The translations under genes and the position numbers were made by a program. The notes below the pieces were generated by a model that saw only the letters and a program-made list of their open reading frames with translations, was not told where the DNA came from and did not search any database. This document shows, piece after piece, positions 1-45,116 of a stretch of DNA of 45,116 nucleotides (its first letter is position 1; each line of letters opens with the position of its first letter). Source of the DNA: Armatimonas rosea (GTDB lineage Bacteria > Armatimonadota > Armatimonadia > Armatimonadales > Armatimonadaceae); NCBI RefSeq assembly GCF_014202505.1, contig NZ_JACHGW010000013.1, positions 1 through 45,116 on the forward strand, written 5' to 3'.

Positions 1-191
1 GTTTTGTGGTGCACCGATTCTATCGTCAATTCTTACCTGGGGGCCAAGATGGGATTCCTTAGCGTATGTTTTGCCCGAAAAACTAAAGTCGCCCCGGTTC
101 GGCAACTTGGCGCGGAGTAAAAGCCAAAGCCCCACTGAGAGTACCTTGTGTGCCACTCACCGAGGCAGCTCATCAAGAAGGAAACAGGAAA

Positions 192-677
192 ATGGCAAAG
201 CCAGCAAAAAACACAATTTGTCTGTGGTATGACGGAGACGCCCAGGACGCGGCACGATTCTACGCAGAGACATTTCCCGACTCCGCCGTCAGTGCGGTGC
301 ATCGCGCTCCAGGAGACTATCCCGCGGGCAAGCAAGGCGATGTACTGACGGTCGAGTTCACCGTGATGGGGATTCCTTGCCTCGGGCTCAACGGTGGACC
401 TGTGTTCAAGCACTGCGAAGCCTTCTCCTTCCAAGTCGCCACCGCCGACCAAGAGGAAACAGATCGCTACTGGAATGCGATTGTTGGCAATGGCGGCCAA
501 GAGAGTGCCTGTGGCTGGTGTAAAGATAAATGGGGACTATCCTGGCAGATCACGCCGATCTCCCTATCCGAAGCGGTAACCGATCCCGATCCCGCTGTCG
601 CCAAACGTGCCTTCGATGCGATGATGCAGATGACCAAAATTGATGTTGCGACCATCGAAGCGGCGCGACGCGGCTGA
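192..677 (+). CDS. VOC-family (PhnB/3-dmu-9_3-mt type) protein
   Basis: A 161-residue cytosolic protein of the vicinal-oxygen-chelate fold, most like the PhnB/3-demethylubiquinone-methyltransferase-like branch. The sequence shows the family opening (LWYDGDAQDAARFYAETFPD), a central GIPCLGLNGG strand and a late GGQESACGWCKDKWGLSWQI segment, followed by a helix with DPAVAKRAFDAMMQM. The length is normal. I place the start at the ATG at 192, preceded by AGGAAA; an upstream in-frame start at 150 would add 14 residues unlike the family. It is convergent with the DinB gene and shares a two-way terminator with it. Family members are often annotated as glyoxalase or resistance-like proteins, but substrate cannot be read from the sequence. 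The fold call is firm, the function is unknown. Confidence 0.85.
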   Translation: MAKPAKNTICLWYDGDAQDAARFYAETFPDSAVSAVHRAPGDYPAGKQGDVLTVEFTVMGIPCLGLNGGPVFKHCEAFSFQVATADQEETDRYWNAIVGNGGQESACGWCKDKWGLSWQITPISLSEAVTDPDPAVAKRAFDAMMQMTKIDVATIEAARRG

Positions 678-703
678 CGGTCGCGTAGAAGTAAATTAGA
701 GGA

Positions 704-735
704 GACGCCCCACCGATCTGTTTCGGCGGGGCGTC
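704..735. terminator. Bidirectional terminator between VOC and DinB genes
   Basis: An inverted repeat with 12-nt arms at 704-715 and 724-735 (GACGCCCCACCG against CGGCGGGGCGTC, one mismatch) and an 8-nt loop sits between two convergent genes. T-rich tracts are short on both sides, so termination strength is uncertain. Confidence 0.7.
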
Positions 736-774
736 TTCGTAGATCTTCCGTTCGGCTGTCGTGCCTCCCCGCCC

Positions 775-1257
775 CTACGAGCGGTGTTGATCCAGATCGC
801 CCCAAAGCGTTTGCAAGAATTCGAGTTGGCCGCGGTGCCCCTCAATATGACCCTGTACGATGTCGAGCCAGGCCTGCGCCGGCATCGGGCCGAAGGGACT
901 CCGCCGGTCGGTGGCGATGTTCTCCGCCGTTAGCGAAGACATGGCCTTTCTCAGTTCCTCAGTGGACTCCGTGAAATCAGCGATCGCGTCCTCTCGAGTC
1001 GTGATGCGCTCTTCCGCTACGCGGAGAACGCGGAAGAAATCGTCCGGAGAAGGCACCTCCTCGGGCATTTCGTCTGAGAGGATCTGGGCAAACGCCCGAT
1101 TCGTCGAAGCGATATGCGCGACTACCTGAAGAAACGACCGCGAGGTTGGGGAAGGTGCCCAGCTAAGCCGATCGTCCGGGACGAAAGACATCAGGTGAAT
1201 CACGCGTTCGCTGGCGGCCCGAACGTGGCTTTGAGCCGTATTAGCAATTGAGTCCAT
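775..1257 (-). CDS. DinB/YfiT-family putative metal-dependent protein
   Basis: A 160-residue protein of the DinB four-helix bundle superfamily. It shows the usual pattern of histidines that would bind a divalent metal: an early HVRAASERVIHLM helix, VVAHIAS near residue 48 and a late QGHIEGHRGQLEFLQ helix. DinB relatives include thiol-dependent (mycothiol or bacillithiol) S-transferases and proteins of unknown role. It is the last gene of the minus-strand operon, 40 bp after the sigma factor gene, with an AAAGGAA ribosome site upstream of ATG 1257. It ends at the shared hairpin at 704-735. The specific reaction is not predictable. Confidence 0.8.
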   Translation of the reverse strand: MDSIANTAQSHVRAASERVIHLMSFVPDDRLSWAPSPTSRSFLQVVAHIASTNRAFAQILSDEMPEEVPSPDDFFRVLRVAEERITTREDAIADFTESTEELRKAMSSLTAENIATDRRSPFGPMPAQAWLDIVQGHIEGHRGQLEFLQTLWGDLDQHRS

Positions 1258-1297
1258 GGTTTTTTAGTTCCTTTCGAGAACAGATTCAAGGGTGAGA

Positions 1298-2206
1298 TCA
1301 GAGGAGTGTGAGCTCCGCGTCGTCGACGATGTAGGAGGCGTACCGGTAATCGCGAATGTAGACGATCTGCCCGTCGCGCCACTCGAGCCACATGAGATGG
1401 CTGGGCGTCTCGGAGTGGGGATCTTCATAGACGACAATCGCCTCGCGCCCCTCCAGAAGCGCTGGAACAAGCCGGATGCTCTCGCAGAGGGCATAGATTG
1501 AGAAGAACATCCCGACGTCTTTCGGCCCGACGCGAAGCGGGTACGACGACTGCTTGAGCTTCACGTCGCTGGCGAGAAGCGCGCGAAGGCTGTCCCAATC
1601 GCGCTGGTGGAACAGTGTGATGTAGTTCGCTACGGCGGCGGAAGGCTCCGCGCTGACCGGCGGCGACGCCATAGCGCCTCGATTTGCTTCGCGCAAGCTC
1701 GCCCGCCCTCGCGCCAGATGCCCCTTCACCGCATCCACCGACAGATCGAGCAAGCTCGCGATATCAGCCAGAGACTCCCCCAGCAGGTCTTTCAGAATGA
1801 CGGCGCTCCGCTGAGGGAGGGGCAGCTCGACGAAGCGAGAGACGGCGGTCTTTAGCACCTCCTGCTGAAGAAGCGTCTCCAGAGGATCGGGGCTGTTTGG
1901 ATCAGGCGTCTCCAATGCGCTCTCGATAGGCTCCGTCTGGCGGACACCCCGGCTACGGAGAAGGTCGATGGCGCGGTTATGGGCGATGCGAAAGAGCCAG
2001 GGACGGAGCGACGGCAGCTCCTTGCTCTCTCGATCCTGAAGCGCTACCAGAGCGCGGACGAGTGTATCTTGCACGACGTCTTCCCCCTCAATCACCGAGC
2101 CCATCAAACGAGCGCAGTAGCGGTGCAGCTCGGGCCGAAGCGCGTCGGCCTGCGCCAGAAACTCAGCATGGCGCTCCGAGGACGGCCGAGTACGTTCCTC
2201 GCTCAC
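1298..2206 (-). CDS. ECF sigma factor with C-terminal SnoaL-like domain
   Basis: A 302-residue extracytoplasmic-function sigma factor. Region 2 is visible as DVVQDTLVRALVALQDRE plus PWLFRIAHNRAIDLLRSRG, region 4 as LPLPQRSAVILKDLLGESLADIASLLDLSVDAVKGHLARGR. A roughly 110-residue C-terminal domain (from about residue 190, AVANYITLFHQRDWDSLRALL) looks like the SnoaL/NTF2 fold used by the SigJ and ECF41-type groups, where it controls activity in place of a separate anti-sigma factor. The start is the GTG at 2206, overlapping the SDR stop by 4 bases (GTGA); the reading frame stays open further upstream, but that part lies inside the SDR gene. ECF41-type genes usually sit beside an oxidoreductase, epimerase or carboxymuconolactone decarboxylase, which agrees with the two SDR genes just upstream in the same operon. 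Confidence 0.88.
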   Translation of the reverse strand: MSEERTRPSSERHAEFLAQADALRPELHRYCARLMGSVIEGEDVVQDTLVRALVALQDRESKELPSLRPWLFRIAHNRAIDLLRSRGVRQTEPIESALETPDPNSPDPLETLLQQEVLKTAVSRFVELPLPQRSAVILKDLLGESLADIASLLDLSVDAVKGHLARGRASLREANRGAMASPPVSAEPSAAVANYITLFHQRDWDSLRALLASDVKLKQSSYPLRVGPKDVGMFFSIYALCESIRLVPALLEGREAIVVYEDPHSETPSHLMWLEWRDGQIVYIRDYRYASYIVDDAELTLL

Positions 2207-2964
2207 GCGGCGACCTCCTCCAGAACCCGGACGCCCCCCTCCGCCGTGACGCCGAAGGCGAACCCCTCTTCGACAGGCCCGTCCCCGACGACCGAGAGAA
2301 CGAGCTGCCCAAACCGCAGGGGGGTCAGCGGCGCGCCGAAGCGGGCGACGAACGCCTCGGGGGTGAGGCTCAAAGCGTCCGCGTAGGCGTGGGCTCCAGC
2401 ATCGCCGACTCCCGTTCCGAGAACGAGTTGCTGGGGAACGATGACCTGAAAGCGAATCCCGAGCGCCTCCTGATCGGAGACGCCCTGGGCGTAGCGAGCC
2501 ATCAGCCACAGCATCCGCTTCGCCCCGCCGTAGCCGCCGGAGAGAGGTGAGCCATTCACCGCCGCCCCGCTCGACACGACCAGAACGCGACTTCCAGGCG
2601 CGAGCGGGGCGCGGAGCGCGGCCTGTAACCAGAAGAGGCTCGCCTTGACGTCGTGCTCCCACGTGGCGGAAAAGTCCTTCCAGGAGATTCTATCCAGGCG
2701 TTCCATGGGCGGAGGCGCGCCCGCATTGAGAATCAGAAGCGCGGGGCGAACGTCGTCAAGAATTCGATGCGCGGCTTGCTCATCGGTCACATCGGCGGAG
2801 ACTACGGCGACGCCGAGCCGGTCGCCGACCGACTGAAGAGACTTCAGATCGCGAGCGACCACGGTGACGTCCGCGCTCTGCGCGACCAGCGCCTCCGTCA
2901 GCCCCAGACCGAGCCCGCGGCTTCCACCCGTCAGCACGACTCTTGCGCCCTTGAGGTTCATCAT
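2203..2964 (-). CDS. Short-chain dehydrogenase/reductase (SDR)
   Basis: A 253-residue SDR oxidoreductase. The Rossmann nucleotide-binding motif is GGSRGLGLGL near the N-terminus, the structural motif is LNAGAP, and the catalytic Tyr-X3-Lys is in GGYGGAKRMLW; VVSSGAAV supplies the catalytic Ser. The start is the ATG at 2964 (or the next codon, 2961), one base after the stop of the AHSA1-like gene. The end overlaps the sigma factor start. The substrate is unknown. Its place directly before an ECF41-like sigma gene suggests it is the oxidoreductase partner usual for that group. Confidence 0.85.
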   Translation of the reverse strand: MMNLKGARVVLTGGSRGLGLGLTEALVAQSADVTVVARDLKSLQSVGDRLGVAVVSADVTDEQAAHRILDDVRPALLILNAGAPPPMERLDRISWKDFSATWEHDVKASLFWLQAALRAPLAPGSRVLVVSSGAAVNGSPLSGGYGGAKRMLWLMARYAQGVSDQEALGIRFQVIVPQQLVLGTGVGDAGAHAYADALSLTPEAFVARFGAPLTPLRFGQLVLSVVGDGPVEEGFAFGVTAEGGVRVLEEVAA

Positions 2965-2965
2965 G

Positions 2966-3436
2966 TCAGATTTGGCTTTCTTCGATTCGGTTTTCTTTGT
3001 GGTTGGGCTTGCCGACCCCAGTGACAATGAGGCTCCGAAGGCTGTCGTCCACGAAGAAATCCCAAGCCTTGGAGCAGTCATTAAAGCATTCTATTTCCGG
3101 CGCGAGCCCGACGTGGGTAAATGTCAGCTCCGTTCCGTCGCTCGTCGGAGAAATGTCAAATACGATCGTCGTTCCGTCCCACTCGCCGCTGTCTTTCGCA
3201 AAGCTAAGGAAGGAGCGTGACACGAGCCAGACGACTTTCTTCCCGGGAAGAAACTGCGTAATCCTCTGCGCGCTTCGATGGATATCGCGATAGGAAAAAT
3301 CGAACTCAGCGTCGAGACGATCAGTATCTCCATCGATCTCTTCAGACCACCATCCGCGGACGTTGTTGATCGCTGCAAAGACCTCTTGAGGCGATTTTTC
3401 AACCAGAATGCTCTTCCTGTAATCTGTGTTAGCCAT
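2966..3436 (-). CDS. SRPBCC/AHSA1-like domain protein
   Basis: A 156-residue protein with the START-like SRPBCC fold of the AHSA1 group. It has the typical opening (YRKSILVEKSPQEVFAAINNVRGWW), a central FLPGKKVVWLVS segment, and the C-terminal helix CSKAWDFFVDDSLRSLI. Proteins of this group bind small hydrophobic ligands or act as activators; no catalytic residues are evident. The start is the ATG at 3436, four bases after the preceding SDR stop, and the stop is one base before the next SDR start, so translation is probably coupled. A longer open frame upstream lies inside the SDR gene and is rejected. Confidence 0.8.
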   Translation of the reverse strand: MANTDYRKSILVEKSPQEVFAAINNVRGWWSEEIDGDTDRLDAEFDFSYRDIHRSAQRITQFLPGKKVVWLVSRSFLSFAKDSGEWDGTTIVFDISPTSDGTELTFTHVGLAPEIECFNDCSKAWDFFVDDSLRSLIVTGVGKPNHKENRIEESQI

Positions 3437-3440
3437 GATT

Positions 3441-4172
3441 CTATAGCTCCATCGCCGCAAATTGCTTCTCCGCGCGTTTGGGAGAGGATTCGTACAGGGC
3501 CGCGAAGCTTTCCGCGAAGGCATCGGGATAGATATCCTCGACCCCGGCCTCGACGGCGTCGAGAATTGCGGCGGCGACCTCGCGAGCGGAGGCCTTCGGA
3601 ATCTCCAGCCCTCGCGCCATATCGGTATCGATCGGCCCCGCATAAACGCCGTGAACTGCGGTACCTTGCGCCCCGAAGAGACTGCGGGCCGCCTGCGTGA
3701 GGGAGTGGAGCGCCGCCTTCGACGCGCCGTACGTCGGCATGAACGGCACGCTCGCCAGGCCAGCGAGAGAGCCGATATTGACGACGCCTCGCCCGCTTTG
3801 GGCTAGGGCGGGAGCGAACGTGTGGATGATTCTGAGCGGGCCGAAGAAGTTCACTTCCATCTCTTTGCGGGCCTCAGCGACGCTCTCCGGGCCGAGGATC
3901 GTCGAGGAAAGCGCAAGTCCCGCGTTGTTGAAGACGATCTCGACATCCGCCGCCGCCTGGATGGCGTCCAAGGTATGGCTCTCGTCGGTCACGTCCAGCT
4001 TGAGTGGAACCACGCGTTCCTCCTTGAGGAAGCCCAGAGTGTCGAGGTTGCGCGCGGCAGCGTAGACTTTCGCTATCCCCCGATCCAGAAGCTCTTCCGT
4101 AAGGGCATACCCGAGCCCACGGTTTGCGCCCGTGACGAGAGCAACCGCTCCCTTGATTTTCAATGCATTCAT
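3441..4172 (-). CDS. Short-chain dehydrogenase/reductase (SDR), first gene of operon
   Basis: A 243-residue classical SDR. The cofactor motif GANRGLGYAL, the NNAG motif, the serine in NIGSLAGLAS and the YGASKAALHSL active-site block are all present, so it should be an active NAD(P)-dependent oxidoreductase. The start is the ATG at 4172, the methionine closest to the normal SDR beginning (MNALKIKGAVALVTG). It is the first gene of the minus-strand run 4172-775 (SDR, AHSA1-like, SDR, ECF sigma, DinB). The two SDRs in this operon differ clearly and are not a recent duplication. Confidence 0.87.
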   Translation of the reverse strand: MNALKIKGAVALVTGANRGLGYALTEELLDRGIAKVYAAARNLDTLGFLKEERVVPLKLDVTDESHTLDAIQAAADVEIVFNNAGLALSSTILGPESVAEARKEMEVNFFGPLRIIHTFAPALAQSGRGVVNIGSLAGLASVPFMPTYGASKAALHSLTQAARSLFGAQGTAVHGVYAGPIDTDMARGLEIPKASAREVAAAILDAVEAGVEDIYPDAFAESFAALYESSPKRAEKQFAAMEL

Positions 4173-4624
4173 GTTGATTTGCCCCCAGTGCGTATGATGA
4201 TTAGTCTCTATAGCCAAGACGGATGAGGAGCCGAAAAAGAGTCAAACAACGGTCAAACTATTTTAACGCGCCGGAAAAGCCCCCTCCGATAGATGGAGCG
4301 CGGGGGCTTTGTATGGTCGGGGCGAAGCAAGCGTTAGAGCTACAGCGCATCCTTCTGTGGACTTCATCTAAGAAGACGTGCCGATAATCGACTTGTATCC
4401 GTCCCCTGAATTCAACCACGTTCCCGCACCTGGCATCGCTGACGCTTCTCAAGAGATAGCGTACGTAATAAACCTTCGCTTTTCTGGGGATAGTCTAGGT
4501 CGCGAGATCGACCATTTTACGTTAGCCATAAAACGATCTCTAATCTTGTTCTCAGCAATCTCAAAGGCTCTTCTTATAAACCGATGTCAAAATGAACTTA
4601 GGGTCTAAGGAGCCCAGAGATCAG
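4173..4624. other. 452-bp gap: operon upstream region, hairpin, no gene
   Basis: The side next to the SDR operon holds a direct repeat GTCAAAC at 4241-4247 and 4252-4258 (11-bp pitch), which may be an operator for the minus-strand operon. A strong hairpin lies at 4275-4310. The remainder (4311-4600) has short open frames without family likeness or ribosome sites, and I see no gene in it. Confidence 0.5.
4275..4310. terminator. Orphan hairpin, terminator-like
   Basis: AAAAGCCCCC at 4275-4284 pairs with GGGGGCTTT at 4302-4310. Read on the minus strand the stem is followed by TTTTCC, so it would work as an intrinsic terminator for a minus-strand transcript from 4.3-4.6 kb. No gene is recognisable there, which suggests a lost gene or insulation of the SDR operon. 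Confidence 0.55.
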
Positions 4625-5029
4625 ATGAACAAGAACATTACTTTCGGAATTGCCGCACTGGTTGTTGCCATTGGGATCGGTTCTCTAACCCAGGCACAGG
4701 CTGGTGGTCCAAAGCACGTTGGACCATGGGACGCGATTAAGGCGGCAGAGGCAAAAAAGGGCGGTAAGGCGTTCAGCGCAACCTATATCTCCGAGGGGGG
4801 CAAGTACATCTATGACGTGATTGTTATCAAGGGTAAGAAGATCACCGAGGTGGAAGTAGATGCCGCGACCGGAAAAGTGGGCGCTACCGAAGAGGCAACA
4901 CCTGAAGATGAAGGCAAGGAGCTGACCAGCGCCCTGAATGTTGCCCTTGGAAAAGCCAAAGCCGTGCCGGAAAAAGATGAGAAGGGCGAAAAAGACGAGA
5001 AGCCTGTCAAGGTAAAACGAGGCAAATAG
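4625..5029 (+). CDS. Exported PepSY-like small protein
   Basis: A 134-residue exported protein. A signal peptide (MNKNITFGIAALVVAIGIG, cleavage near AQA-GG) is followed by one PepSY-like module, shown by WDAIKAAEAKKGG, YISEGGKYIYDVIVI and EVEVDAATGKV. The tail is highly charged (repeats of KDEKGEKDEK). AAGGAG at 4607-4612 lies 12 nt before ATG 4625. PepSY proteins commonly accompany a response regulator and sensor kinase and are thought to modulate exported enzymes or the sensor. Here the two-component genes follow after 25 bp, which fits that pattern. The ligand is unknown. Confidence 0.78.
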   Translation: MNKNITFGIAALVVAIGIGSLTQAQAGGPKHVGPWDAIKAAEAKKGGKAFSATYISEGGKYIYDVIVIKGKKITEVEVDAATGKVGATEEATPEDEGKELTSALNVALGKAKAVPEKDEKGEKDEKPVKVKRGK

Positions 5030-5054
5030 GCACATAGGCGTCACAATAACGCTG

Positions 5055-5738
5055 GTGAAAGTTTTAATCGTTGAAGACGACCCTGGCGTCGTGCGGTTCC
5101 TGCGTCAAGCGGTTGTTGAAGCGGGCTACACAGCACACGACGAACAAGACGGTCTCCAGGGGTGGGAGCGAATTCGGACAGAAGCATGGGACATTCTTCT
5201 GCTCGATGTGATGCTTCCTACCCTGGATGGCCTTGAGATTTGCCGTCGCGCTCGGGCAGCAGGGCTTACCATTCCTATACTGATCCTCACGGCTCGGGAT
5301 CTCACCCGAGATAAGATCGAGGGGCTAGATGCAGGGGCAGATGACTATGTGGTTAAGCCCTTCCAGGTTGGAGAGCTTCTGGCGAGAATGCGCGCCCTCT
5401 TGAGGCGAGGAACTATCCCCCCAAGTGCTCCTGTCGTCCTCCGCGTTGGCGATCTTACTCTGGATTCCTCGACGCGGCAGGCGATTCGAGGAGAGAAGGC
5501 AGTGTTGCTCTCCGCGACGGAGTACCGGCTTTTGGAATACCTGATGCGTAATGCGGGGCGCGTGCTGACCCGCTCCCAGATTCTTGAACATGTATGGGAG
5601 TATGACTTTGGGGGGACGGGCAATGTCCTAGACGTCTACATCAGCTACTTGCGTAGCAAGATCGATAAGGACTTCGCGACGCCTCTGCTGCATACAATGC
5701 GCGGTGTTGGCTATATCTTTCAAGATCGGAGTCTGTAG
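5055..5738 (+). CDS. OmpR/PhoB-family response regulator
   Basis: A 227-residue DNA-binding response regulator. The receiver domain (1-115) has the acidic pair D8/D9, the phospho-acceptor D51 in LLLDVMLP, T79-type LTARD and K101-type VVKPF. The winged-helix output domain (about 130-225) ends in the family hallmark VGYIF. The start is the GTG at 5055, which gives the standard MKVLIVEDD beginning. Its stop is directly followed by the start of the sensor kinase gene. Its probable targets are its own neighbours (PepSY protein, YncE-like protein, RND pump); TAGGCT repeats at 6981-7038 are a candidate site. Confidence 0.93.
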   Translation: MKVLIVEDDPGVVRFLRQAVVEAGYTAHDEQDGLQGWERIRTEAWDILLLDVMLPTLDGLEICRRARAAGLTIPILILTARDLTRDKIEGLDAGADDYVVKPFQVGELLARMRALLRRGTIPPSAPVVLRVGDLTLDSSTRQAIRGEKAVLLSATEYRLLEYLMRNAGRVLTRSQILEHVWEYDFGGTGNVLDVYISYLRSKIDKDFATPLLHTMRGVGYIFQDRSL

Positions 5739-6980
5739 GTGCTTTCCTCGCTACGCTCGCGCCTGACCTTGTCCTTTGCGCTCGTCTTTATGGGGCTTGG
5801 GATTGCACTCTGGCTTGCAGCGACCCTCCTTCTCCGCGCACAGGCGGAGCGCGAGACGGAGACGCTCCTGCAGAATGCAACTGCTCAGCTAAGTCAGGAG
5901 TGGAAAGAGCCCAAAGACGCACTGGAGGAGCTTCGTGAAGATGGTCGCTTTTCCCGAGTGGCAGTGACGGTCTTTGGGGCGCAGGGTAAGGTTCTGGGGA
6001 CGAATCGCCGCAATGTTGTTCCCTGGCCACGCAAACCTGACACAAACGATGGCTGGCGTGTTCGCGTTGCACAGGTAGGGGAGTTCACTCTGGTGCTGGG
6101 CGTGGATTGGAGCGAGACGGAGCTACAGCTTCGGCGACAAGCTCAGCTCTTAGCTGCACTCTCACTGGTTCTGTCGGTGTTGGCAAGCATCCTGGCACGA
6201 CTTGTGATCGGACGCACCCTGCGGCCCATCGGAGCACTCGCTGCCCAGGCGAATGAAGCGGATGAGGGTGACAGAGAGGTCCTCTTGAGCCCTACCTCTC
6301 AGGATGCCGAGGTTCGCCAGCTCGTGACCACGCTCAATGCCCTGCTGGTTCGCCAGCGAGAGAGCGCTCGCTCACGCGAAGAGTTTGCAGCCGCTGCATC
6401 GCATGAGCTTCGAACTCCCTTGACGGTTCTCCTAGGGACAATCGAGGTGACTCTGTCTCGCCCAAGAGCCACTTCTGAGTACCAAGAGGCACTAGGGCAT
6501 CTTCAGGTAGAGGTGAAGCGGATGGCTCGCCTGACAGAAAGTCTGCTTTTGCTGAGTCGCCTCGGCGAGAGCGACCTGGAGAAATCATTGGAAACGGTCA
6601 ACCTGACTGCTGTCTGTGAGGAGGCTCTCATGTCGCTCCTTCCCCTGCGAGAAGAGCGTCGCCTCACCATTGAGTTGGAGCTGTCTCCTCAGGTTGAAAT
6701 CGAGTCATCCTATACAGCTCTTGCGGTCCTCGTTCGGAACCTGCTGGACAATGCGCATCGGTATGCGCCACCAGGGACGACCATCCAAGTAACGCTTCAA
6801 CACGCTCCTACCGAGCTGACTATCATCAATGTCGCGGAGCCTATGGGATCAGGAATCTCAACGCAAAGCCGTGGAGCTGGCCTGGGGTTAACTCTCTGTC
6901 ACCGGATCGCTAAAGCCTATGGCTGGGTTCTGGAAATCCATCGTCAGGATCAGAGTTTCCAGGCCAAAGTCCGTTGGTAG
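5739..6980 (+). CDS. Sensor histidine kinase with degenerate G1 box
   Basis: A 413-residue inner-membrane sensor kinase. It has TM1 (about 10-33), a short periplasmic sensor region (about 34-130), TM2 (about 137-160), a HAMP linker with RTLRPIGALAAQ, the dimerisation domain with phospho-acceptor H222 in SHELRTPL, an N box (NLLDNAHRYAP) and a G2 box (GAGLGLTLCHRI). The usual DxGxG of the G1 box is replaced by a NVAEPMGSG segment, so ATP binding may be weakened or adapted. The start is the GTG immediately after the regulator stop. It pairs with the 5055 regulator. The signal is unknown; the flanking efflux genes suggest a toxic compound or metal. Confidence 0.9.
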   Translation: MLSSLRSRLTLSFALVFMGLGIALWLAATLLLRAQAERETETLLQNATAQLSQEWKEPKDALEELREDGRFSRVAVTVFGAQGKVLGTNRRNVVPWPRKPDTNDGWRVRVAQVGEFTLVLGVDWSETELQLRRQAQLLAALSLVLSVLASILARLVIGRTLRPIGALAAQANEADEGDREVLLSPTSQDAEVRQLVTTLNALLVRQRESARSREEFAAAASHELRTPLTVLLGTIEVTLSRPRATSEYQEALGHLQVEVKRMARLTESLLLLSRLGESDLEKSLETVNLTAVCEEALMSLLPLREERRLTIELELSPQVEIESSYTALAVLVRNLLDNAHRYAPPGTTIQVTLQHAPTELTIINVAEPMGSGISTQSRGAGLGLTLCHRIAKAYGWVLEIHRQDQSFQAKVRW

Positions 6981-7080
6981 TTAGGCTATGGTTCTCTAAT
7001 ACTAGGCTAAGGATTGGCTCGTAAAATGGGATTAGGCTGTTGGGTATGGAGTTACAGCCGCTCTCAAAAGGAATATCTGT
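6981..7080 (+). promoter_or_regulatory. Upstream region of YncE/efflux operon with TAGGCT repeats
   Basis: TTAGGCTA at 6981-6988, CTAGGCTA at 7002-7009 and ATTAGGCT at 7031-7038 recur on the same strand at pitches of 21 and 30 bp, roughly whole helical turns. They are a plausible operator for the 5055 response regulator. A similar CTAGGCTTAAGG lies before the multicopper oxidase gene, near 26643. This is inference from repetition only. Confidence 0.4.
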
Positions 7081-8100
7081 ATGAAGACTTTGCTTGCTCT
7101 GCTACCGATTGCACTGACGATCAGTGTCCTTGCTTCAACCCACACTTTGGCACAGGAGCCAAAGGCTCCCAGCTACCACCTGCTCACCAAGGTTGCCGTC
7201 GGTGGCGAAGGAGCCTGGGACTACCTCACGGTGGATAGCGATGCCCATCGCCTCTATGTCACCCGCAGCACTCATGTGATGGTGATGGATTCGAACACCA
7301 ACAAGCTCGTTGGGGATATCACCAATACTCCAGGCGTCCATGGGGTGGCCCTGGCTCCAAAGCTCGGACGTGGGTTTATCAGCAATGGTCGCGAGAACAC
7401 CGTTCTGGTCTTTGATCTGAAGACCCTCAAAGAGATCCAGCGCATTCCCGTGGGCAAGAACCCCGATGCGATTCTCTACGATCCGGCGACGAACCGTGTC
7501 TTTACTTTTAATGGCACTAGCAATGATGTCACGGCGCTGGATGCTACTACGGGCAAAGTCCTTGCAACCATCCCTGCGGGCGGAAAGCCAGAGTTCGCCG
7601 TAACCGACGAGAAAGGCATGGTCTACTTCAATGTCGAGGACACCAGCGAGCTTCTCGCAATGGATGCCAAGGGGCTGAAGATCAAGAGCCGCTGGAAGAT
7701 AGCACCGGGTGAAGAGGCCTCAGGTCTCGCGTTCGATAAGGCGCATCGGCATCTCTTTGCGGTCTGTGGCAATGAAAAAATGGCAGTGGTGGATGCCGAC
7801 TCGGGCAAGGTGCTCGCCACCCCGACGATTGGTAAAGGCCCGGATGCGGCTGCGTTCGATGCAAAGCAGAACCTTGCCTTTAGCTCCAACGGAGCCGACG
7901 GCACCTTAACCTTGGTCGAGACAAAGACCTTCAAGGCGATAGGAACCGTTCCTACCCAGACAGGGGCACGCACGTTGACAATCGACCCTAAAACAGGGAA
8001 GCTCTACCTCATCTCCGCAAAGTTCAAGCCCGCCGAACCAGGTCAACGCCGCCCTAGCATGGAGCCAGGCTCGGCCGTGATCCTCGTTTACGGTCGTTGA
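7081..8100 (+). CDS. Exported YncE-like seven-bladed beta-propeller protein
   Basis: A 339-residue exported protein with a signal peptide (about 1-24, ending THTLAQ) and a repeated blade pattern of the YVTN/YncE type: DYLTVDSDAHRLYV, NTVLVFDLKTLKEI, NDVTALDATTGKVLATI, KMAVVDADSGKVLAT and GTLTLVETKTFKAIGTV. No catalytic residues are evident; such propellers bind ligands or partner proteins in the periplasm. It starts at ATG 7081 and is followed at once by the TolC-type gene, so it is probably part of the efflux transcript. Its partner may be a pump component or the substrate. Confidence 0.82.
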   Translation: MKTLLALLPIALTISVLASTHTLAQEPKAPSYHLLTKVAVGGEGAWDYLTVDSDAHRLYVTRSTHVMVMDSNTNKLVGDITNTPGVHGVALAPKLGRGFISNGRENTVLVFDLKTLKEIQRIPVGKNPDAILYDPATNRVFTFNGTSNDVTALDATTGKVLATIPAGGKPEFAVTDEKGMVYFNVEDTSELLAMDAKGLKIKSRWKIAPGEEASGLAFDKAHRHLFAVCGNEKMAVVDADSGKVLATPTIGKGPDAAAFDAKQNLAFSSNGADGTLTLVETKTFKAIGTVPTQTGARTLTIDPKTGKLYLISAKFKPAEPGQRRPSMEPGSAVILVYGR

Positions 8101-8129
8101 TTCGAATCGTGAGAGCAGAAAGAAGGCAA

Positions 8130-9476
8130 ATGCGTAGTAGGTATCTGGTAGCCGTTTCATGGGGATTCTTGTCTCTTGCTGGTGGACTGATGCTGGGAAC
8201 TCCCTCCCTGGCACAGTCCCTCCCGTCGGCACAGTCCCAACCGCAAGCCTTGACTCTAGAGACGGCAGTCAGTCAAGCGCTTCTGCGTCATCCTGATATC
8301 CTTGCGGCCAAACAGCGTGTTGTGCAGGCGGAGTCGCGGCTCACGGGGGCACGCGCTCTGCCTAATCCGGAGCTGGACATTGGGTATAGCAAGAACCTGG
8401 ATAGTGTTGGTGCTGGAGCCACGGGGCAAGATATTCAGCTCACGCAGCGGCTCAATGTCTTCGGCCAGCGTAGTGCCCTTACCGCCAAAGCACGCAATGA
8501 GGCTGACGTTCCCCGATTCGAGCTACGCCTGATCCAGCAAGAGGTTACCTTCCGTGTTCGAACGGCATGGTACAACCTCCAATCTGCCCAGGCGGGGGTG
8601 GAGTTTGCGCAACAGGCACTCGGCGTTGCAGAGATATTCTCCCGACTCGCCGACTCCCAGTACAAGGCAGGTGAGGTGCCCATCGCCAATGTCCTGCGTA
8701 GCGAGTTTGAGGTAGAGAACGCTCGCCAAGCGCTTCTTATCGCCCAAACCAACGTCAGTGTTCAAGTGGCGACTCTGAACACTCTGCTCCAGCAACCCCT
8801 CAGTACCCCTCTTGCCGTGCCGTCCCTCGCGAGCGTCACGTTGAAGACCTACGATAAAGCAGCCCTGCTCAAAAGTGTTGATGAGCAGCCGCAGGTTCAA
8901 TCCGCACGCGCGACCGTGGTGGCGCAGAAGGCAGGGATCGCGGTCGCAAAGTCCGCGAGCAAGCCAGAGCTTGCTGTTGTCTATGCACATAATCAGCTTC
9001 AAAACTGGCTAGGAGGCAACAGCTACCGAGTCGGGGTGATTCTGCCCCTCTTTGACCGGGGACAGTTTCGTGCCTCGGTACAAGAGGCTCAGGCAGCGAC
9101 GGCGGAGAAAGAGGCGAGCTTGGGGGCAACGCAGCAGCAGGTTCTCCTCGATCTGACAACGGCTATTTACCTCCAGGAGCAAGCGCGCGTTTTGGTTCCT
9201 CGCACAGGGGAGGAGCAGCTAAAGCGTGCGCAGCGGCTCTATCAGCTTGCAGAGACAGGCTATAGAGAAGGCGCGACCAGCTATCTTAACGTTCTGGATG
9301 CTCTGGGCGTGCTGCGAAGTGCCTATCAGAGCCATCTCAAAGCGCTTACCGACTACAATATTGCCGAGGCGGGCCTAGAGCGTGCGCTTGGGGCCGCTCT
9401 GCCAGCGCCTCTCAGCACACAACCCATGCGCTACGAGCCCCCAACACTTTCCCTTGGCAACGAGAAAAAAGGATGA
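8130..9476 (+). CDS. TolC-family outer-membrane efflux protein
   Basis: A 448-residue outer-membrane channel of the TolC/OEP family. After a signal peptide ending in PSLAQ come two similar halves with the long coiled helices typical of the periplasmic tunnel (ALLRHPDILAAKQRVVQAESRL; RLYQLAETGYREGATSYLNVLDA). I choose ATG 8130, which gives a clean signal peptide and has AGAAGG just upstream; TTG 8097 or GTG 8109 are possible but add residues before it. The stop overlaps the adaptor start (ATGA). It forms the exit duct for the RND pump encoded next. Confidence 0.88.
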   Translation: MRSRYLVAVSWGFLSLAGGLMLGTPSLAQSLPSAQSQPQALTLETAVSQALLRHPDILAAKQRVVQAESRLTGARALPNPELDIGYSKNLDSVGAGATGQDIQLTQRLNVFGQRSALTAKARNEADVPRFELRLIQQEVTFRVRTAWYNLQSAQAGVEFAQQALGVAEIFSRLADSQYKAGEVPIANVLRSEFEVENARQALLIAQTNVSVQVATLNTLLQQPLSTPLAVPSLASVTLKTYDKAALLKSVDEQPQVQSARATVVAQKAGIAVAKSASKPELAVVYAHNQLQNWLGGNSYRVGVILPLFDRGQFRASVQEAQAATAEKEASLGATQQQVLLDLTTAIYLQEQARVLVPRTGEEQLKRAQRLYQLAETGYREGATSYLNVLDALGVLRSAYQSHLKALTDYNIAEAGLERALGAALPAPLSTQPMRYEPPTLSLGNEKKG

Positions 9477-11071
9477 ATGCCTTGCGTCGAATTATTCCTA
9501 TCGTGCTTGCTGTGGCCTTTACCAGCATCCTCTTTTTTGTCTGGAAACGCAGTAAACCCGCCGGGGAGACTGCGGCTGAGCCTGAGGTAAAGGGCACCGC
9601 TCAGGTGCAGGTTGCAACGGCCGGTCCCCATCCTCTCAAAGAAACCGTGGAGCTACTGGGCGTTACCGAGCCGGAGCCCAATTCCACGACGCTTATCAGT
9701 GCCCAGGTTGTGGGCCGCATTCGTCAGATGCCCGTGAAGGAAGGCGACTTTGTTCGCGCAGGGCAGGTCGTGGCGGAGCTAGATCCCGGTGAAGCCCCTT
9801 CGCAGCTTGCACAAGCCAGCCTTGCGGTGGATCAGGAAAAACTGCGCGTTGGCTTCTCCCAGCGTCAGACGGAGGCGAGCCTACTGGCAGCGCGTGCTCT
9901 GGTGAAGAAAGCCGAAGGGGAGCTCATCGCACTCCAGTCCGGCAACCAGTCTGAGCTGACTAAGGCTAAGGCGGCGCTTGCGACCGCGCAGCGTGAGCTG
10001 GAGCGGGTGAAGGCAGGCTCACGCCCACAAGAGATCGCGGGGGCACGTGCCGCTCTCACCGAAGCCGATGCGCAGAACCAGTCGGCTCAGGCACAGCTCA
10101 AGCGCACCAAGCGTCTTCTGGACGAGCAAGTCGTCTCGCAACGGCAGTGGGAAGAGGCACGGGCCGCGGCGCAGGTCGCCGAAGGTGTCTACCAGGAGGC
10201 ACTTCAGCGGGTCAAGCTCCTTGAAGAAGGTAGCCGAAAGGAAGATATCGCCGTCGCCGAGGCACGCGTCGCTGAGGCGGAGAGTGGCCTTAAGGCAGCG
10301 GAGAGCATCAAGCTCACTGAAGCGGGTAAGCGCGAGGAGCTTGCCGCGGCAAAAGCCCAAGTGGCGAGCGCACAAGCAGCCCTAGAGCAAGCCCGAGCGG
10401 GCAAGAGTGATGTGGCGCAAAAAGAGGAGCAGAAACGCCAGACCCAAGTGCGTGCTCAGTATCTGAGTGTTACCGCTCCTCTCTCTGGTGTCGTATTGCG
10501 TCGCGCTGCCAATGTGGGCGATACGGCTCAGCCAGGAACACTCCTACTGGAGATCGGTCAGCCAGGGCACCTTCGATTTCGGGTCGGCGTGCCCGAGACG
10601 CAGCTCGCTAAGCTACGCGCGGGGCAGGAGGCTGAGCTGCGCTTCGACACGCTACGGGAGGTGCCGTTCAAGGCCCGCGTCAGTGCTGTGGGACAAGGGA
10701 CGGATGGCAGTGGTAACGGGGTTGTTTGGCTCACGCTCCTGGGCAACGCTCCACGTGAGTTACGTGCAGGACTGAGTGGGAAAGCTATAGTCACTCTCGC
10801 GGCAAGCACCACCAATATCGCGATTCCTGCCGCCGCACTAGTGGAAGAGGAGCAGGGCGATGCGGTTGTGGTCGTGGATACAAGCAATATCGCCCATCGC
10901 AAGAAAGTCAAAGTAGGACTTCGTGCAGACGACTGGGTTGTTATTACCGAGGGCATTGCTGCGGGGGATCGCGTAGTGACGGTAGGAGCACACGAGGTCG
11001 AAGAGGGCGGTAAAGTCAGCATCCAGAGCGAGCCTGAGAAGAAGGCGACCGAGGAAGAGAAGAAGCCATGA
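9473..11071 (+). CDS. RND efflux periplasmic adaptor (membrane fusion protein)
   Basis: A 532-residue adaptor with an N-terminal membrane anchor (about 5-24), a lipoyl half-motif (QVVGRIRQMPVKEGDFVRAGQVV), an unusually long alpha-helical hairpin (about 95-335, Ala/Glu/Lys/Gln rich with repeated AQAAL/EEAR patterns), the second lipoyl half (SVTAPLSGVVLRRAANVGDTAQPG) and beta-barrel/MP domains. At 532 residues it is longer than the usual 380-420, all in the hairpin. Overlaps of 4 bp with both neighbours suggest coupled translation. It bridges the inner-membrane pump to the TolC-type channel. Confidence 0.9.
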   Translation: MNALRRIIPIVLAVAFTSILFFVWKRSKPAGETAAEPEVKGTAQVQVATAGPHPLKETVELLGVTEPEPNSTTLISAQVVGRIRQMPVKEGDFVRAGQVVAELDPGEAPSQLAQASLAVDQEKLRVGFSQRQTEASLLAARALVKKAEGELIALQSGNQSELTKAKAALATAQRELERVKAGSRPQEIAGARAALTEADAQNQSAQAQLKRTKRLLDEQVVSQRQWEEARAAAQVAEGVYQEALQRVKLLEEGSRKEDIAVAEARVAEAESGLKAAESIKLTEAGKREELAAAKAQVASAQAALEQARAGKSDVAQKEEQKRQTQVRAQYLSVTAPLSGVVLRRAANVGDTAQPGTLLLEIGQPGHLRFRVGVPETQLAKLRAGQEAELRFDTLREVPFKARVSAVGQGTDGSGNGVVWLTLLGNAPRELRAGLSGKAIVTLAASTTNIAIPAAALVEEEQGDAVVVVDTSNIAHRKKVKVGLRADDWVVITEGIAAGDRVVTVGAHEVEEGGKVSIQSEPEKKATEEEKKP

Positions 11072-14000
11072 ACCTCTCTCGCCTCCTAGAGCGCTATGCC
11101 AAAGCGCTGCTCTTTCTCGTTCTCATCGCCTGCGTTTTGGGAGTGATGGCGATTCGCTCCGTGCCGACTTCGATCTTTCCACAGCTTGATATCCCGCGCA
11201 TCAAGATTCTGGCCGACTATGGGGATATTCCCCCCGACATGGTCACGGCGCAGGTTACCAAGCCGCTAGAGCAAGCGCTAAGTAGCGTCCCCCAGATCCG
11301 GCGTATCCACTCCGTCACCTCGCGTGGCTCGGCGGAGCTGACGGCGGACTTTGCTTGGGGCACTCCGATGATGGAGACGCTCAACCTCGCCAATACTCGC
11401 CTCGCGGAGGTGCGTCCGACACTGCCCAGTGGTGTCTCTCTGCGAACCGAGCTGATGCGCCCAACTGTCTTCCCGATCTTAGGTCTTAGCCTGACCTCGA
11501 AGCAGACCGATCTGTCGGACCTCTACGACTATGCGCTCTATACCCTTAGGCCTGAGCTCACCAAGATTCCGGGCGTCTCCGAGGTGCGTATCGTGGGGGG
11601 CCATGCGCGTGAGTTCTGGGTGAACCTTGACCCGGCACGCCTCCGAGCGCATGGGCTCTCCGTAACCCAAGTCGAGGAGAGCATCAAGGCGAGCAACACG
11701 GTCTCGGCGGTCGGACAGTTTGAGGAGCGCTACCATCGCTTTTCCGTCCTCTCCGTCAACCAAGCCACCGATACCGCTGGGATCGAAAGTGTTGTTGTCT
11801 CGGTGAAAGACCGCGCCGCCGTGAGTGTCGGCGACCTGGGAACGGTCGTGCGTGGCTACACACCACAAAATATCGCCGTTTCTGCAGCCGGTGAGACCGC
11901 CGTGCTGGTCAATGTTCTGCGCCAGCCCGATGGCAACACGATGAAGATCGCGGGGGACGTCCGTGCGACTCTGAGCCGCCTCCAGGCTAGCTATCCGGCG
12001 GGAGCGAAGATCCAGTACTTCTACGACCAGGCGGACTTAGTGCAGGAGGCGGTGAGCAGTGTCGGCGAGGCCATTCTCATCGGCGGTGCCCTCGCCGCCT
12101 TCGTTTTGATTCTGTTTCTGGGTAACTTTCGCTCGGCGGCAGTCGTCCTGACCGTCATCCCGGCGTCGATTCTGATTACCTTTGGACTCCTGTCTCTGTT
12201 TGGGCAGACCATCAATATCATGACGATGGGAGCCCTTGCCGTTGCCTTGGGGTTGGTCGTAGACGATGCGATTGTGGTGGTGGAGAATATCTACCGGCAC
12301 ATGCAGGATGGTTTTGCTGCACATGACGCCGTGGGGCGCGCCCTGAAGGAGATCGGGCCCGCGATGGGAGCATCCTCGCTGTCCACGATTGTGACCTTCG
12401 TTCCTCTGACCCTGCTCTCGGGAATCACCGGGCAGTTCTTCGCGCCACTTGCGCTGACCATTGTGCTGACTCTTACCGTCTCGCTCGTGCTGGCCGTTGT
12501 GATCGCCCCAATTCTCGCCGCCCGCTGGCTGAAGACAACAGGTAATACCAGCACTACATCAGGTAATACCAGCACTACATCAGGCAATGCCAGCACTACA
12601 TCAGGCAATGCCAGCACCACACCGGGCGAGCATCATGAAGAGTCCCAGGGACGATTGATGCAGGTGGTGAGCCATGTCTTTGAGCGGGTTCTGACCACGG
12701 TACTTCGCAACAAAGTCTCGTTTTTTGTGCTACTGATCCCCGCGCTCTTTGGCGTCTTCATTCTCTTTACACGGCTGGAGACGGGCTTCATGCCGGACAT
12801 GGACGAGGGCGGCTTTGTCCTTGATTATAAGATGCCACCCGGCACCTCTCTCACCGAAACAGATCGCATCTGCCGCCAGATCGAGGAAAAGCTCGCCGAG
12901 ACACCGGAGATTCAAGCCTACTCACGTCGCACTGGGGCGGCGCTGGGCTTCCACCTGACCTACCCGCACGATGGTGACTTTCTCGTGCGCCTGAAGCCCC
13001 ACGGGCAGCGCAACCGGGCGGTGGGCGCGATCATGGACGAGCTGCGCGACAAGATCCATGAGGAAGTCCCTGGGGTAGATATCGAGTTCGCCCAGATCCT
13101 CCAAGACTTGATCGGTGACCTTGCAGGCGCTCCCAAGCCTATCGAAGTGCGTATCTTTGGGGATGATATTAAGAAGCTCCAGGCACTCGCCCCGGAGGTG
13201 GGCAAGCGCGTGAAATCGGTGGCTGGGGTGGTGGATGAGTTTGATGGTGTTACCCAGAGCGGCCCTGAGATCGAGCTCAAGGTGGACAAGCAGCAAGCTG
13301 CCGCGGTGGGGATGACGCCTGAGTCGGTGAGTGCCGCGGTGAACGCTGCGATGTACGGGGACGTGGTGACCACGATTGTCCAGAACGGGGAGCGCCAGAT
13401 CCCCGTGCGTGTCTGGAGCCAAGGCAAGCGGCAGGAGGGCTTGGCTTCTCTCCAGAACCTTCAGATTGCCACTCCGAGTGGGACGATGGTTCCTTTGGCG
13501 ACACTGGCGAAGATCGAGCGCACCGAGGGAAGCACAGAGACGGAGCGCCAGGGGCTACGCCCCATGCTCGCCGTCACCGCGCAGCTGAGCGGTCGCGACC
13601 TCGGCAGTGCGATCCAAGACATCCAGAGCCAGCTCAAGACCCTCTCGCTCCCGCCCGGCTATATCATTGAATACGGCGGGCAGTACGAGAGCCAGCAGGA
13701 GTCATTCCAGCAGCTTCTTGAGATTCTGGGTGTGGTGATCGTGCTCGTCTTTTTGGTGATGCTATTCTACTTCCGCTCTTTTGAAGAGCCGGTTGCGCTC
13801 TTTGTTGCTGCTATCGCCTCTCTCTCGGGAGTGGTCCTGGCCCTGAGCATCACCCATACCCCGCTCAATATCGGCTCGATCACCGGAGCGATCATGATCA
13901 TTGGAATCGTCACGGAGAACGGCATCTTTCTCTTTGACTACACGCGCCAGCTCGCCCAGCGCGAGAAGATGCCCCTCGACGAGCTCTTGGTCTACGCGGG

Positions 14001-14208
14001 GAAAGTCCGCCTGCGCCCCAAGCTCATGACAATCCTCACGGCCATTCTGACGCTCTTCCCGCTTGCTCTGGGAATTGGTGCGGGGGCCGAGCTTCAGCGT
14101 CCTTTAGCCATTGCCGTGATTGGTGGACTCTCGATGTCCACGCTCTTCACGCTCGTTCTGGCACCAGCACTCTACTCTGCGCTCTGGGGGAAACGGTATC
14201 AGGGATAG
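11068..14208 (+). CDS. RND efflux transporter, HAE/AcrB type
   Basis: A 1046-residue proton-driven inner-membrane pump of the AcrB/MexB (HAE) type, with 12 predicted membrane helices and two large periplasmic loops. The proton-relay pair is seen as LGLVVDDAIVVVENIYRHM (Asp about 398-399 in TM4). The order TolC, adaptor, pump with overlapping ends marks a complete tripartite operon. An odd insertion lies in the cytoplasmic linker between the two halves: four 7-residue repeats of GNTSTTS type (residues about 492-519) encoded by 21-bp tandem repeats at 12541-12624. The substrate is unknown. HAE pumps export organic compounds and a few heavy-metal complexes. Confidence 0.93.
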   Translation: MNLSRLLERYAKALLFLVLIACVLGVMAIRSVPTSIFPQLDIPRIKILADYGDIPPDMVTAQVTKPLEQALSSVPQIRRIHSVTSRGSAELTADFAWGTPMMETLNLANTRLAEVRPTLPSGVSLRTELMRPTVFPILGLSLTSKQTDLSDLYDYALYTLRPELTKIPGVSEVRIVGGHAREFWVNLDPARLRAHGLSVTQVEESIKASNTVSAVGQFEERYHRFSVLSVNQATDTAGIESVVVSVKDRAAVSVGDLGTVVRGYTPQNIAVSAAGETAVLVNVLRQPDGNTMKIAGDVRATLSRLQASYPAGAKIQYFYDQADLVQEAVSSVGEAILIGGALAAFVLILFLGNFRSAAVVLTVIPASILITFGLLSLFGQTINIMTMGALAVALGLVVDDAIVVVENIYRHMQDGFAAHDAVGRALKEIGPAMGASSLSTIVTFVPLTLLSGITGQFFAPLALTIVLTLTVSLVLAVVIAPILAARWLKTTGNTSTTSGNTSTTSGNASTTSGNASTTPGEHHEESQGRLMQVVSHVFERVLTTVLRNKVSFFVLLIPALFGVFILFTRLETGFMPDMDEGGFVLDYKMPPGTSLTETDRICRQIEEKLAETPEIQAYSRRTGAALGFHLTYPHDGDFLVRLKPHGQRNRAVGAIMDELRDKIHEEVPGVDIEFAQILQDLIGDLAGAPKPIEVRIFGDDIKKLQALAPEVGKRVKSVAGVVDEFDGVTQSGPEIELKVDKQQAAAVGMTPESVSAAVNAAMYGDVVTTIVQNGERQIPVRVWSQGKRQEGLASLQNLQIATPSGTMVPLATLAKIERTEGSTETERQGLRPMLAVTAQLSGRDLGSAIQDIQSQLKTLSLPPGYIIEYGGQYESQQESFQQLLEILGVVIVLVFLVMLFYFRSFEEPVALFVAAIASLSGVVLALSITHTPLNIGSITGAIMIIGIVTENGIFLFDYTRQLAQREKMPLDELLVYAGKVRLRPKLMTILTAILTLFPLALGIGAGAELQRPLAIAVIGGLSMSTLFTLVLAPALYSALWGKRYQG
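12541..12624 (+). repeat. Four 21-bp tandem repeats inside the RND gene
   Basis: Units start at 12541, 12562, 12583 and 12604. The first two are identical, the third differs by two T-to-C changes, and the fourth by four or more substitutions. Each encodes GNTSTTS or GNASTTS/P. The length is a multiple of three, so copy-number change would keep the frame. The repeat falls in the predicted cytoplasmic linker between membrane helices 6 and 7. Confidence 0.95.
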
Positions 14209-14443
14209 GAGCGCTACGCGGTCAAGAGCTTCCCTGAAAGACGAAAGTAATACGGTATCAACTATGAAACGATCCATTTTACCCCTCGCAGTAGCACTCT
14301 TCTCCCTAACGGCGGGGCTTGCGGCTTTCACAGCGACCAGCGCCTCGGCACGGCAGCAAACAACGTCTACTGCCGATGTCCCCTATAAGGATATTCCTCT
14401 GACTGCGTTGACTTTGGCATGAATCTTGCACGGCAAGAATACC

Positions 14444-14725
14444 ATGATCACAATGACTCTTACTTGCCCTCATTGCAACAGCAGCGATGCCCTCGTCAAG
14501 CATGGAACCAATCGCGGAGGAACAGAAAGATGCCGGTGCCTCGACTGCAAAAAGACCTTCACCCCTAACCCAAATCCCAGAAGAGTCGATCCACAGAAAG
14601 TCAAACTCATCGAGGCAGCTCTGGAAGAAAGGGTGCCTATCAACGTCATCTTGCGCATCTTTGGCGTTAGTTGGACGACCGTCAATAACATCGCTAAAAA
14701 AAATCTACCGACCTCCCTGAACTGA
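14444..14725 (+). CDS. IS1-family InsA-like protein (orfA)
   Basis: A roughly 93-residue protein with an N-terminal zinc finger (TCPHC, then RCRCLDCKKTFT) and a helix-turn-helix (ALEERVPINVILRIFGVSWTTVNNI), the layout of the IS1 InsA DNA-binding subunit. The start is ATG 14444 or 14453; an in-frame TTG at 14426 is less likely. Alone it would bind the inverted repeats and act as an inhibitor, as InsA does in IS1. Near its end it crosses an A8 run where ribosomes can slip into the orfB frame. Confidence 0.8.
   Translation: MITMTLTCPHCNSSDALVKHGTNRGGTERCRCLDCKKTFTPNPNPRRVDPQKVKLIEAALEERVPINVILRIFGVSWTTVNNIAKKNLPTSLN
14696..14703 (+). other. A8 slippery site, predicted -1 frameshift orfA to orfB
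   Basis: Zero-frame codons here read AAA AAA AAT. Slipping back by one base gives AAA AAA then TCT ACC GAC, which enters the orfB frame. OrfA ends 22 bases later at 14725. The geometry matches the A-rich -1 frameshift window known for IS1. Confidence 0.75.
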
Positions 14726-15180
14726 TTCCCCTTGCCAAGGACTCGGTAGAGATCGATGAGCTGTGTATCAGCAAACGCAAGAATCTCTGGCTCTGGACTG
14801 CTGTTTCTCGCTATAGCAGCCAGATTCTGGGCTATGTAATCGGGGATCGCAAGTGGCACTGGCTGGGTCAACTCTACGAGCAGCTGCCGGATTCGTACCG
14901 TAAACGTCTCGTCTACACAGATGGATACGGAGCCTATCAGGCTTTCTTTTCGGATTGGCAACACCGCATCGGTTACAAATTTGAGGGTCGAACCAGCGTG
15001 GTTGAGGGAGTCAATAATTCTCTGCGTCACCGTTGTAGCTTTCTGGTTCGCCGCTCCTCGGGTCCTCGTGATACAGCTGGTATGCGCAAGCGTGTTGCCT
15101 TCGCGGTGATCGCTCACAATCAAGCCTGTCATAAACGCTGGCCTGCTAGGGTGAAGAAATCAACGCAGTCAGAGGGATAA
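14704..15180 (+). CDS. IS1-family InsB-like transposase domain (orfB, made by -1 frameshift)
   Basis: The frame from 14704 to the stop at 15178-15180 has no start codon of its own that would keep the domain, and must be read by slippage from orfA. It carries the IS1 DDE catalytic triad: D in VEIDELCISKRKNLWLW, D in YTDGYGAYQAFF and E in GRTSVVEGVNNSLR, plus the LVRRSS segment near the end. The fused protein would be about 245 residues, the normal InsAB' size. It appears intact, so the element may still be active. Confidence 0.82.
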   Translation, partial: STDLPELIPLAKDSVEIDELCISKRKNLWLWTAVSRYSSQILGYVIGDRKWHWLGQLYEQLPDSYRKRLVYTDGYGAYQAFFSDWQHRIGYKFEGRTSVVEGVNNSLRHRCSFLVRRSSGPRDTAGMRKRVAFAVIAHNQACHKRWPARVKKSTQSEG

Positions 15181-15537
15181 CCGGAGCTACTTCCCGATCT
15201 ACGTTGTGGATCCCGCCAATTCACCAATACTCTTCAACTACGGCACGGGTGGCGTGATGACTGCTCAGCACGACCTCACCATGAGCTTTTCCTCGAATCC
15301 AACGGCGGTCGCAACTTATGTCAATACACGCCTCTATAAGAAAGACACTCTCTATATCAACCTTTCGACGGGAGACAGCTATACACTTGCCACCAACGGC
15401 GGAGCATCTAATGGCTTCCAGTTCGTGGGTTTCGTTTCTGATAGCGGCCCGATAAACAGTGTGAGCATGGCCACCAATATCAAAAACTACTTGGTTGTTG
15501 ACAACGTGCTCTACGGTACCCGCAAGTAACGCAACAC

Positions 15538-15560
15538 GGAGGAGGGGCTTCCCCTCCTCC
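15538..15560. terminator. Hairpin between convergent genes
   Basis: GGAGGAGGGG at 15538-15547 pairs perfectly with CCCCTCCTCC at 15551-15560 around a 3-nt loop, just after the split exported-protein gene and before the end of the membrane-protein gene on the other strand. No T tract follows, so it may work in either direction or only stabilise mRNA ends. Confidence 0.65.
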
Positions 15561-15571
15561 ACAGCACCGCG

Positions 15572-16099
15572 CTAATCATCGTCGTGCTCGCCCTTTTTAC
15601 GATTTTCCTCGCCCGAGTCAAGGGCACTGCTACTGGCTGCTACCCCTCCGCTAGAGCCTGGATCTCGAACTTCCGTATGCCGAATCTGTCCTCCTAGCTT
15701 TGCCGTGTAGACAAAAAGCCCACCGGTTAGCAAGGCTAGCCCCCACACGCCCAAGAGAACCAGGGATGCGGCACGAATGCCCCGCTGGAGAAACACAAGG
15801 CAAAGAAGTGAGGCCGTCCCAAGAATCTCGACGAGGATCAAGGCAAATTTTGCCGCCGCCTCATGCGCTTCGATTAGTCCCTCTGAGACGCCCGGGAGCC
15901 CCTCTATCTTTCCTTCGGCAGGCTCGCCCGTAAGGAAGACGGGGATTGCCACGAGAGCACAGAGCACAAAGACGACGAGACTGGCCTTTTTAAGGTCGTT
16001 GCTCTTAAATATAAAGCCTGCGCTCAGAAGCAGGAGCCCGAACCATGTCCCAAGTACGGGCAAGTGGTTGAGAACCAGGTGAAGGTATGCGGGATTCAT
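15572..16099 (-). CDS. DUF2231-like four-helix membrane protein
   Basis: A 175-residue inner-membrane protein with four predicted membrane helices (about 10-28, 38-57, 83-103 and 109-131). It begins with the HLVLNHLPVLGTWFG block typical of DUF2231-like proteins and keeps the conserved LTGEPAE motif and LGGQIRHTEVR after the last helix. The tail is polar and acidic (GEENRKKGEHDDD). Relatives sometimes accompany Rieske or cytochrome-like genes and may bind heme, which is not shown here. It starts 9 bp after the Rieske gene ends, so they are probably co-transcribed. Confidence 0.7.
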   Translation of the reverse strand: MNPAYLHLVLNHLPVLGTWFGLLLLSAGFIFKSNDLKKASLVVFVLCALVAIPVFLTGEPAEGKIEGLPGVSEGLIEAHEAAAKFALILVEILGTASLLCLVFLQRGIRAASLVLLGVWGLALLTGGLFVYTAKLGGQIRHTEVRDPGSSGGVAASSSALDSGEENRKKGEHDDD

Positions 16100-16108
16100 T
16101 GTTGGTCA

Positions 16109-16635
16109 TTACCTCTCTTCGTCATCGTCACGGCGGCGCTTGCCGGACTCGTGTTTTCTGCCATGCTCGTCGTCCTCATCGTCACCCTCCCGGTGCTGCT
16201 TCTTTGGCACCGGACCGAGTTTTGCGGTGTCTATCTGCACACTGGCACCCTTGAGCTGTATCGGGTAGGTTGCTAGGGGAGCGCGCGCAGCCCCCTTAGG
16301 ATCTTTGCCTGTCACGGCAAAGGTTGCTCCATGGAGCGGGCAGATGAACCGTTTTTGCTTAGCTTCCCAGCGCACCTCACCGCCTTCATGGGTGCAACGC
16401 GCGGAGAGGCCTTATCCTGCCGCGTAACAAAGATCACTTGGCCGTTCTTGAGAGTGAGTCGGCGCGGCGTTCCCACCGTAAACTGCCCCGTAGTGCCAAC
16501 CTGCTCCCAGGTGGCCGCTTCTGCCTCCCCAGAACCAAGCCCTGCCATTACGAGCACAAGGCTCCCCTGAATCGCGATCTGTAGGGCATGACGGCGCGTT
16601 ATGTCACAGCCCTTCGTCTCTACTTCATCGTTCAT
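16109..16635 (-). pseudogene. Tat-exported Rieske [2Fe-2S] protein with a frameshift
   Basis: The N-terminal part (ATG 16635, preceded by AAGGAG) encodes a twin-arginine signal (ITRRHALQIAIQGSLVLVM) and a beta domain ending VIFVTRQD. The C-terminal part, in a different frame, encodes both cluster-binding motifs, CTHEGG and CPLHG, followed by a charged tail. The frames join near 16409-16414: one extra G in the GATAAGGCC stretch (coding strand) would give QDKGLSARCTHEGG, exactly the Rieske pattern. As read, the main frame runs on to 16312 without the cluster ligands, so the product would lack iron-sulfur binding. Either a real inactivating deletion or a base-calling error. Confidence 0.75.
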
Positions 16636-16660
16636 TTTCAACTCCTTAAACCAACTGAAA

Positions 16661-16705
16661 AAGCCCTGTGGAAGCCAACATTTACATGCTAGTCCCACAG
16701 GGCTT
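16661..16705 (-). terminator. Intrinsic terminator of the rubrerythrin gene
   Basis: AAGCCCTGTGG at 16661-16671 pairs perfectly with CCACAGGGCTT at 16695-16705. Read on the minus strand, the stem is followed by TTTTTC, the standard form for an intrinsic terminator. It lies after the rubrerythrin gene and just before the Rieske ribosome site, so it separates the two units. The 16706-16803 stretch between it and the gene holds two smaller inverted repeats. Confidence 0.8.
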
Positions 16706-16803
16706 GAAGTCCTGTTGCCTCGGTATCGAGGCCCAGCTGCACTCCCTTAACCGGAGGGAGCCGCTTGATCTGAGGTTCCACCGTTCATCTGAAACGGCGG
16801 TTG

Positions 16804-17448
16804 TTATTTAATTTTGTCGAACTTAGTGCCTTTGCAGGTCACACAGGCTTTGGGAGCGTTGCCCTGCTGCGTTGCCCCACAGGTTTGGCAGACAGAGAAG
16901 GACTTGAGCCCAATATCCTTCTTCCCTGAGTTGAGGTTTGTCATTGCCGCAGAGTAGAGGGCTGCGTGCTGGCGCTCGGCAGCCAATGCAAAGCGGAAGG
17001 TACGCTGTGCCCCGACTTGCTTCTCCGACGTAGCCACGGTCAACATCGCAGGATACATCTGATCCTTCTCCTCTGTCTCCCCCCGCCAGGCATCTTTCAG
17101 GTTCGCCTGGGTCGAGCCAACCTTCCCAGAGAATGCGCCAGATTTAGGATTGGCCTCACCGAGAGTCGCCAAAACGCTGGCATGGTTGCTGGCATGGATC
17201 GCTTCCGCTTGAGAAGCAGCCTCAAACAGGCTCGCGACGCCCTTTTTTCCCTCTGCCCGTGCTTTTTGGGCGTACGCTTGATACTTAGAGCAGGCAGTCG
17301 TCTCGCCCACATAGGCTTTCTCAAGGTTGCCCTTTGTCTGAGCCAGCGGCTGTGCCTGTGAAAGCGCACCACTCTGGGTCGCCGCGAGCACTCCTATACA
17401 CAAAGCGAGAGCGGCTGGAATCTGTCGGTTACGGTTTATTGTTTTCAT
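16804..17448 (-). CDS. Exported rubrerythrin-like protein
   Basis: A 214-residue protein. The signal peptide (about 1-33, with IPAALALCIGVLAATQ) is followed by a ferritin-like diiron domain with ligand-type glutamates in AYVGETTACSKY, SQAEAIHASNH, WRGETEEKDQMYP and AAERQHAALY. A C-terminal rubredoxin-like knuckle has CQTCG and CVTCK pairs. Rubrerythrins reduce hydrogen peroxide and are usually cytosolic; this one should act in the periplasm. It is divergent from the VIT1-type gene. A CTCTCAT-type box and a -10 TATGCT, six bases before the ATG, suggest a leaderless transcript controlled by the 24540 regulator. Confidence 0.85.
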   Translation of the reverse strand: MKTINRNRQIPAALALCIGVLAATQSGALSQAQPLAQTKGNLEKAYVGETTACSKYQAYAQKARAEGKKGVASLFEAASQAEAIHASNHASVLATLGEANPKSGAFSGKVGSTQANLKDAWRGETEEKDQMYPAMLTVATSEKQVGAQRTFRFALAAERQHAALYSAAMTNLNSGKKDIGLKSFSVCQTCGATQQGNAPKACVTCKGTKFDKIK

Positions 17449-17454
17449 GGCTCA

Positions 17455-17489
17455 AGCATAACGCCGCCTCTATGAGAAGACGATGAGAG
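17455..17489 (-). promoter_or_regulatory. Rubrerythrin promoter with response-regulator direct repeat
   Basis: On the minus strand: TTCTCAT/CTCTCAT repeats at 17472-17489 with an 11-bp pitch and CGTC spacer, then 11 bp, then -10 TATGCT at 17460-17455, then 6 bp to ATG 17448. The layout matches four other promoters in the window and predicts transcription starting at or near the start codon. Confidence 0.7.
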
Positions 17490-17521
17490 CATAATTTGGG
17501 GCATTTCGGTTTGAGATTAGC

Positions 17522-17556
17522 CTCTCATCGTCCTCTCATAGAGGTCAGGATAGGTT
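17522..17556 (+). promoter_or_regulatory. VIT1-type gene promoter with response-regulator direct repeat
   Basis: CTCTCAT at 17522-17528 and 17533-17539 with a CGTC spacer (11-bp pitch), then 11 bp, then a -10-like TAGGTT at 17551-17556. It mirrors the rubrerythrin box 32 bp away on the other strand. Here about 24 nt of leader with GGAG precedes ATG 17587. Confidence 0.7.
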
Positions 17557-17586
17557 AAGTCTAAACTCCTGGAGAGCTTCTGTCTT

Positions 17587-18291
17587 ATGCCTACTACCCC
17601 CCATGTTGAAAAACACTTCACCTCCACCGAGGCCGTCCGTGATGTCGTTATCGGAATGTCCGATGGCCTGACGGTTCCCTTTGCCCTTGCCGCAGGCCTG
17701 ACGGGAGCCATTGCTGCATCGTCCGTGATTGTTACCGCAGGGCTTGCGGAGGTGGCGGCGGGCTCCATCGCGATGGGACTCGGGGGCTATCTAGCTGCCC
17801 GTGGAGATGCGGAGCACTACCACAGTGAGCTGGCACGAGAGCACCAGGAGATTCGCGACGAGCCTGAGAAGGAGATGGCTGAGGTCTCTCACGTCTTGCA
17901 GGAGTACGGCATGGCTCCCGATGAGGCTGCTATTCTTGTGGAGCGCATTCGCCACCGCCCTGAGGACTGGGTGCGGTTCATGATGCGCTTTGAGCTGGGT
18001 CTTGAGGAGCCCAATCCGCACCGTGTCTATAAGAGTGCCTTCACCATTGGCATTTCCTACTTAGTAGGTGGTATGATCCCGCTCTTGCCCTATTTCTTCG
18101 TGGCTCAAGCCCAGGTTGGGCTACTCTGGTCCGCAGGAATCACCGCGATTGCCCTACTCGTCTTTGGTGGCGTCAAAGGAAAAGCCACGGGGACAAACGC
18201 AGCTCGGAGTGCCATTCAGACCCTACTTGTTGGTGGAGTTGCTGCGACCATCGCTTTTCTAGTCGCACGCGCTTTCTCCCATGGGGGCTAA
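17587..18291 (+). CDS. VIT1/CCC1-family iron/manganese transporter
   Basis: A 234-residue inner-membrane protein of the vacuolar-iron-transporter family. The first helix pair has the family signature VRDVVIGMSDGLTVPFALAAG and GSIAMGLGGYLAARGDAEHY. The cytosolic metal-binding helices follow (about 80-140, with REHQEIRDEPEKEMAE and the Glu-rich EYGMAPDEAAILVERI), then three more membrane helices. The length is normal. Members carry Fe2+ or Mn2+ out of the cytosol. Divergent promoters with the exported rubrerythrin suggest joint handling of iron and peroxide in the envelope. Confidence 0.88.
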   Translation: MPTTPHVEKHFTSTEAVRDVVIGMSDGLTVPFALAAGLTGAIAASSVIVTAGLAEVAAGSIAMGLGGYLAARGDAEHYHSELAREHQEIRDEPEKEMAEVSHVLQEYGMAPDEAAILVERIRHRPEDWVRFMMRFELGLEEPNPHRVYKSAFTIGISYLVGGMIPLLPYFFVAQAQVGLLWSAGITAIALLVFGGVKGKATGTNAARSAIQTLLVGGVAATIAFLVARAFSHGG

Positions 18292-18293
18292 GC

Positions 18294-18584
18294 CTATCGA
18301 GCCGTGGGAAGAACAGACTCGACGGGGATTACCACAATGAATCCTTCGTCGGGTCTGCCCGTGCCTCCGTGCGATTGAATTGCTTCGATAACGGGCGCGA
18401 GAAGCTCCACGGGGACGATAACCTCTAGTTTAGATTGCACCACCTGCTGATAGTGCCCACCGTCCAGATGAAACGTCCGTGTCTCCGATACGGTCACTGC
18501 GGGAATGCCGGGGATCTCATGCAGGGCGTCGAGCACCTTCGGAACCAGGAAGGGCTGGAGAATGGCTTTGATCTCTCGTTTCAT
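18294..18584 (-). CDS. P-II-like protein associated with metal efflux
   Basis: A 96-residue protein of the P-II/GlnB-like ferredoxin fold (KREIKAILQPFLVPKVLDALHEI; LEVIVPVELLAPVIEAIQSH; GFIVVIPVESV). The region matching the T-loop (HLDGGHYQQVVQSK) differs from true GlnB and lacks the uridylylated Tyr context, so it is unlikely to be a nitrogen regulator. Small P-II-like proteins are often encoded with heavy-metal RND pumps and may bind metal or nucleotide to tune them. Its ATG overlaps the pump stop by 4 bp, making it the last gene of the efflux operon. Confidence 0.75.
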   Translation of the reverse strand: MKREIKAILQPFLVPKVLDALHEIPGIPAVTVSETRTFHLDGGHYQQVVQSKLEVIVPVELLAPVIEAIQSHGGTGRPDEGFIVVIPVESVLPTAR

Positions 18585-21500
18585 AAAGTCTCTTTCTTGC
18601 CTTGCTCAAACCAGGCGTAGAGCGTCGGCAGTACCACGAGGGTGAGAAGTGTGGACGTGATCAGTCCGCCGATCACAACCGTCGCCAGTGGCTTCTGAAC
18701 CTCCGCCCCAGAGCCCGTGGCGAGCGCCATCGGGATGAAACCGATGCTGGCAACCGAGGCAGTCATTAGAACCGGGCGGAGCCGGGCTAGTGCTCCTTGA
18801 TGGACGGCTTCGGCGACCGAGCGGCCTTCTTGGCGGAGCTGATTGATGAAGGTAATCATCACCAGGCCATTGAGCACCGCGATCCCCGCGAGGGCGATAA
18901 AGCCAATCCCCGCCGAGATCGAGAAAGGCATCTGCCGTGCAAGGAGCGCAAGAATTCCCCCCGTGATGGCAAAGGGAATCCCCGTGAAGACCAGTGCTGC
19001 TTGCTTCAGGCTCCCCAGGGTCATGAAGAGCATCACAAAGACCGCCAGAAAGGTCAGGGGGACAACCACCATCAGGCGCGCACGCCCCGACTGAAGCTGC
19101 TCGTAGGTGCCGCCGAACTCCATCCGGTAGCCGGTCGGGAGGTGGATCTCCTTCTGGAGACGTTGCTGCACTTCCTCGGTGAAGCCCCCCAGGTCTCGGC
19201 CACGGACATTCGACATCACTACGACCCGGCGCTGGCCGTTCTCCCGGCTGATCTGAATGGGGCCATTGACATAGCCGATCTTTGCCAGAGAGCCAAGGGG
19301 CACTTGCGACCCGGCGGATGTAGGGACGAGGAGACGGCCTATCTTCTGAGTGTCATCGCGAAAGGGCTTCTCCAGGCGCACGTTCACCTCCACCCGCTGA
19401 CTGCCATCTGTGATGCTGGTGACGGTCTTGCTGGCGAGGGCGGTCTCGATCACGGCGTTGATATCGCTTACCGAGACTCCCCACCGGGCGATAGCCGCGC
19501 GATCAAGCTCGATCTGGAGCTGTGGCATGCCCTCGGTGGCCTCGACCGAGACATCGGCGGCTCCACGGACTTTCTCGACAATGGTAGCCATCTTCGCGGC
19601 GACCTCTGCGAGGACTTTGTTGTCGGTGCCAAAGAGCTTGATGCCCAGCTCCGCACGTAGCCCCTGACCTTGCACCATCTCGTCCATGCGCATCTTCACC
19701 GGCTGGGTGTAGCTCGCCTCAAAGCCAGGCGACTTATCCGTGAGCTCGGAGAGTTTCCGCACCAGCTCCTCTTTGGTACGCGCACGCTTCCAGTGCGCCT
19801 TGGGCCAGAGCTCGATCAGCGTGTCGGTCTGGTGGATCAGCATGGGATCCGTGGCGACCTCGGGCCGCCCGATACGGGTCACGACTTTCTTGACCTCATC
19901 GGGGAAGCTTGTGCGTAGCGCCGTCTCTAGTCGCTGCGAGCGATCCACCACTTCCTCCAAGCTTGTCCCCGGGGCGTAGAAGCCCGAGATCGCCGCCGCG
20001 CCTTCATCAAGCTCAGGGATGAAGGTGCTTCCCAGCAAAGGAAAGAGCGCAAAGCAGCCCACTACAAAGCCCAGTGCCAGCCCTGCCGTGAGCATCCTCG
20101 CACGGACGGCCCCCTGGAGCAACTTGGCATAGAAGCGCTCGATGACTTCCAGAACTCGGTTGGGCTTTTCTTCCTTGACCTTGAGAAAGTACGCACAGAG
20201 TGCCGGAACCCAGGTCAGGGAGAGGAGGAGCGCACCGAGTAGGGCGAGAATCACCGTCAGCCCCATCGGGCGGAACATCTTGCCCTCGACCCCCTGAAGC
20301 GTCAGGATCGGCAGGTAGGTGGCGATAATGATGAAGATGCCAAAGAGCGACGGCTTTAGCACCTCCAGCGCCGCTTCGTAGAGAACGTGCTGGCGCTCGT
20401 CCTCCGTGAGGTCACGGTGTAGGTGATGGCGACGCTCCGCGAGCTGGCGCACGGTATTCTCCACAATAATCACGGCACCATCCACGATCAGGCCAAAGTC
20501 CAGAGCTCCCAAGCTCATCAGGTTGGCCGAGATTCCCCAGTGGCGCATTCCGATAATCGCAAAGAGCATCGCCAGTGGGATCACCGACGAGACAATCAGC
20601 CCGGCACGAAGCTGAAGTAGGAAGGCAAAGAGGACCACGATCACCAACAGGCCGCCTTCCGTCAGGTTCTTCGTGGCGGTCTCTAAAGTGCGATTGATGA
20701 GCACGTCCCGGTTGAGGAAACCGACTAGTTTTGAGCCTGCGGGGAGTGTTTTCTCGATCTGCTTGAGCTTTGCACCAACCCCCTGCATCACGATACGACC
20801 GTTCTCTCCGATGAGAAGCAAGGCGACACAGTAGCTCTGCTCCCCGATGCCATCTTCCGAGAACGCCCCCTGCCGAATCGCATCGCCTTCCTCGACGGTC
20901 GCCAGCATCCCGACCGTGATGGGGATACCGTCTTTGGCGGCAACTACGACGTGCTTGATATCTTCCGGTCCGGTGAGCATCCCAACACTGCGGATCATCG
21001 CCTGGGACGCCCCCTGTGCTAAGTAGGAACCGCTGGCGTTCTGGTTGTTCTTCTCCAGCGCCTCCGTGAGGTCGCGTAGGGTAAGACCGTAGGCGAGGAG
21101 CTTCTGTGGGTCGACTTTCACCTGCCACTGGCGCACGGTGCCTCCCCAAGGGTTCACCTCCGCAAGCCCCGGAACCGTGAGGAGCTGTGGCCGCACCACC
21201 CAGTCCATCAGAGCGCGACGCTCGCGGAGTGAGAGGTTTGGGTTCTCTAGTTTGATGTGGGAGAGCTCCCCCAGCCCGGTGGATACCGGCCCCATCTCCG
21301 CCGTTGCCCCAGGAGGTAGCTCCCCCTGGGCCACGGTCAGGCGCTCCGCGACAAGCTGGCGCGCAAAATAAAGATCGGTGTCGTCGTCGAAGACCACCGT
21401 CACCTGCGAGAGCCCGAACTGGCTGATCGAGCGTGTCTCCTTGAGCTTCGGGGTTCCGGCAAGCGCGACCTCAAGCGGGAAGGTCAGCTGCCGCTCGATC

Positions 21501-21679
21501 TCCTCGGGGCCAAGCCCGGTTGCGGTGGCATTGATGACAACCTGCTTTGTGGTGATGTCGGGCACGGCATCGATGGGGAGCTGGAGGGCATTGTAGCCCC
21601 CGATCCCTAGTAGCAAGAAGCCCAGCATCACTATAAAGAGCCGCTGCCGAATCGCAAAGCGCAAAATAGCCTCGATCAC
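18581..21679 (-). CDS. Heavy-metal RND efflux pump, CusA/CzcA type
   Basis: A 1032-residue inner-membrane pump of the heavy-metal (HME) RND class. It begins MIEAILRFAIRQRLFIVMLG and has the HME marker in TM4, GALDFGLIVDGAVIIVENTVRQL, with one Asp and Gly-Ala following it, unlike the Asp-Asp of the HAE pump at 11068. The periplasmic region has the class motif FGLSQVTVVFDDDTDLYFARQLVAERL. A CusA-type methionine-rich metal relay is not obvious, so Cu/Ag and Zn/Co/Cd remain open; the neighbouring multicopper oxidase favours copper. The start overlaps the adaptor stop (ATGA). Confidence 0.92.
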   Translation of the reverse strand: MIEAILRFAIRQRLFIVMLGFLLLGIGGYNALQLPIDAVPDITTKQVVINATATGLGPEEIERQLTFPLEVALAGTPKLKETRSISQFGLSQVTVVFDDDTDLYFARQLVAERLTVAQGELPPGATAEMGPVSTGLGELSHIKLENPNLSLRERRALMDWVVRPQLLTVPGLAEVNPWGGTVRQWQVKVDPQKLLAYGLTLRDLTEALEKNNQNASGSYLAQGASQAMIRSVGMLTGPEDIKHVVVAAKDGIPITVGMLATVEEGDAIRQGAFSEDGIGEQSYCVALLLIGENGRIVMQGVGAKLKQIEKTLPAGSKLVGFLNRDVLINRTLETATKNLTEGGLLVIVVLFAFLLQLRAGLIVSSVIPLAMLFAIIGMRHWGISANLMSLGALDFGLIVDGAVIIVENTVRQLAERRHHLHRDLTEDERQHVLYEAALEVLKPSLFGIFIIIATYLPILTLQGVEGKMFRPMGLTVILALLGALLLSLTWVPALCAYFLKVKEEKPNRVLEVIERFYAKLLQGAVRARMLTAGLALGFVVGCFALFPLLGSTFIPELDEGAAAISGFYAPGTSLEEVVDRSQRLETALRTSFPDEVKKVVTRIGRPEVATDPMLIHQTDTLIELWPKAHWKRARTKEELVRKLSELTDKSPGFEASYTQPVKMRMDEMVQGQGLRAELGIKLFGTDNKVLAEVAAKMATIVEKVRGAADVSVEATEGMPQLQIELDRAAIARWGVSVSDINAVIETALASKTVTSITDGSQRVEVNVRLEKPFRDDTQKIGRLLVPTSAGSQVPLGSLAKIGYVNGPIQISRENGQRRVVVMSNVRGRDLGGFTEEVQQRLQKEIHLPTGYRMEFGGTYEQLQSGRARLMVVVPLTFLAVFVMLFMTLGSLKQAALVFTGIPFAITGGILALLARQMPFSISAGIGFIALAGIAVLNGLVMITFINQLRQEGRSVAEAVHQGALARLRPVLMTASVASIGFIPMALATGSGAEVQKPLATVVIGGLITSTLLTLVVLPTLYAWFEQGKKETL

Positions 21680-23250
21680 TTGAGCTTCTCCTTCAGGAGT
21701 CCCGCGTTGCGCACGACCACGCGCTCGCCGCCTTTAAGGCCCTCGCGAACCAGGGCTTGCCCACCGCGCCGCGCCGCCACCGAGACCGTGCGAGCAACGA
21801 AGATCTCTGGCTTCTCGGTCGCGACAAAGACTACACTCCTGCCGCCCACTTCCTGCACTGCATCCTCGGGGAGCGCGGTTCCCCGCATCCCACTCTGCGC
21901 AACCAAGCTCCCTGTGACAAACATGCCAGGCCGTAAGACACTCGCCCCACCTGATACCCGGCAGCGCACCTTCACCAAACGGGTTGCGGCATCGGCGCTC
22001 TCCCCCAGCGTGACCACCGTGGCGGAAAAGTTCTTGCCGGGTACTGCCTCCGAGCGCACCGTAAACCGTGCTCCAGGCCGGAGCTGTCCGAGCTGGGCAG
22101 GAGGAACGGAGAGCTGCACCCAAACCTCGGTGCCGTTGAAGATCGTGTAGAGCGGCTTGGTCATATCGACGGTCTCCCCAAGGCTCGCGTGGCGCTCAGT
22201 GATCCTTCCGCTAAGCGGCGCATGGATGGGGATGGAGTGCATATCGCCCGGCTGGCCGCCCAGCAGCTCGATATCATCCAGGGCAGACTCCACCTCAATC
22301 CGAGCTTGCTGGAGGGCATTCTGCGCCTCAACCAGCTCTTTGTCCCGGGTGTAGCCGCCCTTGACGACTTTCTCCTCGCGGGTGAGTGCATTCGCCGCGC
22401 GCTGGCGTTGCTCATCTATACTTCGGCGGTGCGCCTGAGCTGCCTCCCACTTCGCGGCTGCGCTTCGGGTGCGGGCGGCTCCCTGCTCGGCGCGTGCCTC
22501 GGCAGCAGCGACCTCGGACTGCGCTTGCTTACGCTCCGCCTGCGCCTGCTCTAGGTCCTGGCGTGCGATAAGCTCCTCCTTAAACAGTGCCTCGGAGCGG
22601 GCCGCACGTGCCTGCGTAGAACCTAAGCGTGTCTGAGCCTGCTCCAGAGCTGCCGCCAGAGACTTTTCCTCACTCTTTGCCTCTTCCAGCGCCGCTCGAG
22701 TGGTCTTGACCTCACCCTCGGTATCGGAGAGCTGTGCGCTGAGCTGCGACAGGCTCTGCTGGTAGTCCTCCAGATGATGGCGCTCGAACTCCCCTAAGCT
22801 CGCCAGCTTCGTGCGCCGTGCGAGGTTGTCTTTGGCAAGCGCCTCTTTCTTTAGGGCAAGCCGGTAGGCCACCTGGGCTCCGTGGAGGTCTTCACTCTCG
22901 ACAACAGCGACCACATCGCCTGCAACCACTTGCTGGCCCAGCTCGGCGTTCATCGCAATCACCTTTGCCTTGACCCGCGAGTTGACGCTGGCGAGGCTAC
23001 TCGGGTTAGCCTCAACGCTCCCGTTAAACGTCAGGCTCTCCGAGAGCATGGTCTCTTGAACCGCCTCCACCGTAAAGCGCGCGAGGGCAAGGCTCTCTAA
23101 GTCCAGCACGACTTGGCCAGGTGTCGCGGGCGCACTTGGGGCGGGGCCCGCCTCTGACTGCGCTGCAACTTTAGGAGCACAGCCGCTAGGAATGGTCAGT
23201 AGGGCGCTCAGGCAAGCAATCGAAACAAAAAGAGAGAGGTGGTTTTTCAT
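21676..23250 (-). CDS. Efflux adaptor, CusB/CzcB type
   Basis: A 524-residue periplasmic adaptor and probable lipoprotein (signal peptide with LTIPSGC, Cys about 24). It has a first lipoyl half (SRVKAKVIAMNAELGQQVVAGDVVAVV), a long coiled hairpin (about 110-310, rich in EQAQ/AEAR repeats), a second lipoyl half (IPIHAPLSGRITERHASLGETV) and beta-barrel domains (VQLSVPPAQLGQLRPG). The start is ATG 23250, overlapping the TolC-type stop (ATGA). No CzcB-type His-rich N-terminus is seen. Confidence 0.88.
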   Translation of the reverse strand: MKNHLSLFVSIACLSALLTIPSGCAPKVAAQSEAGPAPSAPATPGQVVLDLESLALARFTVEAVQETMLSESLTFNGSVEANPSSLASVNSRVKAKVIAMNAELGQQVVAGDVVAVVESEDLHGAQVAYRLALKKEALAKDNLARRTKLASLGEFERHHLEDYQQSLSQLSAQLSDTEGEVKTTRAALEEAKSEEKSLAAALEQAQTRLGSTQARAARSEALFKEELIARQDLEQAQAERKQAQSEVAAAEARAEQGAARTRSAAAKWEAAQAHRRSIDEQRQRAANALTREEKVVKGGYTRDKELVEAQNALQQARIEVESALDDIELLGGQPGDMHSIPIHAPLSGRITERHASLGETVDMTKPLYTIFNGTEVWVQLSVPPAQLGQLRPGARFTVRSEAVPGKNFSATVVTLGESADAATRLVKVRCRVSGGASVLRPGMFVTGSLVAQSGMRGTALPEDAVQEVGGRSVVFVATEKPEIFVARTVSVAARRGGQALVREGLKGGERVVVRNAGLLKEKLK

Positions 23251-24455
23251 GGTGTTTTCAGAGAATCCGCTGTGGGATGAATACGCTCCCACTCAGTGCG
23301 TGCTTGTGCATAGGCAAAGGCAGCGGCGAGGCGCTCTGCGAGCACGGCGCGGTAGGTGCGCTGGGCCTCAAGGACTGCAGTAATGCTGGTCTGGCCTGCT
23401 TGAAATCCCGTCTTGCTGGCCTGGAGGAGCCGCTCTGAGCGCTGGATGAGGTCGGCTTGGTAGCTCTGCAGAACCGCCTCAGCGCTCTCAAGCTGTGCTT
23501 TTGCTTGTGCACGCTCCTGTGCGAACTGGAGTGTCAGCGCACTCTGCCGCGCTTGTTGCGCCTCCGTTGCGGCAGCGACTTGACGAACGCGTGCACGCTT
23601 CGCTCCCCAGTCGAGGGGGAAGTTGACCTGCACTGCCGCACCTCGATCCGCAGGGCCTGAAGGGTGAAAGAGGTTCTGGGAGCGGAGCATCAGAGAGACA
23701 TCGGGTTTGAGCTCCGTTCGGGCAAGCTTCTCCTCACTGACCAAGCGCTGAAGGTTGGCGGCCTCTAGTGCTAGCTCCGGGCGTGGACCGCCTTTCTCGG
23801 CAAGAGGCACAACCGTGAGTGGCAGAGGGCTCAGGGGTGGAAGGGCTTCCTCAGGCGACTTTCCCAGAAGCACTGCAAGCGCCGCCTGCGCGGATTTGCG
23901 CTTGCCGCTCGCCTGAATGACTTGCTGCTGTGCCCTAGAAACTTCGATCCGGGTCTGAGTGGCCTCGATTCCGGGACGTGCTCCTAGATCGACTTGTCTC
24001 GTTGTCACCCGGTCGAGCTCTTGCGTCAGCTGGAGAGCCTCTTGTGCGAGGACTTCCTGTGCCTGTGCGTAGGCAAGGGCATCGTAGGCCACCCGAACCG
24101 CATGGGCTAAGCTAAGGGTCTCTAGATCCGCCCCCGCAGCACTCACCGCAAGGCGCGAGACAGCAACGGCTGTGCGGGCACCGCGCGCCCCGTTGACCTC
24201 CAACGGCTGCGAAAAGAAAAGCTCCTCGGTGGTGCCATTGGCGCTCCCCAGCCAGGGTGCCACATAAAATGTCGGGGCGCTGAGTGCTCGTGCTGCCGTC
24301 ACGCCTTCCTTAGCGGCGGCAATCTCTTGGCGTGCCGACTGCATCTTGGGGTGCGATTTGAGCGCCATTTGAATGGCAGCATCTCGTGTCAGAACGGGAG
24401 TCTCTTGTGGTATGGCTACCTGTGTCAGAAGTAAAAAGACAAGCGCTTCTTGCAT
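23247..24455 (-). CDS. TolC-family outer-membrane protein, CusC/CzcC type
   Basis: A 402-residue outer-membrane channel of the TolC/CzcC family with a short signal peptide (MQEALVFLLLTQVAIPQ). The two helical-hairpin halves are visible (AIQMALKSHPKMQSARQEI; RSERLLQASKTGFQAGQTS, then ITAVLEAQRTYR). Two starts are in frame, ATG 24464 and ATG 24455. I prefer 24455 because the predicted -10 TAGGAT (24468-24463) overlaps the first ATG and lies 7 nt before the second, implying a leaderless mRNA. First gene of a four-gene operon: channel, adaptor, pump, P-II-like. Confidence 0.85.
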   Translation of the reverse strand: MQEALVFLLLTQVAIPQETPVLTRDAAIQMALKSHPKMQSARQEIAAAKEGVTAARALSAPTFYVAPWLGSANGTTEELFFSQPLEVNGARGARTAVAVSRLAVSAAGADLETLSLAHAVRVAYDALAYAQAQEVLAQEALQLTQELDRVTTRQVDLGARPGIEATQTRIEVSRAQQQVIQASGKRKSAQAALAVLLGKSPEEALPPLSPLPLTVVPLAEKGGPRPELALEAANLQRLVSEEKLARTELKPDVSLMLRSQNLFHPSGPADRGAAVQVNFPLDWGAKRARVRQVAAATEAQQARQSALTLQFAQERAQAKAQLESAEAVLQSYQADLIQRSERLLQASKTGFQAGQTSITAVLEAQRTYRAVLAERLAAAFAYAQARTEWERIHPTADSLKTP

Positions 24456-24462
24456 TGGGGGC

Positions 24463-24497
24463 ATCCTAACCCGGCAACTATGAGAGGAAGATGAGAG
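24463..24497 (-). promoter_or_regulatory. Efflux operon promoter with response-regulator direct repeat
   Basis: On the minus strand: CTCTCAT-CTTC-CTCTCAT (24497-24480, 11-bp pitch), 11 bp, then -10 TAGGAT at 24468-24463, then 7 bp to ATG 24455. It lies back to back with the response-regulator promoter. Confidence 0.75.
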
Positions 24498-24498
24498 G

Positions 24499-24532
24499 CT
24501 CTCACGATCCTCTCATAGAATGGGGGTACCCT
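24499..24532 (+). promoter_or_regulatory. Autoregulated promoter of the second two-component system
   Basis: CTCTCAC-GATC-CTCTCAT at 24499-24516 (11-bp pitch), 10 bp, then TACCCT at 24527-24532, then 7 bp to ATG 24540. Only one base separates this box from the one for the efflux operon, so one regulator array probably serves both directions. Confidence 0.75.
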
Positions 24533-24539
24533 GAGAAAC

Positions 24540-25214
24540 ATGAAGCTCTTGGTCGTTGAGGATGAGATCGCCGCGGGCATCTTTCTTCAGGAGGGACTCT
24601 CTGAGGAAGGCTACGCGGTGGATATGGCCCGTGATGCTCACGAGGCGGACGAAGCCGTGGCGCTCTACCGCTACGATCTGATCGTCCTCGATGTGATGCT
24701 CCCCGGCAAGGATGGGTTCACCCTCTGCCGGCAGTGGCGAATGGAGGGTGTCAAGAGCCCGATTCTCTTTCTCACGGCACGTGACGACGTGGCGGATCGA
24801 ATTGCCGGGCTAGACCAAGGTGGCGATGACTACCTGGTCAAGCCCTTCGCCTTCGACGAGCTCCTCGCCCGTATCCGTGCCCTACTACGCCGCACGCTCA
24901 GTGAGCCAGTTCCCCCGATCCTTACCTTCGGTGAGCTTGTCATCGACACCAACTCCAAGAAGGTCTGGCGGAGCGGCGAGCTTGTCAGCCTGACCGCGCG
25001 GGAGCACCAGATGCTGGAGTATCTCGCGTTTCATCCCGAGCGCCTCATCACCCGCACCAGGCTCTGGGAACATGTCTGGGAGACAGGTAGTGAGCCTGAC
25101 TCTAATGTGGTGGATGTCTATATCGGCTATCTCCGCCAAAAACTAGGCCGCGAGCGTATCGAGACCGTCCGTGGTCAAGGCTATCGCTTCAAGCACGAGG
25201 TCGAGAGTGAGTAG
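24540..25214 (+). CDS. OmpR/PhoB-family response regulator, CusR/CopR-like
   Basis: A 224-residue response regulator. The receiver domain has D8, phospho-acceptor D51 (LIVLDVMLPGKDGF), LTARDD and the lysine in LVKPFAFDELLARI. The winged-helix domain ends ETVRGQGYRFKHE. Divergent from the heavy-metal efflux operon and overlapping its kinase gene, the standard setting of CusR/CopR-type metal regulators. I propose it binds the CTCTCAT direct repeats at its own promoter and at four other genes in the window: direct 7-bp repeats with 11-bp pitch are what the OmpR/PhoB family recognises. The metal specificity is not visible. Confidence 0.93.
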   Translation: MKLLVVEDEIAAGIFLQEGLSEEGYAVDMARDAHEADEAVALYRYDLIVLDVMLPGKDGFTLCRQWRMEGVKSPILFLTARDDVADRIAGLDQGGDDYLVKPFAFDELLARIRALLRRTLSEPVPPILTFGELVIDTNSKKVWRSGELVSLTAREHQMLEYLAFHPERLITRTRLWEHVWETGSEPDSNVVDVYIGYLRQKLGRERIETVRGQGYRFKHEVESE

Positions 25215-26646
25215 AAAAACGACCTTTCGAGATCGGCTGACACTTCAGACCACGCTGCTCTGCCTTCTCGTCTTGACCATTGCAGGAACGGCCGTTTTTC
25301 TGGGAGCACGCACCGCTCTCCTAGCAAACCTTGATGGGGCTCTCCTGGGGATTGCCCGTGCCGAGCTGGCATCTGCTCTCGATGGCCCCGGCGGAAAAGT
25401 GCATATCCATGAGGACAGCAAGCTGGTCTTGCACGGCGCAGCGGGCTATGAAAAATACGCTCTCATCCGGGATGAGCACGGGGATTTAGCTGCTCATACG
25501 GCCAATGTTCTCCCTCGTCAGCTTCCCAAACTAGACCAGCAAGCACTTCAAAGCACCGGCGGCGGACTCGCTGTTTTTGGGGATATCTACCTTGATGGGC
25601 GAGCACTACGTGCCGTCTACTACCCCTTCAAGGATCTGAAAGGCCGTCCCTATATCGCCATCTGCGCTGTACCTTATGCCCCCATGGAACAGTCTTTGCG
25701 CTTGCTGGGAGCGACGCTGCTCCTGGCACTGACGACCTGTGGACTGGGAGCCACCTGGGGTGCCCGGCGACTTGCCCTGCGCCTGACCGACCCTCTGGAG
25801 GAGTTAGCCCAGAGGGCACGGCACATTGGTGGTGAGACACTCCATGAGCGCATCCCCCAGCTTTCCCAGGACGACGAGCTGGTGAGCCTCACCGACGGGC
25901 TAAATGAGATGCTCTCCCAGCTCGATGTCGCCTTTGCCGAGCGCCAGACAATGATCGACGCGCAGCGCCAGTTTCTCATGGACGCCTCGCACGAGCTACG
26001 AACCCCTGTCTCCAATCTCCGGGGCCTGGTCGAGGTCTCCCTGCGTCGCCCTCGAACCAATGAGTCCTACCAGAGAACGCTGAGTATCTGCCTCCCTGAA
26101 ATCAAGCGTCTCAATGTCTTGGTCAACGACCTCCTGACCCTCGTCCGTGCAGAAGCAGGAACTGTGGTTCTGGCAAAAGAGCCGGTTGACCTTGTCGCGC
26201 TGATCGGCCAGGCGCTTCAAGCCCATCAGGCAAACGCGACGGAAAAGCAGGTTCATCTTTGCCCGACGACCCCAGAGAGCCTCAACCTTCAGGGCGATCC
26301 GACACGTCTGCGACAGGTTCTCGATAACCTGATCGACAATGCGCTCCGCTTCGCACCAACGGAGAGTAAAGTTGAGGTAACTCTCACAGAACAGGACAAA
26401 ATGGCAGTTCTCACCGTTCGTGACCAAGGACCGGGAATCTCCCCCGAGGATCTTCCTCACCTCTTTAAGCGTTTCTGGCGCGCCGATGTCTCGCGAAACC
26501 GCGCCACGGGTGGGCTGGGGCTGGGACTTGCCATTACTCACTCGCTCGTCGAGGCACATGGAGGGACTATCACTGTGGAAAGCGTGGTAGGTAAAGGCGC
26601 ATGTTTTAGTGTGACTATCCCTCGGCATGGATTCACTACGGCCTAG
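25207..26646 (+). CDS. Sensor histidine kinase, CusS-like
   Basis: A 479-residue inner-membrane kinase: TM1 (about 18-38), periplasmic sensor region (about 40-160), TM2 (about 166-188), HAMP (RLTDPLEELAQRARHIGG), dimerisation domain with H262 in SHELRTPV, N box (NLIDNALRFAP), G1 box (VRDQGPGIS), F box and G2 box (GGLGLGLAITHSLVEAHGG). All catalytic boxes are intact. I prefer GTG 25207, overlapping the regulator stop by 8 bp, over an upstream GTG at 25171 that lies deeper in the regulator gene. The sensor region has few Cys, Met or His clusters, so direct metal binding is unproven. Confidence 0.9.
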   Translation: MSRKTTFRDRLTLQTTLLCLLVLTIAGTAVFLGARTALLANLDGALLGIARAELASALDGPGGKVHIHEDSKLVLHGAAGYEKYALIRDEHGDLAAHTANVLPRQLPKLDQQALQSTGGGLAVFGDIYLDGRALRAVYYPFKDLKGRPYIAICAVPYAPMEQSLRLLGATLLLALTTCGLGATWGARRLALRLTDPLEELAQRARHIGGETLHERIPQLSQDDELVSLTDGLNEMLSQLDVAFAERQTMIDAQRQFLMDASHELRTPVSNLRGLVEVSLRRPRTNESYQRTLSICLPEIKRLNVLVNDLLTLVRAEAGTVVLAKEPVDLVALIGQALQAHQANATEKQVHLCPTTPESLNLQGDPTRLRQVLDNLIDNALRFAPTESKVEVTLTEQDKMAVLTVRDQGPGISPEDLPHLFKRFWRADVSRNRATGGLGLGLAITHSLVEAHGGTITVESVVGKGACFSVTIPRHGFTTA

Positions 26647-26699
26647 GCTTAAGGTTTTTATTGCAATAATCATGTTAAATAGCTTGAAGGATTTGAAAA

Positions 26700-28571
26700 A
26701 TGCAACTGACCCCTTACAAAGATTCGCTCACGGTTCCGAAAAAGCTCATCATTAAACGCGGGAAGCTGAAGATCGCGATGGTGCGAACGCGCTTGCGTCT
26801 TCACTCGGAGCTTCCCAATACCACAGCGCTATGGACCTATGAAGGCTCCGCTCCTGGCCCGATAATCGAAGTGCGACGGGGCCAGAAGCTTACTGTGGAG
26901 TGGAAAAACCAACTTACAGGGACGATTCCACTAACGGCAGCACGATCTAAGCAAGTTCCAGGAGATGAGGATCTCTGGCACTCCAATGTGGCAGGCATTG
27001 CCTTGAGCTCCGATGCTGATGAAGTGATGATCACTCCCCATATTGATGATCTCCACGCTCATACGGTAGTGCACCTTCATGGTGGCAAGACATCCCCCGA
27101 CAGCGATGGCTGGACCGATAATGTCCACCATCTAGGTCAAACACAGGCGTGTGTCTATGAAAATGACATGCGCTCCACTCTTCTCTGGTACCACGATCAT
27201 GCCATGGGAGTTACGCGCTTCAATGTCTTTTCGGGACTTGCTGGGTTCTACATTATCCGTGATGCCGATGACGACAAAGTCATGAGCGCCCTTCGCGCCT
27301 CGCATGGCCTCACGAAAAAGGCACGTTCGCCCAAAACGCCTCTCGAATTGCCACTGGTGATTCAGGATCGTAACTTTCTGACCAAAGCTAACGGAGACCT
27401 AACCGGCGAGCTTCTGCATATCGTCCAAGATCTTCCTCTCAACGCTGCGGGGGATAAAGGCCCAATGGAGTTCTTTGGCCCCTACACTCTCGTGAATGGA
27501 ACCGTTTGGCCCCACGTCGACGTTCGGCCTGGCCCTTATCGGCTTCGCCTTCTGAACGGCTCAAACGCCCGGACGTATGCGCTTGCTCTGGTCGATCAGA
27601 ATAATTCTCCTGTACCGAACGTGACTATGCAGCAGATTGGTACGGACGGGGGCCTTCTTGGTGCCCCCAGACCCGTTGAGCGGATTGTCATCGCACCTGC
27701 AGAGCGTGTGGATCTGATCATCGATTTTACCAGTGTCGCTGCCGGGACCAAGCTTCGTTTTCTGAATACCGCCCTCTCGCCCTTTGGTAATCAATATGTT
27801 CCTAAACCGGGGGATACCGCGCCCAGCGACCTACTGGTACTTCCCGAAGTGATGGAGTTCCGGGTGCAGGGCAAGAAGTGCCAGCGCCTCGATCTTCCCG
27901 CTCCGTTATCAAAGTTTAAGGCGCTGACTCACGGTGATTTACCCCACCATCATAATCACCGACTTGTTGCCTTAGTTGAAGATACCAACACCTTCGGAAT
28001 GCTGACCTTTCTAGAGTTGGAAAAGGTAGGTCCAGCACAGACGCCGACTCCTGACGGAATGCTGAACCTACCTCTAGATATCCATCCTGACGACCCAGCA
28101 AATCCCCTTCCTTCAGTAGACTATCGGATCACAGCACGGATGTTCCGTGACGGAAACCCATGGATGGTTGCTGAAAATGCCACTGAAGTATGGAATATCA
28201 TCAACCTCACAGGAGATACTCATCCCTTTCACATCCATTTAGTGCAGTTCCAAATGCTCCGGCGCACTGGTTTTGATCCCCAAAATTTTGAATACAATGA
28301 TGGCAAGATTGCGAACCAAGGCCCCATTATATCTAAGGGCACATCACAACCGTTAGAGATCGGTTGGAAAGATACTGTGCGCGTTGATCCAGGTGAGCTA
28401 GTCTCAATTGCGGTTCCATTTGAAGGATTTTCTGGTCAGTATATGTACCACTGCCATATTCTAGAGCATGAGGATCATGAGATGATGCGCCCCTTTGTTG
28501 TCATGTCTGAGGAGACGATGCCTTTTATGCCGAGCCATGGCCATTCCTCGGGTCACGATCATAACCACTGA
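26700..28571 (+). CDS. CotA-like multicopper oxidase
   Basis: A 623-residue three-domain multicopper oxidase resembling CotA laccase, bilirubin oxidase and phenoxazinone synthase. All copper sites are present: HLHGG (H125, H127), WYHDH (H165, H167), HPFHIH (H508, H511, H513) and YHCHILEHEDHEM (H584, C585, H586, H590, with axial M595). No signal peptide is seen, so a cytosolic or unusually exported enzyme is possible; CotA also lacks one. The tail is His-rich (HGHSSGHDHNH) and may bind copper. A GAAGGAT ribosome site precedes ATG 26700. With the efflux operon next door it could oxidise Cu(I). No CTCTCAT box lies before it; CTAGGCTTAAGG near 26643 is shared with the 7000 region. Confidence 0.9.
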   Translation: MQLTPYKDSLTVPKKLIIKRGKLKIAMVRTRLRLHSELPNTTALWTYEGSAPGPIIEVRRGQKLTVEWKNQLTGTIPLTAARSKQVPGDEDLWHSNVAGIALSSDADEVMITPHIDDLHAHTVVHLHGGKTSPDSDGWTDNVHHLGQTQACVYENDMRSTLLWYHDHAMGVTRFNVFSGLAGFYIIRDADDDKVMSALRASHGLTKKARSPKTPLELPLVIQDRNFLTKANGDLTGELLHIVQDLPLNAAGDKGPMEFFGPYTLVNGTVWPHVDVRPGPYRLRLLNGSNARTYALALVDQNNSPVPNVTMQQIGTDGGLLGAPRPVERIVIAPAERVDLIIDFTSVAAGTKLRFLNTALSPFGNQYVPKPGDTAPSDLLVLPEVMEFRVQGKKCQRLDLPAPLSKFKALTHGDLPHHHNHRLVALVEDTNTFGMLTFLELEKVGPAQTPTPDGMLNLPLDIHPDDPANPLPSVDYRITARMFRDGNPWMVAENATEVWNIINLTGDTHPFHIHLVQFQMLRRTGFDPQNFEYNDGKIANQGPIISKGTSQPLEIGWKDTVRVDPGELVSIAVPFEGFSGQYMYHCHILEHEDHEMMRPFVVMSEETMPFMPSHGHSSGHDHNH

Positions 28572-28591
28572 TTCACGATCGCAGATACCTA

Positions 28592-28631
28592 CTTGCCTGC
28601 TGGGACAAAACAATATGTCCCAGCGGGCAAG
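28592..28631 (+). terminator. Terminator of the multicopper oxidase gene
   Basis: 16-nt arms at 28592-28607 and 28616-28631 (CTTGCCTGCTGGGACA and its near complement, one wobble pair) with an 8-nt loop lie 21 bp after the stop codon. The T tract is weak (CTAATCGTTTCTC), but the stem is very stable. Confidence 0.75.
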
Positions 28632-28674
28632 CTAATCGTTTCTCGACAGAGTGTAGTTTTACACTGCTTGACGT

Positions 28675-28706
28675 TGTATTTTTGTTCGCTCTCCCTCTCT
28701 CTCTTA
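28675..28706 (+). promoter_or_regulatory. Shared TGTATTTTT-N15-CTCTCTTA promoter, copy 1
   Basis: TGTATTTTT at 28675-28683 and CTCTCTTA at 28699-28706 with a 15-bp spacer whose last base is T, 44 bp before ATG 28751. Identical elements and spacing recur at 30670 and 34989. Probably a promoter read by the 30095 sigma factor. Confidence 0.7.
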
Positions 28707-28750
28707 CGTGAATTCAGCACCTTAGGGTGATTGAGATGAGAGGATATACG

Positions 28751-30031
28751 ATGAAACGACTAAACCGACGCGCTTTTGTTCTGGGGGCACTGCTTACCTT
28801 TGGCTTGACGGGATCTGGCCATGCAGCCTTTGCACAGAGCATTGTTGCTCCAAATATCTATACCAATGCGAATGCAGAGTGGGAAGTTGCAGGAGCCGCA
28901 GGGACGCATCACCAGCAGATCTTTAGTAGTACCCAGTTCTGGCCGGCCAATGAGACCCATACCCTAAGCTCACTGGCGTTCCGGCCTGGCAAGTCCCTCT
29001 TTACTGGTTCCTATACCTGGACTCTGAGCCATGTTGAGGTCTACGTGAGCACCACGAAAACGACTGTCGCAGGTCTCAGTGCTACCTTTGCCGATAACTA
29101 CGCCAGCTCAACAGATCGAACTCTGGTCTACAGTGGGCCAATCACGTTTTCGACGACATTAACCAACTACGGCGGTCCGCATAACTTCGACTTCAAGATT
29201 CCCTTCCAGGTGCCGTTCTCCTATACCCCAGGGCAGGGAAATCTCCTGGTGGAGGTCATCGACTACAGCTTCTCCGAGAACCTCTGGAACGCACAGGTGG
29301 ACTGCATTGCTGCCAGCGATCTCACCAACTACGTCATGACGGACTACCGCTATGCGACGGGCCGGATAGGCTACTTTGGCGGGGCGGGAGTGGTGATGCA
29401 GTTTGACACCGACTATGTCAGCCCAAGCTCGATTCTTCCGACCTCGCTTGTCCTCTCACCCACTTCCCTGATTGGTGGGGCATCGTCGCTTGGCACGGTC
29501 ACACTGAACGCACCAGCTCCCGCAGGCGGCCTGAGCGTCGCCCTTACCTCCAGCGCCACGGCCGCGAGTGTCCCGGTCTCTGTTTTGGTGCCTGCGGGCC
29601 AGTCCAGTGCCAGCTTCGCGATCCCGACTACGTCGGTCGCAGCAACCACGGTTGCCAACCTCAGCGCAACTCTCAATGGGGCAACGGTGGGAGCGAACCT
29701 GACGATCAACCCAGCTCCTGCGCCGCCACCGCCCACCGGCCTCCAGATCGCACAGTTCACCGTTAATCCAAGCACCCTGGAGAGCGGTGAGCTCGCCGAT
29801 GGCAAGGTCGTCCTGAGCGGAAAAGCGCCTGCAGGCGGTGTCACGATCAGCCTCACCAGCGCCAACCCGGGCGTGCTCAGTGTCCCCCCTTCCGTCTTCA
29901 TTCCCGCCGGGGAGAAGCGTGGCGAGTTCAAGCTGACCGCAGGGTCCGTCATAGCGGCAACGCCTGTAGTCGTCAGTGCCACCCTGGCAGGAGCCCCCAG
30001 TAAGGCAACCGTGACTGTCATCCCCCGCTAG
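28751..30031 (+). CDS. Tat-exported surface protein with two Ig-like repeats
   Basis: A 426-residue exported protein. It starts with a twin-arginine type signal (LNRRAFVLGALLTFGLTG, cleavage near AFAQ), then a roughly 190-residue beta-rich domain of unknown family (NIYTNANAEWEVAG to VMQFDTDYVSP), then two related Ig-like repeats (about 230-325 and 335-426), each with a PAGG and PAG(Q/E) pattern: APAPAGGLSVALTS/VLVPAGQSS and GKAPAGGVTISLTS/VFIPAGEKR. The start is ATG 28751 with AGAGGA upstream. It lies under copy 1 of the shared promoter and directly before the sigma gene, so it is a candidate regulon member. It probably acts in adhesion or as a surface layer part; no enzyme motifs. Confidence 0.75.
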   Translation: MKRLNRRAFVLGALLTFGLTGSGHAAFAQSIVAPNIYTNANAEWEVAGAAGTHHQQIFSSTQFWPANETHTLSSLAFRPGKSLFTGSYTWTLSHVEVYVSTTKTTVAGLSATFADNYASSTDRTLVYSGPITFSTTLTNYGGPHNFDFKIPFQVPFSYTPGQGNLLVEVIDYSFSENLWNAQVDCIAASDLTNYVMTDYRYATGRIGYFGGAGVVMQFDTDYVSPSSILPTSLVLSPTSLIGGASSLGTVTLNAPAPAGGLSVALTSSATAASVPVSVLVPAGQSSASFAIPTTSVAATTVANLSATLNGATVGANLTINPAPAPPPPTGLQIAQFTVNPSTLESGELADGKVVLSGKAPAGGVTISLTSANPGVLSVPPSVFIPAGEKRGEFKLTAGSVIAATPVVVSATLAGAPSKATVTVIPR

Positions 30032-30043
30032 GAGGTTTTAGCT

Positions 30044-30078
30044 CTCTCATGGTTCTCTCACAATCGCCTTGATAGAAC
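30044..30078 (+). promoter_or_regulatory. Sigma-factor gene promoter with response-regulator direct repeat
   Basis: CTCTCAT-GGTT-CTCTCAC at 30044-30061 (11-bp pitch), then 11 bp, then TAGAAC at 30073-30078, then 16 bp to ATG 30095. Same architecture as the four metal/redox promoters, and the only link seen between that regulon and the CHAT cluster. Confidence 0.65.
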
Positions 30079-30094
30079 CCATAATGGGAAAAAG

Positions 30095-30664
30095 ATGCGG
30101 ATTGGTTTGAGTAAAAACTATCGGAGTCTGACGGATTCTGAGCTAGTTGCAGAGTGCATCCCAGGTAGCGAGGCTGCCTGGGATGAGCTGCTTCGTCGGC
30201 ACGGTGGCCTGATCTTCTCCACCATCCGGCGCATGGGGCTGTCATCGCTGGATGCCGAAGATGTCTTTCAGAGTGTCTGCATACTGCTGCTGGAGAACCT
30301 TACAAGCCTGCGGGAGGGTCAGAAGCTCACCGGCTGGCTTATGGCCGTCTCGCGGCGGGAGACACTCCGCTGGCTCCGGCGACAGCGGCCCACAAGCGAG
30401 CTTCCTACCACGGAGCGAGAGGCCACCGATGACCTCCCCGAGAAACAGCTTGCCGCGCTTGAAGACCGGCACTTACTGGAGCGTGGCCTGGAGCAGCTCG
30501 GAGAGCGGTGCCAGACGCTTCTTATCGCACTCTACCTAACCGAACCTGCGCCCAGCTATGAGGCTATCGCCCAGGAGCGCAGCTGGCCTGTGGGCAGTGT
30601 CGGGCCAAACCGGGCACGCTGCTTGGAGCGCCTGCGCGTTGAGCTGGAGAAACTGGGATACTAA
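30095..30664 (+). CDS. Sigma-70 family (ECF-like) sigma factor of the CHAT cluster
   Basis: A 189-residue sigma factor with region 2 (AWDELLRRHGGLIFSTIRRM; DAEDVFQSVCILLLENL; GWLMAVSRRETLRWLRRQR) and region 4 (LGERCQTLLIALYLTEP; YEAIAQERSWPVGSVGPNRARCLERLR). No anti-sigma gene of the zinc-finger type is next to it. Sigma factors of this type are found beside CHAT-domain protease genes in several phyla. It is separated from the next gene by only 59 bp, which hold copy 2 of the TGTATTTTT-N15-CTCTCTTA element, so it probably switches on the following three-gene operon. Its own promoter carries a CTCTCAT box. Confidence 0.88.
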   Translation: MRIGLSKNYRSLTDSELVAECIPGSEAAWDELLRRHGGLIFSTIRRMGLSSLDAEDVFQSVCILLLENLTSLREGQKLTGWLMAVSRRETLRWLRRQRPTSELPTTEREATDDLPEKQLAALEDRHLLERGLEQLGERCQTLLIALYLTEPAPSYEAIAQERSWPVGSVGPNRARCLERLRVELEKLGY

Positions 30665-30669
30665 GGTGC

Positions 30670-30701
30670 TGTATTTTTCACGCGCCTCTCTGTCTCTCTT
30701 A
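30670..30701 (+). promoter_or_regulatory. Shared TGTATTTTT-N15-CTCTCTTA promoter, copy 2
   Basis: TGTATTTTT at 30670-30678 and CTCTCTTA at 30694-30701, 15-bp spacer, 22 bp before ATG 30724. It begins 5 bp after the sigma stop codon, placing the CHAT operon under its own promoter. Confidence 0.75.
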
Positions 30702-30723
30702 GAGCAGGTAGGAAGATAAACCC

Positions 30724-31230
30724 ATGAGCGATGAGACCGAGCTTGAAGCACGACTAATAGCGGCGAGGGCAGCAGGCCCTCTAGAGCCCCTCACAGAGTC
30801 AGCAGTGGCACGCGCACGCCAGCTCTTTCGACTCTACACCCCCCAGCCAGACCAACAAACCAGCCTGGTCCAGCTCGCCCGACTGGTCTTAGATAGCTTT
30901 CGGGGGCCACAAGCCCTGGCAGCAGCCCGAGGAGCAACCACAAACGAGGCGCGGGAGCTCTTATTTGAAGTGGGCGACCTGACCTTTCGCCTTTTTCAAG
31001 AGCCCTTTGCACAAGACGACTGGTTCCTGATCGGCCAGCTTCTCACGTCAGAAGAAGTACCAGTCGAAGGGATCCAAGCAACCCTAGAGCCTGGAGAGCT
31101 CGCCGCAACCGAGCGGGGCAAGGGAGAACTTCACTTTGACAGTGTCCCACCGGGCCGCTATGCCGTCCGCCTTATGCTTCCCGATGGCATGAGTATCGTT
31201 GTCCCGGAGGTGCCGGTAGGACAGGTATGA
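30724..31230 (+). CDS. Beta-sandwich partner protein of the sigma/CHAT cluster
   Basis: A 168-residue protein without signal peptide or membrane helix. An alpha-helical N-terminal third (MSDETELEARLIAARAAG; VARARQLFRLY) is followed by a segment that recurs in proteins next to CHAT-linked sigma factors (LVLDSFRGPQALAAARG; LLFEVGDLTFRLFQEP; WFLIGQLL) and ends in a small carboxypeptidase-regulatory-like beta fold (GELHFDSVPPGRYAVRLMLPDGMSIVVPEV). No zinc-binding anti-sigma motif. It may be a sensor, an anti-sigma partner or a protease substrate. ATG 30724 has AGGTAGGA upstream; the stop overlaps the CHAT start (ATGA). The function is inferred from position only. Confidence 0.65.
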   Translation: MSDETELEARLIAARAAGPLEPLTESAVARARQLFRLYTPQPDQQTSLVQLARLVLDSFRGPQALAAARGATTNEARELLFEVGDLTFRLFQEPFAQDDWFLIGQLLTSEEVPVEGIQATLEPGELAATERGKGELHFDSVPPGRYAVRLMLPDGMSIVVPEVPVGQV

Positions 31231-33761
31231 GTGAGCCATCGCTAGCACAACAAGCAGGCTCCCTTCGCCAGGAAGCTCAGCAGCTTCGGGCGCAGGGCCG
31301 CCATGTCGAGGCGCTCGTTGCCTACGACCGCGTGGCTGCTTGTGCCCGCGCTGCACAAGATCCCGTACTAGAGGCGCAGCTACTGATCGGTAAGATTGAC
31401 TCACTGGGGGTGCTAGGACGCGAAGATGAAGGAATTTCCCTCGGACGTGAGCTTGCCGCGACATTATTTGTTGCTGGCTACGAAGAAGACGCTGCTCGGG
31501 CGGGGATGAATATCGCCAACCTGCTCTACCGTCAGGATAGGCACTCCGAAGCACTGGCAGAGTTCGATATCTGTTCAGAGGTCTTTGCCAGCCGAGCGAG
31601 CCGTGCGCTCCTGGCACGTGCTGAGGCCAATGCCGCCAACTGCCTCTCGTGTCTCGGACGGCTCGCGGAGGCACAGGAGCGTCTCACCCGTGCGCGCGAG
31701 GGCTTTCTTGCCGAAGGACTGGAGCCACTGGCCGCCATGGCCGAGGCGAACCAGGGCTACCTCCACTTTCTCGCGGGCAGCTATGGCCCTGCACTCACGG
31801 CCCTGAGCCATGCCCGCGCGGTATTTCAGGCAACAAGCGGGATGGAGCTCGAAGCCGCAAAGTGTACCGCCGACCGCGCCGATGTCTACCACGCCCTCCA
31901 GCTCCTCCCCGAAGCCAGCCACGACTACACCGAAGCACTCGCAGCGCTTGAGCTTCCCTACGAGGCAGCGCGGGCACGGCTCGGGCGGGCGAGTGTTCGG
32001 CTTGCTCTGGGAGAGACGGCACTCGCCCTCAATGACCTCGAGGGCGCAGAGCTGACCTTTCGCGCTCAGAAAAACCACTTCTTCCTGGGGAGAATCGCAC
32101 TGCTTCGAGCGCAGGTCACCGGCGAAGTACGGGAGGCACAGAAAGCGGTGCGCCTCTTCGTCCGCTCCGGGCAACAGGGCTGGGCGGCGGAGGCAAGGCT
32201 GCTTCTTGCGGGTGATTCCCCCCGCAAGCTCCTGGCGATTGTACGCACGGCCAAAAATTGGTCGCGTGGCTGGCTGGAGTGCCGCGCGTGGCGAGCCCTG
32301 GCATCGGTCTACGCACAACGGGGAAAGCCAAACGACGCGATCCAGGCACGACGCGAGGCAGTAACTGTCTTTGAGTCCGTACGCACCCAGCTCGCCGCCC
32401 CCGAAGAGCTCCATGTCTCCTTCCTAACAGATAAAGCCCAGCTCTACATGGAGCTGATCGATGCGCTCCTGGAGCGAGGGCGCACCGCGGATCGGGCAGA
32501 GGCGCTGCTTGTCCTAGAGCGCTCCCGCTCCCGGCTGGTCTTGGAGCGCTTGGCGCAGGCAGCCCCTAGTGCGCTCCCCACCTCCGAGCGCCTGGCAAGG
32601 CTTCGCCACGAGCTGAGCGAGGCTTACCAGCGCCTCAATGGATTTCCCGACGAGTCGCGCCGTTTTGGGGGCGTTCCGACAACCGAAGCCCTCCGTGCAC
32701 TGGAGGAGACCTACCACCAAGCTCTGCATGAGGAGGAACTCCACCAGAGTGCTACCCTCCCCACGACCGCCCTCACGATCCAGCTGGACACGCTGGCACT
32801 CAAGCCCGATGAGGCGCTTATCGCCTACTACGGAACCGCCGACTTCGTTCATGCCTTTGTCTTGCGTGCGGGAGAGCCCATCGCCTTTCTGCCCAAGCTC
32901 TGCCCCCAGCGCGCACTCGTCCTTGCTGGTCGGCGGCTACGCTTCCATCTCCAGCGCCCTCGCACTTCCGGAGTGGGTGAGGTGGAGAGCATCTTAGGCG
33001 AGCTTTACGACCTAATCTTTCGCCCCCTTAAACCTCTTCTCTCAAACAAAGAGAAGCTGGTGTTCGTGCCGCACTCAAGTGTCCAAGGGCTCCCACTCGC
33101 GGCCCTCTGGGATGGTGTCGAGCCACTCACCGAGCGCTTCGAGTGCACCCTGGCCACGGGAATCGCGCTGTGGAAGGAGCGCGAGCCGCTCTCGTCACCA
33201 CATGACGCGGAAGTACTGGTGATGGGCTTAGATGCCCCAGAGATCCCTGCTGCCCTCGATGAGGCACGGCAAGTTGCGGCGTGCTTCTCGGACCCCCACC
33301 TATGCCTTGGGGAAGCAGCAACAGGCGAAGCGTTCACGCGCCTTGCGCCGCACTGCCAAATCATTCACTTGGCGACGCACGCTCTGTTCCGTGCAGACAA
33401 CCCACTATTCTCAGGCTTGCAGCTTGCCGATGGCTGGCTTCTAGCCCACGACCTCTACGGATTGAGGCTATCCGCACAAACCGTCACCCTCTCGGCCTGC
33501 CAAACCGGTCTGGCAACAACCGTTGGGGGAAGCGAGTCATTTGGGCTGGTTCGTGCGTTCTTGGCTGCGGGGGCACAGTCAATTGTCGCAAGCCTCTGGA
33601 ATGCCGATGATGCTACCACACGTTTGTTGATGGAGAGATTTTATGAGCAAGTTAAACAAGGACATACCCCTTCGGGAGCACTGCGAAGTGCCCAGCAAGC
33701 GATTCGCATGCACTTCCCACACCCCTACCACTGGGCAGCCTTTCAGGTGTTCTGTGGCTAA
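31227..33761 (+). CDS. TPR-CHAT caspase-like protease
   Basis: An 844-residue cytosolic protein. Residues about 10-300 are tetratricopeptide-like helical repeats (ARAGMNIANLLYRQDRHSEALAEF; AEANAANCLSCLGRLAEAQERL; ADRADVYHALQLLPEASHDYTEAL), then a helical linker (about 320-520), then the CHAT domain (about 540-844). The cysteine-protease dyad is H718 in HLATHALF and C758 in LSACQTG, followed by GLVRAFLAAGAQSIVASLW and the closing PYHWAAFQVFCG. CHAT proteases are relatives of caspases and separases; the TPR part usually senses a trigger. The start overlaps the 30724 stop, the end overlaps the subtilase start. I expect a regulated protease whose substrate may be the neighbour protein or the sigma control circuit. 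Confidence 0.92.
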   Translation: MSEPSLAQQAGSLRQEAQQLRAQGRHVEALVAYDRVAACARAAQDPVLEAQLLIGKIDSLGVLGREDEGISLGRELAATLFVAGYEEDAARAGMNIANLLYRQDRHSEALAEFDICSEVFASRASRALLARAEANAANCLSCLGRLAEAQERLTRAREGFLAEGLEPLAAMAEANQGYLHFLAGSYGPALTALSHARAVFQATSGMELEAAKCTADRADVYHALQLLPEASHDYTEALAALELPYEAARARLGRASVRLALGETALALNDLEGAELTFRAQKNHFFLGRIALLRAQVTGEVREAQKAVRLFVRSGQQGWAAEARLLLAGDSPRKLLAIVRTAKNWSRGWLECRAWRALASVYAQRGKPNDAIQARREAVTVFESVRTQLAAPEELHVSFLTDKAQLYMELIDALLERGRTADRAEALLVLERSRSRLVLERLAQAAPSALPTSERLARLRHELSEAYQRLNGFPDESRRFGGVPTTEALRALEETYHQALHEEELHQSATLPTTALTIQLDTLALKPDEALIAYYGTADFVHAFVLRAGEPIAFLPKLCPQRALVLAGRRLRFHLQRPRTSGVGEVESILGELYDLIFRPLKPLLSNKEKLVFVPHSSVQGLPLAALWDGVEPLTERFECTLATGIALWKEREPLSSPHDAEVLVMGLDAPEIPAALDEARQVAACFSDPHLCLGEAATGEAFTRLAPHCQIIHLATHALFRADNPLFSGLQLADGWLLAHDLYGLRLSAQTVTLSACQTGLATTVGGSESFGLVRAFLAAGAQSIVASLWNADDATTRLLMERFYEQVKQGHTPSGALRSAQQAIRMHFPHPYHWAAFQVFCG

Positions 33762-34980
33762 GCCCTCGCTTGCTCTTGGCCTACTTGCCCTGGTCGCGCT
33801 CGTGTCGGGTTGCGGGGGCGGAGGAGCCTCACCCAGTCCCACACCCACACCGACTCCAACACCTCCAGCGGGAAATCGGAGTACGGTTCTGGTACGCCCC
33901 CAGACAGGTGTCTCCATCACAGCTCTCGCAAGCCGCTACGGGGCCACAGTTGAGGAGCAGGTTCCGGGAAGCAATATCTACGCTCTGATCGGAAGCGACG
34001 ACCTCAAGACACGTCTCTCCAGTGACTCCGAGGTGCTCTCCGCCGAGGACGACGATGAAGTACTAGCTCCCGAACCTGCCAATGGTGATCCGTTCCACTT
34101 CCCCACCGACTTCCAGGCAGACCCACTAACCAGCTTCGATACCAACCTGCGCGGAATGATCGACGCTCCTCCCGGCTCGTTTGGCCGAGGACGGGCCGGG
34201 GGAGCTCCCATCATTGTCGCGGTTCTGGATACGGGTGTCTCACGAGCGCACCCGGCCCTCCAAGGTCGGCTATTGCCTGGCTACAACGGGATTACGGGTA
34301 GCAGTGACGAAGGCGAGGTCGCCGATGGAACCCACAATCGCGGGATGGGGCATGGCACGATGGTTGCGGGGGTTATCGCACGCCTGGCTCCCGACGCCAA
34401 GATTCTCCCGATTCGTGTCCTCAATGCCGATGGCGTGGGCTCGCTTCTCTCCATCACCAAAGGAATCGAGTACGCGCTTGCCAATGGCGCACGGGTGATC
34501 AACCTAAGCTGTGGGATCGGGCGGCGCTCCGACGTGCTCGATGATGTGTTTAGTGGACTGGCAGAGAAAGGGGCTATCTTGGTCGCCTCCGCAGGCAATG
34601 AGAATGTCTCGGCCGGCCCCTATCCTGCCGCCGCCGAGCATGTCCTTGCTGTTGCCGCCGTAGAGAGCGACCGCACCAAGAGTAAGTACTCCAACTACGG
34701 CCCCTGGGTCGATGTGGTCGCCCCGGGAACGGGAATGGAGAGCTCCTGGTGGCAAGGCGGCTACGCCCGCTGGTCAGGAACCTCGTTTGCCACTCCCTGC
34801 GTCGCTGCCGAGGCCGCCTTTATTCTCGCAAGCTATCCCAAGCTGAAGTCCGATGACATCGAGAGCTGTATTCGCAGCTCTGCTCTCTCCGTTGACGAGG
34901 CAAACCCAGCACTCACCGGGCAGCTCGGTAAAGGTCTGGTTCAGTTTCGTGCGGCACTGGTGAAGGCAAAAGATAAATAA
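33754..34980 (+). CDS. S8 subtilase lipoprotein
   Basis: A 408-residue secreted subtilisin-like protease anchored as a lipoprotein: signal peptide with lipobox LVSGC (C20), a Gly-rich and Pro/Thr linker (CGGGGASPSPTPTPTPTPP), an inhibitor-like propeptide (about 42-90, STVLVRPQTGVSITALASRYG), and the catalytic domain with D159 (AVLDTGVSRAHP), H200 (GHGTMVAGVIA), oxyanion Asn in ASAGNEN and S344 (GTSFATP). All active-site residues are present. The start is GTG 33754, which gives the lipoprotein signal and overlaps the CHAT stop by 8 bp; an open frame upstream lies inside the CHAT gene. Transcribed with a cytosolic caspase-like protease, so two proteases on two sides of the membrane share one switch. 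Confidence 0.9.
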   Translation: MAKPSLALGLLALVALVSGCGGGGASPSPTPTPTPTPPAGNRSTVLVRPQTGVSITALASRYGATVEEQVPGSNIYALIGSDDLKTRLSSDSEVLSAEDDDEVLAPEPANGDPFHFPTDFQADPLTSFDTNLRGMIDAPPGSFGRGRAGGAPIIVAVLDTGVSRAHPALQGRLLPGYNGITGSSDEGEVADGTHNRGMGHGTMVAGVIARLAPDAKILPIRVLNADGVGSLLSITKGIEYALANGARVINLSCGIGRRSDVLDDVFSGLAEKGAILVASAGNENVSAGPYPAAAEHVLAVAAVESDRTKSKYSNYGPWVDVVAPGTGMESSWWQGGYARWSGTSFATPCVAAEAAFILASYPKLKSDDIESCIRSSALSVDEANPALTGQLGKGLVQFRAALVKAKDK

Positions 34981-34988
34981 TCAGAGCC

Positions 34989-35020
34989 TGTATTTTTCCT
35001 AAGGCACGTGGTCTCTCTTA
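34989..35020 (+). promoter_or_regulatory. Shared TGTATTTTT-N15-CTCTCTTA promoter, copy 3
   Basis: TGTATTTTT at 34989-34997 and CTCTCTTA at 35013-35020 with a 15-bp spacer ending in T, 28 bp before ATG 35049 and 8 bp after the subtilase stop. Third identical arrangement in 6.4 kb. Confidence 0.72.
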
Positions 35021-35048
35021 CTGCGAATCTACATTTTGGAGTAAGACG

Positions 35049-36254
35049 ATGAAACGACTGACAGCGATCTGTGTACTTTTAGGAGCGATAAGCCTTGTTG
35101 GCTGTGGCGGCGGTGGAAGTGGCAGCAGCTCCACAGGAACCCGTAAGGTGGCAGTGCTCGCCACCGATAGCTTCCGCGAGGACTACGACCAGGTCTGGGC
35201 GACGATCTACAAAGTGGAGCTGCTTCCCGAAGGGGGTGGCGCTCCGATCGTGGTCTTCGATGATCCCACGGGTCGCCAGATCGACCTCAAGACGCTCAGG
35301 GATGCAACCGGAGCCCGCTTCGCTTTTCTCGGTGATGCCAGTGTCCCCGCGGGGAACTACACCGGAGTGCGCTTTGCACTGGGCTCCGAGATGCGCCTAG
35401 TTGAGCACGGCAAAACAGTCGTAGAACCGATGCCTTTGTCGAGCACTCTCCCACTCGATGGCGCGGGTCATCCGCAAGTGACGGTAAACTTCCCGGCACC
35501 TCGTGCCCTAGGGAGTACAGGTGATCCGGTGGTGATCGACTTCGACCTGGCGAACTTTATCCTGAAAGACGGCAAGCTCACGCCCTCGGTGGTGGAAGGC
35601 GACCATAGCGGCCTCTCCGACCCCAGCCGCCATGAGCATGAGGACTACAAGGGGGCGGTGAGCGAGCTCTCCGGAAGCGCCCCCTCCCAGACCTTTGTCC
35701 TCAACCGGGGCCGTGGGATGAGCGTGACGGTTGCCACGACCGCCGCAACCGCGATCTACGGCAGCGGTAGTCTAGACAATGGCAAGGTTGTCGAGGTGAC
35801 GGGGCGCTACAACCCAACAACCGACCGACTGGTCGCCACCAAGATCGAGGTCAAGGGAGCTGGCGAGGACAGCAACGAGAGTGAGGGAAGCCACGCCCCT
35901 GAGATCAAGGGAAGCGTCGGTTCCGTCTCGGCCACAGCGGGAACGTTCTCGGTAACACTGCGCAAGGCCAAGGGCTTCGCCCCCAACGTGACGACCATCA
36001 ACGTAGTCACCTCTCCAACAACCATCTTCCGCACCGACGGCGGCCGCACAAAGACCTCGGCGGAGTTCTTTGCTCTCCTAACGGGGGCGGCAAAGGTCGA
36101 GGTCGAGGGCACCTACGATGCCGCTACCAATACCCTCACCGCAGCCAAGGCCAAGGTTGAGAACGAGAGCAACGATGGCGGCTGGGAAAATGAGAGCCAC
36201 CACGACCAAGACGACCACAACGGCGATGGGAAAGTGGATGGCAACGACGATTAG
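35049..36254 (+). CDS. DUF4382/DUF5666 lipoprotein with calcium-type tail motif
   Basis: A 401-residue lipoprotein. Lipobox LVGC (about C19) is followed by a Gly/Ser linker, then a DUF4382-like domain (about 30-175: VAVLATDSFREDYDQVWATIYKVELLP; VPAGNYTGVRFALG; VVIDFDLANFIL), then two DUF5666-like modules (about 200-275 and 285-375), each ending in a VEV(T/E)G-Y segment plus ATKIEVKG or AAKAKVEN. The C-terminus has an EF-hand/dockerin-like loop, DHNGDGKVDGNDD, likely to bind calcium. It lies under copy 3 of the shared promoter and so is a candidate member of the 30095 sigma regulon. A cell-surface structural or binding role is likely; no catalytic motif. Confidence 0.8.
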   Translation: MKRLTAICVLLGAISLVGCGGGGSGSSSTGTRKVAVLATDSFREDYDQVWATIYKVELLPEGGGAPIVVFDDPTGRQIDLKTLRDATGARFAFLGDASVPAGNYTGVRFALGSEMRLVEHGKTVVEPMPLSSTLPLDGAGHPQVTVNFPAPRALGSTGDPVVIDFDLANFILKDGKLTPSVVEGDHSGLSDPSRHEHEDYKGAVSELSGSAPSQTFVLNRGRGMSVTVATTAATAIYGSGSLDNGKVVEVTGRYNPTTDRLVATKIEVKGAGEDSNESEGSHAPEIKGSVGSVSATAGTFSVTLRKAKGFAPNVTTINVVTSPTTIFRTDGGRTKTSAEFFALLTGAAKVEVEGTYDAATNTLTAAKAKVENESNDGGWENESHHDQDDHNGDGKVDGNDD

Positions 36255-36264
36255 ATGAGCCAGT

Positions 36265-36294
36265 GTGCCAGGGAGACGTTCGCTTCCCTGGCAC
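36265..36294 (+). terminator. Hairpin after the DUF4382 lipoprotein gene
   Basis: GTGCCAGGGA at 36265-36274 pairs perfectly with TCCCTGGCAC at 36285-36294 around a 10-nt loop, 10 bp after the stop. There is no T tract, so termination is plausible but not certain. Confidence 0.6.
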
Positions 36295-36311
36295 CTCTGA
36301 GGAGGTCTTCT

Positions 36312-36896
36312 ATGGAGAAGTGGAAAAGGTTCTACCTCTTGCGAGTTGCGTCTTATGGCTCGGTCTCGGTAGCCCTAGTTGGTCACAAGTTCTGTACTCA
36401 CAAGCCCCCATTACGGTAGGGGCCACACTGATCCAATCGTCCTGGTTTGCCCCCGATGGCCTCGACTCCGATGTCTACACCTGGGACAGCTTCCTGTTGA
36501 CATCCACAGCCGATATCGCAAAGATCGACTGGCGTGGTAGTGCCTCGGCGACAAAAAACTTCAACATCGCCATCTATCCCTCTATCGCAGGGGGTAGCCA
36601 GCCCCTAGTGCCCACACCAGATACCAATGGTAACACAGCCCTTGCCGCCTACAACGTGGCTGGCTTAGCAGGAGCTTCTGTAGGAACCTTCAATGGCATC
36701 GCGATGTACGATTACCATTTCGATCTGCCAACAACCTTCCAGGCGCAAGCAAATACCAAGTACTGGCTTCGTATTCTCGGGGATGATGGTAGCTGAGGCT
36801 GGGTAAGTGCCACAGGGGGAGATGGGCGTAATTTCCAATACTATACGGGCCTCTCCTTACAACCCTTCATTTTTCTCTGGCGGGTAGGAGGGGCTT
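36312..36896 (+). pseudogene. Broken gene for an exported beta-rich protein
   Basis: ATG 36312 sits 7 bp after a strong ribosome site (GAGGAGG, 36298-36304), but its frame stops after 35 codons. The real coding frame is the next one, which begins with a signal-like stretch (VLPLASCVLWLGLGSPSWSQ) and continues as QAPITVGATLIQSSWFAPDG to YWLRILGDDGS. One extra A in the GGAAAAGG run near 36325 would join the two. A TGA at 36794-36796 then replaces what looks like a Trp codon, since the frame continues GWVSATGGDGRNFQYYTG to 36896. Two lesions suggest true decay. GTG 36320 could still start the long frame. Family unknown; the style is that of secreted PEP-type proteins. Confidence 0.55.
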
Positions 36897-36996
36897 GAAG
36901 CGGATGGCAGGGGCCATTAGTAGGTCCAATCAGCTCTTCGGAACCGACGGGCGTTTAGGGAGAGGCACCCAGCGCGTGGTAAGCCATGGCTAGTAG

Positions 36997-37342
36997 ATAT
37001 CGTTCCAGCATCGTCCCATTCGGCTTCGTGAGGGCCACCAAAGATTCCCCCTTGGAACTGTCACCGCGTCAGAGTCCGCGCTTACTTTTCTGGATCAGAC
37101 TCGAACCTCCATTGAGGCGCTGCTCTCGCGCCATGTCTCTGGTACAGACTACGGCGAGGAGCACGAGGAAACAGTCCAAAGCAATGAAGAGGGCATCCTG
37201 AATCAGAGATTTGCCTGTAGCATCTACAAGCTCTGGCGTCGCCTCCCCCACGTTGGCAGCGACAAGATATGGATCACGACCTCCCTGCGCGAGGGCTGGA
37301 CCTCGGTGACACTCAGCGAAGATGCAGGGCACTTCATCTGAT
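36997..37342 (+). pseudogene. 3' remnant of an unknown gene
   Basis: An open frame of about 115 codons ends in TGA at 37340-37342 and is preceded by two in-frame TAG codons at 36991-36996. It has no ATG, GTG or TTG near its beginning. The translation looks like real protein (LDQTRTSIEALLSRHVSG; FACSIYKLWRRLPHVGS; DKIWITTSLREGWTSVTL), with normal amino-acid balance. It is best read as the C-terminal part of a truncated gene. The family is not recognised. Confidence 0.4.
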
Positions 37343-37379
37343 ACCCCCTGAAATAATAGAGAATCTCCCCGCAGAGCAT

Positions 37380-37409
37380 CAACTTTGTCAATTCAAATTG
37401 ACAAAGTTG
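37380..37409. other. Candidate parS centromere, 30-bp perfect palindrome, copy 1
   Basis: Arms CAACTTTGTCAATT (37380-37393) and AATTGACAAAGTTG (37396-37409) with a 2-bp CA centre. An identical copy lies at 39736-39765, so the two bracket parA-parB. It is not the TGTTTCACGTGAAACA parS of chromosomal ParB, so would be a plasmid-type centromere or a ParA/HTH operator. Confidence 0.75.
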
Positions 37410-37655
37410 CCTCGTTGGCAAGGGGGCAATCAGGTGACGAAAAATCACATCACAACAACCAGTGAATATATCCCACGACATCACCAAGGTTTTCAGTTAC
37501 AGAAACTAAACCATCAAAAAAAATCCTCTCTTTTTCCCACAGATGATAAGAAAATAGAAGAGTGTGAGTTATAATGACTAGCAATCCAGACAGGCAATCT
37601 GGAGTTCGTTCTCCGAGGGCGAGGGGAAGCCATTCCCTCAATTAGGCAAAAGCAT

Positions 37656-38642
37656 ATGGCTAGCAGGGCTAAAACAACTGAAGATTTGACAGCGACACAA
37701 GCAGCGCAGGTGCTTGGTGTTTCTGCGGAGACTCTCCGTCGTATGGATCGGCGGGGAGACCTTAGTCCTTCCAAGCGAATCGGCAATCGGCGTATCTACA
37801 CCCCAGACGATATCAGCCGCCTCCGCGAGCTGCTCGGTGGCAAGCGCCGTAAGGTGAGCGCCACTATCGCCCTCGTCAACCAAAAGGGTGGAGTTGGCAA
37901 AACGACAGTGGCAATCAACCTAGGGGGAGCATTGGCAACTCAGGGCTACCGCGTCCTGATCATTGACTTCGACCCTCAAGCAAACTGCTCCTTTGGTCTG
38001 GATGTCCTCTGGAACGACATTGAATCATCTATCGCAGATGTGATTGGATTTGAGGCAGCAGGTCCTTCAAAGACCCTTACCGAAGTCATTCGTCGCGTGA
38101 GCTACCATCCTAACCTCTACCTTGCTCCATCCCACTTGAACCTAGCCGCTGCTGAGATGATGTTGCACAGTGCTATGGGGCGTGAGCTTAAGCTCGACAA
38201 AGCACTTGATAGTGTGCGCAGTGACTACGACTTTATTCTAATTGATGCACCGCCCTCTCTTGGTCTACTCTCGATCAACGCTATGGTGGCAGCAGATGCC
38301 TTGCTTGTCCCTATCGATGGAGCCTTCGCTCTTGAGGGAGTTCGTCAACTCCTGAATACTCGCAAAGGCTGCGCCGAGCTCTCACGCCATCCCATCCATG
38401 TCCTTGGAGCGGTTCTCAACCGGCAACGAACTATTACTGCTAACTCCGCCGCAATCCGCGATATGGCTGTCCAAATCTTTGGACGCCGGATGTTTGATAC
38501 GGTCATCCCAGAGCGTACTGCTGTAGATGGATCAACAGCAGCCCGCCAGCCCATCGTTTTCTCGCGCCAGCCAGAGGCAGATCCTTATTTTGAACTTGCT
38601 GAGGAGGTGACGCGAAGTGTCGCAGAAATCGTTGGCAACTAG
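37656..38642 (+). CDS. parA: ParA partition ATPase with N-terminal MerR-type HTH
   Basis: A 328-residue protein. Residues about 10-62 form a MerR-like winged helix (TATQAAQVLGVSAETLRRMDRRGDL; RIYTPDDISRLRELL). The rest is a Soj/ParA-type ATPase with deviant Walker A KGGVGKTT (77-84), Walker A' in IIDFDPQANCSFG and Walker B in FILIDAPPSLGLLS. The ATPase should move plasmid copies on nucleoid DNA; the HTH suggests it also binds its own operator, as larger type Ia ParA proteins do, though those use a different HTH. Start ATG 37656. The end overlaps parB by 26 bp. Confidence 0.92.
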   Translation: MASRAKTTEDLTATQAAQVLGVSAETLRRMDRRGDLSPSKRIGNRRIYTPDDISRLRELLGGKRRKVSATIALVNQKGGVGKTTVAINLGGALATQGYRVLIIDFDPQANCSFGLDVLWNDIESSIADVIGFEAAGPSKTLTEVIRRVSYHPNLYLAPSHLNLAAAEMMLHSAMGRELKLDKALDSVRSDYDFILIDAPPSLGLLSINAMVAADALLVPIDGAFALEGVRQLLNTRKGCAELSRHPIHVLGAVLNRQRTITANSAAIRDMAVQIFGRRMFDTVIPERTAVDGSTAARQPIVFSRQPEADPYFELAEEVTRSVAEIVGN

Positions 38643-39573
38643 CTCATCGGATCGTACCGCGCGGCTAACTCTTGGACTTGCACAGACAGCGGCGGCGGCA
38701 TCGGCTCTGCTCGAGGAAGGGGATCGTCGTCATGCAGGTATCCCTGAGGATGCACGGGACCTCCTCCTCGATGATATTGAGCCTGACCCTCTGCAACCAC
38801 GGCGCACCTTTGAGGAACCAGAGCTACGAGCTCTAGCAGAAGATATTGCAAGGCGTGGAGTTATCTCCGCCATCCTAGTACGTCCGCCCGTTCTCCCGCT
38901 GGGCAAGTATCGCCTTGTCTGTGGGGAGCGTCGCTGGCGAGCGTCTCGTATGGCAGGCTTGGTGCGCATTCCAGCACGAGTTCGTGAGCTGCGCGATGAC
39001 GAAGTTCGAGCAGCACAGCTTGCAGAAAACATCCTTCGTGCAGATCTCAACGATATCGAGAAAGGGCGCTCTCTGCGAGAGCTCTACGATATTCGCAAAG
39101 AAGAGAATGCTCGCACTACCTGGGAAGCAGTCGCAGAAGAAGTAGGACTTGGCCGTGCTCGCATCCATGATCTGTTCCATCTAGCAAGCCTTCCTATGTC
39201 TATAGCGACGTTGATTGAATCCGGACGGCTCTCTGGTAGCCACGGTATTGCTCTCCAACGTGCCCAGGCCCAACTAGGCGAAGAGACAGTCATCCAGCTC
39301 GCCCAAGAAGCCGCACGCCCCGAAGGTCGTCGCACAGGTAGCTTTGGCCTCTCCGTTGTCGCACTTCGCGAGCGTATCCAGTTTCTTCTAAAGGGTGAGG
39401 CTACTCCTGAGCCAGAAGTAGCCCCCGTTGCAAAAGTAGCACGTCCCTTTATCCAGAAGACCCTCCAGGCAATCACTGCAGGAAAGCTCAAACAAGAAGA
39501 GTACGCGGAGCTCCTTCGTGCCCTGGAGAGCTATCAAGCAGCCTCCTCAGAAACGGAGGAGGCAGACCAATGA
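38617..39573 (+). CDS. parB: ParB-type partition protein
   Basis: A 318-residue ParB/Spo0J/RepB-family protein. The ParB N-terminal domain (about 50-145) has LLLDDIEPDPLQPRRTF, the CTPase-type GERRWRASRMAG motif and AAQLAENILRADLNDIEKGRSL. The central HTH is EAVAEEVGLGRARIHDLFHLA, with SGSHGIALQRA after it. The C-terminus is charged and helical, probably for dimerisation. GTG 38617 lies within the end of parA; no later start would keep the domain complete as well. It should bind the 30-bp palindromes on either side of the operon. Confidence 0.92.
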   Translation: MSQKSLATSSSDRTARLTLGLAQTAAAASALLEEGDRRHAGIPEDARDLLLDDIEPDPLQPRRTFEEPELRALAEDIARRGVISAILVRPPVLPLGKYRLVCGERRWRASRMAGLVRIPARVRELRDDEVRAAQLAENILRADLNDIEKGRSLRELYDIRKEENARTTWEAVAEEVGLGRARIHDLFHLASLPMSIATLIESGRLSGSHGIALQRAQAQLGEETVIQLAQEAARPEGRRTGSFGLSVVALRERIQFLLKGEATPEPEVAPVAKVARPFIQKTLQAITAGKLKQEEYAELLRALESYQAASSETEEADQ

Positions 39574-39612
39574 AGCAAAACGCAAGATGGCCGAGCCATC
39601 GACAACACCCTG

Positions 39613-39659
39613 AAACATCAGCGGGGAGGATTACGATCCTCCCCGCTGATGTTTTTAGA
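39613..39659 (+). terminator. Strong intrinsic terminator of parAB
   Basis: A perfect 19-bp stem (39613-39631 with 39636-39654), 4-nt loop TACG, followed by a T tract ending at 39656. It cleanly separates parAB from rep. Confidence 0.92.
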
Positions 39660-39668
39660 GCTCACGTA

Positions 39669-39694
39669 GCTGTCGGGGGATGTCCCCCGACAGC
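39669..39694. repeat. Perfect 12-bp inverted repeat
   Basis: GCTGTCGGGGGA (39669-39680) and TCCCCCGACAGC (39683-39694) around a 2-bp TG centre. The tight centre suggests a protein-binding palindrome or a cruciform more than an RNA hairpin. Half of it, GATGTCCCCCGA, recurs at 39837-39848 in the rep leader. Confidence 0.7.
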
Positions 39695-39735
39695 ACGGAG
39701 AACCTTAAGGATGTCACGCCCCACTACCTGCACCT

Positions 39736-39765
39736 CAACTTTGTCAATTCAAATTGACAAAGTTG
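39736..39765. other. Candidate parS centromere, 30-bp perfect palindrome, copy 2
   Basis: Identical in all 30 bases to the palindrome at 37380-37409; identity extends to 33 bp with a T before and CC after. It lies between parB and rep, about 145 bp before the rep start. Confidence 0.75.
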
Positions 39766-39910
39766 CCCCAAATCGAGAGTTTTCCATGTACGACGAAAGA
39801 CCACGACAGAAGCAACTCGTTGAAAAAACATCGTGTGATGTCCCCCGATATTTTTCTGCACTTCGACGACAGAAACGGAGAGCCTCAGGCTTTCCAGAAG
39901 GGAGGATATC

Positions 39911-41143
39911 GTGAGCGACTTTGAAGGCTTCCAACCGCTAGAGGCCAACTTTACCCCAACTCCTAATCAATTCTTTGACTACGTCGTGCCAAACTTTCCG
40001 CCGTGTGTTGTCTCGGTTGTTGCCACCATCATTCGAGCAACTCTAGGCTGGACAGATCCTCTCACGGGAGAGAAACGCATTGAGGCAGAGCTGTCTGTAG
40101 CAGATATTCAGCGCCGGGCTAAGCTCTCACGCAACTCTGCACGAGATGGTATCCGAGGGGCTTTGACAGCAAAGTTGATCATCGAGACGGCGGAAACCTA
40201 TGCCACAAGTGGTGCCCGCTATGCTCTACGCTGGAGTGATGAAGCACGCCAGCGGGCTGCTATTGAGCGTCAACGCAGAGCCCTTGACGATGCACCAAGC
40301 AAACCAAAAACATCCCTGCGGGAGGGAGATGAGGGAGGGGGTCAAAAATTGACCGGGTCAAAATCTGACCCGGTCAAAAATTGCCCCCCATATAAAGAAA
40401 GAAATTCCCAGAAAAAGAAAGATACGGATGTATCTGTAAAGAAATCGTTGAACGTTAGCGAGGCCGAAGTACCAAGCCCAGCTCCCTCAACGCCCAACGA
40501 GGGGGGAAGGGGCATATATGCCATACGAGATAAAGCCGTCTCAGAGCTCATCGCCCTGACAGGAGACGAAGGGAGCCTACGGCGATTTCAGCAGCTCTGG
40601 GAGATCGCGGAAGGGAAAGGAACGCTCGAAGCCTGGAACGCGGCTCTACGAGCCACACGAAGGCGTCTGAGTGGCAATGCAAGGCAAGCCTTAGACCGCC
40701 CAGGAGCCTACTTCGACAGGATCTGCGTTCAGGAGCTGGAAAAGCGTGAAGTCTTCGTTCCCACCATTGCGGAGAAGCAGGCTGATCTTGGCGTGGGCAA
40801 TGCCATTCGCCAGGGACTCTTTGGAGGTGAAGATAGACTTGGTGGCGAGGAGAGCCTTCTCGCCGAGGAAGAGGAGCCAGCGCCACAAGAGGCGATCACA
40901 GAGGTGGTTGCGCCGCCGCTCACGGCTACCGAACTCGCCGCCGAGCTGGCTGTGCTGGAGAGCCAGGGGGGGGCACCCTACGAAGCCTTCCTGAGCTTCT
41001 GTGAGGCCGAGCGCAAGCGCTATGAAGCCGAGATGGGAAAAGTCAGCCAGGCGAGCCGAGAGCGCCTCCTAGCCGTCTTTGATCGCCCTGAGAAGAGGCG
41101 CGACTTGTACAAAAAGTGGAAGGCAGCAGGTCAAGCTCTATGA
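39911..41143 (+). CDS. Plasmid replication initiator, phage-O-like winged helix
   Basis: A 410-residue protein. Residues about 12-110 resemble the phage replication protein O N-terminal winged helix (FTPTPNQFFDYVVPNFPPCV; VVATIIRATLGWTDPLTGEKRIEAELSVADIQRRAKLSRNSARDGIRGAL). A disordered linker (about 130-200) encodes three 16-bp DNA iterons (40340-40386). The rest is helical and acidic, with no recognised catalytic motif (RRFQQLWEIAEGKGTLEAWNAAL; YEAFLSFCEAERKRYEAEMG). The likely role is to bind the iterons and load the replicative helicase. Start GTG 39911 after GGGAGGAT. The stop overlaps the next gene (ATGA). Confidence 0.78.
   Translation: MSDFEGFQPLEANFTPTPNQFFDYVVPNFPPCVVSVVATIIRATLGWTDPLTGEKRIEAELSVADIQRRAKLSRNSARDGIRGALTAKLIIETAETYATSGARYALRWSDEARQRAAIERQRRALDDAPSKPKTSLREGDEGGGQKLTGSKSDPVKNCPPYKERNSQKKKDTDVSVKKSLNVSEAEVPSPAPSTPNEGGRGIYAIRDKAVSELIALTGDEGSLRRFQQLWEIAEGKGTLEAWNAALRATRRRLSGNARQALDRPGAYFDRICVQELEKREVFVPTIAEKQADLGVGNAIRQGLFGGEDRLGGEESLLAEEEEPAPQEAITEVVAPPLTATELAAELAVLESQGGAPYEAFLSFCEAERKRYEAEMGKVSQASRERLLAVFDRPEKRRDLYKKWKAAGQAL
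40340..40386 (+). repeat. Three 16-bp iterons: candidate replication origin inside rep
   Basis: GGTCAAAAATTGACC (40340), GGTCAAAATCTGACC (40356) and GGTCAAAAATTGCCC (40372) begin exactly 16 bp apart; the first two are themselves inverted repeats (GGTCA/TGACC arms). Since 16 is not a multiple of 3, the three copies are read in different frames, so the repetition serves the DNA and not the protein. AT-rich DNA (40389 to about 40450, A-rich on this strand) follows and could be the unwinding element. Confidence 0.8.
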
Positions 41144-42255
41144 CAAACCTATCCCCTGTGACGAATCTACGCTGCACGAAAAAGCTCTTGGATCGCTTGA
41201 AGCTACCCGCCAAACAATCCAAGCCCGGCACCCCTACGGCGTCAACTGCGAAGCTGGGAGACTGGTATGCAACCTACCTTCCTCTCCGCCCAAAGCACCT
41301 GGTGCTGGCCATCAGCCAGAGAGCAAGGCTGGCAGTACTCTTCCCCGCCGCGCCCCTACAGACACTGCCTGCGCGCTTCCTGGAAGCCGTACGACACCGA
41401 CTAGAAGCGCTCTGCATCTCATCGGAGGCCATCGAGCAGGAGCTCGCCGCGATGGGAGAGGTTCAGATTCTACCCACGGGAGCAGATCGGTGCCGTGCCA
41501 CCATGGGAACCATGACCCAGTTCCTTCAGGTGATTGACTACAGCCAAGAGCGTCAGGAGCATCCTGAGGAGATCGCGCTCTACCTGGGACGCTACCTAGT
41601 GGGAATCACCGGTCAGAGAGACTACTTCCGGCCTAATAACGTTGCGCGTGAACTACTCGACCCAGCCACCGTGCTTGAGGAGTCGCGCTATGCCCTCCAG
41701 CTTTGCGTGACGATCCAGGAATCAGATCCCCCGATCTGGCGGCGTTTGCTGGTTCCTGCCTCACTGAGCCTGCACCAGCTCCACCATGTGATCCAGAGTG
41801 CGTTTTCTTGGAAGGGCTGCCACTTGCATGAGTTCACGATTGGGGAGGACGATGCTGCGTTGACTTACGGAATTCGCTACCAGTTTGCGCTCGACCTGGA
41901 TGGAGGGCCGGATCGTAGTGATCAGACGTTGAGTTTGTTTCGTGCGTTGCCCGAGGTGGGAAGCCAGCTACGCTATGTCTACGACCTTGGAGACTACTGG
42001 TGTCATGAGGTTGTGCTCGAGGAGTGTGTGGAGTCTGAAGTGAAGTGGCCTCGGTGCCTCGCTGGTGAGCGCTGCGGGCCTCCTGAGGACTGTGGTGGTA
42101 TTGGGAGCTACCAGGAGATCCTTGCGGCTCTTGCTGGTGGTTCTAGTCCAGTTTCTCAGCGGGAACTATTTGAGTGGCTTGAGTGGGCCGGTCCTAGCTT
42201 CGACCCTACCGCTTTTGATCTTGCTGTGACGAACAGAGGGCTTAGCTACGACTGA
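41140..42255 (+). CDS. DUF6933-like + pRiA4b ORF-3-like fusion protein
   Basis: A 371-residue cytosolic protein of two parts. Residues about 1-150 look like the DUF6933 group (RCTKKLLDRLKLPAK; LGDWYATYLPLRPKHLVLAIS; GTMTQFLQV). Residues about 190-345 match the plasmid pRiA4b ORF-3 family (ALQLCVTIQESDPPIWRRLLVPASLSL; CHLHEFTIGE; LRYVYDLGDYWCHEVVLE; CGPPEDCGGIGSY). Neither part has a known activity. Start ATG 41140 overlaps the rep stop, so it is translated with rep. The pRiA4b family was first named from a plasmid, which fits this setting. The next 140 bp hold short palindromes only. Confidence 0.75.
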   Translation: MTNLSPVTNLRCTKKLLDRLKLPAKQSKPGTPTASTAKLGDWYATYLPLRPKHLVLAISQRARLAVLFPAAPLQTLPARFLEAVRHRLEALCISSEAIEQELAAMGEVQILPTGADRCRATMGTMTQFLQVIDYSQERQEHPEEIALYLGRYLVGITGQRDYFRPNNVARELLDPATVLEESRYALQLCVTIQESDPPIWRRLLVPASLSLHQLHHVIQSAFSWKGCHLHEFTIGEDDAALTYGIRYQFALDLDGGPDRSDQTLSLFRALPEVGSQLRYVYDLGDYWCHEVVLEECVESEVKWPRCLAGERCGPPEDCGGIGSYQEILAALAGGSSPVSQRELFEWLEWAGPSFDPTAFDLAVTNRGLSYD

Positions 42256-42397
42256 TCTCCTCGCCCCACAATGTACATTTTAAGAAACGGTTTCTTGGTA
42301 CCTTGAATCTGGAGCCTGTCGCTTAACCTACCAGACAAATTTCTGGGGATATTCCACTCTCCAGTGTGCTCTATTTTTGTGCCCGTTTTTTTCGACG

Positions 42398-42787
42398 TCA
42401 ATCTCTAATCTCTGGCTCAATGAACTCCTTGGGGAGGATTACCCCGGGGATGTACTTATGTCCCCACTCCCCCAACGCTTGCAACACCAGGCCGAGATCG
42501 GCTCCTTTTCGGGTGATGAAGTATTCCGCTCGTGGGGGATTGTCCTGATAGAACTCTTTCTTAACGAGGCCGGCTGCCTCTAGACGCTTCAAGCGCTCTG
42601 CCAGGATATTGGTTGGTATCGCCTCGGGCGAGGACTGGAACTCGCTGTAACGGTGCATGCCCGACAACAGCAAGTCGCGCACGACAAGCAACGTCCATTT
42701 GTCACCCAGGATGTCTAGCACGTTAGCTATCGGACACGTTGACCGATAGCCTTCTGGGCAAGAGGGGGATGGTTTGTTTTTCTTCAT
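42398..42787 (-). CDS. HxlR-family transcriptional regulator
   Basis: A 129-residue winged-helix regulator of the HxlR family: conserved Cys near the start (PSPSCPEGYRSTCPIANVLDIL), the GDKWTLLVVRDLLLSGMHRYSEFQ helix, PTNILAERLKRLEAAGLVKKEFY recognition region and the wing RAEYFITRKGADL. HxlR proteins often sense aldehydes, quinones or oxidants through this N-terminal Cys. I choose ATG 42787 over a TTG two codons upstream. Divergent from the hydrolase/SDR pair, with two palindromic operators between them, so it probably represses both directions. Confidence 0.9.
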   Translation of the reverse strand: MKKNKPSPSCPEGYRSTCPIANVLDILGDKWTLLVVRDLLLSGMHRYSEFQSSPEAIPTNILAERLKRLEAAGLVKKEFYQDNPPRAEYFITRKGADLGLVLQALGEWGHKYIPGVILPKEFIEPEIRD

Positions 42788-42808
42788 GAACAAAATTTTA
42801 GCCTAGTT

Positions 42809-42825
42809 ACTTGCGAATTGCAAGT
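42809..42825. promoter_or_regulatory. HxlR operator, copy 1
   Basis: ACTTGC-GAATT-GCAAGT, a 17-bp perfect palindromic site, 22 bp before the HxlR ATG. Confidence 0.75.
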
Positions 42826-42842
42826 GATGGGTGTAAGATGTG

Positions 42843-42859
42843 ACTTGTGAATTGCAAGT
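42843..42859. promoter_or_regulatory. HxlR operator, copy 2
   Basis: ACTTGT-GAATT-GCAAGT, the same site with one change in the left arm, 34 bp from copy 1 (about three helical turns), so two dimers could sit on one face of the DNA. Confidence 0.72.
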
Positions 42860-42958
42860 GACTCGGCTTCGGCACACGCTACCCCGTTTGCCGCAAGCAA
42901 GAGCAAAGCTTTCGATTTGCCTCAAAAACACTACGAAAACCAAAAGCGAATCAATAAC

Positions 42959-43933
42959 ATGAATGACTCTTTTCCCGCCCCCGACTCCAAATCCCGCCGT
43001 CAATTACTCGTCGCGGGTGCCGCAATGGCGGCAGCAGTTTCCTTGCCTTTGCACGCAAATGCGCAGAGCGGACGCACGACGGACACGAATTCAGCAGTGG
43101 CATCAACGCGCTTCGTCGAGGTCGGCGGCCGCAAGCTGGCCTACCGCTCCGTTGGAACCGGTAAACCCATCGTGCTGTGCAATCGCTTCCGCGGTGTGCT
43201 GGGCCTGTGGGACCCCGCTTTCATTGACGCCCTCGCGGCGCAAGGATTTCAGGTGGTGACCTTCGACTATTCAGGGCTGGGTCTGTCCACTGGGGAGAGA
43301 AGCTATAACCCGGCGGCCATGGTGAAAGACGCCAAAGACCTGGTCGATGCGCTCGGGCTGAAAGATATCGTGATCGCGGGCTGGTCCATCGGCGGCATCG
43401 TTGCGCAGATCTATCTGGCGATGTTCGGCCAAGACGTCAGCCATGCCGTTCTGCTGGCGACGACGCCGCCCGGCAAGCTCGTCAAGCAGGCGGAGCAACT
43501 GTTCTACGACGCCGCTGCAGTACCTGGCATCGGTCTGGATAACTTCACCACGATCTTCTTCGAACCCGCAGACGAGGGCAGTCGTGCCGCCTCGAAGCGG
43601 TCCTTCGAGCGGATCATGGCACAGAAGATTCCCCGCAGCCCGGACGTACAGGCCGACTGGGCGATCAGCCAGATCGGGACCACACCGCGCAATCCCGCCT
43701 TTCCGTCGGACGAGATCCTCGGTTTCTTGAAGACCACAAAGACCCCCATCCTGCATCTGGGTGCGGACCACGACATCATTTTCCCGATCGAGAACTGGTA
43801 TGCCCTCAACGGCCAGTTGCCGAGCGTCAGTCTGATTACCTACCCCAAGACAGGCCACGGCCCGCATCACCAGTATCCGGAAGCCGCAGCAACCCAGATC
43901 GCGGCATTCATCAAGGGCACACGCAAGGCCTGA
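42959..43933 (+). CDS. Tat-exported alpha/beta hydrolase
   Basis: A 324-residue hydrolase with a twin-arginine signal (SRRQLLVAGAAMAAAVSLPL, cleavage near ANAQ). The alpha/beta fold shows FDYSGLGLSTG, the nucleophile S143 in GWSIGG, the acid Asp in LGADHD and the catalytic His in TGHGPHH. The usual HG oxyanion motif is replaced by CNRFRG, as in some haloperoxidase-like or proline-iminopeptidase-like relatives. Start ATG 42959; an earlier in-frame start at 42917 would spoil the signal. Followed after 52 bp by an SDR; both are probably controlled by HxlR. Confidence 0.87.
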   Translation: MNDSFPAPDSKSRRQLLVAGAAMAAAVSLPLHANAQSGRTTDTNSAVASTRFVEVGGRKLAYRSVGTGKPIVLCNRFRGVLGLWDPAFIDALAAQGFQVVTFDYSGLGLSTGERSYNPAAMVKDAKDLVDALGLKDIVIAGWSIGGIVAQIYLAMFGQDVSHAVLLATTPPGKLVKQAEQLFYDAAAVPGIGLDNFTTIFFEPADEGSRAASKRSFERIMAQKIPRSPDVQADWAISQIGTTPRNPAFPSDEILGFLKTTKTPILHLGADHDIIFPIENWYALNGQLPSVSLITYPKTGHGPHHQYPEAAATQIAAFIKGTRKA

Positions 43934-43985
43934 GCGGCCTCATGCATCCGCTACCCACTTATCAACGAACCACAGAGAACCCATC

Positions 43986-44741
43986 ATGAAACTCGAAGAC
44001 AATACCATTCTCGTGACCGGCGGCGGCTCCGGCATTGGCCGCGGCCTCGCGGAAGCATTCCACCAGCGCGGCAACAAGGTCATCATCGCCGGGCGGCGCA
44101 AAGCTCTGCTCGACGAAGTCGTGGCCGCTAACCCTGGCATGGAGGCCATTGAGCTGGATGTCGCCGACTCGGTCAGCATCCAGGCGGCGGCGCAAACCCT
44201 GATCGCCCGCTATCCCACCCTCAACGTGCTGGTCAACAATGCGGGCATCATGCCTTTCGACAATGCGGCCGGTCAGATTGACGCAGCGACCTCGCGCCGC
44301 TTGGTCGAGACTAATTTGCTAGGGCCTATCCTGCTGACATCGGCGCTCATCGAACATCTGAAGCGGCAGCCCAATGCCACGATCATCTACAACACGTCTA
44401 TCCTAGCCTACCTTCCGTTGGCTCTCAGCGCGGTTTATTCCGCCACCAAGGCCGCCCTGCATTCCTATGCGCTATCCCAACGCTTCATGTTGCGCGACAC
44501 CAACGTGATCGTGCAGGAAATCGCACCGCCCTGGGTGGATACCAACCTCATCGGGAAGAGTGGTGATCCCCGCGCCATGCCGGTCGATGCGTTCATCTAC
44601 GAAACTATGCAAGGGCTCGCAACGGATGTTCCTGAAGTTGTGGTCGAGGCGGTTCGTCCGCTTCGAGCCAACCCCGGCCCCGGCGAGCATGCTCTGATCA
44701 ATGCATTCAATGCCGATCTGATAGCGAATCCGCCTATTTGA
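43986..44741 (+). CDS. Short-chain dehydrogenase/reductase, DltE-like
   Basis: A 251-residue SDR with GGGSGIGRGL, AGRRK (favouring NADPH), NNAGIMPF, the serine in YNTSILAYLP and YSATKAALHSY. The late IAPPWVDTNL segment and length are as in the DltE/YdfG-like group. Cytosolic oxidoreductase, substrate unknown; it may act on a product of the hydrolase encoded just upstream. Start ATG 43986. Third SDR in the window and not close to the other two. Confidence 0.88.
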   Translation: MKLEDNTILVTGGGSGIGRGLAEAFHQRGNKVIIAGRRKALLDEVVAANPGMEAIELDVADSVSIQAAAQTLIARYPTLNVLVNNAGIMPFDNAAGQIDAATSRRLVETNLLGPILLTSALIEHLKRQPNATIIYNTSILAYLPLALSAVYSATKAALHSYALSQRFMLRDTNVIVQEIAPPWVDTNLIGKSGDPRAMPVDAFIYETMQGLATDVPEVVVEAVRPLRANPGPGEHALINAFNADLIANPPI

Positions 44742-45116
44742 AGCATTATGAAAGGACTGGGCCGTCAAAGATTCCCAATAGTCTGACACAGAAGTGTGGT
44801 GTTTTCGTACAAGTCTCAATCGAACGCCGCGCAGCTCGGGGCCAGCAATGCAAAAAAGAGGCCCACCAGGGAACCTTCCGGGGGCCTCTTGCTCGCTCTC
44901 TGGAGGTGGTATCATACGTCTCCCCACATAGACAAAAATTCTGGGTTGTCAGTTACGTGCAGCTCTACCTGGAGCTGTGGGCATCGCCCGGACGTGGCAA
45001 AGAGCTATGGAGTGGCTTGAGCAACTGTACGGACGATTTCATAAAGCTGGTATCCTTGCCGGGAGTGTAGTTGGATGACAAGTGGGATCTAGTAGAGCCA
45101 GAGCAGCCTCGAAATC
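44742..45116. other. 375-bp right end without a confident gene
   Basis: Contains the hairpin at 44856-44890. A frame ending in TGA at 45073-45075 (with AMEWLEQLYGRFHKAGILAG) has protein-like composition and could be the 3' end of a broken gene, but it has no start and no family likeness that I can see. Confidence 0.4.
44856..44890. terminator. Terminator hairpin, best on the minus strand
   Basis: AAGAGGCCC (44856-44864) pairs with GGGCCTCTT (44882-44890), with further pairing inside the loop (GGAA/TTCC). On the minus strand the stem is followed by TTTT, so it may end a minus-strand transcript from the right edge as well as the SDR transcript. Confidence 0.7.

Follow-up and report, generated by a model that had tools for sequence, protein, structure and literature searches.

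Organization of the locus

The window analysed here, a 45,116-nucleotide stretch of Armatimonas rosea DNA, carries a compact gene cluster on its plus strand. A gene for an ECF sigma factor (30095..30664) is followed by three overlapping reading frames, which encode a small partner of truncated anti-sigma type (30724..31230), a TPR-CHAT protease (31227..33761), and an S8 subtilase lipoprotein (33754..34980). The small and CHAT genes overlap by 4 bp (ATGA), and the CHAT and S8 genes by 8 bp when the latter is read from the GTG codon at 33754. Taking the S8 gene as the longest open reading frame, with its start at 33643, gives an overlap of 119 bp; GTG 33754, which provides a lipoprotein signal, is the better start. 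Two likely targets of the sigma factor flank these genes on the same strand. The upstream one (28727..30031) is predicted to encode a secreted protein with GGVSV-type beta repeats and lies 64 bp from the sigma gene, with no terminator-like site seen on the plus strand between the two. The downstream one (35049..36254) encodes a DUF4382/DUF5666 lipoprotein.

Sigma factor and small partner

The 30095 protein matches Pfam Sigma70_r2 (1e-11) and NCBIfam sigma70-ECF, and the profile of its family spans sigma2 and sigma4 of solved ECF sigma factors (SigW, 8.9e-19). With these two regions only, and with its likeness to the solved structures, it is an ECF sigma factor. A sigma-like family adjoining other CHAT genes in Anaerolineae gave a weak match (hhalign 8% only).

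The 30724 protein is soluble, gives at most a weak SdrD_B/CarboxypepD_reg-like match, and consists of helices, a linker with an invariant Arg69, and a beta-sandwich. A Foldseek search with the small-protein model returned no match at E < 0.001. By profile, its family matches RsiW (1.1e-4) and also ChrR, 3hug, and DdvA; the comparison with ChrR aligned 57 residues with a Z score of 7.9 and 25% identity, and a ChrR/RsiW-like anti-sigma helical bundle is found in the family, as seen on relative L024. The ZAS zinc motif (x3 or x4) is present in 14 of 30 relatives from Armatimonadota and in 10 of 11 from Acidobacteriota, and is absent from all 27 actinobacterial small proteins, while Pfam zf-HC2 was found in 7 of 25 family members. 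Judged by these matches to RsiW and ChrR, the longer members of the family are carriers of a class I (ZAS) anti-sigma domain. Alignments indicate that the 30724 protein itself has neither the Hx3Cx2C zinc motif nor the first ZAS helices and retains the linker and the beta-sandwich. Because the window copy has no zinc motif, we infer its anti-sigma role from its relatives; the preliminary description, which took 30724 for a possible sigma inhibitor, finds support in the ZAS domain of the longer family members but not in a zinc site of 30724 itself. The linker arginine is invariant (73/73 relatives, with G, S, or A as the next residue in 65) and falls in a low-confidence loop of the small-protein model. 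It may have a structural role instead of marking a cut site.

TPR-CHAT protease and S8 subtilase

The CHAT domain of the 31227 protein is recognized by Pfam (1.4e-56) and, together with His718 and Cys758, identifies a CHAT peptidase; the catalytic pair is kept in 74 of 74 module CHATs. In a fold search with the structural model (pLDDT 87.6), the closest solved TPR-CHAT relatives were Csx29 chains (Z 30.5). The CHAT half also superposes on the protease domain of separase (5fby; Z 27.1, rmsd 2.9, 302 residues), although separase is a eukaryotic cohesin protease and the sequence identity is ~15%. The protein is not itself assigned to Csx29, as the NCBIfam Csx29 model scores 32 bits against a cut-off of 300. 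E770 and D795 were considered as the basis of an arginine preference and rejected: in alignments, E770 also occurs in Csx29 and separase, and some modules have lost D795. DdvA came up in the fold search as well; sequence comparison gave no CHAT similarity for it, and a literature search found no DdvA structure paper.

The 33754 protein has a Peptidase_S8 domain (Pfam, 7.2e-46) with Asp159, His200, Asn282, and Ser344, numbered from the GTG start, and a lipobox (LVSGC), and is an S8 subtilase. An export signal is present on the module S8 proteins in most phyla. A type VII secretion mycosin was rejected as its identity (NCBIfam 169 bits, below the 278.75 cut-off). The gene arrangement, the intact CHAT dyad, and the lipoprotein with its intact triad had all been read correctly in the preliminary description.

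Conservation of the four genes

The four-gene set exists in three copies in the A. rosea genome, the window copy and two more, and all four genes occur together at 67 loci in Armatimonadota, Acidobacteriota, Chloroflexota, and Actinomycetota, as the initial reading had asked of other genomes. The further copies and the co-occurrence of the four families across phyla show that the cluster is not due to chance. Among 251 Armatimonadota genomes, 47 of 53 sigma factors of this family have a CHAT gene no more than 4 kb away, and 45 of them are encoded upstream of it on the same strand; the corresponding figure for weaker ECF sigma factors is 0 of 30, and neither a family sigma nor an S8 gene was found at 10 control CHAT loci. 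The pairwise distances of the module proteins correlate (r 0.84-0.91), which was equalled by none of 500 permutations. The adjacency of the small gene to the CHAT gene is conserved in two gene orders, and oligopeptide importer genes lie immediately upstream of the sigma gene at 10 of 14 acidobacterial loci. On this comparative sequence evidence, the sigma factor, the anti-sigma-derived partner, the TPR-CHAT protein, and the secreted S8 subtilase are one co-inherited module.

The module promoter

The putative promoter, TGTATTTTT-N16-TCTCTTA, has three exact copies in the whole 6.3 Mb genome, all of them on the plus strand inside the cluster. They lie 20 nt upstream of the secreted-protein gene 28727 (28675..28706), 22 nt upstream of the small gene 30724 and its operon with CHAT and S8 (30670..30701), and 28 nt upstream of the DUF4382 lipoprotein gene 35049 (34989..35020), a gene of a type that is neighbour in five module loci. 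Variants with the same spacing occur in sister modules, one of them in another phylum, and in other genomes an N17 spacing is enriched and positioned upstream of module genes. Matches with an N15 spacer were discarded as mostly a by-product of TCTCT repeats. A whole-genome scan allowing up to three mismatches yielded 28 sites versus 31 with the reversed-pattern control, and since these counts equal the control, only exact or positionally supported sites were used. A module-specific promoter, as judged from sequence, is thus placed upstream of the partner/CHAT/S8 operon and of genes whose surface-protein products are secreted or lipid-anchored. By the position and exclusivity of these sites, the four-gene set seems to drive its own promoters, and a cluster-specific promoter ahead of the operon is as expected from the earlier suggestion that the sigma factor feeds it.

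Proposed switch and alternatives

The recurrence of the four-gene set in four phyla, and the promoters that it seems to drive for itself, make a gene switch fired by proteolysis the probable function. We favour, with somewhat better than even confidence, an ECF sigma switch for which we infer the cleavage and binding steps. At rest, the small protein would keep hold of the sigma factor. Once the TPR half had met its signal, the CHAT protease would cut the linker of the small protein, possibly after Arg69, parting the sigma-binding helices from the beta-sandwich and freeing the sigma factor. Free sigma would transcribe the small/CHAT/S8 operon in positive feedback, as well as the surface-protein genes. 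The S8 lipoprotein may work outside, either on the co-expressed surface proteins or by making a peptide signal. A more speculative extension, to which we give a low probability, closes a loop between the two proteases: exported S8 would trim co-expressed surface proteins to peptides, the oligopeptide importer would take them in, and the TPR half would read them in the manner of RRNPP receptors, so that CHAT cuts the anti-sigma protein at one invariant arginine. If true, this loop would represent a counterpart to the Csx29/Csx30 switch that is widespread and free of CRISPR, and perhaps its source. Counting against the favoured switch are the loss of the zinc motif and first ZAS helices from the window copy and the lack of the motif in all actinobacterial copies. 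In addition, the sites cut by Csx29 enzymes are unconserved (PMC11106740), and the site cut in the small protein need not be conserved either.

Many bacteria have cytoplasmic caspase-like (CHAT) proteases, yet apart from type III-E CRISPR we are aware of few identified substrates. As the module supplies a candidate substrate, a mutable site (Arg69), and a sigma factor with its putative promoter, the question of CHAT substrates becomes directly testable.

The sigma factor and small protein might alone form the switch, with CHAT as a TPR scaffold or downstream effector that has other substrates, the small protein not among them, and S8 as an exported effector. The CHAT and S8 genes lie downstream of the module promoter and so could be outputs, similarly shaped TPR folds bind many partners, and the co-inheritance of the four genes is read from sequence. 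The translational coupling of the small and CHAT genes, their adjacency in two gene orders, and the invariant dyad and linker arginine, however, fit an enzyme-substrate pair, and we regard the scaffold or effector role as rather unlikely. Slightly less probable still is control as proposed for ECF54, where there would be no anti-sigma factor and the cluster proteases would destroy the sigma factor itself, holding the system off. PMC8999054 indeed gives proteolysis without an anti-sigma factor for ECF54, with carboxypeptidase, subtilase, and CHAT neighbours, and the actinobacterial small proteins uniformly lack the zinc motif. Against this, the small protein is homologous to proteins in which the ZAS anti-sigma domain is intact (hhalign 98.7%, E 2.5e-16), and the 'carboxypeptidase' is probably the small protein, which matches CarboxypepD_reg, a non-catalytic beta-sandwich; moreover, with its export signal in most phyla, S8 is not expected to come into contact with the sigma factor. 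It is highly improbable that the module is an anti-phage switch akin to Craspase but free of CRISPR. The types of parts match type III-E loci (PMC10028731) and Csx29 chains are the nearest solved relatives, but the co-regulated genes look like those of surface or secreted proteins. No CRISPR array-like repeats were found at window positions 20000-45116, the scan of window ORFs turned up no defence genes, and PADLOC gave no match beyond generic subtilase models; the defence function suggested in the preliminary description is therefore not supported.

Relation to known systems

Part of the four-gene set is already known in Actinobacteria as the ECF54 sigma group (Huang 2015 and Casas-Pastor 2021, as cited in PMC8999054), which is described there as having no cognate anti-sigma factor and for which proteolytic control is proposed. 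Both have an ECF sigma factor with subtilase, CHAT, and carboxypeptidase-type neighbours, the likeness being drawn from these neighbours. ECF54 was published as mainly actinobacterial and without an anti-sigma factor, whereas the present module spans four phyla and has an anti-sigma homologue and its own putative promoter. This suggests that the ECF54 model overlooked a partner recorded as a carboxypeptidase.

Csx29, Csx30, and CASP-sigma of the type III-E CRISPR Craspase provide the precedent for a protease-freed sigma factor, with a TPR-CHAT protease, a sigma inhibitor, and an ECF sigma factor at one locus (PMC10028731), the only paper retrieved by a literature search for CHAT and anti-sigma; this pairing is not covered in PMC7159879, a survey of conflict systems. 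The module differs in having neither Cas7-11 nor CRISPR (no Cas7-11-like family was found among the window ORFs scanned), in its exported S8, and in its ZAS-type partner in place of Csx30, to which no similarity was found in the module. The parallel drawn initially with Csx29/Csx30 thus lies in the design, Csx29 being a distant CHAT relative.

ECF270 and ECF271, compared by their description in the review, share a soluble ZAS anti-sigma factor and have model members in Acidobacteria and Chloroflexi, which overlap part of the module's phyla, but neither CHAT nor subtilase is mentioned for them (PMC8999054). With RseA, RsiW, and ChrR, the small-protein family shares an N-terminal helical bundle and, in many members though not in the zinc-site-free window copy, H-x3/4-C-x2-C. 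In contrast to them, the small protein is soluble, and a C-terminal CarboxypepD_reg-like sandwich replaces the TM segment or cupin.

Organization and conservation of the module

In the window, the four genes of the module all lie on the + strand at the positions first described, namely the ECF sigma gene (30095-30664), the small protein gene (30724-31230), the TPR-CHAT protease gene (31227-33761) and the S8 subtilase gene (33754-34980), and the last three overlap by 4 bp (small/CHAT) and 8 bp (CHAT/S8). The H718/C758 pair of the CHAT protease and the D159/H200/S344 triad of the subtilase are intact, as had been reported. The GTG start at 33754 was used for the subtilase rather than the 33643 start of the ORF list, because it yields a lipoprotein signal with LVSGC, as claimed. 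Pfam alone detects only region 2 in the window sigma; the sigma-family profile covers both sigma2 and sigma4 of SigW, SigH and RpoE.

The host genome (6.33 Mb, Armatimonadota, with Chthonomonas-like sequence relatives), of which the window is contig C13, carries the module twice more. The copy on contig C3 has the identical gene order, and that on contig C1 has a secreted repeat protein gene between the sigma and small genes. Identity is 42-45% for sigma, CHAT and S8, and 27-38% for the small protein.

Named genomes were scanned and yielded 79 related CHAT loci. With a dedicated profile for each of the four families, these were found to co-occur in four phyla, so that the neighbourhood is conserved outside this strain. 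The order is sigma-small-CHAT-S8 in Armatimonadota and Chloroflexota, and sigma-CHAT-small-S8 in Acidobacteriota and some Armatimonadota; in Actinomycetota, CHAT is divergent from an S8-sigma-small unit. Complete four-gene loci amount to 7/9 in Armatimonadota, 11/14 in Acidobacteriota, 4/25 in Chloroflexota and 27/30 in Actinomycetota, where some incomplete loci are due to contig ends and the counts, from locus sets gathered via CHAT patterns, are no unbiased census.

Of the 53 family sigmas in 251 Armatimonadota genomes, 47 have a listed CHAT gene no more than 4 kb away, and in 45 of these cases the sigma gene is the upstream one and shares its strand with CHAT; none of 30 weaker ECF sigmas has such a CHAT neighbour. 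Three of the six exceptions lie where their contig ends; another is accompanied by a fragment of a CHAT gene, likewise at a contig end. Family sigma and S8 are both absent from all ten control loci, which contain other CHAT genes and include three of the host genome itself. Pairwise distances of the four proteins are correlated (r 0.84-0.91, 0/500 permutations; r 0.76-0.82 within Armatimonadota alone), which is partly owed to the shared descent of the host lineages.

A putative module promoter

A putative promoter, TGTATTTTT-N16-TCTCTTA, occurs exactly at 28675, 30670 and 34989. At a distance of 20-28 nt, these three copies are followed by, in order, the gene of a secreted protein, the small/CHAT/S8 operon and the gene of a DUF4382/DUF5666 lipoprotein. 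The genome contains no further exact copy, and the chance expectation in the window is 0.11 even with up to three mismatches. Variants of the same spacing precede the small gene of the C3 module and a secreted protein's gene that diverges from the C1 sigma. A further promoter-like site with three mismatches (G000:C3:127822-127853) is located approximately 9.5 kb past the C3 module on its S8 side, and the gene of a DUF4382 lipoprotein paralogue follows it after 31 nt. The most frequent spacing in other genomes is GTATTTT-N17-TCT (13 sites), followed by spacings 15 and 16 (9 and 8 sites), for which TCTCT repeats are partly responsible, and the remaining spacings (0-5). Nearly all N17 sites, including one in an Acidobacteriota locus (L043), are directly upstream of module genes or a DUF4382 lipoprotein gene.

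No site of the TGTATTTTT type precedes the sigma gene itself in the window. Since no + strand terminator-like site intervenes between the gene of the 28675 promoter and the sigma gene, this promoter could reach the latter by read-through. The preliminary description had proposed a switch in which CHAT cuts the small protein or another sigma inhibitor and the released sigma feeds the operon; this reading is supported in part, in that association and co-regulation are well backed by the sequence, and cleavage by CHAT is a putative step.

The partner protein and the two proteases

In a 25-member alignment of the small protein, zf-HC2 was detected in seven members and CarboxypepD_reg in five. With its N-terminal part, the profile of the family hits anti-sigma factors of solved structure: RsiW (1.1e-4), 3hug chain B, ChrR and DdvA. 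The predicted model of L024, a member with a class I zinc anti-sigma (ZAS) domain, comprises N-terminal helices and a beta-sandwich (pLDDT 86.5, pTM 0.58). Its residues 5-63 align with ChrR at Z 7.9 (2.5 A, 57 residues, 25% identity). At such a Z, a common arrangement may be enough to explain a match, but the identity and the sequence profile agree with it. The H-x3/4-C-x2-C motif is present in 14/30 Armatimonadota small proteins, with H-x4-C-x2-C in the C1 copy, and in 10/11 from Acidobacteriota, and is absent from 27 actinobacterial and five chloroflexotal copies of sigma-bearing loci. The actinobacterial proteins are homologous by profile comparison (98.7%, 2.5e-16). In the window protein the zinc helices have been lost, and the later helices, linker and sandwich remain. 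Arg69 (window numbering) is invariant in all 73 copies examined, and the next residue is G, S or A in 65 of them; in the L024 model its equivalent lies between the first two strands, in a block of mean pLDDT 60. A recognition or cutting site is thereby suggested, but the role of the residue may instead be structural.

The predicted CHAT model (pLDDT 87.6) shows a TPR superhelix and a CHAT half, with residues 760-771, right behind C758, disordered. By fold it is most similar to Csx29 chains (Z up to 30.5, rmsd 7.4) and, over 302 residues, to the protease domain of separase (Z 27.1, rmsd 2.9). The catalytic His and Cys are retained in 74/74 module CHATs. The TPR half resembles, among many TPR proteins, MalT domain III and the peptide receptors Rap and NprR.

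Judged by hydropathy and eye only, the S8 partners of Armatimonadota, Acidobacteriota and Chloroflexota carry export signals and several Micromonospora copies carry twin-arginine-like ones, with none seen in Saccharothrix and Catellatospora copies. PADLOC returned nothing beyond generic subtilase matches.

Recurring neighbours and known systems

Among the recurring neighbours, DUF4382 lipoproteins are encoded at five module loci and secreted proteins with GGVSV repeats at four. In ten acidobacterial loci (L032, L034, L036, L037, L038, L042, L051, L055, L057 and L062), an SBP_bac_5 oligopeptide-binding gene with permease genes of an ABC transporter is immediately upstream of sigma on the same strand. 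From this arrangement we infer a peptide loop, in which surface peptides trimmed by S8 would be imported and read by the TPR half, and CHAT would then cut the anti-sigma factor.

An HD-domain gene is often downstream of S8 in Acidobacteriota. A secreted protein family (AELSSGDLNIYGD...) adjoins and diverges from sigma in L135-L138; the one member scanned (L135) has no Pfam match. Five Anaerolineae CHAT loci (L049, L052, L053, L056 and L058) have a small ZAS-type protein alongside and an unrecognised family of 230-250 aa with faint likeness to sigma region 2, whose single scanned member (L049) has no Pfam match.

The association is already partly known: carboxypeptidase, subtilase and CHAT genes are conserved next to ECF54 sigmas, and proteolytic control of these sigmas, with no anti-sigma factor involved, has been suggested (PMC8999054). 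According to the same review, ECF270/271 have soluble ZAS partners of which the mechanism is not known (PMC8999054). The nearest tested mechanism is Csx29/Csx30/CASP-sigma (PMC10028731). The homology of the small partner to anti-sigma factors, the occurrence in four phyla, and the promoter, invariant Arg and recurring surface genes appear to be new here.

Other features of the window

Two RND efflux sets (OEP, CusB/HlyD and ACR_tran; 5055-14208 and 18581-28571), each adjoining a response-regulator/histidine-kinase pair, and a multicopper oxidase gene at 26700 look like metal (copper/silver) resistance. HTH-ParA and ParB genes and two imperfect palindromic 22-mers 34 nt apart (37656-39573 and 42806-42861) are also present; the contig, of 45 kb, is possibly a plasmid, but a search for terminal overlap found none. 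A second sigma-70 protein with regions 2 and 4 and a long extra part (454 aa as called) is encoded at 1298-2662 on the - strand.
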